Of a stretch of DNA of 54,349 nt, positions 1 to 54,349 are shown piece after piece. Numbering within the stretch: position 1 is the stretch's first letter; every line of letters starts with the position of its first letter. Where the stretch lies: NCBI RefSeq assembly GCF_007997035.1, contig NZ_VOSS01000052.1:1-54349 (forward strand). Direction: 5' to 3'. Below the pieces are notes generated by a model that did not search any database, had not been told where the DNA came from, and saw only the letters and a program-made list of their open reading frames with translations. Source of the DNA: Ralstonia sp. TCR112 (lineage in GTDB: Bacteria; Pseudomonadota; Gammaproteobacteria; Burkholderiales; Burkholderiaceae). The position numbers and the translations under genes were made by a program.

Positions 1-2
1 CC

Positions 3-245
3 GCACCGGCACCGGCGCCTACCCCCGCAGCCAAGCCTGCTGCTACAGCGCGGCCAAGCCGGCTCCGGGCCACCGCTGCTCCCGGCGGCGGCCCCGACAA
101 GGTGTGGGCCAATGCCAGCACCAAGGTCTACCACTGCCCGGGCGATCGCTACTACGGCAAGACCAAGCAAGGCGAATACATGACCGAAGCCGATGCAAAG
201 GCCGCCGGCATGCGCCCAAGCCGCAACAAGGCCTGTACCAAGTAA
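3..245 (+). CDS. C-terminal part of a small, probably secreted protein (5' end outside window)
   Basis: The frame is open from the window edge to TAA at 243-245, giving 80 residues. It starts with a Pro/Ala-rich low-complexity stretch typical of a linker after a signal peptide. It ends in a compact conserved-looking block containing [20 protein letters not shown], then AAGMRP and a Cys near the C-terminus. The YHCPG..YYGKT..GEYM pattern resembles small exported proteins common in Burkholderiales, and loosely the Cys-containing sunset/Ada-like modules; that resemblance is recalled, not tested. The two Cys could form a disulfide or bind metal. The start lies outside the window, so signal peptide and full length are unknown. 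Confidence 0.7.
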
Positions 246-324
246 GACACGCCTGCAGCAAACCCGTACGCCGCGGCCCGCCCGGGTCGCGGCGTCGTCC
301 ATTTCAGCCGGACCACCGCGTCGC

Positions 325-2067
325 ATGCCGCCAAGCAACGAACATCCCGCCGCCGCCCTGCAACACCCCGAGGGCTTCGCCCCGCTGGATGCGCCGCCAC
401 AGCCACCACAGCAGCGGGTGGTGCGCGACGTTATCGCCGGGTTCTCGATTGCGGGCCTGCTGCTGCCCGAAGCCGTTGCCTACGCGGGCATCGCCAGCCT
501 GCCGCCGCAGGCCGGGTTGATCGCATTGCTGTGCGGGCTCGTGGTCTATTCGCTGGTCGGCACGAGCCGCTTTGCCATTGTTTCGGCCACGTCGTCGTCG
601 GCTGCCGTGCTGTTTGCAACAGTGCTCTCAGAGCCGGGCGCCAGCGGTGCGACGGCGCTCACGATGGCCGCAGCGCTCATCATCGCGACGGGTGTGCTCT
701 TCATCCTGGCCGGTGCGGCGCGGCTGGGCGGCATGTCGGATTTCATCGCGCGGCCGGTGCTGCGCGGCTTCACCTTCGGGCTGGCGCTGACGATTGCCGT
801 CAAGCAGTTGCCCAAGATCCTCGACGTGACGGTGCACCACAGCGACACGCCCCGCGTTGCGCTGGATCTGATCACCAGCGCGGCCGGTGCCAACCTGTAC
901 AGCACCGCTTTGGGCGCCGTCGCACTCGCCCTGCTCTTCGGCCTGGGCCGGTGGGGGCGCATTCCCGCCACGCTGGTCGTCATCGTGCTGGCCATCGCGG
1001 CCGGCTACTGGGTCGACTGGCACGCGCACGCCATTGCCGTCGTCGGCCATATCGACCTGCAGAACATCAGCTTCGGCGTGCCCGACCTGGGTCGCGCGCA
1101 ATGGATGCAAAGCGCTGAACTGGGCTTTGCGCTCATGCTGATCCTCTACGCCGAGTCCTACGGCTCGATCCGCAATTTCGCGCTCAAACACGGCGACAGC
1201 ATCTCCGCCAACCGGGACCTCGTCGCACTGGGCTGCGCGAATCTGCTCTCCGGCCTGCTGCACGGCATGCCCGTCGGCGCCGGATACTCAGCCACGTCTG
1301 CCAACGAAGCCGCGGGCGCGCAATCGCGTCTGGCCGGGCTGTGCGCGGCAGCCGTGGTGGCGCTGATCGTGTGGCTGTTCCTGCCGCAGCTCGCGCGCAT
1401 TCCCGAACCGGTGCTGGCGGCCATCGTGATCTTTGCGGTCAGCCACTCGCTGCATCCGGCCGTCTTCAAACCGTACTGGGCGTGGCGCCGCGATCGGCTG
1501 GTGGTGATTGCCGCGTTGCTCGCCGTGCTGGTCCTGGGCGTGCTGCACGGGCTGCTGGCCGCGATCGGCGTGAGCCTGCTGCTCACGCTGCGCCAGCTCT
1601 CCGAGCCGAACGTCAGCGTGCTCGGCCGCCTGCGCCAGAGCCACGATTTCGTCGATGTGTCTTTGCACCCGGAAGCCAAGCCGGTGCCTGGCGTGCTGAT
1701 CGTCCGGCCCGAAGTGCCGCTGTTCTTTGCCAACACCGAACGCGTGCTCGGCAAGGTGCGGGCGATGCTGCAACAGCCGCACGAGCCCGCGCTGCGCGCC
1801 ATCATGCTCAGCCTGGAAGAAACGCCGGACGTGGACGGCTCGGCCATCGAAGCGCTGCGCATCTTTGCCGCCGAATGCGCGGCGCGGGGCCTGCAACTGA
1901 TGCTGGTGCGGCTCAAGCCCCGCGCACTGACGGGCTTGGAGCGCGCCACCGACAACACGTTGCGCGCCGAAATGCTGCATGAGCTGAGCGTGGACGAATG
2001 TGTGCAGTCGCTGGCGACAGTGCCCGGCACACCCGCCGGAACCCAGGTCGACAACGCCGGGGCATGA
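325..2067 (+). CDS. SulP-family inorganic anion transporter with C-terminal STAS domain
   Basis: A 580-residue inner-membrane carrier of the SLC26/SulP family, which moves sulfate, bicarbonate or dicarboxylates. The N-terminal two thirds contain about 10-12 hydrophobic segments, beginning with VIAGFSIAGLLLPEAVAYAG, the family's first-helix signature. The last ~130 residues form a STAS domain (VPGVLIVRPEVPLFFAN, then a VDGSAIEAL segment near the usual phosphorylatable Ser position). ATG at 325 is chosen because the frame upstream is compositionally poor and overlaps the previous gene; the SulP core begins about 35 residues later. It is transcribed convergently with acvB, 38 bases away. The substrate cannot be read from sequence. 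Confidence 0.92.
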   Translation: MPPSNEHPAAALQHPEGFAPLDAPPQPPQQRVVRDVIAGFSIAGLLLPEAVAYAGIASLPPQAGLIALLCGLVVYSLVGTSRFAIVSATSSSAAVLFATVLSEPGASGATALTMAAALIIATGVLFILAGAARLGGMSDFIARPVLRGFTFGLALTIAVKQLPKILDVTVHHSDTPRVALDLITSAAGANLYSTALGAVALALLFGLGRWGRIPATLVVIVLAIAAGYWVDWHAHAIAVVGHIDLQNISFGVPDLGRAQWMQSAELGFALMLILYAESYGSIRNFALKHGDSISANRDLVALGCANLLSGLLHGMPVGAGYSATSANEAAGAQSRLAGLCAAAVVALIVWLFLPQLARIPEPVLAAIVIFAVSHSLHPAVFKPYWAWRRDRLVVIAALLAVLVLGVLHGLLAAIGVSLLLTLRQLSEPNVSVLGRLRQSHDFVDVSLHPEAKPVPGVLIVRPEVPLFFANTERVLGKVRAMLQQPHEPALRAIMLSLEETPDVDGSAIEALRIFAAECAARGLQLMLVRLKPRALTGLERATDNTLRAEMLHELSVDECVQSLATVPGTPAGTQVDNAGA

Positions 2068-2105
2068 CACGCTAGGCGCCGCGCGTCGGCCCCGGAACCG
2101 GTGGG

Positions 2106-3869
2106 TCAGCGCGGGGCGCTTCCCGCTACACGCGCGCCGTCGAGGATGATGCGCGCCAGCTTGGCGTAATCACCATCAAAGTGATGGCCGCCCGGCAGCT
2201 TCACGAGCTGCACCTGCTTCGGGTCCAGGCCTGGGCAGTTGGTGTCTTTCTCTTCCTTGCCGTAGATGCACATGCCAATGCCTGCCGGCAGCTTCTGCAC
2301 CTCGGGCAGGATCAGCAGGCCCGACGCACTGCTCGACACCCAGTTGGTCATGTGGAACTCAAAATCGGCGCGCTTGCCCAGGCCCATCATCACGGCCAGG
2401 GCAACATGCTCGCGTGACGCCGCCGGCAACCGGTTGACGATAAAGGGCAGCACATCTGCGCCTTGCGAATAGCCGATCAGCAACGCCTTCTGCTTCTTCC
2501 AGCGCGCGGCGTAAAAGCGTACGAGGCGATCCATGTCGGCGGCGGCCGAGGCGGGCGTGCGCGGCGTCCAGAAGTAGCGCAGCGAATCGATGCCGACCAC
2601 CGGCACGCCGGACTTGGACAGTGCAGCAGCAACCTCCTTGTCCAGCCCTGCCCAACCGCCGTCGCCCGACAGCAGCACCGCGAACAATTCGGACGATGTA
2701 CCGGGCTGCGCCGGCACTTCGATGATCGGCAAATCGGACACCGCCGCAGGCGGCGGCGGGGGCGGCGGTTTGCGCTGGGCGACAAGCTTGGCGAAGGCCG
2801 ACTTGAACGGCTCGACGGCGGTCACGGGCGGCGCATTGGGCGCCGATGCCGTGGCCGGCAACGCCACCGATTGCGCCCCGGAAATCGTATCGATAAAGGC
2901 TTGCGTGGCACGCGCTTCGCACAGCGGACCGGAGCGGCGCGCAAACGACGTCGGCGTGGCCGATTGCAGCGCCACCCACGGCGCAGACAACTTCGTGGCG
3001 GGCAGAAGCACGACCCCGGCGTTTTCAGGCGGCTTGACGCGCTTGGCCGTGGTGCGGCTCTCGCTCATGCGGCGGCTGAAGTGCACGCCCTCGCCCTTGC
3101 ACAGCGGCTTGCGCAGCTCCAGCACGGGGCAGAACTCCATCGACATGGCGGCGGCAAAGATGTTCGGGCGCGCCTGGGCAATCATGGCGTAGGCCAGCGC
3201 GCCGCCTTCGTTGTCGCCAACCAGGATGGGCGGGTAGTAGCCCGGCACCTTCTCGTAGGCCTGCAGGAAGCGGCTGAAGTTTTCAAGATCGCCATCGGGG
3301 AACGCGCAATCGCCGGGGTCGGCCTCAAGGCTTGCGAACAGCGCAGGCGTCGACAGGCCTGCCACCAATGCGCCCTGCTGGGCGAGGCTTTCTGCCATGC
3401 GCGATGCGGCGGGCGTCCAGCCCAGGTCGCCCGAGAGCATCAGCACGACGGAGCGGATTTCGCCTTTCGGCTTGTAGACCGGCACATCGCGAAAACGCCC
3501 ATGCGTGACGAACTCGACTGCGCCCGGTGCGGCGGCGGGTGTGGCGGGCGCCACCACCGGCAGCGACAGCACGCCGCCATTGGCGGCCTTGTTGGCCGTC
3601 ACGGCGGCCGCGCTCATCTGCAGGCGAGGGGGCATGTCGCCGCGCGGCGGGACCGCCACGACACCGCTGGCGCCTGTCATGCCAACGGGCGGCACCAGAA
3701 CCGGACCCTGCGCGGGCGTGGGCTTGGCTGCTGCCGGCGCATCGGCGGCGATGGCCCAAGACGCTGCCAGCATCATGCTGACCGCACTCAGACGCCCGGC
3801 CCAACGCAAGCCTGTGCGTAGCACCCCCCGATGCCGCGCCTCTTGCGTGCGCGGTGCTTGCCAACTCAT
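2106..3869 (-). CDS. acvB: AcvB/VirJ-family periplasmic serine hydrolase
   Basis: A 587-residue protein with an N-terminal signal peptide (positively charged start, then a hydrophobic run ending near AASWAIAA). It has an Ala/Pro-rich linker and a C-terminal VirJ-type alpha/beta-hydrolase domain. LLSGDGGWAGLDKE and the nucleophile elbow GYSQG (Ser468) are clear, with a late Gly-His-His near the C-terminus as candidate catalytic His. In Agrobacterium, AcvB hydrolyses lysyl-phosphatidylglycerol made by LpiA/MprF. Here the start codon overlaps the mprF stop by 4 bases (ATGA), so the two are almost certainly one operon. An upstream in-frame extension to 3974 lies inside mprF and is rejected. Confidence 0.93.
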   Translation of the reverse strand: MSWQAPRTQEARHRGVLRTGLRWAGRLSAVSMMLAASWAIAADAPAAAKPTPAQGPVLVPPVGMTGASGVVAVPPRGDMPPRLQMSAAAVTANKAANGGVLSLPVVAPATPAAAPGAVEFVTHGRFRDVPVYKPKGEIRSVVLMLSGDLGWTPAASRMAESLAQQGALVAGLSTPALFASLEADPGDCAFPDGDLENFSRFLQAYEKVPGYYPPILVGDNEGGALAYAMIAQARPNIFAAAMSMEFCPVLELRKPLCKGEGVHFSRRMSESRTTAKRVKPPENAGVVLLPATKLSAPWVALQSATPTSFARRSGPLCEARATQAFIDTISGAQSVALPATASAPNAPPVTAVEPFKSAFAKLVAQRKPPPPPPPAAVSDLPIIEVPAQPGTSSELFAVLLSGDGGWAGLDKEVAAALSKSGVPVVGIDSLRYFWTPRTPASAAADMDRLVRFYAARWKKQKALLIGYSQGADVLPFIVNRLPAASREHVALAVMMGLGKRADFEFHMTNWVSSSASGLLILPEVQKLPAGIGMCIYGKEEKDTNCPGLDPKQVQLVKLPGGHHFDGDYAKLARIILDGARVAGSAPR

Positions 3870-6499
3870 TTGGAGATCACTCCCTTCAAGCCACCGCCGA
3901 TCAGCGCAGCGACATCCGTCAATGTGAACAGCGGCGCAATCCCGCCACGCGCGAGCAGGTAGCGGGCTTCCCACACCGGCTCGAACTTGTCCTTGAAATT
4001 GCGCAGCCCTCTGAAATTGTAGAAGCGCGCGCCGTGCCGGAACATCATCCGTCCGAAGCGGTGCCAGCGCGGCGCAAGCTGATGCTCAACCATGCCCGAC
4101 ATCGGCGCCATGCCCAGCCCGAAACGCTGGTACCCCTGCGCCTGGAAGTGGAGGATGACCTTGCCGAACAGGAAATCCATCGTGCCGGGCGGCACATTGC
4201 TGCGATAGCGCATCAGGTCGACGCTCGCCTCGATGCGCAGCACGTCCGGGCACATCAGCGTGGCAAACGCCAGGATGACGCCCTCGCGGCGCACCACGGC
4301 CACGGGCTGGCTGCAGATGTAGCGGTCTTCAAATGCGCCGAGCGAAAAACCCTTCTCGCGCGCGTTCTGGTTGCGCAGCCATTCATCGGAGATGGCGCGC
4401 AATTCGTCGAGCACGGTCGGCACATCGGCCGTCTGGATGATCTCGAACGACAGCCCTTCGCGCTCGCCGCGCGTCACGCCATGGCGCAGGTTGGCGCGCC
4501 GCGAGCCCTTCAGGCTGAACTCCGGCAGCGACACATACGCCTCTTCGCCCAGCTTGTAGGCACGCAGGCCCGCATCGAGATAGAGCGACAGCGTCTGCGG
4601 CCGCGTCTTGTAGAACGCGGCGCGCCCACCATGCGCGTCGGCCATTTCGATAAAGCGCCAGATCAGCTCGGGCCATTCCTGCTGCGCGCCCACGGGGTCG
4701 GACAGCGCCACCCACGAGCGCCCCTGCTTGGCGTACATGATGAACGCGTTGCCCGACGGCGAGAACAGCAGGCTCTTGTCGCCCATCAGCGCGAGCGTGG
4801 CATCGGCGGCGGGCTGCTTGCGGACGATCTCGGCCGCGCGGGCGAGCTCTTCGTCGCTCGGGAAGGTCGTAACGCCGGGCTCCTTGCGAAAGAGCTGCCA
4901 CATGCCGAAGCCGAGCCCCGTCACGGCCACGGCCATCAGCGCGCGGATGGAACGCGGCGCATCGCCGTCGAACGTGAATTGCCACCAGAGCTGGTTGGCG
5001 TAGGCCACCTCGCGGTAGGCGAAGAAGAGGATCCACACGCACGCCGCAAACACGCAGACCATGGCAAGCAGCCAACCGGCCTCCAGCCGCTGCGAGAACA
5101 GCGACGACGGCCGGTCAAACTGCCGGCGCGAGATGACGAGCAGCACCGCCAGCGTCACCAATACCGCCATCTCCGACACGGCAATGCCCTTGGGCAGCGC
5201 CAGCACGCCGGTCAGCAGCGACAGCACCAGCGCCGCCCACCACGCAGCGTCCAGCCGGTGCAGCAGCCCGCGCGCGACAAACAGCATGATCAGCCCCGCC
5301 ACGCTGCCGATCATGTGCGAGGCTTCCACCACGAACAGCGGCACATGCATGCGCAGGAGGTCTTCCGCCTCGTCGCTGGCCGGGGTGACGCCCGAGATCA
5401 GCAGCATCACGCCTGCCACCATCGTCAGCGCGGCCAACAGCCCCGGCGACAGCTTGACCGCAGCGCGGCCGAACGGAGCCCCGGCGCCGGCACGCAGCTC
5501 GAACGCGCCGAGCATGGCGGCAGCCACGACGAGCGGCAGCAGGAAATAGATGACGCGATAGAACAGCAGCGCGGCCAGCACCTCGGCCGGCGGGGCCTGG
5601 CCACTGCAGCCCAGCAGGATGACTGCCTCGAACACGCCCAGGCCGCCGGGGCTCTGGCTCAGCACACCCAGCGTGACCGCCAGCGCGTAGAACGCCACGA
5701 ACGTCGGCAGGTCGACCGCACCGGCCGGCATCAGTACCCACAGCGCGGCCGCCGCGGCGATCATGTCCGCCGCCGAGATCGCAAATTGACGCGCGGCCAG
5801 GCCCGGCGGCGGCAGGCGGATTTCCCACCGGCCGAACAGCGTCACATGGCGCTGACGCATGCACAGTACGAGCAACGCCACGACGCCGGCCAGCACCAGC
5901 AGTGCCACGACTTCGAGCAGCGCTGCCGGCAAATGCGTAATTGCAGCGATGTGCGGCGCGCCCCACAGCAGCCCGACCGCGCCAAAGGCCGTGGTGGACA
6001 CGCCCAGGGCCCCTGCATCGAACGCGACCGCCTCCGTCACGCGGGCGGCATCGACCCCGGCCGCCGTGTACAGGCGCGAGCGCACCGCACCGGCCGTCAA
6101 CGAACCGAGGCCGACGGTGTTGCCCAGTGCATAAGCAATGAACGAGGTGGTTGCCACCGTGGCGGGGGCCACGTGCGCGCCGGCATAGCGCAGGCCGGAC
6201 GCGTCGTAGCCGGTCAGGGCGATGTAGCTCAGCGCGGTGGCAAGAACGGCCAGCAGCAGATGCGAGCGCGGGGTGGCCTGCAGCGCCGCGACCATGTCGG
6301 CGTAGTGCACATGGTCGAGCAGCGCATACAGGCTGTCGAACACCAGCGCGCCCAGCACCAGCACCACGCCGATCACGATCCAGCCGGCGAGGCCGAGGCC
6401 CGAATCGGGTCGGGCAGGCGTGGCGGGCGCGGCAGGTGCAGCTTGGGCCGATGGTCGGCGGGGTGTTGGACTGGCGTCGTTGGACGCGGCGTCAGGCAT
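3866..6499 (-). CDS. mprF: Bifunctional lysylphosphatidylglycerol flippase/synthetase MprF
   Basis: An 877-residue membrane protein. After a short cytosolic Ala/Pro-rich N-terminus it has about 14 hydrophobic segments (flippase domain, about residues 25-530). The C-terminal DUF2156 synthase domain (about 540-870) contains GNAFIMYAKQGRSWVALSDP, YVSLPEFSLKGSRRANLRHG and MDFLFGKVILHFQAQG. MprF transfers lysine (or alanine) from charged tRNA to phosphatidylglycerol and flips the product, lowering membrane negative charge and raising resistance to cationic peptides. Length fits the family. It is first in an operon with acvB (4-base overlap). The 284 bases upstream of its start hold no gene I can support. 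Confidence 0.95.
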   Translation of the reverse strand: MPDAASNDASPTPRRPSAQAAPAAPATPARPDSGLGLAGWIVIGVVLVLGALVFDSLYALLDHVHYADMVAALQATPRSHLLLAVLATALSYIALTGYDASGLRYAGAHVAPATVATTSFIAYALGNTVGLGSLTAGAVRSRLYTAAGVDAARVTEAVAFDAGALGVSTTAFGAVGLLWGAPHIAAITHLPAALLEVVALLVLAGVVALLVLCMRQRHVTLFGRWEIRLPPPGLAARQFAISAADMIAAAAALWVLMPAGAVDLPTFVAFYALAVTLGVLSQSPGGLGVFEAVILLGCSGQAPPAEVLAALLFYRVIYFLLPLVVAAAMLGAFELRAGAGAPFGRAAVKLSPGLLAALTMVAGVMLLISGVTPASDEAEDLLRMHVPLFVVEASHMIGSVAGLIMLFVARGLLHRLDAAWWAALVLSLLTGVLALPKGIAVSEMAVLVTLAVLLVISRRQFDRPSSLFSQRLEAGWLLAMVCVFAACVWILFFAYREVAYANQLWWQFTFDGDAPRSIRALMAVAVTGLGFGMWQLFRKEPGVTTFPSDEELARAAEIVRKQPAADATLALMGDKSLLFSPSGNAFIMYAKQGRSWVALSDPVGAQQEWPELIWRFIEMADAHGGRAAFYKTRPQTLSLYLDAGLRAYKLGEEAYVSLPEFSLKGSRRANLRHGVTRGEREGLSFEIIQTADVPTVLDELRAISDEWLRNQNAREKGFSLGAFEDRYICSQPVAVVRREGVILAFATLMCPDVLRIEASVDLMRYRSNVPPGTMDFLFGKVILHFQAQGYQRFGLGMAPMSGMVEHQLAPRWHRFGRMMFRHGARFYNFRGLRNFKDKFEPVWEARYLLARGGIAPLFTLTDVAALIGGGLKGVISK

Positions 6500-6783
6500 G
6501 GTGAAAAACGAAATCCTGCTGGCTGGGCGGAGTGCCGGGTCGAATCGATTTGCGAATCCGGACAGGCAGACGCGGGAAGCCGCGGCAAGCCAAACCGCCG
6601 AAGCCCTTGCTCCGCACGGTATCGACGTCTTGATTGGACCTTGGCCGACCGGCGCGGGCTTGTCGCGCGCGCCGGTGCTCGCTGGACCCGCGCTTCAGAC
6701 GGCGCGTGTGCTGGATTCGCACGTTGTTTGCGGTCTACGTAATACGGCTGACGCCGCCGAAACGTTGACACGCAGTCCGCATT

Positions 6784-7008
<225 letters not shown>

Positions 7009-7283
7009 TTACCCAGCATAGGCAAAGCCGGCTTGACAGGATGACATGGAGGGCGGCATGGGCATATGTCGGGCCGGTGGCGTGCTTGGCGCCACGGGTG
7101 CGGCACTCAGCCGATGCTCAGCAAATCGTGCGCCAGTGCCTCAGGAAGCGTTGCGCAAACGGCAGCGGATGCGCGCGCGCAAACGTTTTCTCTGCGGAAA
7201 ACGTCTTAGATAGTATTGCGTAGGAAGGTGGAGTCCGGTACACAATCGGGGCTACCATTTTCAATATCTTCACAATTCTGCGC

Positions 7284-8801
7284 ATGCCTTTACAGCGCGC
7301 CACCGGTGCATTCCTGCGGCGGCCTTCCCTGCTGATCATCGGCGCGTCGGTGCTGTCACTGATGCTGGCGGCACTCACCGCGCTCTCGCTCTGGGAAATG
7401 CGCACGGACGCGCTGGCCCGTGCGCGCGATGCTGCCGACAACCTCTCGCTGATCCTGCAGCGCGACATCGCCCGGAACATCGAGGTGTACGACCTCTCGC
7501 TGCAGGCCGTGATCGACGGGGTGCGCGACCCCGCCATGCTGGCGCTGCCGCCCAACGTCCGCCAGCTCGTGCTGTTCGACCGCTCGACCAACGCGCAGGA
7601 TCTGGGCTCGCTGCTGGTCACGGACCAGACGGGTCAGGTGGTCATCGATTCGCGTTCGGTGCCGCCGCGGCATATCTATCTGGGCGACCGCGATTACTTC
7701 CAGGTGCATCGCGGTTCTGCAAACGTCGGGCTGTATATCAGCGAGCCGTTTACCCCGCGCGTGACCGGCCTGGACACGTCGCTTGGCCTCAGCCGGCGGC
7801 TGAATGGCCCTCACGGCGAATTCAACGGCATCGTGGTCGGTACGCTGCGCCTGAACTATTTCCGGCGACTGTTCGATGGCATCAATCTCGGACCGCACGC
7901 CACCGTCACGCTGGTACGCACCGACGGCACGCTGCTCATGCGGCGCCCGTATGACGCAAAGCTCATCGGCCGCAGCCTGGCCGATGCCGCTGCCTTCCAG
8001 AAGCGCCTGCTCGCGCCGCAAGGCTCCTATGTGGATGTCGCCGGCGTTGACGGCGTCGAGCGGCTGTTCAGTTTCCGCCATATCGGCGACCACCCGCTGA
8101 TCGTGACCGTGGGCCTCGCCACCGAAGACATCTACGCCGAATGGCGGCAGCGCGCATGGGTCATCAGCGGCATCGTGCTGATGCTCGACGCGGTGTTCAT
8201 GGGCCTGTCGTTCCTCTTTGCGCAGCAGCTGCGCAAGCGGCTCGAGATGGAGCAGCAATTGCATCTGCTGGCCAATACCGACAGCCTGACCGGACTCGGC
8301 ACGCGCCGCGCACTGGACGCTGCGCTGGACGTGGAATGGCGCCGCACCAATCGGTATCACACCCCGATGTCGGTGCTGATGATCGACGTGGACGACTTCA
8401 AGCCCTACAACGACAGGTACGGCCACGCCGCAGGCGACACCGCGCTGCGCACGGTGGCACGCTGCATCAACGACTGCATCAAGCGCCCCGGCGACTTCGC
8501 CGGCCGCTATGGCGGCGAGGAATTCGTCGCCGTGTTGCCGAATACCGACCTGAGCGGCGCCGTGCGTGTTGCCGAAAGCATCCGCGTCGCCGTTCTGGCC
8601 GCCAACGAACCGAACGCGGGCAGCGCGTACGGCAAGCTGACGGTCAGCATCGGGGTGGCGTCCTACTCAGGCATCGCCGCGGCCGACGATACCGTCCAAG
8701 ACCTGATCCACCTGGCAGACGGGCGCCTGTACGAAGCCAAGGCCGCCGGGCGCAACGTGGTCATGCCCAGGCAGGAAAGGCCGAAGCTGGCGGTCGTTTA
8801 G
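7284..8801 (+). CDS. Membrane diguanylate cyclase with periplasmic PDC/dCACHE sensor
   Basis: A 505-residue protein. One transmembrane helix lies at about residues 10-35, then a periplasmic PDC/dCACHE-like domain (YLGDRDYFQVHRG, GLYISEPFTPRVTG), a second helix at about 290-312, and a C-terminal GGEDF-family domain. The active-site GGEEF is at residues 410-414, and RPGD at 401-404 is the inhibitory RxxD site with canonical five-residue spacing. It should therefore be an active, product-inhibited c-di-GMP synthase responding to an extracellular small ligand. The ligand is unknown. The upstream 293-base gap shows no gene and only weak promoter-like matches. Confidence 0.93.
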   Translation: MPLQRATGAFLRRPSLLIIGASVLSLMLAALTALSLWEMRTDALARARDAADNLSLILQRDIARNIEVYDLSLQAVIDGVRDPAMLALPPNVRQLVLFDRSTNAQDLGSLLVTDQTGQVVIDSRSVPPRHIYLGDRDYFQVHRGSANVGLYISEPFTPRVTGLDTSLGLSRRLNGPHGEFNGIVVGTLRLNYFRRLFDGINLGPHATVTLVRTDGTLLMRRPYDAKLIGRSLADAAAFQKRLLAPQGSYVDVAGVDGVERLFSFRHIGDHPLIVTVGLATEDIYAEWRQRAWVISGIVLMLDAVFMGLSFLFAQQLRKRLEMEQQLHLLANTDSLTGLGTRRALDAALDVEWRRTNRYHTPMSVLMIDVDDFKPYNDRYGHAAGDTALRTVARCINDCIKRPGDFAGRYGGEEFVAVLPNTDLSGAVRVAESIRVAVLAANEPNAGSAYGKLTVSIGVASYSGIAAADDTVQDLIHLADGRLYEAKAAGRNVVMPRQERPKLAVV

Positions 8802-8888
8802 CCAGGCCCCGCCGGACACCCCACTTTGGGGGCATGCCATCATCTGCCACCGCTTCTGCACAATGCGCAGGGCTTTCAGGAAACCGCC

Positions 8889-9905
8889 GTGAGCAAACCT
8901 CCGCACTCCCACTTCGATACGTCTGCGCTGCCGCGCGAGCATCAATTTGCGGCGTGGCGGGATGCCATCAACGTGCTGTTCGACACGCGCTCCGCCGCGC
9001 CGCAGTCGCACGGCTTCCAGGCCAGCGTCGACGCCTATCTGTGCGGCGAGACGGGCGTGGGCATGATCAGCGCCCAGGCTCAGCACTATGACCGGTCCCG
9101 CTCCAAGCTGGGGCGCGACGGCATGGACGTCTACGTGCTCCAGTACTACCTGGAGGGCAGTTGCGGACAGCGCGACGGCGCAAGCGACAGTGCCACACGC
9201 CCGGGCGATCTTTTCATCGTTGACGCAGCCCAGCCGCTGGCCACCAGCACGAGCGACAGCCGCTTCCTGAGCCTGGCCGTGCCACGGCGCCTGCTGGCAC
9301 CGCTGCTACGCGCACCCGACGAACTCAGCATGCGAGTGCTGCGTGGCGACGCCCCGATGGTCGGGCTGCTGCGCGATCACCTGTGTTCGCTCTATCAGTC
9401 CGTCGGGAAGTTGAGCGATGCCGAGGCACAGGCCGTCATCCCGGGCACCTTGCAACTGGCTGCGGCCGCCATCAACTGCCAGGTGACCGAAGCCAATGCG
9501 CCGTCCGTGAGGGAGAGCCTGTTTGCCTCGATCTGCCGGCATGTGCAGCACAACCTGTCGGACCTGGCGCTTTCGCCCGAAGGCGTGGCCGCGCAGTTCG
9601 GCATCTCGCGTGCCACGCTGTACCGGCTGTTCGAGCGCGAAGGCGGCTTCTTCAACTACCTGCGCATGCAGCGCCTGCGGCAGTGCCATGCGATCCTGGC
9701 CAACCGGTCGCAGACACACCGTTCGGTGGCCGAAATCGCGCAGACCTACGGCTTTTCCGACGCCTCGAACTTTACGCGTGCGTACCGGCGCGCGACCGGC
9801 ATGTCGCCCCGCGAGACGCGCATGCTGGCCGTCGAAGGGCGCGCCGCCGCCATGCCGTTCGTGCAGCACAAGGACTGGCGCACCTGGGTCATGCAGATGC
9901 GCTGA
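8889..9905 (+). CDS. AraC-family transcriptional regulator
   Basis: A 338-residue protein. The N-terminal half matches the AraC_binding_2-type sensor (HFDTSALPREHQFAAWRDAI; later RPGDLFIVDAAQP). The C-terminal ~100 residues are a double helix-turn-helix with FGISRATLYRLFEREGG and IAQTYGFSDASNFTRAYRRA followed by GMSPRETR. GTG at 8889 is preferred over a TTG at 8826 because AGGA precedes it by about 8 bases and homology begins just after. It could regulate the S8 protease locus 300 bases downstream in the same direction, but no direct evidence ties them. The ligand is unknown. Confidence 0.9.
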   Translation: MSKPPHSHFDTSALPREHQFAAWRDAINVLFDTRSAAPQSHGFQASVDAYLCGETGVGMISAQAQHYDRSRSKLGRDGMDVYVLQYYLEGSCGQRDGASDSATRPGDLFIVDAAQPLATSTSDSRFLSLAVPRRLLAPLLRAPDELSMRVLRGDAPMVGLLRDHLCSLYQSVGKLSDAEAQAVIPGTLQLAAAAINCQVTEANAPSVRESLFASICRHVQHNLSDLALSPEGVAAQFGISRATLYRLFEREGGFFNYLRMQRLRQCHAILANRSQTHRSVAEIAQTYGFSDASNFTRAYRRATGMSPRETRMLAVEGRAAAMPFVQHKDWRTWVMQMR

Positions 9906-10206
9906 TGCGCGCGGCACCCTCTCTTCCCGCACCTCGTTTCCCTTCCCCCTCCCTTGCTTGCGGCGCCCAGGGCTGAGACGCGCTGACAGGTTCGCGCGAC
10001 GGCCGAACCGGTTCGCAGCCACAGCGGCCATCTCCGTTGAATGCCGGCTGGCGTGCGTGCGAGCATCCGGCCCGACCTGACGAGTGCCCATGTACTCGCG
10101 GCGGGCACGCCGGACGTGCCCTCTCTTCGTCGAACAGGTCGGAGCGGTGCGGACATTCCGCACCTCGCACAACACACAACACACAACGACAAAAAACGGG
10201 GGTCTT
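9906..10206. other. Intergenic region upstream of the S8 protease gene
   Basis: A 301-base gene-free stretch. It opens with a pyrimidine-rich tract (about 9917-9960), then carries the GGTTCG/CGAACC repeats listed separately. It ends in a CA-rich run with repeated ACAACAC units (about 10165-10188) just before the GTG start of the protease. No convincing sigma-70 hexamers or terminator were found. Confidence 0.6.
9989..10015. promoter_or_regulatory. Candidate operator: GGTTCG / CGAACC inverted repeats
   Basis: Three copies of the same hexamer alternate in orientation: GGTTCG at 9989-9994, CGAACC at 10004-10009 and GGTTCG at 10010-10015. The last two form a perfect 12-base palindrome, CGAACCGGTTCG. 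It lies about 190 bases upstream of the S8 protease start and 84 bases after the AraC gene. It could be an operator for a dimeric regulator; which one is unknown. Confidence 0.35.
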
Positions 10207-12147
10207 GTGAAAGACATAACGGGAAAATCGCTTGCCTTGACGCTCTTCGCCACCGTGGCGCTGGCCGCGTGCGGCGGTGGCGACTCGGGAAGCAACACCG
10301 CCAGCAACGGCGGCAACACCGGCGGCAACACGCCGCCCGCATCCACGTGCGCGGAAACCGGCGTTGATGCCAAGTACGCCTGCCAGACCGGCAGCACCGA
10401 GCCGCTGTACGCCTACCAATGGGCGCTCAAGCAGGCGACGAGCTTCTTCGCGGCGTTCGGCCTGGTGGCCAACGGCACGACCGACATCGACGTGGAAGAC
10501 GCACACAAGGCCGGCATCAAGGGCCAGGGCGTGAACGTGCTCGTGCTCGATGACGGCATCGACGTGCACAACGAAGACCTGTTCGCCAATGCCAACTCGG
10601 ACATGACGCACAACTTCGACGATGGTTCGAACGATCCGACACCGGCAGACATTCCCGCGAACATCAAGGACGCGCATGGCACCAACGTGGCCGGCATCAT
10701 CGCGGCGGCGCAGAACGGCAAGGGTGTGATGGGGATCGCGCCGCGCGCGACGCTGGGCGGGGCGCGCTTTATCGGCGCCGCGAATCCGGACACGACGGCA
10801 GCCTACGGCGGCGCGGACTGGTCGAAGAACGGCCACATCATCAACGCGTCGTACGGCGCGAACCCGCAGGCGCCGCTGGAGTACGACACGTCCACCTCGA
10901 CACAGGCAGCGGTGCGCGCCTTCCCGAACCTGCGCGGGGGCCGCGGGCTCGTCATGCTCAAGGCATCGGGCAACGAATATGAGTCCATCAACGACGGCGT
11001 CAATGTTCCACCGCGCACGTGCCCGACCGTGGGTGCCAGCGCCGGCATGATCGGCTGCGAAACGCCGGCCAATGACCCCGAAGCGCTGGAGCCCGGGGTG
11101 ATCGTGGTCGGCGCGGCAAACGCGCAGGGCATCAAGTCGAGCTACTCCAACGCCGGATCGGTGAACTGGATCACCGGCCTGGGCGGCGAATACGGCGACG
11201 GCGGCAAATACGGCGAAACCGGCAGCGGCCCCAAGATTTTCTCCACCGACCTCAGCGGCTGCGCACGCGGCTATAGCCGTGCCAATCCGGACGACACCAA
11301 CGACTTTGCGATTGCTGGCACGGCCACCAACCTGAAAGACAACGCGAAGTGCGACTACTCGAGCATGAACGGCACGTCGGCGGCTACGCCTACGCTGTCG
11401 GGCGTGGTCGCGCTGATGCTGGCCGCCAACCCGAACCTGACGTGGCGCGACGTGCGCGAAATCCTGCGTGCGACAGCCCGCAAGATCGACGCCGACTACG
11501 GCAGCCGTAACGCTCGCAACGCGCGGATCGACTTGCTCACCGGTGCGGCCACCGGCGATACCAGCGCCGCGCTCACCGACGGCGCGACCACCGCACGCCT
11601 GGACTACGGCTGGCAGACCAATGCCGCCGGCTATGCGTATTCAACGTGGTACGGCTTCGGGCTGGTCGACGCATCGGCCGCCGTGAAGATGGCCAAGGCG
11701 ACCGTCGCCTACAAGCCGGCAGCGCTGTCGGTGCCCGATTTCGCGCCCGCGTTTGCCAATGTCAACCAGCTGAATTACGGCGCGGTGCAGAAGCTCGGCC
11801 AGTTCAACGTGTCGGGCACCGACAAGGTCGACGCCCTGCAGTTGCGTGTGTCGGGCTCAGTCTGCGTTGGTAGTGTCGGCTTCTTCGTGAAGTCGCCGTC
11901 GGGCACGGTGTCGGCGTTGTCCCTGCCGTACAACGGCTATTACAACAACGGCGTCGATACGGTGAACAAGTACGGCCTGGGCAGCTACGCCTTCTACGGC
12001 GAGAACGCCGCCGGCACGTGGGAGGTCTATGCCGTAAGCGGCGTGCCGACCAATGCCTGCTCGACGTACCAGCCCCAGGGCGGCACCCACACCGTGACCC
12101 TCACCACGCCGCTGGCCGTGGAATATCGCGTGATTGCTGCCAAGTGA
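10207..12147 (+). CDS. Kexin-like S8 serine protease lipoprotein with P (proprotein convertase) domain
   Basis: A 646-residue subtilase. The N-terminus is a lipoprotein signal with lipobox LAAC (Cys22), followed by a Gly/Asn/Ser linker, so the mature enzyme is probably membrane-anchored. The catalytic triad is visible: Asp115 in LVLDDGID (kexin-style DDG), His157 in DAHGTNVAGI and Ser391 in MNGTSAATPTLSG. The C-terminal ~130 residues match a P/Homo-B domain, ending around GENAAGTWEVYAVSG. No I9 propeptide is seen. GTG at 10207 is chosen because the lipoprotein signal begins there and a G-rich ribosome-binding site precedes it. The next gene starts 22 bases downstream and probably encodes its maturation partner. 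Confidence 0.93.
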   Translation: MKDITGKSLALTLFATVALAACGGGDSGSNTASNGGNTGGNTPPASTCAETGVDAKYACQTGSTEPLYAYQWALKQATSFFAAFGLVANGTTDIDVEDAHKAGIKGQGVNVLVLDDGIDVHNEDLFANANSDMTHNFDDGSNDPTPADIPANIKDAHGTNVAGIIAAAQNGKGVMGIAPRATLGGARFIGAANPDTTAAYGGADWSKNGHIINASYGANPQAPLEYDTSTSTQAAVRAFPNLRGGRGLVMLKASGNEYESINDGVNVPPRTCPTVGASAGMIGCETPANDPEALEPGVIVVGAANAQGIKSSYSNAGSVNWITGLGGEYGDGGKYGETGSGPKIFSTDLSGCARGYSRANPDDTNDFAIAGTATNLKDNAKCDYSSMNGTSAATPTLSGVVALMLAANPNLTWRDVREILRATARKIDADYGSRNARNARIDLLTGAATGDTSAALTDGATTARLDYGWQTNAAGYAYSTWYGFGLVDASAAVKMAKATVAYKPAALSVPDFAPAFANVNQLNYGAVQKLGQFNVSGTDKVDALQLRVSGSVCVGSVGFFVKSPSGTVSALSLPYNGYYNNGVDTVNKYGLGSYAFYGENAAGTWEVYAVSGVPTNACSTYQPQGGTHTVTLTTPLAVEYRVIAAK

Positions 12148-12169
12148 GCCCGTTCGGAGACCATTCAAC

Positions 12170-12655
12170 ATGATCAATGCAACTCTTATGAAGACCGTGG
12201 CGCTGGCGGCGCTGCTCTCGATGGCGTCGGCGTGCCAGGCGGCCGACCTGACGGTGGGCAAACACCTCAGCACGCAAGAGCTGGCCCAGTACGCGAGCGC
12301 GCCAACGGTGCAGATCGAATCGCAGTCGTTCAAGGTGCTCTCCAGCGGCACGCGAACCAAGGCGGCGGGTGCGACAGGATCCGCCGTCACGCAGGTCGTC
12401 AATGAACGCGGCGTGGTGGGCGAGAGCCGCAACGAGGTGGTCGTCTCGCAGGTGTCAGTCGACAGCGTGCGTCAGGCCGTGAGCAGCCTGCCCGCAACAC
12501 CCGTATCGGCTGAGTACTACGGGCATCTGAACATCAGCACCCTGCGCTTTGCTTCGTTCCAGGATGCCGTGAACGCGCGGGCACAGCTCCGGAAGGCGCT
12601 GCCGCAGGCGCGGGTGGATGTTCCGATCCAGTACGCCAAGCCCGTGGCGCGCTGA
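12170..12655 (+). CDS. Small secreted protein, probable external chaperone/inhibitor of the adjacent S8 protease
   Basis: A 161-residue protein with a Sec signal peptide (MKTVALAALLSMASACQA, cleavage near Ala-Ala-Asp). The mature part has no family I can name with certainty. The C-terminal third (ISTLRFASFQDAVNARAQLR) resembles the ferredoxin-like fold of I9-type protease propeptides in spacing, and the protein ends in a short polar tail. In Aeromonas, the kexin-like protease ASP needs ORF2, a small secreted chaperone encoded directly downstream. Gene order, size and secretion match here; sequence homology is not shown. ATG at 12170 has GGAG upstream. An intrinsic terminator follows. Confidence 0.75.
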   Translation: MINATLMKTVALAALLSMASACQAADLTVGKHLSTQELAQYASAPTVQIESQSFKVLSSGTRTKAAGATGSAVTQVVNERGVVGESRNEVVVSQVSVDSVRQAVSSLPATPVSAEYYGHLNISTLRFASFQDAVNARAQLRKALPQARVDVPIQYAKPVAR

Positions 12656-12678
12656 GCGTCACCGCCCGGCTGCACAAG

Positions 12679-12705
12679 ACGCCCCGCCGCCGCGCGGGGC
12701 GTTTT
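12679..12705 (+). terminator. Rho-independent terminator after the protease/chaperone operon
   Basis: A perfect 9-base stem (ACGCCCCGC at 12679-12687 with GCGGGGCGT at 12694-12702) closes a 6-base loop. TTTT runs from 12702 to 12705, the first T being part of the stem. It lies 23 bases after the stop of the small secreted protein, and 48 bases before the permease start, so it separates two transcription units. Confidence 0.85.
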
Positions 12706-12753
12706 GCATGGAAGGCGTATCATCCCGGCCTCTTCCCAAGCCAGGACAACACC

Positions 12754-14160
12754 ATGACCAAGGCCACCGGCAGCTTCGAAGCGCTGGCCGCACGCGAAGG
12801 CGGCCTGCAGCACCGCCTCTCCTCCGCGCAACTCACCATGATCGCCATCGGCAGCGCAATCGGCACAGGCTTGTTCCTGGGCAGCGGCGCGGCCATTCAA
12901 CTGGCCGGCCCGGGCGTGATTGCCAGCTACGCCATCGGCGCATTCATTGCCCTGCTGCTCATGGGCTGCCTGGCAGAAATGGTGGTGGCGCATCCGACCA
13001 CCGGGTCTTTCGGCGCCTATGCCGAGCACTACGTAAGCCCGCTTGCCGGCTTCCTCGTGCGCTATGCGTATTGGGCGGCCGTCGTCTTCGTGATCGGCGC
13101 CGAAGTGACCGCGGTGGCGGTGTACATGGCCTACTGGTTTCCGGGTGTGCCGGCGTGGGTGTGGATCGTGGGGTTCTCGTCCGTGCTGGTGTGGATCAAT
13201 GCCAGCAGCGTCGACGTGTTTGGCGTGGCCGAATACTGGTGCTCGATGATCAAGGTGGTGGCCATCGTCGCGTTTCTGGCGGTAGCGAGCTACGCCATCC
13301 ATCGCGCACCCGACGGCGGCCCGATCGGCTTTCACAACTACGTGAGCGCGGGCGGTTTTCTGCCGCACGGCTGGAACGGCGTGTGGTTCGGTGCGGTGGT
13401 CAGCATCTTCAGCTTCTTCGGCATCGAGCTGATTGCCGTGGCCGCCGGCGAGGCTCGCGAACCCGAAGCTGCCGCCACGAGCGCATTCCGCTCGACGCTG
13501 TTCCGTCTGGTGTTCTTCTACCTGTGCACGCTCGCGTTGATGCTCGCCGTGGTGCCGTGGCAGCAGGCCGGCACGGGCAAGAGCCCGTTCGTGCGCGTGA
13601 TGGAAATCCTCGGTATTGCCGGGGGTGCGGGCGTGATGAACTTCGTGGTGCTGACTGCGGCGCTGTCGTCGATGAACGCGCAGTTGTATGTATCGACGCG
13701 CATGCTGTTCAGCCTCGCGCGCGGCGGCCAGGCGCCCAGGGCGCTTGGCGCGGTGAGCCAACGCGGCGTGCCGCTGCGCGCACTGGCGGTGTCCAGCTCC
13801 GGTGCGGCATTGGCCGCCGTGCTGAGCGTCGTGCTGCCGGGTCACTCGTTCCTGCTCATGATGTCGCTGGCGATGTTCGGCGCGCTGTTCACGTGGCTCG
13901 TCATCTTCATCACGCACCTGCGCTTTCGCCGCGCAGCAGAACGCGAAGGGCGCATGCTGCGGTTCCGCATGTGGGGGTTTCCGGCGCTGACCGTCATCGG
14001 TGCCGCCGCAATGGCAATCATCATCGTCAGTACGGCATGGATGGCGGACTTCCGCATGACGCTGGTGGTGGGTGTGCCGTTCCTGCTGCTGATGGCCTTG
14101 GTATTTCGGCAGGCGCGGCTGGGGGAGCCGCCTGCGCCTCAGCCCTCTGCGCGCAACTGA
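12754..14160 (+). CDS. APC-superfamily amino acid permease (AAT/GABA permease type)
   Basis: A 468-residue inner-membrane protein with about 12 hydrophobic segments. The first helix carries the AAT signature IAIGSAIGTGLFLGSG, followed by AGPGVIASYAIGAFIALLL and ELIAVAAGEAREPE, all typical of proton-coupled amino acid importers (GabP/AnsP/CycA relatives). Specificity cannot be assigned. Its 3' end overlaps the convergent M20 hydrolase gene by 22 bases. It follows a strong terminator and so probably has its own promoter in 12706-12753. Confidence 0.92.
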   Translation: MTKATGSFEALAAREGGLQHRLSSAQLTMIAIGSAIGTGLFLGSGAAIQLAGPGVIASYAIGAFIALLLMGCLAEMVVAHPTTGSFGAYAEHYVSPLAGFLVRYAYWAAVVFVIGAEVTAVAVYMAYWFPGVPAWVWIVGFSSVLVWINASSVDVFGVAEYWCSMIKVVAIVAFLAVASYAIHRAPDGGPIGFHNYVSAGGFLPHGWNGVWFGAVVSIFSFFGIELIAVAAGEAREPEAAATSAFRSTLFRLVFFYLCTLALMLAVVPWQQAGTGKSPFVRVMEILGIAGGAGVMNFVVLTAALSSMNAQLYVSTRMLFSLARGGQAPRALGAVSQRGVPLRALAVSSSGAALAAVLSVVLPGHSFLLMMSLAMFGALFTWLVIFITHLRFRRAAEREGRMLRFRMWGFPALTVIGAAAMAIIIVSTAWMADFRMTLVVGVPFLLLMALVFRQARLGEPPAPQPSARN

Positions 14161-15338
14161 TCCTCGACCAGCGCCACCCAGCATGCCGCGCCAATGGGGA
14201 TGAGCTTGTCGTTGAAATCGTAGCCGTCGTTGTGCAGCGAGCAGCCGACCCACTGACCGCCCAAGCCGTTGCCCAGCGCGAAGTAGCAGCCCGGGCGCTT
14301 CTCCAGCATCCAGGCAAAGTCTTCGCTACCCATCTGCGAGGACGGCGGCACCTGGATGACGCGCTCGTCGCCGAGCACACTCGCCACGGCACGGCGTGCG
14401 ATAGCGGTCTGCTCTGGTGTATTGCAGATGGCGGGCACCAACCGCTCATAGACGATCTCCGCGCGCACGCCATAGGATGCGGCCTGGTGCGTAATGACCT
14501 CGCGAATGCGCGTCTCCAGCAGCTCGCGCACCTCCGGCTTGGTCGCGCGCACGCTCAACTTGAGCATGGCCGTTTCCGGGATGATGTTATGCGTCGTCCC
14601 GGCCTGCATTTGCCCGACGCTGATGACGGCCGCATCCACTGGGGCAACGTTGCGCGAGACGATGCCCTGCAACGCCACAACCGTCGAGGCCAGGGCCAGC
14701 GTCGGGTCCACCGCCAGGTTAGGCATGGCGCCATGGCCGCCGCGCCCGCTGAAAGTCACCGTCACGCGATCTGACGAACCTCCCAGCGGGCCGCTCTGCA
14801 CCACGGCCACGCCCAGCGGCAAGCCGGGCGCGTTGTGAAACGCGTAGATGCCATCGCAGGGAAAGCGCTCGAACAGGCCATCCTCCATCATGGCCACGGC
14901 ACCGGCCAGGCCCTCCTCATCGGGCTGGAAGATGAGGTTAAGGGTGCCGTTGAAGTTGCGCGTGGCCGCCAGGTGCTCGGCGGCGGCAAGCAACGTGGCG
15001 GTATGGCCGTCGTGGCCACACGCATGCATGCGACCGGCCACCTGGCTGGCGTAAGGCAAGCCTGTGCGTTCCTGCATGGGCAGCGCGTCCATGTCGGCGC
15101 GCAGGCCGATCGTGCGCGTGCCGTTGCCCACTTTCAATTGCCCCACCAGGCCGTGGCCGCCGACGCTGTGCACGTCATAGCCCCATTCACGCAGCAGGCT
15201 GGCGACGAGCTGAGAGGTATGCGGCACGTCGGCACCCAATTCCGGATTGGCATGGATGCGATGACGCAGTTCGGCAAAGCGATCAGCGCCCGCGTGCAGG
15301 GCCTGGGGGATGCTGGGTGAATTGGGATCGAGGTACAT
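14139..15338 (-). CDS. M20-family amidohydrolase (aminoacylase / hippurate hydrolase type)
   Basis: A 399-residue metallohydrolase without signal peptide. Metal and catalytic motifs are complete: MHACGHDGH, the Asp in GLRADMDALPM, the Glu pair in FQPDEEG and a late His-containing segment SQMGSEDFAWML. The family cleaves N-acyl amino acids, hippurate or indole-3-acetyl-amino acids, releasing the acyl acid and amino acid. It is downstream of an MHS-type MFS carrier (53-base gap, same strand) with a divergent LysR beyond it. I infer that the carrier imports the acylated substrate and this enzyme cleaves it. Confidence 0.92.
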   Translation of the reverse strand: MYLDPNSPSIPQALHAGADRFAELRHRIHANPELGADVPHTSQLVASLLREWGYDVHSVGGHGLVGQLKVGNGTRTIGLRADMDALPMQERTGLPYASQVAGRMHACGHDGHTATLLAAAEHLAATRNFNGTLNLIFQPDEEGLAGAVAMMEDGLFERFPCDGIYAFHNAPGLPLGVAVVQSGPLGGSSDRVTVTFSGRGGHGAMPNLAVDPTLALASTVVALQGIVSRNVAPVDAAVISVGQMQAGTTHNIIPETAMLKLSVRATKPEVRELLETRIREVITHQAASYGVRAEIVYERLVPAICNTPEQTAIARRAVASVLGDERVIQVPPSSQMGSEDFAWMLEKRPGCYFALGNGLGGQWVGCSLHNDGYDFNDKLIPIGAACWVALVEDQLRAEG

Positions 15339-15391
15339 GGTGCGAGGTCAGAGGCGAACTGGGTAAAGGCAGCGATGGCGCGGTATCGATG

Positions 15392-16687
15392 TCAATCGCG
15401 GCCGGGATACGTCGGGAACAGCGTGAGCGCGCCCAGGCTGATGGCGCTGCTGGCCAGCAGGTACCAGGCCGGTGCCATCGGGTTGCCGGTTACGCCCAGC
15501 AACCACGTAACGATGAGCGGCGCAAAGCCGCCGAACACGGTCACTCCCAGGCTGTACATCACCGACATGCCGGTTGCGCGATGCTGGCGTGGGAAGGCTT
15601 CCATCAGCAGCGCAGCGCCCGCGCCATTGCTGACCGACATGAAGGTCACGCCCAGCGCGATCAACCCCATGGTCAGTGCCAAGCCCGCGCCGGAAGACAG
15701 CAGCACGAAGCCTGGGTACGTGCACGACAGGCTGACCGCAGCCGCGACATACAGCATCGGCTTGCGCGTCGGCAGACGATCGGCCAACAAGCCAAACAAC
15801 GGCGACATGACCAGCATGGTGAACCCCGCCACGCACGCCGTCAGAAATGCCGTGACAGGCGGCATGTGCAACGAGTGGATCAGGTACGTGGGCATGTAGA
15901 AGATCAGGATGTACATGGACGCAGTGGCCCCCGTCATCAGCAGCATGCCAAGCACGAGCGTGCGCGCATGCTGGCGAAGCACGCCGACCATGCTGCCGTG
16001 CGGGCCGCCCTCGTGCGTCTCCTTCAGATGCCGGCGGATGTACATGCCAACCGGCGCGATCAGCAAGCCCAGCAAGAACGGCAGCCGCCATCCCCAGCTC
16101 TGTAACGCCTCGGGGCTGAGCACGGCGCTCACCCCGGCCGCACTCAACGCGCCGATCAGTGCCGCCGCACCCTGCGTGGCAGCCTGCCAGCTCACCAGGA
16201 AGCAACGCCGGCCCTTGCTCGCCGATTCCAGCAGCAGTGCCGACGCCGCACCGATTTCCCCGCCGGCCGACAGCCCCTGGAGCAAGCGCCCGAGCACCAC
16301 CAGCACCGTTGCCGTCACGCCGATCGTCGCGTGGCTGGGCGTGAAGGCGATCAGCGCGGTGCCTGCCGTCATCAAGGCAATCGTCAAGGTGAGTGCTGCC
16401 TTGCGGCCACGCCGATCGGCCATGTTGCCGATCAGCACCGCACCCAGCGGCCGCATGACAAAGCCCGCGCCAAACGTGGCGAATGACAACAGCAACGATG
16501 CCAGCGGGCTGCTCGATGGAAAGAACAATCGCCCGATGGTGGCGGCAAAGAAGCTGTAGACCGTGAAGTCGTACATTTCGAGGCCGTTGCCGATGGCGGC
16601 AGCAACGACTGCGCGCCTCGAATGCGGGGTGACGGTGGTGGTGCCTTGGCGCGGGGCGCCAGCGGGCACGGCGATCTGGGCATCCAT
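15392..16687 (-). CDS. MFS transporter, metabolite:H+ symporter (MHS) family
   Basis: A 431-residue carrier with about 12 membrane segments. AAIGNGLEMYDFTVYSFFAA in helix 1, GFVMRPLGAVLIGNMADRRG between helices 2 and 3, and the overall length are characteristic of MHS carriers for citrate, alpha-ketoglutarate, shikimate and similar organic acids. ATG at 16687 is selected because GGAGGAGAC lies just upstream; in-frame sequence beyond it is low-quality. It is the first gene of a two-gene unit with the M20 hydrolase and is divergent from a LysR gene, its probable regulator. Confidence 0.92.
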   Translation of the reverse strand: MDAQIAVPAGAPRQGTTTVTPHSRRAVVAAAIGNGLEMYDFTVYSFFAATIGRLFFPSSSPLASLLLSFATFGAGFVMRPLGAVLIGNMADRRGRKAALTLTIALMTAGTALIAFTPSHATIGVTATVLVVLGRLLQGLSAGGEIGAASALLLESASKGRRCFLVSWQAATQGAAALIGALSAAGVSAVLSPEALQSWGWRLPFLLGLLIAPVGMYIRRHLKETHEGGPHGSMVGVLRQHARTLVLGMLLMTGATASMYILIFYMPTYLIHSLHMPPVTAFLTACVAGFTMLVMSPLFGLLADRLPTRKPMLYVAAAVSLSCTYPGFVLLSSGAGLALTMGLIALGVTFMSVSNGAGAALLMEAFPRQHRATGMSVMYSLGVTVFGGFAPLIVTWLLGVTGNPMAPAWYLLASSAISLGALTLFPTYPGRD

Positions 16688-16801
16688 CTTGATGTCTCCT
16701 CCAGTCGGGCGGGCTTCTATGAGCGTCCCGCAATGCGCTGGATTGAAGGGCAATAGTAGGAGCGGTCGGGCCGGTTCCGCCTCTCGCTTTTTTTCATGGC
16801 T

Positions 16802-16816
16802 ATAGCTGTTGGCTAT
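16802..16816. promoter_or_regulatory. Candidate LysR box (T-N11-A) between divergent genes
   Basis: ATAGC-TGTTG-GCTAT is a perfect 5-base inverted repeat with 5-base spacer and contains T-N11-A, the LysR-type consensus. It sits in the 255-base gap between the MHS carrier start (16687) and the LysR start (16943), about 127 bases from the LysR ATG. The flanks repeat the TGGCTAT unit. Binding by the neighbouring LysR is inferred from position. Confidence 0.45.
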
Positions 16817-16942
16817 GGCGGGAGCCCGCATCCGGGCCTGCGCGGCTCGTCCAATGGCCGCCCCGGGAGGATTCCGCAGTACAGTTGCTGGCTGGCGGTT
16901 CGGCATGCCGGCTTTCCGCTGCGCCGTGTATCAAGGACACCT

Positions 16943-17860
16943 ATGAAGCTCAACCAGCTACGCGCACTGGTCACCGTTGCCGAGACGGGCAGCATCCAGG
17001 AGGCTTCGCGCCTGCTTCACATCACGCAGCCCGCGCTCAGCAAGGCCATCAAGGAACTGGAAACCAGCGTGGGGGCCACGCTGTTCGTACGCTCCAGCAA
17101 GGGCATCCGGCTTACGCCGTATGGCCAGCGCCTGGTCGGGCATGCACGCTTGATCAACGAAAGCGTCAAGCGCGCACGAGAAGACCTGGAAGACATGAAA
17201 GGGGCGGTGACGAGCGAATTGACGGTGGGCGTCACGCCCGTCACCGCGCTCATCGGGCCGGTGGCTGACTGCCTCGTGACCTTCAGGCGCGAATTTCCCA
17301 ATGCGCGGCTGCGCATCCTGGAGGCACGTCCGGGTCAATTGCTGGAACTGCTGCGCGAGGGCGCCATCGATTTTGCGCTGACGTCTCAGTTGCAGACGGG
17401 CGAACGCGGGTTCGACCACACCGTGGTGTGCCGCGCGCAGACGCTGATCGGCGTACGCAAGGGCCACGCGCTGCGGGGCCAGCAGCCCCTGCATGCCTTG
17501 CAGCAGGAAGAGTGGCTCGCCCCCGATTCGCTTACCGACGAACACTCGCCGCTGTACCGGCTGTTTGCCGATGCCGGTCTCGCACCGCCCGAACGCGTGG
17601 TCGAATGCAACTCCATGACGCTGCTGCTCGAGCTGTGCTGGAAATCGGACGCCCTGCTCCTGCTCTCGAGCGAATCGACACGCTCGCCCATCATCCGTCA
17701 GACAATCGAGTTTATCGAGACCGATCAGCCAATGCCCGAGCGCGTCATCTCGCTGCTCACGCGGGACCGCCATGTTCTGACAGCGCTGGGCGCGCGCTTG
17801 CATGACGCGCTGGCACAGGCGTTGCGGCAAGCCTATCCGGAGCGGCCGGCGCAGCCGTGA
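16943..17860 (+). CDS. LysR-family transcriptional regulator
   Basis: A 305-residue protein. The N-terminal winged helix-turn-helix is textbook (LNQLRALVTVAETGSIQEAS, LHITQPALSKAIKELE, GATLFVRSSKGIRLTPYG). The C-terminal ~210 residues form the periplasmic-binding-protein-like effector domain. ATG at 16943 gives the canonical start 5 residues before the helix-turn-helix; the in-frame extension to 16796 is rejected. It is divergent from the MHS carrier and M20 hydrolase, so it probably controls them through the T-N11-A site at 16802. The effector is unknown, plausibly an acyl-amino acid or the released acid. Confidence 0.92.
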   Translation: MKLNQLRALVTVAETGSIQEASRLLHITQPALSKAIKELETSVGATLFVRSSKGIRLTPYGQRLVGHARLINESVKRAREDLEDMKGAVTSELTVGVTPVTALIGPVADCLVTFRREFPNARLRILEARPGQLLELLREGAIDFALTSQLQTGERGFDHTVVCRAQTLIGVRKGHALRGQQPLHALQQEEWLAPDSLTDEHSPLYRLFADAGLAPPERVVECNSMTLLLELCWKSDALLLLSSESTRSPIIRQTIEFIETDQPMPERVISLLTRDRHVLTALGARLHDALAQALRQAYPERPAQP

Positions 17861-17880
17861 GCCAGCGCGGTTCTGCGCGA

Positions 17881-19184
17881 TCAGGCCAGCGCCAGCGCCT
17901 GATCCAGATCGGCGAGCAGGTCGTCGATATGCTCGATGCCAATCGATAACCGGATCGTCTCCTGCCGCACGCCAGCCTTGGCAAGTTCGGCTTCCGACAG
18001 CTGCCGGTGCGTGGTCGAGGCCGGATGCGTTGCCAGCGATTTGGCGTCGCCAATGTTCACCAGCCGCGTGAACAACTGCAGCGCATCCTGAAAACGCGCG
18101 CCGCGGCAAAGCCGCCCTTCACCCCAAACGTAAGCAACCCCGGCGCCTTGCCGGAGAGGTATTTGCGCACGAGCGCGTAGTCCGGGTGGCCGTCCAGGCT
18201 GGCGTGGTTGACCCACTCCACCTTGGCGTGGCCGCGCAGATGCCGGGCGATGTGCGCCGCGTTCTGCGTGATGCGATCGATGCGCAGGCCCAGCGTTTCG
18301 ATGCCCTGCAGGATCAGGAACGCGTTGAACGGCGACAGCGCAGCGCCGGTATTGCGCAGCGGCACCACGCGGGCGCGGCCGATATACGCCGCGTCGCCCA
18401 GCGCTTCCGTATAGACGACACCGTGGTAGCTGACATCCGGCTCGTTCAGCCGCTTGAAGCGCGCCTTGTGCTTGGCCCACGGAAACTTGCCCGAATCGAC
18501 GATCGCGCCGCCCAGGCTCGTGCCGTGGCCGCCCAGGTACTTCGTCAGCGAATGCACGACGATGTCGGCGCCATGTTCGAAGGGCCGCGTCAGGTACGGG
18601 GTCGGCACCGTGTTGTCGACGATGAGCGGCACGCCGTGGCGGTGCGCGATCTCGGCCAGCGCGGCAATGTCGGTGATGTTGCCCAACGGGTTGCCGACCG
18701 TTTCGGCAAAGACCGCCTTGGTACGGTCGTCGATCAGCGCTTCGAACGAAGCGGGGTCGCGCGGATCGGCAAACCGCGTGGTGATGCCCGACAGCGGCAG
18801 CGTGTGCGCGAACAGGTTGTAGGTGCCGCCGTAGAGCGTGCTGGCCGAGACGATGTTGTCGCCCGCTTCCGCAATGGTCTGGATCGCATACGTCACAGCC
18901 GCTTGGCCCGACGCCAGCGCAAGCGCCCCGATGCCGCCCTCAAGCGCGGCGATGCGCTTTTCCAGCACGTCGTTGGTCGGGTTCATGATGCGCGAGTAGA
19001 TGTTGCCCGGCACCTTCAGGTCGAACAGGTCGGCGCCGTGCTGCGTGTCGTCAAACGCGAACGCAACGGTCTGGTAGATCGGCACGGCCACCGCGCGGGT
19101 GGTCGGGTCCGCGCTGTAGCCGCCGTGGACGGCTACGGTGTCGAGTTTCCAGGCAGGGGCAGTGCTTAAGGACGGCTGCGTCAT
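17881..19184 (-). pseudogene. metY: O-acetylhomoserine sulfhydrylase (MetY), broken by a one-base frameshift
   Basis: The first frame runs from ATG 19184 and encodes about 360 residues of a PLP enzyme of the Cys/Met metabolism family: AVPIYQTVAFAFDD, SASTLYGGTYNLF and the PLP-lysine segment HSLTKYLGGHGTSLGG are intact. Near 18098-18107 one base is missing after GGFAA. The proper continuation (GARFQDALQLFTRLVNIGDA through IEHIDDLLADLDQA) lies in another frame down to TGA at 17881. As read, the protein stops early at 18057 and loses its C-terminal substrate-binding domain. An intact gene would make methionine from O-acetylhomoserine and sulfide. The deletion is in a GCGGCGCGCG run, where sequencing errors are also common. 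Confidence 0.9.
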
Positions 19185-19420
19185 GGTGCGTCTCCGGAAG
19201 GTTGGTCCGGCGAGCATATGGGCAGCGCATCGACGGCGGAACGACCGTTTTTGTCTTTGGTTATGCGCTCAACCTTCTTAGACGCTCCCTTCAGCGCGCC
19301 CGTCTGCCTACGCGTGATCAACGTGCGCAGCGCTGTGTCTCCCGCCTCCAGCGATCGCAAATACCCCTAGGGCACCGAGCGCGAGGAGCACCTCGCTGGA
19401 CTCGCATTGAGTTCTTGATC

Positions 19421-20350
19421 TCAAAAGCCGTAAAGCTTTACCGGATTGGCCACAAAGATCATCTGCTGCCAATCCGCACGGCTGATCCACGCGGCCATCG
19501 TATCGAGCAGCGCGGCATCGTCGGGCTTGTTGGCGCTCTGGGTCGGATGCGGCCAGTCGGTGCCCCAGAGCATCCGCTCGGGCGCCATGTTGATGAAGGC
19601 CTTGGCCACGGGTTCGACATCCGCATAAGCGGGCGCACCCGTCCTGGAATCGACGTAAGGACCAGACAGCGTGACCCACGTGTTGCCCTTGTCGACCAGG
19701 CGCTGCGCCGTGCGCATGGCGTCGGACTGCATGCCGCCCGGCTGTGGCACGTGCGCAATGTGATCGATGACAAGCGGACACGGCAGCGCAAGGAGATGCG
19801 ACTCCAGCGCGGGCAACTTGGCGCCTTGCACGACAAGTTCGATGTGCCACCCAAGCGCGCCGATGCGTGACGCCAGCGGTGCGAGCATCTCGACGGTGGT
19901 GGCGCCCGGATAGCTGAGGTTGAAGCGGATGGCCCGCACACCCGCCGCATGCATTTCCGCAAGCTGGGCGTCCGTCACGGAGGTATCGACCACCGCAACA
20001 CCGCGCGCATTGGGCCCGAAACGCCTGAGCGCATCCAGCGTGCAACGGTTGTCCGTTCCGTACGTCGACGGCGTGACCACCACGTTGCGCTGCACGCCCA
20101 GACGCGCCTGCACCTTGCGGTACTGCTCGATGCTCGCGTTGGGCGGCCGCAGCGTGGTGCCTGGGGCGCTGGGGAATCGGTCATCGTAGATGTGCATGTG
20201 GCAATCCACGGCGCCGGCCGGCAGCTTGAACGTCGGCGGGGCGCTGCCGGTGGACCACAACTCTTCTGCGTCGGCCAGCCCCGGAACAGCGGCCGCCACG
20301 GCACCGGCGCCGGCCATCTGCAGGAACCGCCTTCTGTTGAATGCGCGCAT
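19421..20350 (-). CDS. Tat-exported COG3618-type amidohydrolase (lactonase / 2-pyrone-dicarboxylate hydrolase family)
   Basis: A 309-residue protein. The N-terminus MRAFNRRRFLQMAGAG is a twin-arginine signal with an Ala-rich hydrophobic stretch ending near LADA, so the folded enzyme is likely periplasmic. Metal-site motifs of COG3618 amidohydrolases are present: HMHIYD (HxH), LVIDHIAHVP and WGTDWPHP. The family contains 2-pyrone-4,6-dicarboxylate hydrolase, galactarolactone isomerase and sugar lactonases, so a cyclic ester substrate is likely. It is last in the IclR-controlled operon, 2 bases after the preceding MFS carrier gene. A periplasmic lactonase beside two carriers suggests hydrolysis before uptake. 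Confidence 0.87.
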   Translation of the reverse strand: MRAFNRRRFLQMAGAGAVAAAVPGLADAEELWSTGSAPPTFKLPAGAVDCHMHIYDDRFPSAPGTTLRPPNASIEQYRKVQARLGVQRNVVVTPSTYGTDNRCTLDALRRFGPNARGVAVVDTSVTDAQLAEMHAAGVRAIRFNLSYPGATTVEMLAPLASRIGALGWHIELVVQGAKLPALESHLLALPCPLVIDHIAHVPQPGGMQSDAMRTAQRLVDKGNTWVTLSGPYVDSRTGAPAYADVEPVAKAFINMAPERMLWGTDWPHPTQSANKPDDAALLDTMAAWISRADWQQMIFVANPVKLYGF

Positions 20351-20352
20351 GG

Positions 20353-21678
20353 TCAGGCGGTCTCCGTCTTGCTCAGCACCTGCGCTTCCGGCGTGGAGCG
20401 GCTCAACAGCAGCAGCGTCGTCACGCTCACCAGCGTCAGCACGGCCAACGGCATCAGCGCCAGTGCATAGCTGCCGGTGGCTTGCTGGACCCAGCCGTAC
20501 ACATTCACCATCAGGCCGCCGCCGATGAGGTTGGCAATCGCGTTGATGGTAGCGAGCCCCGCAGCGGCTGCACTGTTCGAGAGCATGCCGGAGGCCAGCG
20601 CCCAGAACGGCCCCTTGAACGAATAGGCCCCGACCAGCACCGCGCACAGCATCACCATGGTCGGCACGAGCGACCCGCTGAGCGACGTGCCGAACAGGCC
20701 CAGACCGATCAGCAGCATGGGAATGGCGGTGTGCCAGCGGCGCTCCTTCAGGCGGTCGGAGCGGCGGCCCCACAGCACCATCAGCACCGATGCCACGGCA
20801 TACGGCACGGAGTTCAGCAGCCCCGTCTGCATGACGGTCAACCCGAACGATTTGAGAAGCTGCGGCTGCCATACCGACAGCGTGCTACCGGCGGCCGATG
20901 CGCACACGTCCACCAGCGCGAGGCAGAGCACGTAGCGATTGCAGAACAGCTTGAGCAGCGGCATCTGCGCAACCTTCTTCGGCCCACGCGCTTCACCGGC
21001 CAACGTATTCGTGAGCCACTGGCGCTCTTCGTTCGACAGCCATTTGGCTTCCTCGGGCCGGTTGGTCAGCACGCGCAAGCAGGCAAAGCCCAGCAGCACC
21101 GTGGGGATGCCCTCGAGGATGAACAGCCAATGCCAGCCGCGCAGGCCGGCAAACCCATCCATCTGCAACAGCGCAGCGGAGAGGGGCGAACCGATAAAGC
21201 TTGCCGCCGGGATTGCAACCATGAACGTCGCCACAATGCGCGCACGGTGCGTTGCCGGAATCCAGTACGAGAGGTACAGCAGCACGCCGGGGAAGAACCC
21301 CGCTTCTGCAGCACCCAGCAGGAAGCGCAAGGCATAGAACGAGGCCGGGCCGCTCACCAGCGCGGTGGCGGCCGAGACCAGCCCCCACGTGATCATGATC
21401 CGCGCGATCCAGATGCGTGCGCCGTAGCGTTGCAGCGCCAGGTTGCTCGGCACCTCGAAGAAGAAGTACGACACGAAAAAGAGGCTGCTGCCGAAACCGA
21501 ACACACGGGCCGTCAGCCCGAGGTCATGGTTCATCTGCAGCGAGGCCATGCCCACGTTGCCGCGGTCGATGAAGGCCAGCAGATAGCAGACCATGAGAAA
21601 CGGCACGAGCCGCCAGACCACCTTGCGAAGGGTCCGCTGCTCGATCTCGGTGACGCCGGTACCGCCGGTCACTTGCAT
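20353..21678 (-). CDS. MFS transporter, anion:cation symporter (ACS) family
   Basis: A 441-residue carrier with about 12 membrane segments. CYLLAFIDRGNVGMASLQMN, FFVSYFFFEVPSNLALQRYG and RIWIARIMITWGLVSAATAL are the ACS/tartrate-transporter signatures. ATG at 21678 has AGGAGAC upstream; the in-frame upstream extension is rejected. It lies between another ACS carrier and the Tat-exported amidohydrolase in one transcription unit. Substrates of this family are organic anions such as tartrate, glucarate/galactarate, phthalate or 4-hydroxyphenylacetate. Confidence 0.92.
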   Translation of the reverse strand: MQVTGGTGVTEIEQRTLRKVVWRLVPFLMVCYLLAFIDRGNVGMASLQMNHDLGLTARVFGFGSSLFFVSYFFFEVPSNLALQRYGARIWIARIMITWGLVSAATALVSGPASFYALRFLLGAAEAGFFPGVLLYLSYWIPATHRARIVATFMVAIPAASFIGSPLSAALLQMDGFAGLRGWHWLFILEGIPTVLLGFACLRVLTNRPEEAKWLSNEERQWLTNTLAGEARGPKKVAQMPLLKLFCNRYVLCLALVDVCASAAGSTLSVWQPQLLKSFGLTVMQTGLLNSVPYAVASVLMVLWGRRSDRLKERRWHTAIPMLLIGLGLFGTSLSGSLVPTMVMLCAVLVGAYSFKGPFWALASGMLSNSAAAAGLATINAIANLIGGGLMVNVYGWVQQATGSYALALMPLAVLTLVSVTTLLLLSRSTPEAQVLSKTETA

Positions 21679-21754
21679 GTGTGTCTCCTGGCGCCGTCGG
21701 GTGCTGTGCGGCGCTGTTTGAATGTCTGGGTAGAAAGGTACTGCGATCGCACGA

Positions 21755-23125
21755 TCAGCGTGTTGCGGCTTCACCGGCATCGGCGCCCGGGTCGCCCAGC
21801 CAGGCGATGGACAGTGCGCCGATGATGAGCACGGCCGACACCGCCAGCAGCGGCGCCGTAAAGCCCTGCGAGTACTGCTTGATGGCACCGACCATCGACG
21901 GGCCGACAAAGCCGCCGAGATTGCCGACGGAAACGATCAGGGCCAGGCCGCCCGCGGCCGCACGGCCCGTAAGGAAGGTGGACGGAATCGCCCAAAACGT
22001 GGCTTGGAACGCCAGGATGCCGCTCACCGTCACGCACAGCGCCACGAGCTTGAGCGCCGGTGCATCCAAGGCCGTGCTGGCCGCCAGCGCCACTGCTGCA
22101 ACTACCAGCGCGGCAGCCACATACGGGACGCGGTTCTGCGCCCGGTTCGCCACACGGGCCCACCACAGCATGACCACCGCACCGAGGGCATACGGGATGG
22201 CCGTCAGCCACCCGACCACGGTGTGCTCGACGCCAAACTGCTTGATGATCTGCGGCATCCAGAGGCCCACGCCGATGGAGCCCACGATGCCGCAGAAGTT
22301 GATGAACGCCAGCACGAAGACGCGCCAGTTGGTCATGGCATCGCGCAGGGTCGCGCCGTGCTTGCTGGCGATGTCGCGTTGCTCCATGGCGAGGCGGCGC
22401 GCGAGTACGGTCTTCTCATCGTCGGTAAGCCATGTCGCCTTTTCCGGCCGATCCGCGAGCACGAACAGGCACGCGATGCCAAGCAGCACGGCCGGCAGCC
22501 CTTCGATCAGCAACAGCCATTGCCAGCTGCGCAACCCATGCAGGCCGCCGAGTTCGAGCAGCGCGCCGGAAATGGGTGAGCCGATCATGTTCGCCACCGG
22601 AATGCCCACCAGGAAGGCAGCCGTCACCTTGGCGCGCCACTTGCCCGGAAACCAGTGCGTGAAGTACAGGTAGATGCCCGGCGTGAAGCCCGCTTCGGCA
22701 AGACCCAGCAGAAAGCGCGCCGCCGCAAAACTCTTGGGGCCGACCACAAACGCCGTGGCCATCGAGAAGATGCCCCACGTGATCATGATCCGCGCGATCC
22801 AGATGCGCGCCCCCACCTTCTGCATGATGAGGTTGCTCGGGATCTCGAACAGGAAATAGCCGATGAAGAACAGCCCCGCGCCGAACCCGAACTGTTCGGC
22901 CGTCAGGCCAATGTCCTTGTTCATGGTGAGCGCGGCAAACCCCACGTTGGTGCGATCAAGATAGCTGATCACATAGCACGCGAAGATGAACGGCAGGATG
23001 CGGCGGAACGCCTTGGCCAGCGTGCGTTCGCTCGCCTGGTAATCCGCATCGGGCAGCGTGGTGGCGGGGCGCACATCCGCGCCATGCGCTGGCGTGGTGG
23101 CACTCAAGGTCTGGGACATTTGCAT
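21755..23125 (-). CDS. MFS transporter, ACS family (second of a tandem pair)
   Basis: A 456-residue carrier with the same ACS signatures (CYVISYLDRTNVGFAALTMN, GYFLFEIPSNLIMQKVGARI). It is clearly paralogous to its downstream neighbour, with a long shared stretch around RIWIARIMITWG. ATG at 23125 is preferred over one at 23137 because GGAGGAG lies between them at correct spacing for the former. A 76-base gap separates it from the next carrier gene. Two related carriers in one operon suggest uptake of two related acids, or a lactone and its hydrolysed form; that is inference. Confidence 0.92.
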   Translation of the reverse strand: MQMSQTLSATTPAHGADVRPATTLPDADYQASERTLAKAFRRILPFIFACYVISYLDRTNVGFAALTMNKDIGLTAEQFGFGAGLFFIGYFLFEIPSNLIMQKVGARIWIARIMITWGIFSMATAFVVGPKSFAAARFLLGLAEAGFTPGIYLYFTHWFPGKWRAKVTAAFLVGIPVANMIGSPISGALLELGGLHGLRSWQWLLLIEGLPAVLLGIACLFVLADRPEKATWLTDDEKTVLARRLAMEQRDIASKHGATLRDAMTNWRVFVLAFINFCGIVGSIGVGLWMPQIIKQFGVEHTVVGWLTAIPYALGAVVMLWWARVANRAQNRVPYVAAALVVAAVALAASTALDAPALKLVALCVTVSGILAFQATFWAIPSTFLTGRAAAGGLALIVSVGNLGGFVGPSMVGAIKQYSQGFTAPLLAVSAVLIIGALSIAWLGDPGADAGEAATR

Positions 23126-23180
23126 GGTCTCCTCCATCGCGCTTCTATGAGCGCTCAGGGTCGGGTATCGATGAGCTGGG

Positions 23181-24137
23181 CTAGGGCGTTGCTTGGGTCT
23201 GCCTTGCCCGATGCGGCAGCGGGCCGGCGATGTCCATCTCGCTCCTGAGCACCGTGCCGGACACCGATTCGGTCATGAAGAGCGTCTTCATTTCGGGGCC
23301 ACCGAAGCACAGGTTCGTGAGCGATGCACCTTCGGGGCTGGTCAAGACCAGGTCCGGCTCCGCACGGTGGTTCAGCACCCATGCGCGGCCGAGTCCGGGG
23401 TTGGCCACGAACAGCCGCCCCGCCGTGTCGATCGTCAAACCATCCGGGCCGCTCGGGCCGTACGACGTAAAGAACTGGCCGACCTTGCTGACGGAGCCAT
23501 CGGCCTGTAACGGCACACGCCACACGCAGTTGCCGCGCGTCATGGCGACGTAGAGCACCTTCTCGTCGGGCGACAGCACAAGCCCGTTGGGGCTGGGGCA
23601 ATTGCCGAGCAGCATGTCGAGCCTGCCTTCCGGCGAGAGGCGATAGACGCGACCCGTCGGGTCTTGCAGCCCCGTCTGGCCCTGGTCGGTGAAGTACAGG
23701 TTGCCGCGCGAGTCGAACGTCAGGTCGTTCACGCCCTTGAAGCGCTCGGAGTTGCGGCGCTCAAGATACGGCGTGACTTCGCCACGCTTGATGTCGAGCA
23801 GCATCAGCCCGTTGCGGTAGTCGGTGATGAGCAGGTGCGCATCGTCGACGAACTTCATGCCGTTGGGCTCACCGTCGTATTCGGTCACCAGTTCCCAATC
23901 GCCCGCCTTCGAGATGCGGAAGACGCGGCCGTGCGGGATATCGGTCACGTACAGATGACCGTGGCCGCGGCCGTCCGGACACCACACCGGTCCTTCCAGA
24001 AACGAGTCGGTGGCTTGCCCGCCGCGATTGGCGCGCGCCCATTCCGTCTGGACATCGGGCTTGCGAAACCTGGCAGGCATGCGCGTGAAGACTTCGGCTT
24101 CACGCACCGCCGGTGGCGAGAGCAGGAACATGGACAT
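23181..24137 (-). CDS. SMP-30/gluconolactonase-family lactone hydrolase
   Basis: A six-bladed beta-propeller of about 318 residues. FLEGPVWCPDG carries the Glu metal ligand, followed by GVNDLTFDSRGNLYFTDQGQ (Asn/Asp ligands), SPNGLVLSPDEKVLYVA and GPDGLTIDTAGRLFVA, all typical of Ca/Zn-dependent lactonases of the SMP-30/LRE family. ATG at 24137 overlaps the upstream dehydrogenase stop as TGATG; an alternative GTG at 24140 is one codon earlier. The tight coupling puts it in the operon with the dehydrogenase and RraA-like enzyme. It likely opens a sugar-acid or aromatic-derived lactone in the cytosol. Confidence 0.9.
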   Translation of the reverse strand: MSMFLLSPPAVREAEVFTRMPARFRKPDVQTEWARANRGGQATDSFLEGPVWCPDGRGHGHLYVTDIPHGRVFRISKAGDWELVTEYDGEPNGMKFVDDAHLLITDYRNGLMLLDIKRGEVTPYLERRNSERFKGVNDLTFDSRGNLYFTDQGQTGLQDPTGRVYRLSPEGRLDMLLGNCPSPNGLVLSPDEKVLYVAMTRGNCVWRVPLQADGSVSKVGQFFTSYGPSGPDGLTIDTAGRLFVANPGLGRAWVLNHRAEPDLVLTSPEGASLTNLCFGGPEMKTLFMTESVSGTVLRSEMDIAGPLPHRARQTQATP

Positions 24138-25087
24138 CACGCCGCCGTGCGGGCACGTTCCTCGATCACTGCGAGCACATTGGCCGCCGCGCCCTTGCCC
24201 ATGTTCACGTAGGCCGCGTCGCTCACGCCGCCGACGTGCGGCGACAGAATGATGTTCGCAATACCCTGGAACGGATGCGGCACCGTCATCGGCTCCACAC
24301 CGAAGCTGTCGAGCCCTGCTGCACGGAGTTGGCCAGTGGCCAGCGCTTCCACCAGCGCGGCTTCGTCAATGAGGCCACCGCGCGCCGTGTTGACCAGGAT
24401 CGCGCCGGGCTTGAAGCAGTTGAACGCGTCGCGGTTCAGCATCTTGCGGTTCTGGGCGGTCAACGGGCAGTGCAGCGACACCACATCGGACTGCGCGTAC
24501 AACTCGCCAAGGCTCACCAGCTTGACGCCTGCCGGCGTCTCCTTGGCGTACGGGTCGAAGGCGATGACATTCATACCGAACGCCAGCCCGATCGTGGCAG
24601 CCCGGCGGCCGATCGCGCCCAGGCCGACCAGGCCCAGCGTGCGGCCATCCAGTTCGACTGACTTGTGCGTCGCCTTGTCCCAATGCCCCGCACGCATGCG
24701 CGCGTCGAGGTGCGGGACAGACTTGGCACACGCCAGGATCAGCGCCCACGCATGTTCGGCCACGGCCGCGGCATTGGCCCCCACTGCAGCGCGCACCGCG
24801 ATGCCACGCGCCGCGGCGGCATCCTGATCGATGACGTCGATACCGCTGCCGTGCTTTGAGATCACCTGCAGGTTGCCGGCGGCGGCATCCATGATGCGGG
24901 CGTTGACCTTGCCGTAGCGCACGATGATCGCCACCGGCTTGTGCCGTGCGCAGAGCGCGAGGATGTCCTCTTCGGTGGGCTGCTTGCCGGCAAACACGAC
25001 TTCGAAATCACCCAGCATCTCCATTGCTTGCGGCGCCAAGTCAGCTGCCGTGACGAGCAGGACGGGCTTGGTTGCAGTCGTGCTCAT
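24137..25087 (-). CDS. D-isomer-specific 2-hydroxyacid dehydrogenase
   Basis: A 316-residue NAD(P)-dependent enzyme. The nucleotide-binding segment GLVGLGAIGRRAATIGLAFG, followed by VIAFDPY, is clear. The active-site elements are present: GALVNTARGG-like ILVNTARGGLID and a late HVGGVSDAA segment with the catalytic His. Size and motifs match the D-3-phosphoglycerate/glyoxylate/hydroxypyruvate dehydrogenase superfamily. The start overlaps the RraA-like stop by one base (TAATG) and its stop overlaps the next gene. In context it probably oxidises or reduces an intermediate of the same lactone/hydroxy-acid pathway, not serine biosynthesis. Confidence 0.91.
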   Translation of the reverse strand: MSTTATKPVLLVTAADLAPQAMEMLGDFEVVFAGKQPTEEDILALCARHKPVAIIVRYGKVNARIMDAAAGNLQVISKHGSGIDVIDQDAAAARGIAVRAAVGANAAAVAEHAWALILACAKSVPHLDARMRAGHWDKATHKSVELDGRTLGLVGLGAIGRRAATIGLAFGMNVIAFDPYAKETPAGVKLVSLGELYAQSDVVSLHCPLTAQNRKMLNRDAFNCFKPGAILVNTARGGLIDEAALVEALATGQLRAAGLDSFGVEPMTVPHPFQGIANIILSPHVGGVSDAAYVNMGKGAAANVLAVIEERARTAA

Positions 25088-25785
25088 TACAGTGCCTCGC
25101 CTTCGGCCAGCATGCCCGCCGCGCGCAGTTCTTTCTCGAGCCAGCCGGGGCGCGTATCGCCCTTGCGGATCGCCGCAATGCGGGCCGCTTCGGCGTCCAC
25201 CTTTTTCTGTGCGAGCACGAGAATGCGCTCGACATCGGCACGCGGGATCACGACCACGCCGTCTGCATCGCCCACCACCAAGTCACCGGGGTGCACCGTC
25301 GCGCCGGCGGCGGACACGGGGAGGTTCACGCGGCCGGCCACGCTCTTGGTGGGCCCGCACGGGTTCAAGCCGGCAGAGAAAACCGGGAACGTGCCGTGCG
25401 CCAGCTCGTGCGAATCGCGCACCGCGCCATCGATGACAAACCCGGCGATGCCGGTGGCCTGCGCCTGCGTGGCCATGATTTCGCCGATCAGCGCGCAACT
25501 TTGGTCGCCCTTGCCGTCCACCACGATCACATCGCCGGGCTTGGCGACCGCGAGGGCGGCATGGATGGCGAGGTTGTCGCCGGGGCGCACCTCCACCGTG
25601 ACGGCCGGCCCGGCCACTTTCATGGTCGGTGCGAGCGGTTTGACGCGACAGTTCAGGGTGCCGCGGCGGCCGGCAACGTCAGCCAAGATGGCCGCCTGGA
25701 AGCGGGCAGCCGCCTCGACCAACGCGGGCGAAACGCGCTCGATATCGCGAACGATGGCGGAAGTGTTATGCGAAGGGATACTCAT
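25087..25785 (-). CDS. RraA-like aldolase / oxaloacetate decarboxylase (HMG/CHA aldolase family)
   Basis: A 232-residue protein of the RraA fold. GPAVTVEVRPGDNLAIHAAL, GDVIVVDGKGDQSCALIGEI and the catalytic Arg-Asp segment FVIDGAVRDSHEL match 4-hydroxy-4-methyl-2-oxoglutarate / 4-carboxy-4-hydroxy-2-oxoadipate aldolases, which cleave aldol adducts to pyruvate or oxaloacetate and also decarboxylate oxaloacetate. The Rnase-inhibitor RraA itself is shorter (~160 residues). It is the first gene of the operon and follows two palindromic sites. With a lactonase and a pyrone-hydrolase-like enzyme in the same operon, a meta-cleavage or sugar-acid route ending in pyruvate plus an oxoacid is plausible. 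Confidence 0.9.
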   Translation of the reverse strand: MSIPSHNTSAIVRDIERVSPALVEAAARFQAAILADVAGRRGTLNCRVKPLAPTMKVAGPAVTVEVRPGDNLAIHAALAVAKPGDVIVVDGKGDQSCALIGEIMATQAQATGIAGFVIDGAVRDSHELAHGTFPVFSAGLNPCGPTKSVAGRVNLPVSAAGATVHPGDLVVGDADGVVVIPRADVERILVLAQKKVDAEAARIAAIRKGDTRPGWLEKELRAAGMLAEGEAL

Positions 25786-25810
25786 GAAAAAACCTGCCTC
25801 AGACGATGAT

Positions 25811-25827
25811 GTTTTACTGGGTAAAAC
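25811..25827. promoter_or_regulatory. Candidate operator GTTTTAC-TGG-GTAAAAC
   Basis: A perfect 7-base inverted repeat with a 3-base spacer, 26 bases upstream of the RraA-like start and 129 bases upstream of the divergent IclR gene. It is markedly AT-rich against a GC-rich background. Its position close to the operon start fits a repressor site or promoter element. Confidence 0.5.
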
Positions 25828-25900
25828 AATGGTGTACTCAGTGAAATCACTATAGCCACGGCAAGCGGGTCGATCTACTGGCGTTTACCCTTCCGACAGA

Positions 25901-25925
25901 TACAACAGCGTTGTACATAGTACAA
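25901..25925. promoter_or_regulatory. Overlapping palindromes TACAAC-AGC-GTTGTA and TTGTAC-ATA-GTACAA
   Basis: Two perfect 6-base inverted repeats, each with a 3-base spacer, share the bases 25911-25915. The first spans 25901-25915 and the second 25911-25925. They lie 31 bases upstream of the IclR ATG at 25956. IclR-family proteins bind palindromes of about this length near their own promoter, so autoregulation or switching between two registers is plausible. Confidence 0.5.
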
Positions 25926-25955
25926 TCGCGTCATTCGGAGTTCGGGGATTCGGAA

Positions 25956-26666
25956 ATGGGGAATGACGGCGTTGCCGCAGTAGAAAAGGCGCTGGCTTTG
26001 CTGGATTGCTTCAAGCCGGGGGCGGAAGCCCTGTCGCTCGCGGCCTTGGCGCAAGCGTCGGGCATGCACAAGACTACGGTGTATCGGCTGATGAACTCGC
26101 TGGAGCGCATGAGCTATGTCATCCGCTCCGAATCCGGCGCGTACTCGCTCGGGCCACGCTTGCTGTATCTCGGCAAGCTCTACGAGCAGTCGTTCCACCT
26201 GTCGTCCGTGGTGGAACCGGTGCTGCACGCGCTGGCGGCGGCCACGCGAGAGAGCGCATCGTACTACGTCGTCGATCACGGCCGGCGGCTGTGCCTGTTC
26301 CGCGCCGAGCCGTCCGAAGGCCTGCGCGAGACCCGCCTGCCCGGCACGTCGCTGCCGCTGGACGACACCGCCATCAGCCACGTGCTGCGTTATTGGGGGC
26401 TGGGTGAAGCGCTGTATGACGGCACCCCCGAATTACCGCTGTTCACCTCTGGCGCGCGCGACCAGCATACGGCGGCGTTTGCCACGCCCATCTTCGGTTC
26501 CGGCGACAAGTTCATGGCCGCGCTGACGCTGTCAGGCGCAGCTTCACGGCTGGAAGCGGCGCGCACGTCAGGGGATGTCGTCACGAAGCAGTTGCAGGCG
26601 GCGTCCGAGCTGTCGCGCAAGCTCGGCGCAAGCGCGGCGTTGTGCGAACGCTTCTACGGTGTTTGA
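25956..26666 (+). CDS. IclR-family transcriptional regulator
   Basis: A 236-residue protein. The N-terminal winged helix-turn-helix (AVEKALALLDCFKPG, LAALAQASGMHKTTVYRLMN) and the C-terminal effector domain (YSLGPRLLYLG, LPGTSLPLDDTAISHVLRYW) fit the family. ATG at 25956 with GGA just upstream is preferred; the in-frame extension to 25911 runs through the palindromic sites. It is divergent from the six-gene RraA-to-amidohydrolase operon and probably controls it. The cofactor is presumably the pathway substrate or an intermediate. Its 3' end overlaps the convergent clcF gene by 13 bases. Confidence 0.92.
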   Translation: MGNDGVAAVEKALALLDCFKPGAEALSLAALAQASGMHKTTVYRLMNSLERMSYVIRSESGAYSLGPRLLYLGKLYEQSFHLSSVVEPVLHALAAATRESASYYVVDHGRRLCLFRAEPSEGLRETRLPGTSLPLDDTAISHVLRYWGLGEALYDGTPELPLFTSGARDQHTAAFATPIFGSGDKFMAALTLSGAASRLEAARTSGDVVTKQLQAASELSRKLGASAALCERFYGV

Positions 26667-27913
26667 TGTGAAGGCGCAGCTTCGGTAGGACGCTTCGCAT
26701 GGCCGATGCGCTGCGCATGATAGATGCCGGTGTGGCCTGAGAAGAGATAGCTGACCACGCAGGCAATGCCGGCAAACGTGCCGACTTCGGGGCCGAAGAG
26801 TTCCATCGCCATCAAGGTCGACGCAATGGGCGTATTGGCTGCGCCCGCAAACACGGCAACAAACCCGAGGCCCGCCAGCAGCGGGAACGGCAGCGGCAAC
26901 ACGTAACCCAACGCATTGCCCAATGTGGCGCCGATGTAGAACAGCGGCGTGACCTCGCCGCCCTTGAAACCGGACGCCAGCGTCACGATGGTGAAAGCCG
27001 CCTTGCCGGCAAAGTCGTACGCCGGCAGCGGAGTGTGGAACGCATCCACGATGACGGGAATGCCAAGACCGAGGTATTTGTCCGTCCCGAGCGCCATGGC
27101 GGCGGCCACGACGACGCTGCCGCCCAACACCGGACGCAGCGGCCCGAAGGCGATGTGATGCTTGAACACGCGGCTGAGCCGGTGCGTGAGCGCCGCGAAC
27201 GTCATGCCCGCCAAGCCGAAGACGATGCCCGCCACCACGACCAGGGCGATTGCGATGGGCGTGAGATGCGGCACAAACGGAATCGCATATGGCGTGTGGT
27301 GCACGCCCAGCAACGGCGGCACGAGGTCACCCACGATGGCCGCGATGAAGCACGGCAGGATCGCGTCATAGCGCAGACGGCCGATCGCGAGCACCTCCAG
27401 CCCGAACACGGCGCCGGCCAGCGGCGTGCCGAACACCGACGCGAAACCCGCACTGATGCCCGCCATCAGCAAGATGCGCCGGTCCGCCGGGGCCAGCGAG
27501 AACAACCGCGTCAGGTAGTCCGCAAAGCTGCCGCCCATCTGGACGGCCGTGCCTTCACGCCCCGCCGACCCACCAAAAATATGCGTGACAACCGTGCCCA
27601 GGAGGATCAGCGGCGCCATGCGTTTGGGCACGACGCGCTTCGGGTCGTGAATCTCGTCGATCAGCAGGTTGTTGCCCCCTTCCACCGAGCGCCCGGTGTA
27701 GTGATAGAGCAACCCGACGGCAAGCCCCGCCACGGGCAGGAACCACAGCAGCCAAGGATGGGCGGTGCGCGTGTCGGTGGCCCAGTCCAGCGCCAGCAGC
27801 AATACCGCGGAGCCCAAGCCCGCCAGCATGCCGACAAGCGCGCCCAATGAGAGCCAGCGCAGCAGATACCCGAACATGAGCAGCGGCTCGGAGCGTGTAA
27901 CCATTTTCTTCAT
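26654..27913 (-). CDS. eriC: CLC-F type fluoride/proton antiporter
   Basis: A 419-residue CLC membrane protein. The usual GSGIP chloride-site motif is replaced by GNNLLIDEIHDP, and GREGTAVQMGG stands where chloride CLCs have GREGP; GFKGGEVTPLFYIGATLGNA follows. I recall this combination as diagnostic of the CLC-F subgroup, which exports fluoride in exchange for protons. A fluoride riboswitch lies in its leader, which makes the assignment strong. The start is uncertain: ATG at 27913, ATG at 27904 or TTG at 27937; 27913 is chosen because the TTG sits too close to the only AGG upstream of it. It overlaps the iclR 3' end tail-to-tail. Confidence 0.92.
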   Translation of the reverse strand: MKKMVTRSEPLLMFGYLLRWLSLGALVGMLAGLGSAVLLLALDWATDTRTAHPWLLWFLPVAGLAVGLLYHYTGRSVEGGNNLLIDEIHDPKRVVPKRMAPLILLGTVVTHIFGGSAGREGTAVQMGGSFADYLTRLFSLAPADRRILLMAGISAGFASVFGTPLAGAVFGLEVLAIGRLRYDAILPCFIAAIVGDLVPPLLGVHHTPYAIPFVPHLTPIAIALVVVAGIVFGLAGMTFAALTHRLSRVFKHHIAFGPLRPVLGGSVVVAAAMALGTDKYLGLGIPVIVDAFHTPLPAYDFAGKAAFTIVTLASGFKGGEVTPLFYIGATLGNALGYVLPLPFPLLAGLGFVAVFAGAANTPIASTLMAMELFGPEVGTFAGIACVVSYLFSGHTGIYHAQRIGHAKRPTEAAPSHQTP

Positions 27914-27968
27914 GATGACCAGATTCGAAGAACTCAAACCTGAGCGACAGAACGTCGTTTGGGCGTGT

Positions 27969-28002
27969 GCCTACAACTTCCTTCGTCCAGGAACTTGTAG
28001 GC
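27969..28002 (-). promoter_or_regulatory. Expression-platform hairpin overlapping the riboswitch 3' end
   Basis: On the minus strand GCCTACAA (28002-27995) pairs perfectly with TTGTAGGC (27976-27969). After one G-G mismatch, TTCCT pairs with AGGAA inside the stem. The 5' arm reuses the GCC of the aptamer pseudoknot and the conserved CTAC next to it, so aptamer and hairpin are mutually exclusive. No T-tract follows, so this is not a classical intrinsic terminator; the mechanism (Rho, pausing or translation) is open. Confidence 0.75.
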
Positions 28003-28065
28003 ATCATCAGCCGGACGCGTCATCCGCAGCCCGGCGGTTAAGGGAGGCATGCCATCTCCACAAGG
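27994..28065 (-). promoter_or_regulatory. Fluoride riboswitch (crcB motif)
   Basis: Read on the minus strand, all core elements of the fluoride aptamer are present: stem GGAG/CTCC closing the loop ATGGCATGC, the linker TTAACC, stem GCCGG/CCGGC, then TGATGATGCCTAC. The loop GGCAT can pair with ATGCC to make the pseudoknot, and CTTGT/ACAAG can close the outside. It closely resembles the eriC riboswitch of Pseudomonas syringae as I recall it. It sits 80-150 bases upstream of the CLC-F gene, exactly where a leader riboswitch should be. Fluoride binding is expected to turn on clcF. Confidence 0.95.
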
Positions 28066-28337
28066 TTGCGCATTGTGCCTGAAGGCCGTCGTGGTCACAA
28101 CCGGGCACAATCGCGCACCACCCGGAAAAACGCCCGCCCTGCCATCACACCGGACGGTCTTTTCGGGCTCCGGCGTGCCGCATCATTCCGGTGGCTGGCT
28201 CCCGCTGCCAAGCGGTGCGTTGTCCAATGACATTCACCAGTGTGCGCAATTCACCGTGGATTGTTCAATACGGCTCGATCCGGCATGCTGCATGGATTCA
28301 GCAGCCGTCCACCAGAGACCCCGCGCAGGAGACACGC

Positions 28338-29831
28338 ATGACCGCCCACCTGATCTTCGACGATCGCCCGACCGATGCCGATACGCTGCTCGCCCGCGGC
28401 GCCGCCCTTGCCGGCGGTCTGCGCCGCATGGGCGTGCAGGAGGGCGACGTGATCGGCGTGTTGCTGCGCAATGCGCCCGCCTACATCGATGTGATGCACG
28501 CCTGCCGCATCGCGGGGTGCTACTTCTGCCCGATCAACTGGCACTTCACGCCGGCCGAGGTGGAATTTCTCGTGCGCGATTCGGGCGCCAAGGTATTGAT
28601 CGGCCATCGCGATCTCGTCGACGCGGCCGAACCGCTGCTGCCCGCTCATGTGCAGCTGCTGCGCGTGGACGCCGAAGGCACCGACCGTGCCGACGGCTAT
28701 GCCAACTGGCTGGCGCTGCAGACGCCATACGACGGGCCGCTGGTATCGCCGCGCGGGCACATGGCCTATACCTCAGGCACCACGGGCCGGCCCAAGGGCG
28801 TGGTGCGCCAGGCCGTGCCGCTCGACCAGCTCGACGCGCATCTGCAGAAGGCGCGCGCCGTGGTGGCGGCCACGTTCGGTATCGTGCCGGGCTGCCGCGC
28901 GCTGGTGCCGGCGCCGCTCTATCACAGCGCGCCGAGTCTCTTCGCACAGCAGGCCGCGCAGATGGCAGAGCTGCTGGTGGTGAACGCGCGCTTTGATGCG
29001 CTGCGCGTGCTCGAGCAGATCGAGCGCTACCGCATCGACACCGTCTACCTCGTGCCGATCATGTATGTGCGCCTGCTCAAGTTGACGGACGAAGAACGCA
29101 GCCGCTACGACCTGTCTTCGCTGCGCTTCGTGGCGTCCACCGGCGCACCCTGCGCGCCCGAGATCAAGCGCAGGATGATCGACTGGCTTGGCCCCGTCAT
29201 CTATGAAACGTATGCGTCGAGCGAGACCGGCATGATCACGGTGATGGACCCGCGCGACGCAGCCGCCCGCCCAGGGAGCGCCGGCCGCCCGGTGTGCGAC
29301 GCGCGCGTGCGCATCCTGCGTGAAGACGGCACGCCGTGCGACACGGGCGAGATCGGTCTGATCTACAGCCACCAGCCCGCCTACCCCGATTTCACCTATC
29401 GCGGCAATGACGAGGCACGCCGCAAGGCCGAGCGCGATGGCCTCGTCACGCTCGGCGACATGGGCTACCTCGATGCGGACGGCTACTTGTACGTATGCGA
29501 CCGCGCATCAGACATGGTCATCTCGGGCGGCGTGAACATCTACCCGGCCGAGATCGAACATGCGCTGCTGCGCCACCCCGATGTGGTCGACTGCGCCGTC
29601 TTTGGCGTACCCGACGACGAATACGGCGAGCGCCTCGTCGCGGTGGTACAGACCGAACGCGCAGACCTGCAGCCCGAGCCCGTGATCGAGTGGCTGCGCG
29701 GCCAGATAGCCGGCTTCAAGATCCCGCGCCACATCGAATTCACCACAGCACTGCCGCGCGACGACAACGGCAAGATCGCCAAGCGCCGGCTGCGCGACGC
29801 GTGGTGGGGCGACCGGCAGCGGCGCGTTTAA
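28338..29831 (+). CDS. AMP-dependent acyl-CoA synthetase (ANL superfamily)
   Basis: A 497-residue cytosolic ligase that adenylates a carboxylic acid and transfers it to CoA. The P-loop-like motif MAYTSGTTGRPKG, the A5 segment YETYASSETG, and the C-terminal hinge and catalytic lysine region (YLYVCDRASDMVISGGVNIY, LPRDDNGKIAKRRL with the conserved Lys) are all present. ATG at 28338 follows AGGAGACACGC; the in-frame extension to 28191 is rejected. It is monocistronic as far as I can see: divergent from clcF and convergent with the PLD gene. Chain specificity cannot be read; long- or aryl-acid ligases of the FadD3/fatty-acyl group are the nearest match. Confidence 0.91.
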   Translation: MTAHLIFDDRPTDADTLLARGAALAGGLRRMGVQEGDVIGVLLRNAPAYIDVMHACRIAGCYFCPINWHFTPAEVEFLVRDSGAKVLIGHRDLVDAAEPLLPAHVQLLRVDAEGTDRADGYANWLALQTPYDGPLVSPRGHMAYTSGTTGRPKGVVRQAVPLDQLDAHLQKARAVVAATFGIVPGCRALVPAPLYHSAPSLFAQQAAQMAELLVVNARFDALRVLEQIERYRIDTVYLVPIMYVRLLKLTDEERSRYDLSSLRFVASTGAPCAPEIKRRMIDWLGPVIYETYASSETGMITVMDPRDAAARPGSAGRPVCDARVRILREDGTPCDTGEIGLIYSHQPAYPDFTYRGNDEARRKAERDGLVTLGDMGYLDADGYLYVCDRASDMVISGGVNIYPAEIEHALLRHPDVVDCAVFGVPDDEYGERLVAVVQTERADLQPEPVIEWLRGQIAGFKIPRHIEFTTALPRDDNGKIAKRRLRDAWWGDRQRRV

Positions 29832-29858
29832 GGCTGCACGCACCGCCGCCGGCATCGG

Positions 29859-31628
29859 TCACGCGACCACCGCCTCCTGCGCTGTGCCCGACTTGGCGAA
29901 CAGCGTGCGCTCCGTGAACTTGATGTTTTGCGGATCGTAGTACGGGTCGGCCCACGCGCCGGTCGGCTTGAGCACCAGCGGCTTGTCAGCCGTGGCCTTC
30001 GATTCCCCCGCGCGGAAGCGGTAGTGGTCGAACAGGCGGATGGCCTCGATCGCATAGGCCGTGACGATGACCGGATCGTAGATGGCGATCAGGCTGTCGC
30101 CGTTCTGCTCTTCCCCGCCCTTTGACAGGTTGGACGAGCCGCAGAACACGACCGGCTCATCGCCATTGAAATCGCACACGACAAACTTGTGGTGGATGTG
30201 CTGGCCGGTGCCGGCATCCACTTCCTGCTTGAACGGCGCAGGCGCTTCGTCCTTCAAATACGCGAACGACACGGTTTGCGACGGTACATCGCGGCCCGGC
30301 GCAAAGGCGTCGACACCACCCTGCTTGTCGATCACGCCCAGCGAGAGCAGCCCAGCCTTGTGCGGCACCACCTGTTCGAGCGTGGTCAGCATCTCGCCGC
30401 CGCCATCGGTGGCCATCACCGCAAACAGCACGGACGACAGCGCGCCCTTCACGCGGTCAGCCGCCTCCGTCAGCAACGCATCGGTCTGATGCGGCGAGAA
30501 GCCGAAGCGCGCACGCGGCGTGCTGCCTTGCGGCACCGCCTGCCAGCTGGCGGCCAGCGCATCGGCACGGAACGCTGCGGCCACCTTGCGGCTGCCGGCA
30601 GCGTTTTCGCCGTATTGGCCGATCCATCCCCACAGACGCTCGAACACCTGCGCATACAACTGCGCAACGTCTTGCTCGAATACGAGCACGCTGTTGGCCT
30701 GCACGTACAAGCCGCGCAGCGAGAAGTTCGCCGAACCGGCCAGCACGCGCACCGGCTTGCCAGCCGCGTCACGCAGCAAGATGGCCTTGTGGTGCTGGAA
30801 CCGCGCCAGGTGGGTGCGGCGGACATCCGCGCCGGCTTGCCGGAAGTAGTCAGTCGCCTGCGTCTCAAACGCGTTGTCGGTGCCGTGGCCGGTCGGGCTG
30901 GCGCCGGTGCCGACGTAGTTGTCCTGAATCACGCGGACCTTGCGACCGTTTTGCGCAAGCCACGCAATCGCACGGATGATGTCGGGCTCGTCCAGGTCAT
31001 AGGCCAGCACGTCGATGCCGTAACCGTCGGACGCGTGGCACTGATTCAGCAGATCGATGATGAGACGGCGGCCCGTGGCGCCCAGGTAGGCGTACTTGTT
31101 CTGATACGGCTGCGTGTCATACAGCAGCGGCGACTTTGTCTGCGCGCGCTTGTCCGGCGCCAAGGCCGTGTTGCCGCCGTAGTGATCGATGAACGCCTGC
31201 GACGACACATAGCCGCGCACCATGCCCACGGTGGCCCAATCGCTCATCGGCTGCTGCAGCGTGGCGGTGACGGTGCGCGTGGCGCGCGTCTCCAGTTGCA
31301 CAGGGTTCGTCGACACAAAGTAGCGCGCGTGCACCGTGTAAGTCAGGTGCGCGGCGGCATGCGGCGGAAAGTGGACCCAGTGGAACGACTGAAACGGCGC
31401 GTCGATGGAATCGGCATAGTGGCCGGCCTTCAGCGGCGCATCTGCATGGATGGGCGTGTCGAAGGTGAGCCGGTTGGGCACCCAGTAAGGCGCCCCGCCC
31501 TGCGGCGTGCACTGGATGGCAAAACCGGCCAGATCGGCGCGATCGGCATCGGCCACATCAAAGGCGAACAGCACGGCGCTGTCACCCTGATACACCTTCA
31601 CCTGAAATGAATCGACGGATGTCGCCAT
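29859..31628 (-). CDS. Phospholipase D-like protein with two HKD motifs
   Basis: A 589-residue protein with no signal peptide or membrane segment, so probably cytosolic. About 150 N-terminal residues form a beta-rich domain I do not recognise. Two HKD half-sites follow: HHKAILLRD from His279, with Asp one residue later than canonical, then GSANFS; and HHKFVVCD from His479 (HxK-x4-D, canonical), then GSSNLSKGG. The paired half-sites make one PLD active site, which could cleave phospholipids, nucleic acid or another phosphodiester. It has its own upstream gap and faces the acyl-CoA ligase gene tail-to-tail. No secretion-system or toxin-immunity partner is adjacent. Confidence 0.85.
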   Translation of the reverse strand: MATSVDSFQVKVYQGDSAVLFAFDVADADRADLAGFAIQCTPQGGAPYWVPNRLTFDTPIHADAPLKAGHYADSIDAPFQSFHWVHFPPHAAAHLTYTVHARYFVSTNPVQLETRATRTVTATLQQPMSDWATVGMVRGYVSSQAFIDHYGGNTALAPDKRAQTKSPLLYDTQPYQNKYAYLGATGRRLIIDLLNQCHASDGYGIDVLAYDLDEPDIIRAIAWLAQNGRKVRVIQDNYVGTGASPTGHGTDNAFETQATDYFRQAGADVRRTHLARFQHHKAILLRDAAGKPVRVLAGSANFSLRGLYVQANSVLVFEQDVAQLYAQVFERLWGWIGQYGENAAGSRKVAAAFRADALAASWQAVPQGSTPRARFGFSPHQTDALLTEAADRVKGALSSVLFAVMATDGGGEMLTTLEQVVPHKAGLLSLGVIDKQGGVDAFAPGRDVPSQTVSFAYLKDEAPAPFKQEVDAGTGQHIHHKFVVCDFNGDEPVVFCGSSNLSKGGEEQNGDSLIAIYDPVIVTAYAIEAIRLFDHYRFRAGESKATADKPLVLKPTGAWADPYYDPQNIKFTERTLFAKSGTAQEAVVA

Positions 31629-31835
31629 GGGAGCCTCCTGGGGAGTGGCAAAGCATCCGTCCAGTTAGCACCGCGATTGTGACAACCGTCTGACGCCGGG
31701 CACCGAAGCCGAGCTGCCATGCGGGTTGGCAGGCGGAGAATTCAACCAGGCTTCAATCCCATCTGCGTACGCGCCTGCAACTGAATGCGCCGCCTCCAGC
31801 GCAGCGCGTGTCGCCCATGCGCCGCTCCCCCCGAC

Positions 31836-32987
31836 TCAACCAAGCCCCGCCAACGGGTGCGCCTCCGCCCGCCAGGGCGACGTCAGAAAATGCCGCACTC
31901 GCTCGGGCCGCACCTGCGGCAGCGTGGCCGGCGCCCAGCCGGGCCGGTGATCCTTATCCACCAGATGCGCGCGCACGCCTTCGCAGAAATCGCCTTCCTG
32001 GATTCCGCGCGCAACGATGCCCAGTTCCATTTGGAAGCATTCCGCCAGCGACAACTGCCGGCCCCGCAGCAACGCTTCGCGCGTGACGTGCAGCATCGTC
32101 GGCGAATGCGTGGTCATGGCGTCAAGCGTCGCCTGCAGCCACTGGCGCGGCTCGCGTGCCGATTCGCGCTCAAGGCTCTCTCGCAACGTGGCCACAATGC
32201 GATCGACCGAAGAACGCCGATCGAAATAGCGCAGCACCCATGGCATCGCCTGCGCGAGCGGCGCGTGCGGAACGACGTTGCACGGCGGCTCGAACACGCG
32301 GCGCAGCGCTTGCATGAGGTCGCCATCGTGCGGCATGCGCTGCAGCCGGTCTTCGAACGAGGCAAGCCATTCGGCAGGCACGCACACATCGGCCAGGTGG
32401 CAATGCAGCGCATCGGCACCGGTCAGCGTCACGCCTGTCAGACCGACATACAGCTCAAGCTCGGGCGACATCACGCTCAAAAAGCGCGTGGCGCCCACGT
32501 CGGGCAGAAAACCGATGCGCGTTTCGGGCATCGCCATCTTCGTCCGCTCGGTCACGACACGCAGCCTTGCGGCTTGCCCAAGGCCCATGCCGCCGCCCAT
32601 GGTGATGCCATCCATCAGCGCAACGATGGGCTTCGGAAACTGGTGCAGCGCGTAGTCGAGCCGGTATTCGTCGACGAAGAATTGCAGCCAGCCGTCGTCG
32701 CCGTCCATGCGGCCCTGTTGGGCAAGCTGATAGAGCGCGCGGACATCACCGCCGGCGCAGAAGCCCTTCTGGCCCGCGCCGCGCAGCACCAGCGCGGCGA
32801 TGCCGTCGTCATGGCGGCATTGCTCCAGCAGCGTCGCCAGTTGGCGCACCATGCCGTGCGACAGCGCATTCAGCGCAGACGGCCGGTTCAAGGTGATGAC
32901 GGCCACGCGGTTCACCACGCGCATCAACACCTCGGGCTCGGCAGCGGCGGCCTCGGGCGGCGCCGCCTGCAGTTGGACGGCACTCAT
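31836..32987 (-). CDS. 3-hydroxyisobutyryl-CoA hydrolase
   Basis: A 383-residue crotonase-fold enzyme. GQKGFCAGGDVRALYQLAQQ is the signature that separates 3-hydroxyisobutyryl-CoA hydrolases from ordinary hydratases, and the length (about 380 instead of 260) agrees. MDGITMGGGMGLGQAARLRV supplies the oxyanion hole and GFLPDVGATRFLS the catalytic acid region. It releases free 3-hydroxyisobutyrate from the CoA thioester in valine breakdown, the substrate of MmsB encoded in the same operon. The start overlaps the preceding enoyl-CoA hydratase stop by 4 bases (ATGA). It is the last gene of the valine operon. Confidence 0.93.
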   Translation of the reverse strand: MSAVQLQAAPPEAAAAEPEVLMRVVNRVAVITLNRPSALNALSHGMVRQLATLLEQCRHDDGIAALVLRGAGQKGFCAGGDVRALYQLAQQGRMDGDDGWLQFFVDEYRLDYALHQFPKPIVALMDGITMGGGMGLGQAARLRVVTERTKMAMPETRIGFLPDVGATRFLSVMSPELELYVGLTGVTLTGADALHCHLADVCVPAEWLASFEDRLQRMPHDGDLMQALRRVFEPPCNVVPHAPLAQAMPWVLRYFDRRSSVDRIVATLRESLERESAREPRQWLQATLDAMTTHSPTMLHVTREALLRGRQLSLAECFQMELGIVARGIQEGDFCEGVRAHLVDKDHRPGWAPATLPQVRPERVRHFLTSPWRAEAHPLAGLG

Positions 32988-33781
32988 TGCAGCGTCTCCG
33001 ATTCGTGTGTGGAATGCCAGCGCGGCGCGCGCTTCTCAAGGAAGGCGTTCACGCCTTCGCGCTGGTCCGGGTGGTCGAACAGATCGACAAAGCGCTCGCG
33101 CTCCACGGCCAGCGCCGCGCTGCGCGGCACGCCATTGCGCGCCTGATGGATCAGCTGCTTGCTGAAGGTGACGGCCTGCGGGCTCAACGTCGTCACCCGC
33201 AGCGCCATGGCGATGGCGGCTTCGCGAGCAGCGCCCGTTTCCACCACCTCTTCCACCAGGCCGATGCGCAGGGCGGTCTGCGCGTCGACGCGCTCGCCAG
33301 TCAGGATCATGCGCTTGGCCCAGCCTTCACCCACGAGCCATGGCAACGTCTGCGTGCCGCAACCGCAGCACAGCAGGCCGACAGCCGTCTCCGGCACGGC
33401 CAGCTTGGCATGGGGCTCGGCGATGCGGATGTCGCATGCCAGCGCGCACTCCAGGCCACCGCCCATCGCAAAGCCGTTGATGGCAGCGATCACCACCGGG
33501 CGCGCATTCTGCAGCGCCTCGAACGCGGCACCGAAACGTGCAGCGGCCTCGCGCGCCACATCGCGATTGCCATCGGCAAAGGTGTTGAGGTCGGCGCCCG
33601 CGCTGAAGAACTTCGGCCCGTGGCCCGTGACGACGATGGCGCGTACGCGTGCATCGGCGTTCAATCGCTCGACAGTGCCTTGCAGCTGCAGCAGACCTTC
33701 CGGGGTGAACGCGTTGGCCGGCGGACGCTTGAGCGTCAGCACCGCAACGGTGCCCTCATGCAGCGTTTCCAGTTCGATCAT
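32984..33781 (-). CDS. Enoyl-CoA hydratase (methacrylyl-CoA hydratase of valine operon)
   Basis: A 265-residue crotonase. KFFSAGADLNTFADG and INGFAMGGGLECALACDIRI form the two oxyanion-hole loops, and the catalytic region around LPWLVGEGWAKRMILTGERV is typical. The two Glu expected for hydration occur around VPETAVGL. In context it should hydrate methacrylyl-CoA to 3-hydroxyisobutyryl-CoA. ATG at 33781 overlaps the mmsB stop by one base (TGATG), and the downstream hydrolase overlaps it by 4 bases, so the genes are translationally coupled. A run of Cys (LLCCGCGTQ) is unusual for the family. Confidence 0.92.
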   Translation of the reverse strand: MIELETLHEGTVAVLTLKRPPANAFTPEGLLQLQGTVERLNADARVRAIVVTGHGPKFFSAGADLNTFADGNRDVAREAAARFGAAFEALQNARPVVIAAINGFAMGGGLECALACDIRIAEPHAKLAVPETAVGLLCCGCGTQTLPWLVGEGWAKRMILTGERVDAQTALRIGLVEEVVETGAAREAAIAMALRVTTLSPQAVTFSKQLIHQARNGVPRSAALAVERERFVDLFDHPDQREGVNAFLEKRAPRWHSTHESETLQ

Positions 33782-34674
33782 CACGCCGCTCCGTCTTTCC
33801 GATACAGCTTGATGACGGCGGAGAAATCCAGCTTGCCATCGCCCTTGCTGCTCACGGTTTGATAGAGCTGCTGCGCCAACGCGCCCAGGTAGACCGGCTG
33901 ACGGACGGACTTTGCCGCATCGCCTGCCAGGCCCAGATCCTTGAGCATCAGGTCGGTACCGAATCCGCCCGTATAGCCGCGCGACGACGGCGCGGTCTCG
34001 ATCACGCCCGGGAACGGGTTGTAGGTATCCGAACTCCAGCACCGGCCCGTCGACGTGTTGATGATGCCGCCCAGCACCTTCGGGTCGATGCCCAGCGCTT
34101 CGCCCAGCGACATGGCTTCGGCCACGCCGGCCATGGTGATGCCGAGCACGAGGTTGTTGCAGATCTTCGCGCCCTGGCCCGCGCCGGTGTCGCCGCAATG
34201 CACGAGGTTCTTGCCCATGGCGGACAGCACCGGACGCACCTGCTCGAACGCCTGTGCGGTGCCGCCCACCATGAACGTCAGCGTGCCGGCCGCCGCGCCG
34301 CCCGTGCCGCCCGAGACCGGCGCATCGACAAAGGTGTTGCCGTGCTCGGCCGCCAGCGCGGCAAACGCCTTCACGCTGGCCGGGTCGATGGTGCTCGAAT
34401 CGATGATGGGCACGCCCTTGGCAATGCCCGCCAGCACGCCGTCTTCCGCCGTCAGCACGTGGCGTACATGCGCGGCGGCGGGCAGCATGGTGATCACGGT
34501 TTCCGCGCCTGTCGCAGCGTCTTTGGGAGACGCGGCGGCCATGGCACCGGCTTCCACCAGCGCGCCCACGGCCTGCGTATTCAGATCAAAGACGGTCAGC
34601 GCGTGGCCCGCCTTGAGCAGGTTGCGCGCCATCGGGGCGCCCATGTTGCCCAGGCCGATGAATGCGATTTTCAT
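33781..34674 (-). CDS. mmsB: 3-hydroxyisobutyrate dehydrogenase
   Basis: A 297-residue NAD-dependent beta-hydroxyacid dehydrogenase. It has the N-terminal dinucleotide fold FIGLGNMGAPMARNLLKAGH, substrate-binding motif DAPVSGGTGGAAAGTLTFMV and catalytic-lysine segment GAGQGAKICNN. These match 3-hydroxyisobutyrate dehydrogenase better than tartronate-semialdehyde reductase or 6-phosphogluconate enzymes. It oxidises 3-hydroxyisobutyrate to methylmalonate semialdehyde, the substrate of MmsA encoded 19 bases upstream. GGGAG precedes the start. Confidence 0.95.
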   Translation of the reverse strand: MKIAFIGLGNMGAPMARNLLKAGHALTVFDLNTQAVGALVEAGAMAAASPKDAATGAETVITMLPAAAHVRHVLTAEDGVLAGIAKGVPIIDSSTIDPASVKAFAALAAEHGNTFVDAPVSGGTGGAAAGTLTFMVGGTAQAFEQVRPVLSAMGKNLVHCGDTGAGQGAKICNNLVLGITMAGVAEAMSLGEALGIDPKVLGGIINTSTGRCWSSDTYNPFPGVIETAPSSRGYTGGFGTDLMLKDLGLAGDAAKSVRQPVYLGALAQQLYQTVSSKGDGKLDFSAVIKLYRKDGAA

Positions 34675-34693
34675 GACAACGCTCCCGGTGCGA

Positions 34694-36241
34694 TCAGCGC
34701 AGGCTGATGGTGGTATTCACGCCGCCGGCATCGACCGCGTCGTCAAACCAGCGCGCCGTGACCGTCTTCGTTTGCGTATAGAACTGCACGACCTGCTTGC
34801 CGTACGGGCCCAGATCACCCAGCTTGGAGCCGCGCGAGCCGGTAAAGCTGAAGTACGGCACGGGCACCGGAATGGGAATGTTGATACCGACCTGCCCAAC
34901 GTCGATCTCGCTTTGGAACTTGCGCGCCGCCGCACCGCTCTGCGTGAACAGGCCCACGCCGTTGCCGAACGGGTTGGCATTGACCAGCGCAATCGCATCG
35001 TCCAGCGTGGGCGCCGTCAGCACCAGCAGCACGGGCCCGAAGATTTCGTTGGTGTAGATGTCCATGTCGGTCTTCACGTCGGTAAAGACCGTGGGGCCGA
35101 TGAAGTTGCCGTCTTCGTAACCGGCGACGCGCACATTGCGGCCGTCGAGTGCGAGCGTCGCGCCCTGCTGCACGCCCGATTCGATCAGGCCGAGAATGCG
35201 TTGCTTGGCGGCACGCGAGACAACGGGGCCGACATCGGTACCCGGCTCCACACCGGCATTCACCTTGAGCGTTTTTGCCTTGGCGATCAGGTCCGGCACC
35301 CACTGCTGCGCGGCGCCCACCAGCACGACGACTGAGGTCGCCATGCAGCGTTGCCCCGCCGCGCCGAAGGCCGCACCCACCAGCGCATTGATGGCCTGCT
35401 CGCGATTCGCATCGGGCAGCACCACGGCGTGGTTCTTCGCGCCCATCATCGATTGCACGCGCTTGCCGTGCTCGCTGCCGAGGCGATAGACATGCGTGCC
35501 GACCGCGGTGGACCCGACAAACGAAATCGCCTTCACATGTTCGTGCGTGCACAGCGCATCCACCACGTCCTTGCCGCCGTGCACGACGTTCAGCACGCCC
35601 GGCGGCACGCCGGCCTCGAGCGCCAGTTCAACCAGCTGCATGGTCGACAGCGGATCCTGCTCCGAAGGCTTGAGCACGAACGTGTTGCCGCACACGATCG
35701 CCATCGGAAACATCCACAGCGGAATCATGGCCGGGAAGTTGAACGGCGTGATGCCCGCGCACACGCCAATCGGCTGGCGCAGCGTGTAGGTGTCGACCGC
35801 GCCCGCCACGTTCTCCAGAAATTCGCCCTGCTGCAGCGAGCCCACCGAGCACGCGTGCTCCACCACCTCCAGCCCGCGGAAGATGTCGCCTTCGGCATCG
35901 GGCAGCGTCTTGCCCTGCTCGGCCGTCAGCGTGCGGGCGATGCGCGGCGAGTGCTCGCGAATCAGCGCCTGGAACTTCAGCATGATGCGCATGCGCGCGC
36001 CGACCGGCGTGTTCTTCCACGTGGCAAACGCCGCATGTGCGGAGCGGATGGCCGCGTCCACTTCGTCGGCCGTGGCAAACGGCACGCGCGCCAGCACTTC
36101 CTGCGTGGCGGGGTTCACGATGTCGCGCCATTCCTTCGACTGCGATTCGACAAACTCGCCGCCGATCAGCAGCTTGACGGTGGGCGGGGTGTCCTGCTGT
36201 GCAGCAGGCTTGGCGGAAGCGAGGGAAGCAACGGCGCTCAT
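34694..36241 (-). CDS. mmsA: CoA-acylating methylmalonate-semialdehyde dehydrogenase
   Basis: A 515-residue aldehyde dehydrogenase. MMGAKNHAVVLPDANREQAI with GAAFGAAGQRCMATS carries the catalytic Cys in the context typical of MmsA (GQRCMA), and ITPFNFPAMIPLWMFPMAIV is the family's cofactor-binding loop. It converts methylmalonate semialdehyde to propionyl-CoA with CoA and NAD. ATG at 36241 has AGGAGAC upstream; a farther in-frame ATG at 36298 would add a Pro-rich stretch without homology. The N-terminal ~20 residues are low-complexity. The position before mmsB matches the classical mmsAB order. Confidence 0.95.
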   Translation of the reverse strand: MSAVASLASAKPAAQQDTPPTVKLLIGGEFVESQSKEWRDIVNPATQEVLARVPFATADEVDAAIRSAHAAFATWKNTPVGARMRIMLKFQALIREHSPRIARTLTAEQGKTLPDAEGDIFRGLEVVEHACSVGSLQQGEFLENVAGAVDTYTLRQPIGVCAGITPFNFPAMIPLWMFPMAIVCGNTFVLKPSEQDPLSTMQLVELALEAGVPPGVLNVVHGGKDVVDALCTHEHVKAISFVGSTAVGTHVYRLGSEHGKRVQSMMGAKNHAVVLPDANREQAINALVGAAFGAAGQRCMATSVVVLVGAAQQWVPDLIAKAKTLKVNAGVEPGTDVGPVVSRAAKQRILGLIESGVQQGATLALDGRNVRVAGYEDGNFIGPTVFTDVKTDMDIYTNEIFGPVLLVLTAPTLDDAIALVNANPFGNGVGLFTQSGAAARKFQSEIDVGQVGINIPIPVPVPYFSFTGSRGSKLGDLGPYGKQVVQFYTQTKTVTARWFDDAVDAGGVNTTISLR

Positions 36242-36313
36242 GGGAGTCTCCTGGCGATTCGGTATCGGTTGCGGTGGCGGTAGCGGTAATGAGTTCAATG
36301 CGGGACGGGCAAA

Positions 36314-38008
36314 TCAGGCGAAGTCTTCTTCCCAGTACTCGCCGGGCAGGCGAGCCGGTTGCGGCGTGCGTTCAAGCTCCAGCCGACGCAGTTCCACGCG
36401 GCGGATCTTTCCAGAGATGGTCTTGGGCAGCTCGCTGAACTGCAGCCGGCGGATGCGCTTGTACGGCGCCAGCTTTTCGCGCGAGAAGAGGAACACGGCG
36501 CGCGCAAGCTCGGGGCCAGCCTCATAGCCCTGGCGCACCGTCACGAACGCCTTGGGCACGGACAGCCGCAGCGGATCGGAACTCGGCACCACGGCGGCCT
36601 CGGCAATGGCCTCGTGCTCGATCAGCACGCTTTCCAGTTCGAAGGGGCTCAGCCGATAGTCGGACGACTTGAACACGTCATCGGTGCGGCCCACGTAGAC
36701 GAAGTAGCCGTCGTCGCGGCGCATCGCCACGTCGGACGTGTGGTAATAGCCGTTGCGCATGGCCTCGCTCGTGGCTTTGGCGTTGTTGGCGTAGCCCTGC
36801 ATCAGGCCGAGCGGGCGGTGCGAAAGCGGCAGCACGATTTCGCCTTCGCTGGCGGGCTGATCGTCGTGGTCGACCAGCTCCACGCGGTAGCCGGGCAGCG
36901 GGCGCCCGACCGAGCCAGGCACGACCGGCTGGCCCGGCGTGTTGCCGATCTGGCAGGTGGTCTCGGTCTGGCCGAAGCCGTCGCGAATGGTCACGCCCCA
37001 GGCGCTGCGCACGCGCTCGATGATCTCGGGGTTCAGCGGCTCGCCCGCACCGACGATCTCGCGCAGCTTGACGGCGTATGAGGCCAGCGGCTCCTGCACC
37101 AGCATGCGCCACACGGTGGGCGGCGCACACAGCGTGGTCACGTTGAAGCGCACCAGCACGTCCAGCGTGTCCTTCGGCACGAAGCGGGCGTAGTTGTAAA
37201 CGAACACGCAGGCCTGCGCATTCCACGGGGCAAAGAAACAGCTCCACGCGTGTTTGGCCCAGCCGGGTGAGCTGATGTTCCAGTGGATGTCGCCGGGTTG
37301 CAGGCCGATCCAGTACATCGTCGACAGGTGGCCGACCGGATAGCTCTGGTGCGTGTGCTCGACCAGCTTCGGCTTGGAGGTGGTGCCCGAGGTGAAGTAC
37401 AGCAGCAACGGGTCGGTCGCCTTGGTCGGCCCGTCGGGCACGAACTGCGCGGGCGCATCGTAGGCTGCTGCCAGGTCGATCCAGCCTTCGCGCTGCGCAC
37501 CCACGGCGATGCGCTTGACGCTTGCATCCACACTGTCGAACTTGTGCAACTCCGCCGCATCGACGACCACGCAGTTCGCGCCGCCCAGTTCAACGCGGTC
37601 GCGCACGTCATCCGGCGAAAGCTGCGTCGTGGCCGGCAGCACCACCGCACCGAGCTTCATCGCCGCGAGCATCACGTCCCACAGTTCGACGCGGTTCGGC
37701 AGCATCAGCAGCAGACGGTCACCCCGCACGATGCCAAGCCCACGCAGGAAGTTCGCCATGCGCGACGAGCGCTCCGACATCTGCGCAAACGAGAGCTTCA
37801 ACCCTTCGCCCTGCGCGTCATCGACGATCCACAGCGCCGGGTTGTCGTTGCCGCGCGCCATCGCATCGAAGTAGTCGAGCGCCCAGTTGAACGTGTCCAG
37901 CGTGGGCCACGCAAACTCGCGATACGCCCGGTCGTAGTCGGTGCGATGGCGCAGCAGAAAATCGCGCGCTTCCACAAAACCCTGTGCTGCAGATACCGCT
38001 TCGTTCAT
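36314..38008 (-). CDS. AMP-dependent acyl-CoA synthetase (short/medium-chain type)
   Basis: A 564-residue ligase of the acetyl/medium-chain acyl-CoA synthetase branch. Motifs: LLLYFTSGTTSKPKLVEHTH, HWNISSPGWAKHAWSCFFAP, DGFGQTETTCQIGN, YFVYVGRTDDVFKSSDYRLS and LPKTISGKIRRVELR with the catalytic Lys. It sits between the acyl-CoA dehydrogenase and mmsA in the valine operon, so isobutyrate or another branched short acid is a likely substrate; it would bring free isobutyrate into the same pathway. AGGAGACGACG precedes ATG 38008. Gaps to neighbours are 61 and 72 bases. Confidence 0.91.
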   Translation of the reverse strand: MNEAVSAAQGFVEARDFLLRHRTDYDRAYREFAWPTLDTFNWALDYFDAMARGNDNPALWIVDDAQGEGLKLSFAQMSERSSRMANFLRGLGIVRGDRLLLMLPNRVELWDVMLAAMKLGAVVLPATTQLSPDDVRDRVELGGANCVVVDAAELHKFDSVDASVKRIAVGAQREGWIDLAAAYDAPAQFVPDGPTKATDPLLLYFTSGTTSKPKLVEHTHQSYPVGHLSTMYWIGLQPGDIHWNISSPGWAKHAWSCFFAPWNAQACVFVYNYARFVPKDTLDVLVRFNVTTLCAPPTVWRMLVQEPLASYAVKLREIVGAGEPLNPEIIERVRSAWGVTIRDGFGQTETTCQIGNTPGQPVVPGSVGRPLPGYRVELVDHDDQPASEGEIVLPLSHRPLGLMQGYANNAKATSEAMRNGYYHTSDVAMRRDDGYFVYVGRTDDVFKSSDYRLSPFELESVLIEHEAIAEAAVVPSSDPLRLSVPKAFVTVRQGYEAGPELARAVFLFSREKLAPYKRIRRLQFSELPKTISGKIRRVELRRLELERTPQPARLPGEYWEEDFA

Positions 38009-38069
38009 CGTCGTCTCCTGGTCGGCGCGTTTGCGCTCTTTCGTATGCGGTCGATGTGCGCGGGGCGTG

Positions 38070-39203
38070 CTACACGTGCCGCGCGATCACCATCCGCTGG
38101 ACTTCGCTGGTGCCTTCGTAGATCTGGGTGATGCGCGCATCGCGGTAGTGGCGCTCGACGGCGTAGTCGGCCAGGTAGCCATAGCCGCCGTGGATCTGGA
38201 TGGCGTTGGAGCAGATTTCTTCCGCCAGTTCCGACGCGTAGAGCTTGGCCTGCGAGGCTTCCGACAGGCACGGCTTGTCTGCGCTGCGCAGGCGCGCCGC
38301 GTGGTGAACGAGCAGGCGCGCCGCATTCAGGCGCGTGGCCATGTCGGCCAGCATGTTGGCGATGGTCTGGTGCTCGCGCAGCGCCTTGCCGAACTGGATG
38401 CGCTCATTCGCATAGTTGCGTGCCGCATCGAACGCGGCGCGCGCAATGCCCACGGCCTGCGCGGCAATGCCGATGCGCCCGCCTTCCAGGTTCGACAATG
38501 CGATCTTCAAGCCCTCGCCACGTTCGCCCAGCAGGTTCTCTTCGGGCACGGCGCAGTCTTCCAGCGTGATCGGGCACGTGTCCGACGCGCGAATGCCGAG
38601 CTTGTGTTCGGGCCGCCCAACGTGAAAGCCCGGCGTGTCCGTCGGGACGATGAAGGCCGAGATGCCGCGCTTGCCCGCCTCAGGGTCCGTCACGGCAAAG
38701 ACGATGGCGATGTTCGCGCGTGCGCCGTTGGTGACGAACTGCTTGTTGCCGTTGAGCACCCACTTGCCGTCGCGCAGCACCGCACGCGTGCGCAGGTTGT
38801 TGGCCTCGGAGCCGGCATGCGGCTCGGTCAGGCAGAACGCGCCAATCGCGCGGCCGGTGGCCAGGTCCGGCAGGTAGCGCGCCTTCTGTGCCTCGGTGCC
38901 GAACTTGAGGATCGGCCCGCAGCCGACCGAGTTGTGCACGCTCATCATCGTCGCGCTGGCAGCGCAACCGGCGGCCACCTCTTCCAATGCGAGCGCATAG
39001 GCCACGTAGTCGGTGTACGAACCGCCCCACTCTGCCGGCACGATCATGCCGAGCAGGCCCAGCTCGCCCATCTCGCGCACCACCTCGTCGGGCAAGGCGC
39101 CCTCACGGTCCCACTGCGCGGCGTTGGGCGCCAGGCGCTCGGTGGCAAAGTCGCGCGCAGCGTCGTGGATCATCCGCTGCTCTTCGGTATAGAAGTCGTC
39201 CAT
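38070..39203 (-). CDS. Acyl-CoA dehydrogenase (isobutyryl-CoA dehydrogenase candidate)
   Basis: A 377-residue FAD enzyme. [20 protein letters not shown] and [20 protein letters not shown] line the flavin site; [20 protein letters not shown] and [20 protein letters not shown] hold the C-terminal signatures with the catalytic Glu in YEGTSE. As the first gene of an operon with mmsA, mmsB, a hydratase and 3-hydroxyisobutyryl-CoA hydrolase, it most likely oxidises isobutyryl-CoA to methacrylyl-CoA. ATG at 39203 is chosen; the 37-residue in-frame upstream extension is compositionally foreign. A divergent AraC gene lies 172 bases away. Confidence 0.93.
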
Positions 39204-39374
39204 CGCTTGGCTCTTGCTTGTTTGCTGACCGGTGCCGCGTGACGCTGCCTGTGCAGGCGCCTTACACTGTGCAGCCCGCGGCGCTCGGGTTCGATGGGGA
39301 AAAAGTGTAGGCACGCGGCTGGACGGCTTCGATGCCCGTCACGATCAACTTGCGTGAGCGGATTTGCCATACCG

Positions 39375-40391
39375 ATGAAAAACAACGAAAAAGGAACCGT
39401 CTCTGTCAGCCTCGTCAACGAGGCCGTCACGCGTGCGCGCGCGCATGGCGTGGACATGCAGCCCATCATGGCCGCCGCGGGCATCACGCCGCAGATGCTG
39501 GCGCAGCCGCGCAGCCGCGTGTCATCGGCGCAGTACGGCGCGCTGTGGGCCGGCATTGCGCAGGCCATGGACGACGAGTTCTTCGGGCAGGACGCGCACC
39601 CCATGCGCTGGGGCAGCTTCGTGGCGATGACGCAGGCGGCGCTGACCGCCCGCACGGGCAGGCAGGCGCTGGCCCGGGCCACGGGCTTTCTGCGGCTGGT
39701 GCTGGACGATCTGCATGTGCGCGTTGAAGAAGACGACCAGCGTGTGCGTCTTGTCTTTGTGCACCGCAAGGGCACGCGGGTGCCGCCCATGTTCACCTAC
39801 GCCACGTGGCTCATCATGGTCTACGGCCTGGTGTGCTGGCTCGTGGGGCGGCGTATTCCGTTCATTGCCGCGCGCTTCCGTTGTGCGGCGCCACAGGACG
39901 CGCAGGAATACCGCCTGATGTTCTGCGACGACATGGCGTTCAAGCACGATGCGTCGTACGTCGACCTGTCGCCCGATTTTCTTGACCTGCCGGTCATTCA
40001 GACGGCGGCGTCCAGCAAGACGTTTCTGCGCGATGCGCCGGGCAACTTCATCGTCAAGTACCGCAACCCGGATTCCTTCGCCGCGCGCGTACGCAAGACG
40101 CTGCGCAATCTGCCCGTGGCGAGCTGGCCCGCGTCGGACGCAATGGCGCTCAAGCTGAACGTGGCCGAGGCCACCATGCGGCGGCGCCTGAAGCTGGAGG
40201 GCCACACGTATCAGTCGATCAAGGACGACCTGCGGCGCGACATTGCCATCGGCCATTTGCAGGACACGCGCCGCACCATCGCCGACATTGCCGTCGCCGT
40301 CGGCTTTGCGGAACCGAGCGCCTTTCACCGCGCCTTCCGCAAATGGACGGGCATGCGGCCAACGGACTATCGGCTGGCCAGCGCAGGCTGA
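39375..40391 (+). CDS. AraC-family regulator (arabinose-binding-like N-domain), probable valine-operon activator
   Basis: A 338-residue protein. The N-terminal ~190 residues match the Arabinose_bd-type sensor found in OruR/ArgR-like AraC proteins (GVDMQPIMAAAGITPQMLAQ at the start). The C-terminal helix-turn-helix pair is LNVAEATMRRRLKLEGHTYQ and IAVAVGFAEPSAFHRAFRKW, followed by GMRPTDYR. ATG at 39375 fits the domain start. It is divergent from the valine/isobutyrate operon and so probably activates it, in the role MmsR plays in Pseudomonas. Its 3' end overlaps the convergent LysR gene by 25 bases. Confidence 0.91.
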   Translation: MKNNEKGTVSVSLVNEAVTRARAHGVDMQPIMAAAGITPQMLAQPRSRVSSAQYGALWAGIAQAMDDEFFGQDAHPMRWGSFVAMTQAALTARTGRQALARATGFLRLVLDDLHVRVEEDDQRVRLVFVHRKGTRVPPMFTYATWLIMVYGLVCWLVGRRIPFIAARFRCAAPQDAQEYRLMFCDDMAFKHDASYVDLSPDFLDLPVIQTAASSKTFLRDAPGNFIVKYRNPDSFAARVRKTLRNLPVASWPASDAMALKLNVAEATMRRRLKLEGHTYQSIKDDLRRDIAIGHLQDTRRTIADIAVAVGFAEPSAFHRAFRKWTGMRPTDYRLASAG

Positions 40392-41296
40392 GGCTGCGCG
40401 GCCACGGCGTCCCCGGCCGTGCCGCTGACTTCCCGCAGCGTCTCCAGAAACGCCTTGAGCACCGGCGAGTGATCGTCCACACGATAGTGGACGTACAGCG
40501 GCACAGCAGGCAGCGCCGGCTCCAGCGGGCGGAAGACCACACCGGGCGGCGCCAGGTTCGCCGTGGAGCCCGGCAGCAGCGCCACACCAAAGCCCGCGCT
40601 CACCAGCGCCAACAGCGTCTGCACTTCGGTCACCTGTTGGCGCACAAGCGGCGCAAAGCCAGCCTGGATGCACAGATGCAGCAGGTGATCGGCAAAGCGC
40701 GATCGCTTGGATTCGAACGCAACAAACGGCTCGCCGGCAAAGTCGCCGAGGGCCAGGCTGGTGTGCCCGGCCAGGCGGTGCGTGGCGGGTAACGCCATCA
40801 CGATCGGCTCGTGCTGCAGCAGTTCGCTGCGCACGGCGGGGTCTTCCTGCCCCAGCCGGAAGATGCATGCATCGATGCGGCGCTCCTTGAGCGCGGCCAC
40901 CTGCGCGGCGGGCGTCATCTCCTGCAGGCGCCATTCGACGCCGGGGTAGCGCTCGCGAAACTGGCGTAGCGCTTCGGGCAGCAGCCCCACCATCACTGAG
41001 CTGATCATGCCGATTTCCAACTCGCCCACCTGGCCGCGGCCCGCCTGCCGGGTGAGGTCCAGCGCGCGGTTGAGCTGGGCGAACACCAGCGGCGCCTGCT
41101 CCTTGAGCGTGCGTCCGGCGGCCGTCAGTTCGACGCGGTGGTGACTGCGCACAAACAGCGGCGTGCCGATCTCGTCTTCCAGCAGCCGGATCTGCTGGCT
41201 TAGCGGCGGCTGCGACATGAACAGGCGCGCCGCCGCCCGGCCGAAGTGCAGCTCGTCGGCCAGCACCGAGAAATAACGCAGCAGGCGGATGTCCAC
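40367..41296 (-). CDS. LysR-family regulator at the end of the molybdenum hydroxylase operon
   Basis: A 309-residue protein with helix-turn-helix DIRLLRYFSVLADELHFGRA, FMSQPPLSQQIRLLEDEIGT and LFVRSHHRVELTAAG, and a full effector domain resembling BenM/CatM-type regulators (ELEIGMISSVMVGLLPEALR). The start is GTG at 41296, 8 bases after the stop of the hydroxylase large subunit, so it is probably co-transcribed with it. That position is unusual, since most LysR genes are divergent. The divergent regulator of the cluster (44111) is frameshifted, so this one may be the functional controller. Confidence 0.9.
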   Translation of the reverse strand: MDIRLLRYFSVLADELHFGRAAARLFMSQPPLSQQIRLLEDEIGTPLFVRSHHRVELTAAGRTLKEQAPLVFAQLNRALDLTRQAGRGQVGELEIGMISSVMVGLLPEALRQFRERYPGVEWRLQEMTPAAQVAALKERRIDACIFRLGQEDPAVRSELLQHEPIVMALPATHRLAGHTSLALGDFAGEPFVAFESKRSRFADHLLHLCIQAGFAPLVRQQVTEVQTLLALVSAGFGVALLPGSTANLAPPGVVFRPLEPALPAVPLYVHYRVDDHSPVLKAFLETLREVSGTAGDAVAAQPQPALASR

Positions 41297-41304
41297 GGTA
41301 TGCG

Positions 41305-43512
41305 CTACGCCTTCAGGTCGAAGTTGAACGGTGTCTCGCGCTGGCGCTTGCCGGTCAACCGGAAGATGGCATTGGCAATGGCGGGCGCCACGGGCGGGTT
41401 GGCCAGCTCGCCCACACCACCCGGCTTGTCGCGGTTGCCATCGATGATGACGATGTCGATGGCGGGCATGTCCGACATGCGCATCACGGGGTAGTCGTGG
41501 AAGTTGCTCTGCTGCACCGCGCCGCCCTGGATGTCGATGCGATCGAACAGCGCATGGCCGAGGCCCCACATCAGGCCGCCGTACAGCTGCTCCTCCACGC
41601 CGGTGCGCGAGACCGCCAGGCCAACGTCGGCCACGCAGGTGAGCTTTTGGACGACGACGCGGCCGTCCTTGCGCGCCACCTGCGCCACCACGGCGATGTA
41701 GCTGTCATACGCCTGATGCGTGGCCACGCCCAGTGCGTGGCCGTGCGCCATGTTTCCCCACCCCGCACGCTGTGCGGCGGCGCGCAGCACGTCGACATGC
41801 CGGGGCCGGTCGGCCATGTGAGCGACGCGGAAATCAACCGGATCGCGCCTGGCCGCCACAGCGAGTTCATCGATGAAGCTCTCGGTGGCGAAGACGTTGG
41901 GGATGAAGCTGACGGCGCGGTACCAGCCCGTCGGGATGCCCGTTTCGTGCCGCACCCAGCCGATGTCCATGTGGTTGGCGCGGTATGGAAAATCCCACTT
42001 CGAGAGGGCCTCGGTGGTGCTGTAGTCCATGCGATCGGGGCGATCGAAGTAGCCGGGCTCCCACTGTTCCGGCGATGCGGGCGACACCGCGCGGATGCGC
42101 AGCGCATCGAGCCGGCCTTGCGCATCAAGCGCGCCTTCGAGGCGGTGATACGTGGCGGGGTGGCCGTACAGCGCGCGCATCTCGTCTTCGCGGCTGTTCA
42201 TCAGCTTGACGGGCACGCCCGTCTTTTTGGCAAGGTAGGTGACTTCGAACAGCCAGTATTTGCTCTCGCGCGCGCCAAAGCTGCCGCCCGACACCATCTC
42301 GTGCAGCACCACCTTGTCGCGCAGCACGCCGCAGATCACCTCGGCAGCTTCCATCGCGGTGGATGGCACCTGGATGCCGCCCCAGTATTGAATGGCGCCG
42401 TCGTTGAACCACGCGGTGATGTTGACGGGTTCCAGCGGATTCTGCTGCTTGTACGGCATGCGATACGCCGCGTCGATGCACTTGGCGCCATGGGCCATCG
42501 CCACGTCCGTGTTGCCGGTCTGCACGGTGTGCACCACGCGCGCCTTGCCGCTGGCAAGCCATGCGGCCTGGTGCTGCGCGACATGGCCGCTGTCGAAATC
42601 GGCGAAGGCGCTGTCGTCCCACTCGACCTTGAGGGCCGCGCGGCCCTTGTCGGCGGCCCAGTAGTCGTCGGCCAGCACGGCCACGCCTTCCTGGTTACCG
42701 CCCAGCACATCGACGCGCATCGGGATGGTCATGACCTGGCGCACGCCGCGCACCTTCAACGCCTCGGCGCTGTCGACGCGGCGCACACGTGCACCGGGCA
42801 TGGGCGCACGCTGCACGACTGCCACCAGCATGCCGGGCAACGACACATCGATGCCGTACTGGAACCGGCCCGTCGTCTTGGCCAGCGCATCACGCTTATG
42901 CCTGAGCTTGCCGATGTACTTGAAGTCCGCTGGATTCTTCAACGCCACATTGGCAGGCGCAGGCAGACGGCCCGCCGCATCGGCCAGTTCGCCGTAGGTG
43001 GCCTTGCGGCCGTCGGCATTGCAGATGACGGTGCCGTCTGCGGTGCTGCATGCGGCCACGGGCACGCCCCAGCGTTGCGCCGCCGCGCTGATGAGCATCG
43101 CGCGCGCCGTGGCGCCGGCTTGCCGCAGGCGCGCATATTCGAGCGACACGCTGGTGCTGCCGCCGGTGGAATACACCTTCCAGACCGGATGGATGTAGTC
43201 CTGGAAGAACGGATCTTCCGGCGTGACGACGGCAATGCGCATCGGGTCCACATCCAGCTCTTCGGCCACGCAGGCGGCCAGCGCGGTTTGCGTGCCGGTG
43301 CCGGAATCGTGCTTGTGGACGACGATCTTGACGGTGTTGTCGGCCAACACGCGGACCCACGCATTGGGTTCGAATTCCCCCGCGGCGCCATCCTTGCCGG
43401 CGGCCAGTGCATCGGGCAAGCGAAAGCCGACCGCCAGCCCCGCCGTCAGCAGCGCGCTCTGCTGTAGGAAGCGGCGGCGCGACGGTGCATGCAAGTCACG
43501 CGGCGCGTTCAT
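41305..43512 (-). CDS. Molybdopterin-binding large subunit of a xanthine-dehydrogenase-family hydroxylase (IorB-like)
   Basis: A 735-residue protein. The N-terminus [16 protein letters not shown] is a twin-arginine signal, so the enzyme is probably exported. Mo-cofactor motifs include [10 protein letters not shown] and the late block [18 protein letters not shown], matching isoquinoline 1-oxidoreductase beta-subunit relatives, which hydroxylate N-heteroaromatic rings or oxidise aldehydes. ATG at 43512 overlaps the small-subunit stop by 4 bases. There is no FAD subunit, so electrons probably go to a cytochrome or other carrier. The small subunit has no signal and would travel with this one. 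Confidence 0.92.
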
Positions 43513-43979
43513 GCCTTGCCTCGCTCGTCGGCGGCGGCGCGCTTGATGGCCTGGCGGATGCGCCCGTAGGTGCCGCAGCGGCAGATGTTGCCGGCCATGG
43601 CATTCGTGATGGCCTCGTCGTTGACGGGCGTGCCTGCCGCCAACAAGGCAGCGGCCGACATGATCTGCCCCGATTGGCAGTAGCCGCATTGCGGCACGTC
43701 TTCGGCCACCCAGGCGCGTTGCAGCGGGTGCGTGCCGTCCTTCGACAGGCCTTCGATGGTGGTCACGCTGTGCCCGGCCGCGGCCGACGCCGGCGTGATG
43801 CACGCGCGGATCGGTGCGCCATCCAGATGGACGGTGCAGGCCCCGCAAAAGCCGCCGCCGCAGCCAAACTTGGTGCCGGTCAGTTTCAGCCGATCGCGCA
43901 GTACCCAGAGCAGCGGCATGTCGGCATCGGCGTCATCCAGCGCGTGGGGCGCGCCATTGACCATAATCTCGGTCATCAT
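43509..43979 (-). CDS. [2Fe-2S] small subunit of the molybdenum hydroxylase (IorA-like)
   Basis: A 156-residue protein with two [2Fe-2S] clusters. [15 protein letters not shown] is the plant-ferredoxin-like N-terminal site. [10 protein letters not shown] with [13 protein letters not shown] is the C-terminal helical site. The order and length match small subunits of IorAB and related two-subunit hydroxylases. ATG at 43979 follows GGAGGAGACA; a second ATG is the next codon. It is first in an operon with the large subunit (4-base overlap) and a LysR gene. Confidence 0.95.
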
Positions 43980-44110
43980 TGTCTCCTCCAGAATCGGGCC
44001 GTCTTGTGCGGCCGCGCGTGACTGCAATATGAAGCCGCGTACGGGCGCCCCGCCAGCGACGATTTCTGCCAGCCCGTGTAAGTCGAACTAACAGCTCACC
44101 CACCGCCGCC

Positions 44111-45005
44111 ATGTACAAGCGTTATCCGTCGATCCAGTCGATGCATGCCTTCCTGCAGGCGGCGCGCACCGGCAGCTTTACCAAGGCCGCCCAGCAACTG
44201 GACCTGACGCACAGCGCGATCAGCCAGCAGATCCGTTCGCTGGAGGAGTTCATCGGCCAGCCGCTGTTTGTGCGCGAGGCGGGCGGCATCGTGCTGACCG
44301 ATGCGGGCCAGCTCTTTGCCAGCATGCTGACCGACGGCTTCGGGCAGGTGGACCGGGCGCTGTCTTCGGTGCGCAACCGGCACGTGCCGCAAACGCTCAT
44401 CGTCGATGTCGACAGCGAACTGGCGCAGGGCTGGCTCAATGCGAGGCTGCCGCAATTGCTCGCGGCCCTGCCCGGCTACCAGGTGATGTTCCTGTCCACC
44501 ACGCGCGGCGAGCGGCCCTCGTTCGAACGCGTGGACGTTTCGCTGCGCTACGGCTATGGCGAATGGGATGACTGCGAGATGGCGCTCGTCTGTGGCGACC
44601 ACGTCACCGCTGTGGCGGCGCCCGCGCTGCTGACGCGGCATGGCGTGCAGGCGCCGCTGGCGCCGTCGGCTGCGATGACGCTGCCGCTGCTGGGCTACAC
44701 GCGGCGCTCGTGGATTCCGTGGCTGGACGCCGCCGCGCTGGAACCGCTCGAGCCCGCCGTGGTGGCCGCGTTCGACAACGCCGCCAACATGGTCGCGGCC
44801 GCCGCAAGCTGGCGTCGGCGTGGCGCTGGTGCGTGGGCTGCTGGCGGCCGATGCACTGCAACACGGGCGCCTCGTGCGGCTGACCGACGTGGCCATCCCG
44901 GCGCACTACAACCTGTATGCCGTCTGGCAGCGCGGCCATGGCGAGCGCGCACAGGCGGTGGTGAACGCAGTGCAGCAACTGGCGCGCGACACGCTCGGCG
45001 CCTGA
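44111..45005 (+). pseudogene. LysR-family regulator (GcvA-like), broken by a one-base insertion
   Basis: The first frame from ATG 44111 encodes a good LysR helix-turn-helix (SMHAFLQAARTGSFTKAAQQ, LTHSAISQQIRSLEEFIGQP) and most of the effector domain, up to NMVAAAAS. At 44810 an extra T changes the frame. Dropping it restores GVGVALVRGLLAADALQHGR and continues to a natural end at TGA 45003-45005 (about 297 residues). Unrepaired, translation runs into an Arg-rich tail to 45091. It lies between the molybdenum hydroxylase operon and the amidohydrolase operon, divergent from the first, so it was the obvious regulator of both. Mutation or sequencing error cannot be distinguished. Confidence 0.9.
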
Positions 45006-45028
45006 GCGCCCGCCGCCTGCCGACCGAC

Positions 45029-45044
45029 TTGCCGATATCGGCAA
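45029..45044. promoter_or_regulatory. Perfect 16-base palindrome TTGCCGATATCGGCAA
   Basis: Lies in the 240-base gap between the broken LysR gene (end 45005) and the first amidohydrolase (start 45246). Both halves match exactly with no spacer. A second inverted repeat, GGCCGG-CCC-CCGGCC, follows at 45073-45087. The 16-mer is a strong operator candidate for the downstream operon. Its contiguous symmetry is not the T-N11-A LysR pattern, so another type of dimeric regulator may bind. Confidence 0.5.
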
Positions 45045-45245
45045 CGTATCAAGACCGCCGCCAAATAGTATTGGCCGGCCCCCGGCCCTGACTCCGATAC
45101 TGCGCCCCAAGCAGCACGCATCCGGCATCACGCGATCCGGCGAGGGGAAGGCACACGCCTAGCAAAGAGCGCCGCGCTGCAGGACGTGCCTGCCCTCACC
45201 GGGAAGCCATCACGCGCTTCCTCCCAGTCATCAGGAGATCCAACG

Positions 45246-46157
45246 ATGATCATCGACATCAGCTGCTACCCCACCGACCTGGTGGACCTCGCGTGGTGGC
45301 ACGACGGCGACCCCTTTACCGGCGAGCGCCTGCTCGAAATGATGGACGGCCCGTACATGATCAACGGCAAGCCGCGCCGTATCGACAAGGCCTTCATCCA
45401 GCCGCCGCAGGGCAACACCATCTACACGTGGACGGACGGCGAGCTTTCGGGCCGCGAGTCCATCGACGCCTACATGGCGTACACGCTCAAGATGGTGCAG
45501 ACCTACCCCGACCGCTTCATCGGGTGCTTCGTCTACAACCCGCGCTGCGGCGTGCAGAACGGCGTGGAGGCCATCGAGCGCTACGTCAAGGAGCACGGCT
45601 TCAAGATGGTCCAGATGCAGGCCAACATGCACGCCTACCGTCCGGACCGCGCGCTGGACTGGGTGATGCCCGCATTCGAGAAATGTGCCGAGCTGGGCGT
45701 GCCCGTCAAGCTGCATACGGGCGACGGCCCCTACAGCATTCCGTCGGAATGGATTCCGATGATCAAGCGCTTCCCGAATGTCGATTTCATCATGGCGCAC
45801 TTCGGCGTGCAGACCGGCGGCGTCTACGTGTTCGAGCCGATGCAGTGGGCGATGGAGCTGCCCAATGTGTATTGCGAATCGGGCTGGTGCCTGCAGTCGC
45901 GCATCGTCGAATTTGCCAAGGTGCTGCCCAAGCACAAGATCCTGTTCGGCACCGACACGCCGCCCAACGAGCCCGGCATGTGGCTGCGTCTGCTGGAAGT
46001 CTTGTGCATGGACCCGCCGCAGGGCCTGAACCTCGATGAAGACACGCTCGAGGATTACCTGGGCAACAACATCGCCCGCATGATCGGCCTGGAGCCGACC
46101 CGTCCGCCCAAGACCGTGGCCGAAGCCGAAGCGCAGCTCGCGCTGGCTGCCGCCTGA
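45246..46157 (+). CDS. ACMSD-type amidohydrolase paralogue lacking the N-terminal HxH metal motif
   Basis: A 303-residue amidohydrolase_2 family protein, clearly paralogous to the next gene: MMDGPYMINGKPRRID, YRPDRALDW, HTGDGPY and PPNEPGMWLR are shared. In this copy the first-strand motif reads DISCYPT where the sister has DTHLHPT, so both His of HxH are gone (Ser6, Tyr8). Later metal-site residues remain (His in KLHTGDGPY and MAHFG, Asp in FGTDTPP). It may be a pseudo-enzyme partner in a heteromer, or use a different metal arrangement. AGGAG precedes ATG 45246. It is first in a long operon; a gap of 29 bases leads to its sister. Confidence 0.9.
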   Translation: MIIDISCYPTDLVDLAWWHDGDPFTGERLLEMMDGPYMINGKPRRIDKAFIQPPQGNTIYTWTDGELSGRESIDAYMAYTLKMVQTYPDRFIGCFVYNPRCGVQNGVEAIERYVKEHGFKMVQMQANMHAYRPDRALDWVMPAFEKCAELGVPVKLHTGDGPYSIPSEWIPMIKRFPNVDFIMAHFGVQTGGVYVFEPMQWAMELPNVYCESGWCLQSRIVEFAKVLPKHKILFGTDTPPNEPGMWLRLLEVLCMDPPQGLNLDEDTLEDYLGNNIARMIGLEPTRPPKTVAEAEAQLALAAA

Positions 46158-46186
46158 GCCACCGCAGACCGCACGGAGCGCAACAC

Positions 46187-47110
46187 ATGATTATCGATAC
46201 CCATCTGCACCCGACCAACCTCGTCGACGAGGCCTGGCGCCACACCGGCACGCCGTTCAATGGCGAACGCATGATCCAGCTGATGGACGGCCCGTACATG
46301 ATCAACGGCAAGCCGCGCCGCATCGACATGGGCTTCATCCAGCCGCCGCCGGGCAACACCGGCTACCGGGACGGCAACCGCCGCGGCCGCGAGGGCATTC
46401 GCGACTACATGGCGTACATCGCCGAACTCACGCAGAAGTACCCGGACCGCTTCATCGGCAACTTCACCTACAACCCGCGCTGGGGCCCGGAGAACGGCGC
46501 GGCGGAGCTGGAATTCCACATCAAGGAATACGGCTTCAAGATGGTCAAGCTGCACGCCAACATGCACGGCTACCGGCCCGATCGCGCGCTCGACTGGCTG
46601 CGCCCCGCGATGAAGGTCTGCGCCAAGTACAACATCGTGGTGCTGATCCACACCGGCGACGGCCCGTACACCATCCCGACGATGTTCTATCCGATCATCC
46701 GCGAGTTCCCGATGGTGAACTTCATCATCGGACACTTCGGCATCCAGACCGGCGGCAACTACTCGTTCGAAGCGTTCTGGATGGCGATGGATACGCCCAA
46801 CGTGTACTGCGAATCCGGCTGGTGCTTCCAGTCGCGCATCGTCGAATTTGCGAAGCAGTTGCCGCGCGACAAGATCGTCTTCGGGACCGATTCGCCGCCC
46901 AACGAGCCCGGCATGTGGCTGCGCGAGCTGGAGGTGCTGTGCTCGGCGCCGCCGCAGGGGCTGGGCATCGATGAGGAGCACCTCGAAGACTATCTGGGCA
47001 ACAACATTGCGCGACTGGTCGGCATCGAACCCACCAAGCCGCCCAAGGACCTGGCCGAGGCGGAGCTTCGCCTGAAGTCGACCTACGTCCAGACAGCAGA
47101 AGCGGCCTGA
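46187..47110 (+). CDS. ACMSD-type amidohydrolase (decarboxylase/hydrolase) with complete metal motif
   Basis: A 307-residue TIM-barrel metalloenzyme of the amidohydrolase_2 family, which includes ACMSD, gamma-resorcylate and 5-carboxyvanillate decarboxylases and isoorotate decarboxylase. Metal ligands are all visible: HLH at residues 6-8, His in LIHTGDGPY, His in GHFGIQTGG and Asp in FGTDSPPNEPGMW. Non-oxidative decarboxylation or hydrolysis of a ring compound is likely; the substrate is unknown. It is second in the operon, preceded by its HxH-less paralogue and followed by ubiD. GGAG lies upstream of the start. Confidence 0.91.
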   Translation: MIIDTHLHPTNLVDEAWRHTGTPFNGERMIQLMDGPYMINGKPRRIDMGFIQPPPGNTGYRDGNRRGREGIRDYMAYIAELTQKYPDRFIGNFTYNPRWGPENGAAELEFHIKEYGFKMVKLHANMHGYRPDRALDWLRPAMKVCAKYNIVVLIHTGDGPYTIPTMFYPIIREFPMVNFIIGHFGIQTGGNYSFEAFWMAMDTPNVYCESGWCFQSRIVEFAKQLPRDKIVFGTDSPPNEPGMWLRELEVLCSAPPQGLGIDEEHLEDYLGNNIARLVGIEPTKPPKDLAEAELRLKSTYVQTAEAA

Positions 47111-47121
47111 GCGCCGATCCC

Positions 47122-47156
47122 GCGGGCGCCGTGCCTCTGTGGTGTTCGGCGCCCGC
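47122..47156 (+). other. Intercistronic hairpin between the amidohydrolase pair and ubiD
   Basis: GCGGGCGCC (47122-47130) and GGCGCCCGC (47148-47156) form a perfect 9-base stem with a 17-base loop, 18 bases before the ubiD ATG. No T-tract follows, so it is not a classical terminator. It may stabilise the upstream mRNA segment or set expression differences within the operon. Confidence 0.5.
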
Positions 47157-47173
47157 CTCTAGCGAGGTGTGCC

Positions 47174-48565
47174 ATGAGCATGACCCGGCTTGGCGAAGGC
47201 CAGGATTTCCACGTCTTCGCCAATCTCTATCGCGAGCTGTATCCCGAAGATGTGCTGACGGTGCGCCACGGCATCTCCGCCGACCAGGACGTCACCGCCG
47301 TCATCGATCAGCTCGCTGCGCGGAACCAGACCCCCATGCTGGTCTGCGAGCAGGTCAGCGGCCTGCAGGTGCCGCTGGTCACCAACGTCTTTGCCTCGCG
47401 GTCACGGCTGGCACGGTTGTTCGACGTGTTGCCGCATCAATTGCACGATGCCTTCCAGGCGCGCGCCAATGCGCCCATCGCACCGCGTGTCGTCTCGCAC
47501 GGCCCCATCACCGACGAGGTGATCGAAGGCGACGCGGTCGACGTTGCGCTGCTGCCGATGATCAAGCACTTCGAGAGCGACCGCGCACCCTACATCACCA
47601 ACGCCATCATCGTGGCCGAGGACCCGGTGACGGGCGTGGCCAACATGAGCTATCACCGCTCGATGCGCCACGCACGCAACGCACTGGCGACGAGCCTGCA
47701 CTCGCGCGGCCACCTGTGGCGCATGCTGCAGACCGCGCGCGAACGCGGCGACGTGCTACGCGTGGCGATGGTGGTAGGCGCGCATCCGCTGTTCATGCTG
47801 GCCGCCGCCGCCCGCCTGCCCTTTGGCACTGACGAACGCGCCGTGGCGGGTGGCCTGCTCGGCGCGCCGCTCGATATCGTCCGCACGCCGCGCTACGGCA
47901 TCGGCGTGCCGGCGGCAGCGGAGTTCGTACTCGAAGGCACCATCGACCCCGCCGCCTATGCAGAAGAAGGCCCGTTCGGTGAATTCACCGGCTATTCGTC
48001 CGACCGCTCCACCAACAATGTGCTGCGCATCGATGCCCTGATGCGGCGGCGCGATGCGTGGCTGGTCGACGTGGTGGGCGGCCCGTACGCCGAGCACCTG
48101 ACGCTGGCCCGCCTGCCGCGCGAAGCCGAGATGAGCGAAAAGCTCAAGGCGCGCTTCCCATCGGTGACGGCGCTGCACTATCCGAACTCGGGCACGCACT
48201 TCCATTGCTACGTGGCGCTCAACCCGACGCGCGACGGCGAGGCGCGGCAGGTCATGCTGGCGCTGCTCGGCTGGGATCCGTACCTCAAGACTGTGATTGC
48301 CGTGGATTCCGATATCGACCTGCAGCAGGACGAGCAGGTGCTGTGGGCCATGGCCACGCACTTCCAGCCGCACCAGGATGTGTTCATGGTCGATGGCCTG
48401 CCCGGCAGCCCGCTCGATCCGTCATCGTCCGTGCACGGCACGACTTCGCGCATGGGCATCGACGCCACGCGCGGTGCCGGCTTCGAAGGCATCCGCGCAC
48501 GCATCGATCCGCAGGCGATTGCCCGCGCGGGCGACATCCTGCGCCAGGCCGGAGTGCGTCCATGA
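47174..48565 (+). CDS. UbiD-family prenyl-FMN-dependent decarboxylase
   Basis: A 463-residue UbiD enzyme for reversible (de)carboxylation of aromatic, heteroaromatic or alpha,beta-unsaturated acids. The cofactor-site block NMSYHRSMRHARNAL supplies the Arg, and EEGPFGEFTGYSS supplies the Glu pair of the catalytic E-R-E set. GVPAAAEFVLEG and HGTTSRMGIDATR are also typical. It is not ubiquinone-pathway UbiD by context: it is coupled to its own UbiX (ATGA overlap) inside a catabolic operon. The closest functional groups I can think of are heteroaromatic-acid decarboxylases (HmfF, pyrrole-2-carboxylate) and hydroxybenzoate decarboxylases; the substrate is not determined. Confidence 0.93.
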   Translation: MSMTRLGEGQDFHVFANLYRELYPEDVLTVRHGISADQDVTAVIDQLAARNQTPMLVCEQVSGLQVPLVTNVFASRSRLARLFDVLPHQLHDAFQARANAPIAPRVVSHGPITDEVIEGDAVDVALLPMIKHFESDRAPYITNAIIVAEDPVTGVANMSYHRSMRHARNALATSLHSRGHLWRMLQTARERGDVLRVAMVVGAHPLFMLAAAARLPFGTDERAVAGGLLGAPLDIVRTPRYGIGVPAAAEFVLEGTIDPAAYAEEGPFGEFTGYSSDRSTNNVLRIDALMRRRDAWLVDVVGGPYAEHLTLARLPREAEMSEKLKARFPSVTALHYPNSGTHFHCYVALNPTRDGEARQVMLALLGWDPYLKTVIAVDSDIDLQQDEQVLWAMATHFQPHQDVFMVDGLPGSPLDPSSSVHGTTSRMGIDATRGAGFEGIRARIDPQAIARAGDILRQAGVRP

Positions 48566-49164
48566 GCGCGCGCCACCCTCGCGCTCCCGCCCGGCCGCGC
48601 ATGGTGGTCGGCATCAGCGGTGCATCGGGCTTCGTCTACGGCGTGCGGCTGCTCGAACTGCTGCGCGCGCTCGATGTGGAAACGCACCTCGTCGTCACAC
48701 GTTCTGCGCTGCTGACGATGGCGCACGAAACGCCGTTCAAGCTCGCCGACGTGATGGATCGCGCTACGCATTACCACCGCGCGGACGACATGGCCGCCGG
48801 CATTGCCAGCGGCTCGTTTCGCGCGCTGGGCATGATCGTGGCGCCGTGCTCGATGAAGTCTCTGGCGGAAATTGCCACGGGCGTTTCGTCGACGCTGCTG
48901 ACACGCGCGGCAGACGTCACGCTCAAGGAGCGCCGTCCGCTCGTACTGATGGCGCGCGAGACGCCATTCACGCTCGCACACCTGCGCAACATGCAGGCCG
49001 TCACGGAGATGGGCGCCATCGTCGCGCCGCCCGTACCGGCCTTCTATGCGCGCCCGAATACGTTGGACGACATGATCGACCACACCCTCGGCCGCGTGCT
49101 CGACCTGTTCGGGCTCGATGCCGGCACCGCCCTGCGCTGGGGCGAAGAAGCCTTACCTGCCTGA
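48562..49164 (+). CDS. ubiX: UbiX-family flavin prenyltransferase
   Basis: A 200-residue flavoprotein that attaches dimethylallyl phosphate to FMN to make the prenyl-FMN cofactor of UbiD enzymes. GISGASGFVYGVRLLELL is the N-terminal FMN/phosphate loop. APCSMKSLAEIATGVSSTLL and RRPLVLMARETPFTLAHLRN are the family's active-site segments, including the conserved Arg-Glu-Thr-Pro. The start overlaps the ubiD stop by 4 bases, so the decarboxylase and its cofactor maker are produced together. Confidence 0.95.
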   Translation: MSARHPRAPARPRMVVGISGASGFVYGVRLLELLRALDVETHLVVTRSALLTMAHETPFKLADVMDRATHYHRADDMAAGIASGSFRALGMIVAPCSMKSLAEIATGVSSTLLTRAADVTLKERRPLVLMARETPFTLAHLRNMQAVTEMGAIVAPPVPAFYARPNTLDDMIDHTLGRVLDLFGLDAGTALRWGEEALPA

Positions 49165-49199
49165 GTCCGTACCCCACCCACGCTCGACAAGGAGACAAC

Positions 49200-50303
49200 A
49201 TGAAACCCCAAGCCACGGCCCACGCCACGCTTCCCGGCCCGAACACCAAGATTCCGGTCACCATCCTCACCGGCTTTCTCGGCGCCGGCAAAACCACGCT
49301 GCTGAACTTCATCCTGCGCGAAAACCACGGCCGCAAGATCGCCGTGATCGAAAACGAGTTTGGTGAAGTCGGCATCGACGGCGGCCTCGTCATGGCCTCG
49401 GAAAACGAAGAGATCTACGAGATGGTCAACGGCTGCGTGTGCTGCACGGCCGAGGTGCGCGAAGACCTCGTGCGCATCGTGCGCCAGCTCGTCGCACGGC
49501 CCGAACGGCTGGACCACATCCTGGTGGAAACCAGCGGCCTGGCCGATCCGTATCCGGTGGCGCAGTCGTTCTTCATCGACGACCCGATTGCCGAACATGT
49601 CGAGCTTGACGCCATCCTCACCATGGTCGACGCCAAGCACATCGCCGCGCATCTGGACGACCTGCACCTGGACGGTGTCGACAACCAGGCCGTCGACCAG
49701 ATCGTCTGCGCGGACCGCATCGTCATCAACAAGGTGGACCTTGTGGGCCGCGACGATATCGACGCGCTGCGCGGGCGCATCCGCGGCTTGAACGCCACGG
49801 CCGACATCGTCACCTCCAGCTATGCCGAGGTCGATCTGAACAAGATCATCGGTGTCGGCGCGTTCGAGGCGACGCAGAAGCTGCTGGAGATCGGCGCAGA
49901 CGCCGGCCACGGCGAGCATGACCACGAACATGAACATGTTCACGCCGACGCTCACGAGCATGACCATGAGCACGAACATGAGCATGAGCACGACCACCAG
50001 CACGATCCGAGCGTCTCATCAGTGGGTTTTGACGTGCCGGCCGACGTGGATCTCGTGCGTTTCCATACGTGGATCGACGCCCTGCGCACCGAGCAGGCGG
50101 AAACGCTGTTCCGCATGAAGGGCATCCTGGCCGTGAAGGGCCAGGCGCAGCGCTACGTGCTGCAGGGCGTGCACAGCCTCATCGACTTTCGCGCAACGCA
50201 GCCGTGGGGCAGCGAAGCGCGCAGCAGCAAGATCGTCTTCATCGGCCGCGACCTCGATCGTGCGGCCCTGCAGGACGGCTTCAACGCGTGTCTGGCGGCG
50301 TGA
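49200..50303 (+). CDS. COG0523 (CobW/ZNG1-like) GTPase metallochaperone with His-rich insert
   Basis: A 367-residue G3E GTPase. Walker A GFLGAGKTT at residues 25-33, the ENEFGEVGID switch, metal motif CVCC at residues 79-82 (CxCC) and NKVD are all present. A His/Asp/Glu-rich segment of about 35 residues lies at nucleotides 49909-50010, between the GTPase and C-terminal CobW_C domains, suited to store Zn or another divalent metal. Such proteins load metal into target enzymes. In this operon the likely clients are the metal-dependent amidohydrolases. AAGGAGACAAC precedes the ATG. Confidence 0.94.
   Translation: MKPQATAHATLPGPNTKIPVTILTGFLGAGKTTLLNFILRENHGRKIAVIENEFGEVGIDGGLVMASENEEIYEMVNGCVCCTAEVREDLVRIVRQLVARPERLDHILVETSGLADPYPVAQSFFIDDPIAEHVELDAILTMVDAKHIAAHLDDLHLDGVDNQAVDQIVCADRIVINKVDLVGRDDIDALRGRIRGLNATADIVTSSYAEVDLNKIIGVGAFEATQKLLEIGADAGHGEHDHEHEHVHADAHEHDHEHEHEHEHDHQHDPSVSSVGFDVPADVDLVRFHTWIDALRTEQAETLFRMKGILAVKGQAQRYVLQGVHSLIDFRATQPWGSEARSSKIVFIGRDLDRAALQDGFNACLAA
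49909..50010 (+). repeat. His-codon-rich low-complexity repeat inside the COG0523 gene
   Basis: Imperfect repeats of CAT/CAC with GAG/GAC/GAA codons (units like GAGCATGACCAC) encode alternating His and acidic residues. The repeat keeps frame and appears to be protein-driven, not a mobile or CRISPR repeat. It is prone to length change between strains. Confidence 0.8.
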
Positions 50304-50381
50304 GCATGCCATGACATGACATCCCCTGACCCGAGGGCGGCTCCTGGCACGCCCCGGGCATGACAACGATAGGAGACAACC

Positions 50382-51725
50382 ATGACAACAGCCGTACACC
50401 CGGTCGACCAGGTTCTGTCGACGCGACAGATGTTGACGTTGGGCTTGCAGCATATGGCGGTGTCGTACATCGGCGCCATCGCGGTACCGATGATCATCGC
50501 GTCGGCGCTCAAGATGTCGCAGGCGGACACCATTGTGCTCATCAGCACCACGTTGTTCTGCTCGGGCATCGCCACGCTGTTACAGACCATCGGGTTCTGG
50601 AAGTTCGGGGTGCGGTTGCCGATCCTGCAGGGGGTGGCGTTCAGCAGCGTGGGGCCGGTGATCGCCATCGGCACCAACCCTGCCGTAGGTTTCGCGGGCG
50701 TGTGCGGTGCGGTCATTGCGGCCGGACTGTTTACGCTGCTCGCCGCACCGCTGGTGGGGCGGCTGCGGCGATTTTTTCCACCGGTGGTCACGGGCTGCAT
50801 CGTGACCGTCATCGGCCTGCAGCTCTTTCCCGTCGCCTATGACTGGGTGGGCGGCGGACGCAACGCTGCCAACTTCGGTGCACCATCGTTTCTGCTGGTG
50901 GCCGCGGTGGTGGTCGCCACCATCCTCCTCATCAACCGCTTCGGCAGCCCGCTGCTGCGCAACCTCGCGGTGCTGGTGGGCATGATCGTCGGCACGTTGC
51001 TGGGCTGCGCCATGGGTATGGGCGACTTTCACGGCGTGGCAGACGCGCCGTGGGTCACGCTCCCGGTGCCGTTCCACTTTGGCGTGCCCGTGTTCGCCGT
51101 GGTCCCCGCGCTGACCATGATCGTGGTGATGATCGTGCAGATGGTGGAGTCGATGGGCTTGTTCCTGGCCATCGGCGACATCGTCGAAAAGCCGATCGAA
51201 GAAGAGGAAGCCATCAACGGCCTGCGCGCCAACGGGCTGGCCAGCGCCATCGCCGGCATGTTCGCCGCATTCCCCTTCATCGCCTTCATGGAAAACGTCG
51301 GGCTGGTGGTACTCACCGGCGTGCGCAGCCGCTGGGTGGTGGCTGTGAGCGGCGTGCTGATGTGCCTCGTGGCGCTGGCGCCCAAGGCGGGCGCCGTGAT
51401 TGCGGCCACGCCGACAGCCGCATTGGGCGGCGCGGGCATCGCCATGTTTGGCGTGGTGGCCGCGGCAGGCATCCAGACGCTGGCGCGCGTCGACTACGAG
51501 CACAACCGCTACAACGTGCTCATCGTCGGTTTCACGATTGCCGCCGCGCTGGTACCGGTGCTGGCGCCGACGTTGTTCAAGCAGTTGCCCGACTGGTCGC
51601 AACCGTTCCTGCACAGCGGCGTGGTCATCGCCTGCCTGGTGTCGGTGGCGCTGAACCTGCTGCTCAACGGTACCGAAGAAGCGCACGTGCCCGCGTCGGT
51701 CGTGCGCACGGCGGGCCGTGCCTGA
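50382..51725 (+). CDS. NCS2-family nucleobase:cation symporter (xanthine/uracil permease type)
   Basis: A 447-residue carrier with about 12-14 membrane segments. The first helix has the family's Gln-His motif (LGLQHMAVSY) and the NAT signature ENVGLVVLTG fits [QEP]-N-x-G-x4-T-[RKG]. Acidic residues expected in helix 8 occur around QMVESMGLFLAIGD. NCS2 proteins import uracil, xanthine, uric acid and related purines. Here it sits between the metallochaperone and a deaminase, so it likely imports the pathway's substrate, suggesting a nucleobase-like ring. AGGAGACAACC precedes the ATG. Confidence 0.93.
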   Translation: MTTAVHPVDQVLSTRQMLTLGLQHMAVSYIGAIAVPMIIASALKMSQADTIVLISTTLFCSGIATLLQTIGFWKFGVRLPILQGVAFSSVGPVIAIGTNPAVGFAGVCGAVIAAGLFTLLAAPLVGRLRRFFPPVVTGCIVTVIGLQLFPVAYDWVGGGRNAANFGAPSFLLVAAVVVATILLINRFGSPLLRNLAVLVGMIVGTLLGCAMGMGDFHGVADAPWVTLPVPFHFGVPVFAVVPALTMIVVMIVQMVESMGLFLAIGDIVEKPIEEEEAINGLRANGLASAIAGMFAAFPFIAFMENVGLVVLTGVRSRWVVAVSGVLMCLVALAPKAGAVIAATPTAALGGAGIAMFGVVAAAGIQTLARVDYEHNRYNVLIVGFTIAAALVPVLAPTLFKQLPDWSQPFLHSGVVIACLVSVALNLLLNGTEEAHVPASVVRTAGRA

Positions 51726-51732
51726 TTTTCCA

Positions 51733-53133
51733 ATGGACCTCTCCATGCACAACACGCCTCAAGACATCCTCATCCGCCGCCCCTTGGCCGTCATGACCGG
51801 CCTGCGTGGTGACGCAGCACGCGCCGGTGCGGTCGACATCCGCATCGCCGGCGGCCGCATCGCCGAGATGGGCCCCGACCTCATGCCCCGCCCCGGCGAG
51901 CGCGTCATCGACGCCAGCGACTGCATCGTCTACCCGGGCTGGATCAACACGCACCACCATCTGTTCCAGAACCTGCTCAAGGCCGTGCCGGAAGGCATGA
52001 ACCAGGACCTGCAAGGGTGGCTCGCCAGCGTGCCGTATCCGCGCCTGCCGCTTTTCACACCGGAACTGATGCGCACGGCTGCGCGGCTGGGTATGGCGGA
52101 ACTGCTGCTGTCGGGCGCCACCACCTGCGCCGACCACCACTACCTCTATCACGCAGGCGGCGGCACCGAATCGGGCGACATGCTGTTCGATGTCGCCGAC
52201 GAATTCGGCATGCGCTTCGTGCTCTGCCGCGGCGGCGCCATCGAGTCGGCCAGCAGCCACCCGGGCTTCTCCAAGACGGCGCTGCAGCCTGAAACGCTCG
52301 ACCAGATGCTGGCCGACATCGAGCGGCTCAAACACCGCTATCACGACGACGCACCCGACGCGATGCGCCGCGTGGTGGTGGCGCCGACCACACCGACGTT
52401 CTCGTTGCCGCCGGCATTGCTGGTCGAGCTGGCACGTGCCGCGCGCGCGATGCACCTGCGCATGCATACGCATCTGTCGGAGACCGACAACTACGTGCGC
52501 TTCTGCCGTGAGAAATACAACTGCCTGCCCGTTGAGTTCGTGGCCGAGCACGAGTGGCTGGGCCCGGACGTCTGGTTTGCGCACCTCGTGCACCTGCAGC
52601 CGTCGGAGATCCGCATGCTGGCGCAGACGGGCAGCGGCATCGCGCACTGCCCGGTCAGCAACAGCCGGCTGGGCAGCGGCATCGCACCGGTGCCGCAACT
52701 GGCGGCGGCCGGCGTGCCGGTGTCATTGGGCGTGGACGGCGTGGCGTCCAACGAATCGGGCAGCATGACCGGCGAGGTCAACACCGCGTGGCTCATCCAC
52801 CGTGCCACGCAAGGTGCCGGCGCCACCACCGCCGAAGACGTCATTCACTGGGCGACCGCAGGCGGTGCGCGCGTGCTCGGCTTGAGTGAGGTCGGCACGC
52901 TGCAGGTCGGGCAAGCCGCCGATCTGGTGCTCTACGACATCAACCACCCGCGCTTCTACGGCTTCCACGACCCCGCGCTCGCGCCCGTGGTCGCCGGGGA
53001 GCCCATCGCCGTGCGCACCAGCATCATCGGCGGGCGCGTTGTGGTGGACGAAGGTGTGGTGTGCGGCCTGGATGTGGCGAGCATCCGCGCCGAGGCCAGC
53101 CGGGGCGTGGCCGACCTGATGGCGTGTGCTTGA
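51733..53133 (+). CDS. 8-oxoguanine deaminase-like amidohydrolase (TRZ/ATZ subgroup)
   Basis: A 466-residue metal-dependent amidohydrolase. INTHHHLFQN supplies HxH, MRMHTHLSETD the next His, LVHL a further His and LGVDGVASNESGSM the catalytic Asp. The lengthy C-terminal composite-sandwich end (GLSEVGTLQVGQAADLVLYD) is typical. The family contains 8-oxoguanine, isoxanthopterin, guanine and hydroxyatrazine deaminases, which act on amino groups of N-heterocycles. ATG at 51733 is chosen; ATG at 51745 is a good alternative and ribosome-binding signals are weak for both. It is 7 bases after the permease stop, so translation may be coupled. Confidence 0.9.
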   Translation: MDLSMHNTPQDILIRRPLAVMTGLRGDAARAGAVDIRIAGGRIAEMGPDLMPRPGERVIDASDCIVYPGWINTHHHLFQNLLKAVPEGMNQDLQGWLASVPYPRLPLFTPELMRTAARLGMAELLLSGATTCADHHYLYHAGGGTESGDMLFDVADEFGMRFVLCRGGAIESASSHPGFSKTALQPETLDQMLADIERLKHRYHDDAPDAMRRVVVAPTTPTFSLPPALLVELARAARAMHLRMHTHLSETDNYVRFCREKYNCLPVEFVAEHEWLGPDVWFAHLVHLQPSEIRMLAQTGSGIAHCPVSNSRLGSGIAPVPQLAAAGVPVSLGVDGVASNESGSMTGEVNTAWLIHRATQGAGATTAEDVIHWATAGGARVLGLSEVGTLQVGQAADLVLYDINHPRFYGFHDPALAPVVAGEPIAVRTSIIGGRVVVDEGVVCGLDVASIRAEASRGVADLMACA

Positions 53134-53137
53134 CGGT

Positions 53138-53650
53138 TCAGACGTCCAGCCGCAGCGCCATGTGTTCTTCGTCGTAGAAACGGTCACCGACACGCATGGC
53201 GCGGCGCTCGACGCCGAAGGTTTCGAAACCCGCGTTGCGATACAGCGTTTGCGCACGCGGGTTCTCGGCATTGACACACAGGTGGATCTGCAACACGCGC
53301 GCCGCACGTGCATGCGCAATGGCGGCGTCGAGCAGACGGCCTGCAATACCGCCACGCCGATGTGCCGGGTCAACAAACACGCCCCAGAGCACGGCCTTGT
53401 GGGCAACCTGCGCCAGCGGCTCGCGACGCAGCCCGGCAATGCCGATCAGCTCCGGCCCGGCAAATGCACCGAACACGATCTGATACTCGGTCGCCCGGAT
53501 GCGGTTGCGGGTTTCCTCCAGCGTGCGGCCCGACTCTTCATCGTGCGTCGGCCAGATGGCGGTCGGCGAATCCTCAATGGCCTTCAGGCGGAGCACCTTG
53601 AACGCTGCCGCATCCTCATCGATCAACGGGCGGATGGCGATGTCGCTCAT
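53138..53650 (-). CDS. GNAT-family N-acetyltransferase
   Basis: A 170-residue acetyltransferase. LWGVFVDPAHRRGGIAGRLL contains the acetyl-CoA-binding V-x-x-x-x-R-x-x-G-x-G/A motif, and NPRAQTLYRNAGFETFG is the usual C-terminal segment. The substrate (protein or small molecule amine) cannot be assigned. Its start overlaps the stop of the flavin-reductase-like gene by 4 bases (ATGA), so the two form a unit; it is convergent with the deaminase gene (4-base gap) and not part of the catabolic operon. Confidence 0.9.
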   Translation of the reverse strand: MSDIAIRPLIDEDAAAFKVLRLKAIEDSPTAIWPTHDEESGRTLEETRNRIRATEYQIVFGAFAGPELIGIAGLRREPLAQVAHKAVLWGVFVDPAHRRGGIAGRLLDAAIAHARAARVLQIHLCVNAENPRAQTLYRNAGFETFGVERRAMRVGDRFYDEEHMALRLDV

Positions 53651-54228
53651 GGCTGTTTGGGCTCCACGGTAAATGCATCGCCGGTTTCGAAGAACGCGCC
53701 GCCCGCCAGGTAATGCACGGTCTTGCTGCCCGCATCGGTAAAGTGCCAGCGGCCGTTGCTGAACAGCGCTGGGTCCGCCCAGGCGGCGGTCACTTCAGCA
53801 ATGAAGAGGTCGTAGCGCTTCTCGTTGTGCGGTTCCGGAATGACGCGGCATTCCAGCCACCCTGCGCAGCCTTCGACGAGCGGCACGTCGATCGTGCGGG
53901 CTGGCACCGTGGCCAGGCCGAGCGCATCGAACTTGTCGCCGTCGCGGCCAGACAGCGTGCCCACCGTGAGCGTGGTCTCGGCAATTGCACGGGTGGGAAT
54001 GTTGAGCGCAAACACGCCCGAGGCTTCGATCAGCTCGCGCGTCAGTGTGCGGCTGTCGACCACGACCAGCACTTTGGGCGGGTCAAAGTCGAGCGGCATC
54101 GCCCAGGCTGCTGCCATGACGTTGCGCACGCCGTTATGGGCGCTGGTGACCAGCGTGGTTGGGCCGTGGTTCAGCAGGCGGTAGGACTTTGCGAGTTCGA
54201 CTGGGGCGAGTGTGATGGGGTTGGGCAT
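53647..54228 (-). CDS. Flavin reductase-like (DIM6/NTAB) FMN-binding protein
   Basis: A 193-residue split-barrel flavoprotein. RNVMAAAWAMPLDFDPPKVL and SGVFALNIPTRAIAE are typical of the flavin-reductase-like fold, and ECRVIPEPHNEKRYDLFIAE is the later conserved part. Members reduce flavins for partner monooxygenases or act as oxidoreductases on their own. ATG at 54228 is chosen where homology begins; in-frame ATGs near 54261 would add a short Pro-rich segment. The 121 bases beyond it to the window end contain no gene I can support. Confidence 0.87.
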   Translation of the reverse strand: MPNPITLAPVELAKSYRLLNHGPTTLVTSAHNGVRNVMAAAWAMPLDFDPPKVLVVVDSRTLTRELIEASGVFALNIPTRAIAETTLTVGTLSGRDGDKFDALGLATVPARTIDVPLVEGCAGWLECRVIPEPHNEKRYDLFIAEVTAAWADPALFSNGRWHFTDAGSKTVHYLAGGAFFETGDAFTVEPKQP

Positions 54229-54349
54229 GATGGCGCGGGACTCAGGGGGAGGCGTCATCATAGGGTAATGGTGTTGGAGGGGGTGGGCGGGGGTTTCTGC
54301 CTTGTTCTTTTGTTGTTGGTGCATCCCCCTTTCGTACCCTGCCGGGCAC

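Follow-up and report, generated by a model that had tools for sequence, protein, structure and literature searches.

An island of eleven genes at positions 40367-53133 of the window (the whole stretch analysed, 54,349 nucleotides of Ralstonia sp. TCR112 DNA) probably serves the breakdown of a pteridine. We propose that it imports a pterin-type compound and converts it to xanthine, a full gene assignment to which we give slightly less than an even chance.

A route of this kind from isoxanthopterin to xanthine, with tetrahydroxypteridine cycloisomerase (EC 5.5.1.3), was reportedly described by McNutt in Alcaligenes in the 1960s. It consists of pterin deamination and ring hydroxylation, contraction of tetrahydroxypteridine to xanthine-8-carboxylate, and decarboxylation to xanthine. 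To our knowledge, EC 5.5.1.3 is an orphan activity and the middle enzymes of the route have no assigned genes or sequences. The earlier note on this DNA could match the gene set to no described pathway; the set appears to fit this biochemical route. The island offers a candidate gene for each biochemical step, matched by reactions and not by genes. Gene families that could deaminate, hydroxylate, and contract the ring and decarboxylate the product were found together and conserved, some clusters lacking an adjacent deaminase or Mo-hydroxylase. A search of open-licence literature brought up no study linking genes to pteridine-ring breakdown itself, and within the texts available to it the compounds of the route were named only in a urine metabolomics study (PMC5941619).

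Gene Content of the Island

Domain and profile matches recovered every gene that the earlier note had named, where it had placed them: a Mo-hydroxylase pair, two LysR regulators, two amidohydrolases, UbiD and UbiX, a COG0523 protein, an NCS2 permease, and a deaminase (table 1). The last seven form one co-directional run, as had been claimed. With trimmed starts, the gaps are 29 bp (ahA-ahB), 63 bp (ahB-UbiD), 32 bp (UbiX-COG0523), 78 bp (COG0523-NCS2), and 25 bp (NCS2-deaminase), and UbiD and UbiX overlap by 4 bp. Plausible start codons were located for the COG0523 and deaminase genes, and therefore no true gap exceeds 78 bp.

Table 1. Genes of the island, with window coordinates and the basis of each assignment
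Gene product	Position	Strand	Basis
LysR1 regulator	40367..41287 (exact start not fixed)	-	PRK09986, best NCBIfam match
Large subunit (IorB-like, binds molybdopterin) of the two-subunit Mo-hydroxylase	41305..43512	-	Pfam MoCoBD_1 and MoCoBD_2
IorA-like [2Fe-2S] small subunit	43509..43979	-	Pfam Fer2 and Fer2_2
LysR2 (GcvA-like), frameshifted in this assembly	44111..45091	+	LysR domain; comparison with L017
ahA, ACMSD-fold Amidohydro_2 protein without HxH (DISCYPT)	45246..46157	+	Amidohydro_2
ahB, ACMSD-fold Amidohydro_2 protein, HxH intact (DTHLHPT)	46187..47110	+	Amidohydro_2
UbiD-family prFMN decarboxylase	47174..48565	+	TIGR00148
UbiX flavin prenyltransferase (provides the UbiD cofactor)	48562..49164	+	TIGR00421
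COG0523 GTPase with a His-rich stretch	49200..50303	+	cobW and CobW_C
NCS2 permease, PbuX (xanthine permease) subfamily	50382..51725	+	TIGR03173
COG0402 deaminase, putatively isoxanthopterin type	51733..53133 (start 51733 or 51745)	+	Comparison with 2paj

LysR domains are present in both regulators. LysR1, found in 78 of 84 loci, scored 289.9 bits against its best NCBIfam match (cut-off 290); LysR2 (71/84) has its last part out of frame relative to the intact relative L017. The large and small Mo-hydroxylase subunits occur in 71 and 73 of the 84 loci, respectively. The N-terminus of the large subunit is twin-arginine-like (SRRRFLQ), and a loose twin-arginine pattern was detected in 70 of the 71 loci. 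The NCS2 permease (77/84) lies above the PbuX-subfamily cut-off (TIGR03173, 471.2 bits; cut-off 414.15). The COG0523 protein (79/84; cobW PF02492, 182.3 bits) belongs to COG0523 in the wide sense only, scoring 173.6 against a cut-off of 600 for the zinc metallochaperone ZigA (NF038288); it probably delivers metal to the metal-dependent hydrolases of the island.

Conservation and Distribution

All seven core genes were found in co-directional order in 73 of the 84 loci, and the arrangement is therefore more than chance. The same order recurs in Caballeronia, Paraburkholderia, Pseudomonas, and Marinobacterium, so that the genes are kept together in relatives; the separation that the earlier note had named as speaking against its idea was not seen. 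The idea that these genes are a conserved island for the catabolism of some nucleobase-like N-heteroaromatic compound is thus well supported. The island is a discrete unit, because ahB is present in only 9 of 16 Ralstonia genomes and the flanking genes adjoin each other in five of the seven genomes without it. On the other hand, xdhB was above its cut-off in all 16, which would be expected of an island whose product enters a core xanthine dehydrogenase route.

In alphaproteobacteria the core is retained, combined with a different deaminase and, in most cases, a different Mo-hydroxylase. All nine loci compared contain ahA-ahB-UbiD-UbiX-COG0523 and a cytosine-deaminase-like protein, and six of them a three-subunit XDH-like enzyme. 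In the cluster on pSymB of Sinorhizobium meliloti 1021 (L013), the XDH-like large subunit matched XdhA best (667.5 bits, cut-off 780) and the cytosine-deaminase-like protein PRK07583 (best NCBIfam match, 248.1 bits, cut-off 403). One locus (L121) pairs the XDH-like enzyme with a deaminase of the window type. We counted the alphaproteobacterial deaminase and XDH-like enzyme as putative functional replacements in the pteridine-to-xanthine reading.

The deaminase gene is present in 74 of 80 genome loci, and the remaining six sequences end before its place. No IorAB genes were seen in four of the 80 (L024, L043, L082, and L091), whose upstream DNA was covered. Within the stretches examined, we saw no Mo-hydroxylase in alphaproteobacterial loci L015, L106, and L109, no deaminase in the betaproteobacterial XDH-like clusters L108, L113, L114, and L129, no UbiX in L114 and L129, and no NCS2 or BMP transporter in Ponticoccus (L104). 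The genomes of two of these betaproteobacterial XDH-like clusters (G026 and G575) each gave a single match to the window deaminase at 1e-130, a divergent, unlinked type without the conserved Tyr that also occurs in genomes without ahB; the alphaproteobacterial-type deaminase was not found in either at 1e-40. Some clusters carry an extra aldolase- or arylmalonate-decarboxylase-like gene, which has no use in the proposed scheme.

The Deaminase

The earlier note had described the deaminase as 8-oxoguanine-deaminase-like, a resemblance that holds only at the family level: the protein scored 438.6 against a cut-off of 532 for 8-oxoguanine deaminase (NF006055), whereas the "amidohydrolase family protein" model NF009059/PRK12393 gave 768.2 (cut-off 543). 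Among solved chains, 2paj, which we take to be the isoxanthopterin deaminase from the Sargasso Sea, came first (469.7 bits, 51% identity), followed by 3hpa, presumably an 8-oxoguanine deaminase (309.1 bits, 41%), and 7ww2, named 8-oxoguanine deaminase (306.3 bits). In isoxanthopterin deaminase, Hall et al. 2010 reportedly observed Gln and Tyr in contact with O4 and two Thr in contact with N5 and O7. The window enzyme shares the COG0402 fold family of 2paj and has the motifs NTHHHLFQ, VPY, and APTT, compared with NTHHHLFQ, TPY, and APTT in 2paj. The Gln and Tyr are common to 3hpa too, and only the Thr pair discriminates between the two types: APTT is found in all 75 cluster deaminases, APCS in 3hpa and in a paralogue in the window genome. 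A separate paralogue, sharing 41-43% identity with the window deaminase, occurs in all 16 same-genus genomes searched; the window genome's copy is 79% identical to 3hpa, groups with it, and is located some 9 kb from xdhB. In trees of 17 and 29 sequences, the paralogue L112 joined 3hpa (support 1.000) and the window enzyme did not; 2paj and the window deaminase fell into neighbouring groups rather than one clade. By sequence, the window deaminase is thus nearer the isoxanthopterin type than the 8-oxoguanine type. Sargasso Sea relatives of this deaminase act on isoxanthopterin and pterin-6-carboxylate, according to PMC5270733.

In other Burkholderiales, 2paj-like genes are often found beside ABC-transporter-like genes (8 of the 11 loci in which a 2paj-like gene was found and the stretch contained no ahA and no ahB), whereas the island deaminase is accompanied by UbiD and ahAB.

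ahA, ahB, and UbiD

Both small amidohydrolases, which are 65% identical, contain Amidohydro_2 (134 and 161.7 bits for ahA and ahB). The earlier description of two ACMSD-type enzymes stands for the family, but only ahB keeps HxH (THLHPT in 84/84 loci), with the fold and metal motif of the ACMSD superfamily. ahA retains the fold and has SCYPT in 83/83 loci; its SCY in place of HxH sets it apart from the superfamily of ACMSD, isoorotate decarboxylase, LigW, LigJ, and PDC-hydrolase. The pair has no characterised close relative: against PDB sequences ahB gave only weak matches (best 5.6e-06). Most of the named proteins among the 50 fold matches listed for ahB are decarboxylases, an activity that ahB could therefore have; those listed also include, with almost equal Z, the hydrolases 4i6k and 2ffi (2-pyrone-4,6-dicarboxylate hydrolase) and the hydratase LigJ, and ahB may be a ring-opening enzyme instead. 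We propose that ahA is the partner subunit of ahB in a complex. Whichever compound the island handles, ahA deserves attention as a conserved protein that lost its HxH motif and has stayed next to ahB.

UbiD (276 bits, cut-off 244.85) and UbiX (233.5 bits, cut-off 108.9) matched their families. GPFGE and SYHR, presumably catalytic-region motifs of UbiD, were conserved in 84/84 loci. The nearest solved chains are remote, namely 6h6v/6h6x (210.4 bits), which we take to be furandicarboxylate UbiD decarboxylases, and 7p9q (146.2 bits), presumably the indole-3-carboxylate decarboxylase AnInD. These enzymes act on five-membered heteroaromatic acids; the island UbiD, which comes with its own UbiX, is proposed to be a xanthine-8-carboxylate decarboxylase.

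Proposed Pathway

The Mo-hydroxylase would add ring oxygens to the pteridine at C6 and/or C7, possibly in the periplasm given its twin-arginine-like N-terminus; in many alphaproteobacterial clusters a three-subunit xanthine-dehydrogenase-type enzyme would do so. The NCS2 permease would bring the hydroxylated product into the cell, where the deaminase would take off the 2-amino group, so that isoxanthopterin or leucopterin gives the matching lumazine. ahA/ahB, metallated with the help of the COG0523 protein, would open 2,4,6,7-tetrahydroxypteridine by hydrolysing its amide on the pyrazine side; ring closure of the opened compound would then form the imidazole of xanthine-8-carboxylate (EC 5.5.1.3). 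UbiD, with prenyl-FMN from UbiX, would then release xanthine for the resident xanthine dehydrogenase route. The sequences themselves show which genes are there, how they are ordered and conserved, the type of the deaminase, which metal motifs are kept or lost, and that xanthine dehydrogenase is encoded; the substrate, the ahAB and UbiD steps, the ahA-ahB complex, the part played by COG0523, and the compartments are inferred.

A further claim of this scheme, offered tentatively and with clearly less than even confidence, is that the two Amidohydro_2 proteins make up one heteromeric amidohydrolase that contracts the ring (six-membered pyrazinedione to imidazole carboxylate), the HxH-less subunit completing the active site of the metal subunit, and that the adjacent UbiD decarboxylates a purine-8-carboxylate. 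Both would be reactions to which no gene family has been assigned, and the island would link pterin and purine breakdown.

Xanthine oxidase converts lumazine to violapterin (PMC9966888); the reaction class of the Mo-hydroxylase therefore fits. Pterin-ring deamination by a cyclic-amidine deaminase is shared with Variovorax sp. F1 and Agrobacterium Arad3529 (PMC9513972), an account which, in the part available, ends at deaminated folate and pteroate and contains no ring opening, UbiD, or ahAB. Pterins are widespread as folate breakdown products and insect pigments (PMC9513972, PMC11121863).

If the proposal is right, an orphan EC number and a biochemically old route gain candidate genes from the island, UbiD enzymes gain a further class of substrates, and the ACMSD superfamily a new reaction. 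It would also explain a Sinorhizobium meliloti plasmid cluster (L103, with its counterpart on pSymB of strain 1021) that bears only generic family names, and ahA plus ahB would be a genome marker for pteridine use. The block is kept together in soil bacteria and plant symbionts that are only distantly related.

Alternative Readings

The identical gene set could work in another order, which we consider unlikely: UbiD would act first, making pterin from pterin-6-carboxylate; violapterin or a related oxo-lumazine would follow through the Mo-hydroxylase and deaminase, and ahAB would open the ring hydrolytically, without contraction, to a diaminouracil and a C2 acid. UbiD enzymes accept heteroaromatic acids, and the deaminase relatives take pterin-6-carboxylate and isoxanthopterin alike (PMC5270733). 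However, ahA, ahB, and UbiD lie next to one another in the examined alpha-, beta-, and gammaproteobacterial loci, and also in L114 and L129 with no deaminase seen in the stretch, suggesting that the ahAB product feeds UbiD; moreover, no recurring diaminouracil-breakdown gene was seen in an unsystematic look at the flanking genes.

Also improbable is that the same enzyme types act on some other amino-substituted N-heterocycle, such as a carboxylated 7-deazaguanine or an aminopyrimidine acid. The cytosine-deaminase-like enzyme of the alphaproteobacterial clusters and the generic transporter types favour it, whereas the 2paj motif is common to the deaminases of all 75 loci that have the window type. 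Agrobacterium has a known pterin deaminase, Arad3529 (PMC9513972).

Rather more doubtful is the idea of the earlier note that two decarboxylases act, ahB as a metal enzyme of the ACMSD/isoorotate-decarboxylase type and UbiD beside it, on a heterocycle that would lose two carboxylates. Two unrelated decarboxylase families are not established here, as only ahB keeps HxH and may open rings, its listed fold matches include hydrolases and a hydratase, and a second decarboxylation would be superfluous if the deaminase points to pteridines.

Finally, salvage of oxidised purines by an 8-oxoguanine or urate-type pathway is very improbable: it agrees with the xanthine permease type and the family-level resemblance of the COG0402 deaminase to 3hpa, but such a route needs no UbiD, the deaminase falls under the 8-oxoguanine deaminase cut-off with APTT in place of APCS, and the 3hpa-like paralogue occurs separately, near xdhB in the window genome.

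Content and Boundaries of the Island

The genes that the earlier note had listed for the island were all found, at the coordinates it gave, in the order LysR1 (-), IorB (-), IorA (-), and LysR2 (+), followed by the co-directional run of seven genes it had described, in which no gap exceeds 78 bp: ahA, ahB, UbiD, UbiX, COG0523, NCS2, and deaminase. IorA and IorB are the small and large subunits of the two-subunit Mo-hydroxylase, LysR1 and LysR2 are regulators, and ahA and ahB are paired Amidohydro_2 proteins of the ACMSD fold, of which ahB has the HxH metal motif and ahA lacks it. The last part of LysR2 is out of frame relative to the intact copy of a same-genus relative (L017). As the xdhB match of the same genome (contig C168) is likewise in two pieces, the LysR2 frameshift may be a sequencing error, and the assembly of this genome may contain indel errors. 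A consensus scan of window positions 43900-53700 found no sigma-70-like promoter versus 1.5 expected, a result of little weight for this organism.

ahB was detected in nine of the 16 same-genus genomes, the window's own counted. The island is flanked in the window by an AraC gene on the left and a GNAT gene on the right, and these two are directly adjacent in five of the seven same-genus genomes without ahB, with a spacing between matches of 11 bp in G001, G006, G008, and G009 and of 174 bp in G005. The spacing is 862 bp in G004, and the two genes lie on separate contigs in G007. At the empty sites L115 and L116, acyl-CoA dehydrogenase, AraC, GNAT, and flavin reductase genes are consecutive. 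Such adjacency indicates that the boundaries drawn in the earlier note delimit a real unit of gain or loss. In the island-bearing genomes G012 and G013, AraC was found and GNAT had no match at the cut-off.

Conservation of the Cluster in Other Genomes

A scan for ahB with one genome per species revealed 233 relatives, and the best 80 were kept, which skews the sample toward close relatives; together with four plasmid loci they form a set of 84. These loci keep most island genes together, which bears out the conserved neighborhood that the earlier note had proposed to look for. Among the 84 (best 80 of 233 plus four plasmid loci), the counts are 84 for both ahB and UbiD, 83 for both ahA and UbiX, 79 for COG0523, 78 for LysR1, 77 for NCS2, 75 for the deaminase, 73 for IorA, and 71 for both IorB and LysR2; all eleven genes occur in the window's order in 44, and the seven core genes are co-directional in 73. 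All eleven are also present in 20 further loci in which LysR1 lies on the opposite side of LysR2, and in one more such locus with an extra LysR. Within the 80 genome loci (best 80 of 233), six are without the deaminase, and their contigs all break off downstream of UbiX or NCS2. IorB is absent from ten, and in four of these (L024, L043, L082, and L091) no IorAB was found in the upstream DNA covered.

The cluster is rare: counting the window's own genome each time, samples of the phylum and of the order contained it in 4 of 398 and 5 of 399 genomes, respectively. Strains that carry it include Sinorhizobium meliloti 1021 (L013) and the environmental Pseudomonas P. umsongensis DSM 16611 (L071). 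Matches to ahA at 1e-80 occur in 91 records of the plasmid collection. They number 181, as would be the case were ahA and ahB almost always found together. A search of the phages collection at 1e-20 revealed no relative of ahA, so that phage-borne cargo was rejected.

The Deaminase

The solved structure most similar to the island deaminase is 2paj (469.7 bits, 51% identity), which we take to be isoxanthopterin deaminase (Hall et al. 2010). Scores for 3hpa, presumably an 8-oxoguanine deaminase (309.1 bits, 41% identity), and 7ww2, named 8-oxoguanine deaminase (306.3 bits), were lower. The residues compared presumably serve the roles reported for isoxanthopterin deaminase. An APTT motif is common to 2paj and all 75 cluster deaminases (best 80 of 233 loci plus four plasmid loci) and is replaced by APCS in 3hpa and in a paralogue of the window's own genome, which is 79% identical to 3hpa and located ~9 kb from xdhB. 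Such a separate paralogue, with 41-43% identity to the window enzyme, is found in 16 of 16 same-genus genomes. An 8-oxoguanine deaminase identity was thus rejected, as the enzyme is nearest to 2paj, carries APTT and not APCS, and coexists with a 3hpa-like paralogue. In trees, the window deaminase group and the 2paj group are neighbors, not a single clade. Deamination of isoxanthopterin and pterin-6-carboxylate by such amidohydrolases from the Sargasso Sea has been described (PMC5270733).

In the order sample (399 Burkholderiales genomes), a deaminase relative at 1e-130 was detected in all five ahB genomes versus 12 of 394 others (Fisher P-value = 7.5e-08, by genus 1.9e-05, shared ancestry not controlled). 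These five include the window's own genome and two with, at this cut-off, only an unlinked type lacking the conserved Tyr, and we give this co-occurrence little weight as evidence.

Outside the island, 2paj-like deaminases adjoin ABC-transporter-like genes in eight loci (L110, L111, L118, L119, and L122-L125). The enzymes of L118, L119, L122, and L123 carry Val at the position of the conserved Tyr and AITT instead of APTT, so they may act on another substrate.

Alphaproteobacterial and Mixed Clusters

Nine loci (L013, L015, L016, L103-L107, and L109) are from alphaproteobacteria of the genera Sinorhizobium, Ensifer, Shinella, Ponticoccus, Paracoccus, and Ochrobactrum. All nine keep ahA, ahB, UbiD, UbiX, and COG0523, and in all nine a cytosine-deaminase-like protein replaces the window-type deaminase; the NCS2 permease is present in eight, none being seen in the L104 stretch. 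Six (L013, L016, L103, L104, L105, and L107) have a three-subunit XDH-like enzyme instead of IorAB, and no Mo-hydroxylase was found in the stretches fetched for L015, L106, and L109. The large subunit in L013 matches XdhA best, at 667.5 bits, under the cut-off of 780.

Mixed sets were also observed: the XDH-like enzyme accompanies a window-type deaminase in L121 (genome G363) and a 2paj-like deaminase in L090. In four betaproteobacterial loci with the XDH-like enzyme (L108, L113, L114, and L129), the stretch fetched contained no deaminase, nor any UbiX in L114 and L129. The genome of L113 (G017) has a window-type deaminase and an NCS2 gene on a different contig (L120), and those of L114 and L129 (G026 and G575) have at 1e-130 only a divergent Tyr-less relative and at 1e-40 no deaminase of the alphaproteobacterial type. 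These replacements and mixed sets suggest that most clusters call for ring hydroxylation and deamination, with a changing choice of protein family for each role.

In Shinella and Ensifer clusters (L105 and L107), a gene annotated as aldolase adjoins the cytosine-deaminase-like gene; its product in L105 has a class II aldolase/adducin domain. An arylmalonate-decarboxylase/Asp-Glu-racemase-like gene lies 3' of the deaminase in L014; in several loci of Caballeronia and Paraburkholderia, the deaminase is followed by an ORF of similar size. Neither the aldolase-like gene nor the arylmalonate-decarboxylase-like gene has a role in the scheme proposed below.

Other Island Proteins

Used as a profile to search PDB sequences, ahA and ahB had no match at 1e-05, so their folds were compared instead. 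The nearest solved relatives of the island UbiD are 6h6v/6h6x and 7p9q, presumably furan and indole acid decarboxylases, i.e., enzymes of five-membered heteroaromatic rings. The NCS2 permease belongs to the xanthine permease subfamily. COG0523 proteins contain 6 to 19 His in their richest 45 residues (79 loci from the best 80 of 233 plus four plasmid loci), and that of the island scores under the ZigA and CobW cut-offs.

In 70 of 71 loci (best 80 of 233 plus four plasmid loci), a loose twin-arginine pattern is located where the IorB match begins or within the 60 preceding codons; it was not found at the starts of four XDH-like large subunits. The side of the membrane on which hydroxylation occurs may therefore differ between the two lineages. 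The S. meliloti locus tag SMb20132 presumably belongs to the cluster region. PMC12542648 names it solely as a probable dehydrogenase, EC 1.17.1.4.

A Possible Pteridine-to-Xanthine Route

Work on Alcaligenes in the 1960s reportedly described the conversion of isoxanthopterin, through trihydroxypteridine, tetrahydroxypteridine, and xanthine-8-carboxylate, to xanthine. Each step of this route would have a candidate gene family in the island, and the genes it leaves unused are accessory genes of some clusters. All 16 same-genus genomes have xanthine dehydrogenase, so the product xanthine would be usable. The intermediates tetrahydroxypteridine and xanthine-8-carboxylate are isomers and thus equal in mass, with a calculated [M-H]- of about 195.02. 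Ring hydroxylation of this class is exemplified by xanthine oxidase, which converts lumazine to violapterin (PMC9966888). The substrate is probably some pteridine. The full assignment, with ahAB as putative ring-contracting enzyme (EC 5.5.1.3) and UbiD as putative xanthine-8-carboxylate decarboxylase, is more tentative, although quite possible.

The protein families of the island are already known. In the literature searched, which covered few subscription journals, neither this gene combination, an ahA without metal motif, nor the proposed ahAB and UbiD reactions were met, an absence that is weak evidence. In the same literature, compounds of the route were named only in a urine metabolomics paper (PMC5941619). 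For Arad3529, a pterin deaminase of Agrobacterium, PMC5788505 gives no more than a citation of the paper on it.

Other Features of the Window

Coordinates of features in the window and in related loci
Feature	Location	Strand	Remark
Further Amidohydro_2 protein near MFS transporter and 2-hydroxyacid dehydrogenase gene	window 19424-20872, 21758-23137	-	
CLC-type channel gene	window 26657-27937	-	downstream of fluoride riboswitch
Fluoride riboswitch	window 27991-28068	-	49.1 bits, gathering score 34
Island	window 40367-53133		
LysR2	window 44111-45091	+	
Arylmalonate-decarboxylase/Asp-Glu-racemase-like gene	L014:17775-18563		
Gene annotated as aldolase	L105:6275-7075		
Gene annotated as aldolase	L107:6175-6975		

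The further Amidohydro_2 protein is considerably extended at its N-terminus, unless its ORF is drawn too long, and its region is possibly a second, unrelated catabolic operon. The riboswitch and the CLC-type channel gene form an ordinary fluoride-export arrangement.
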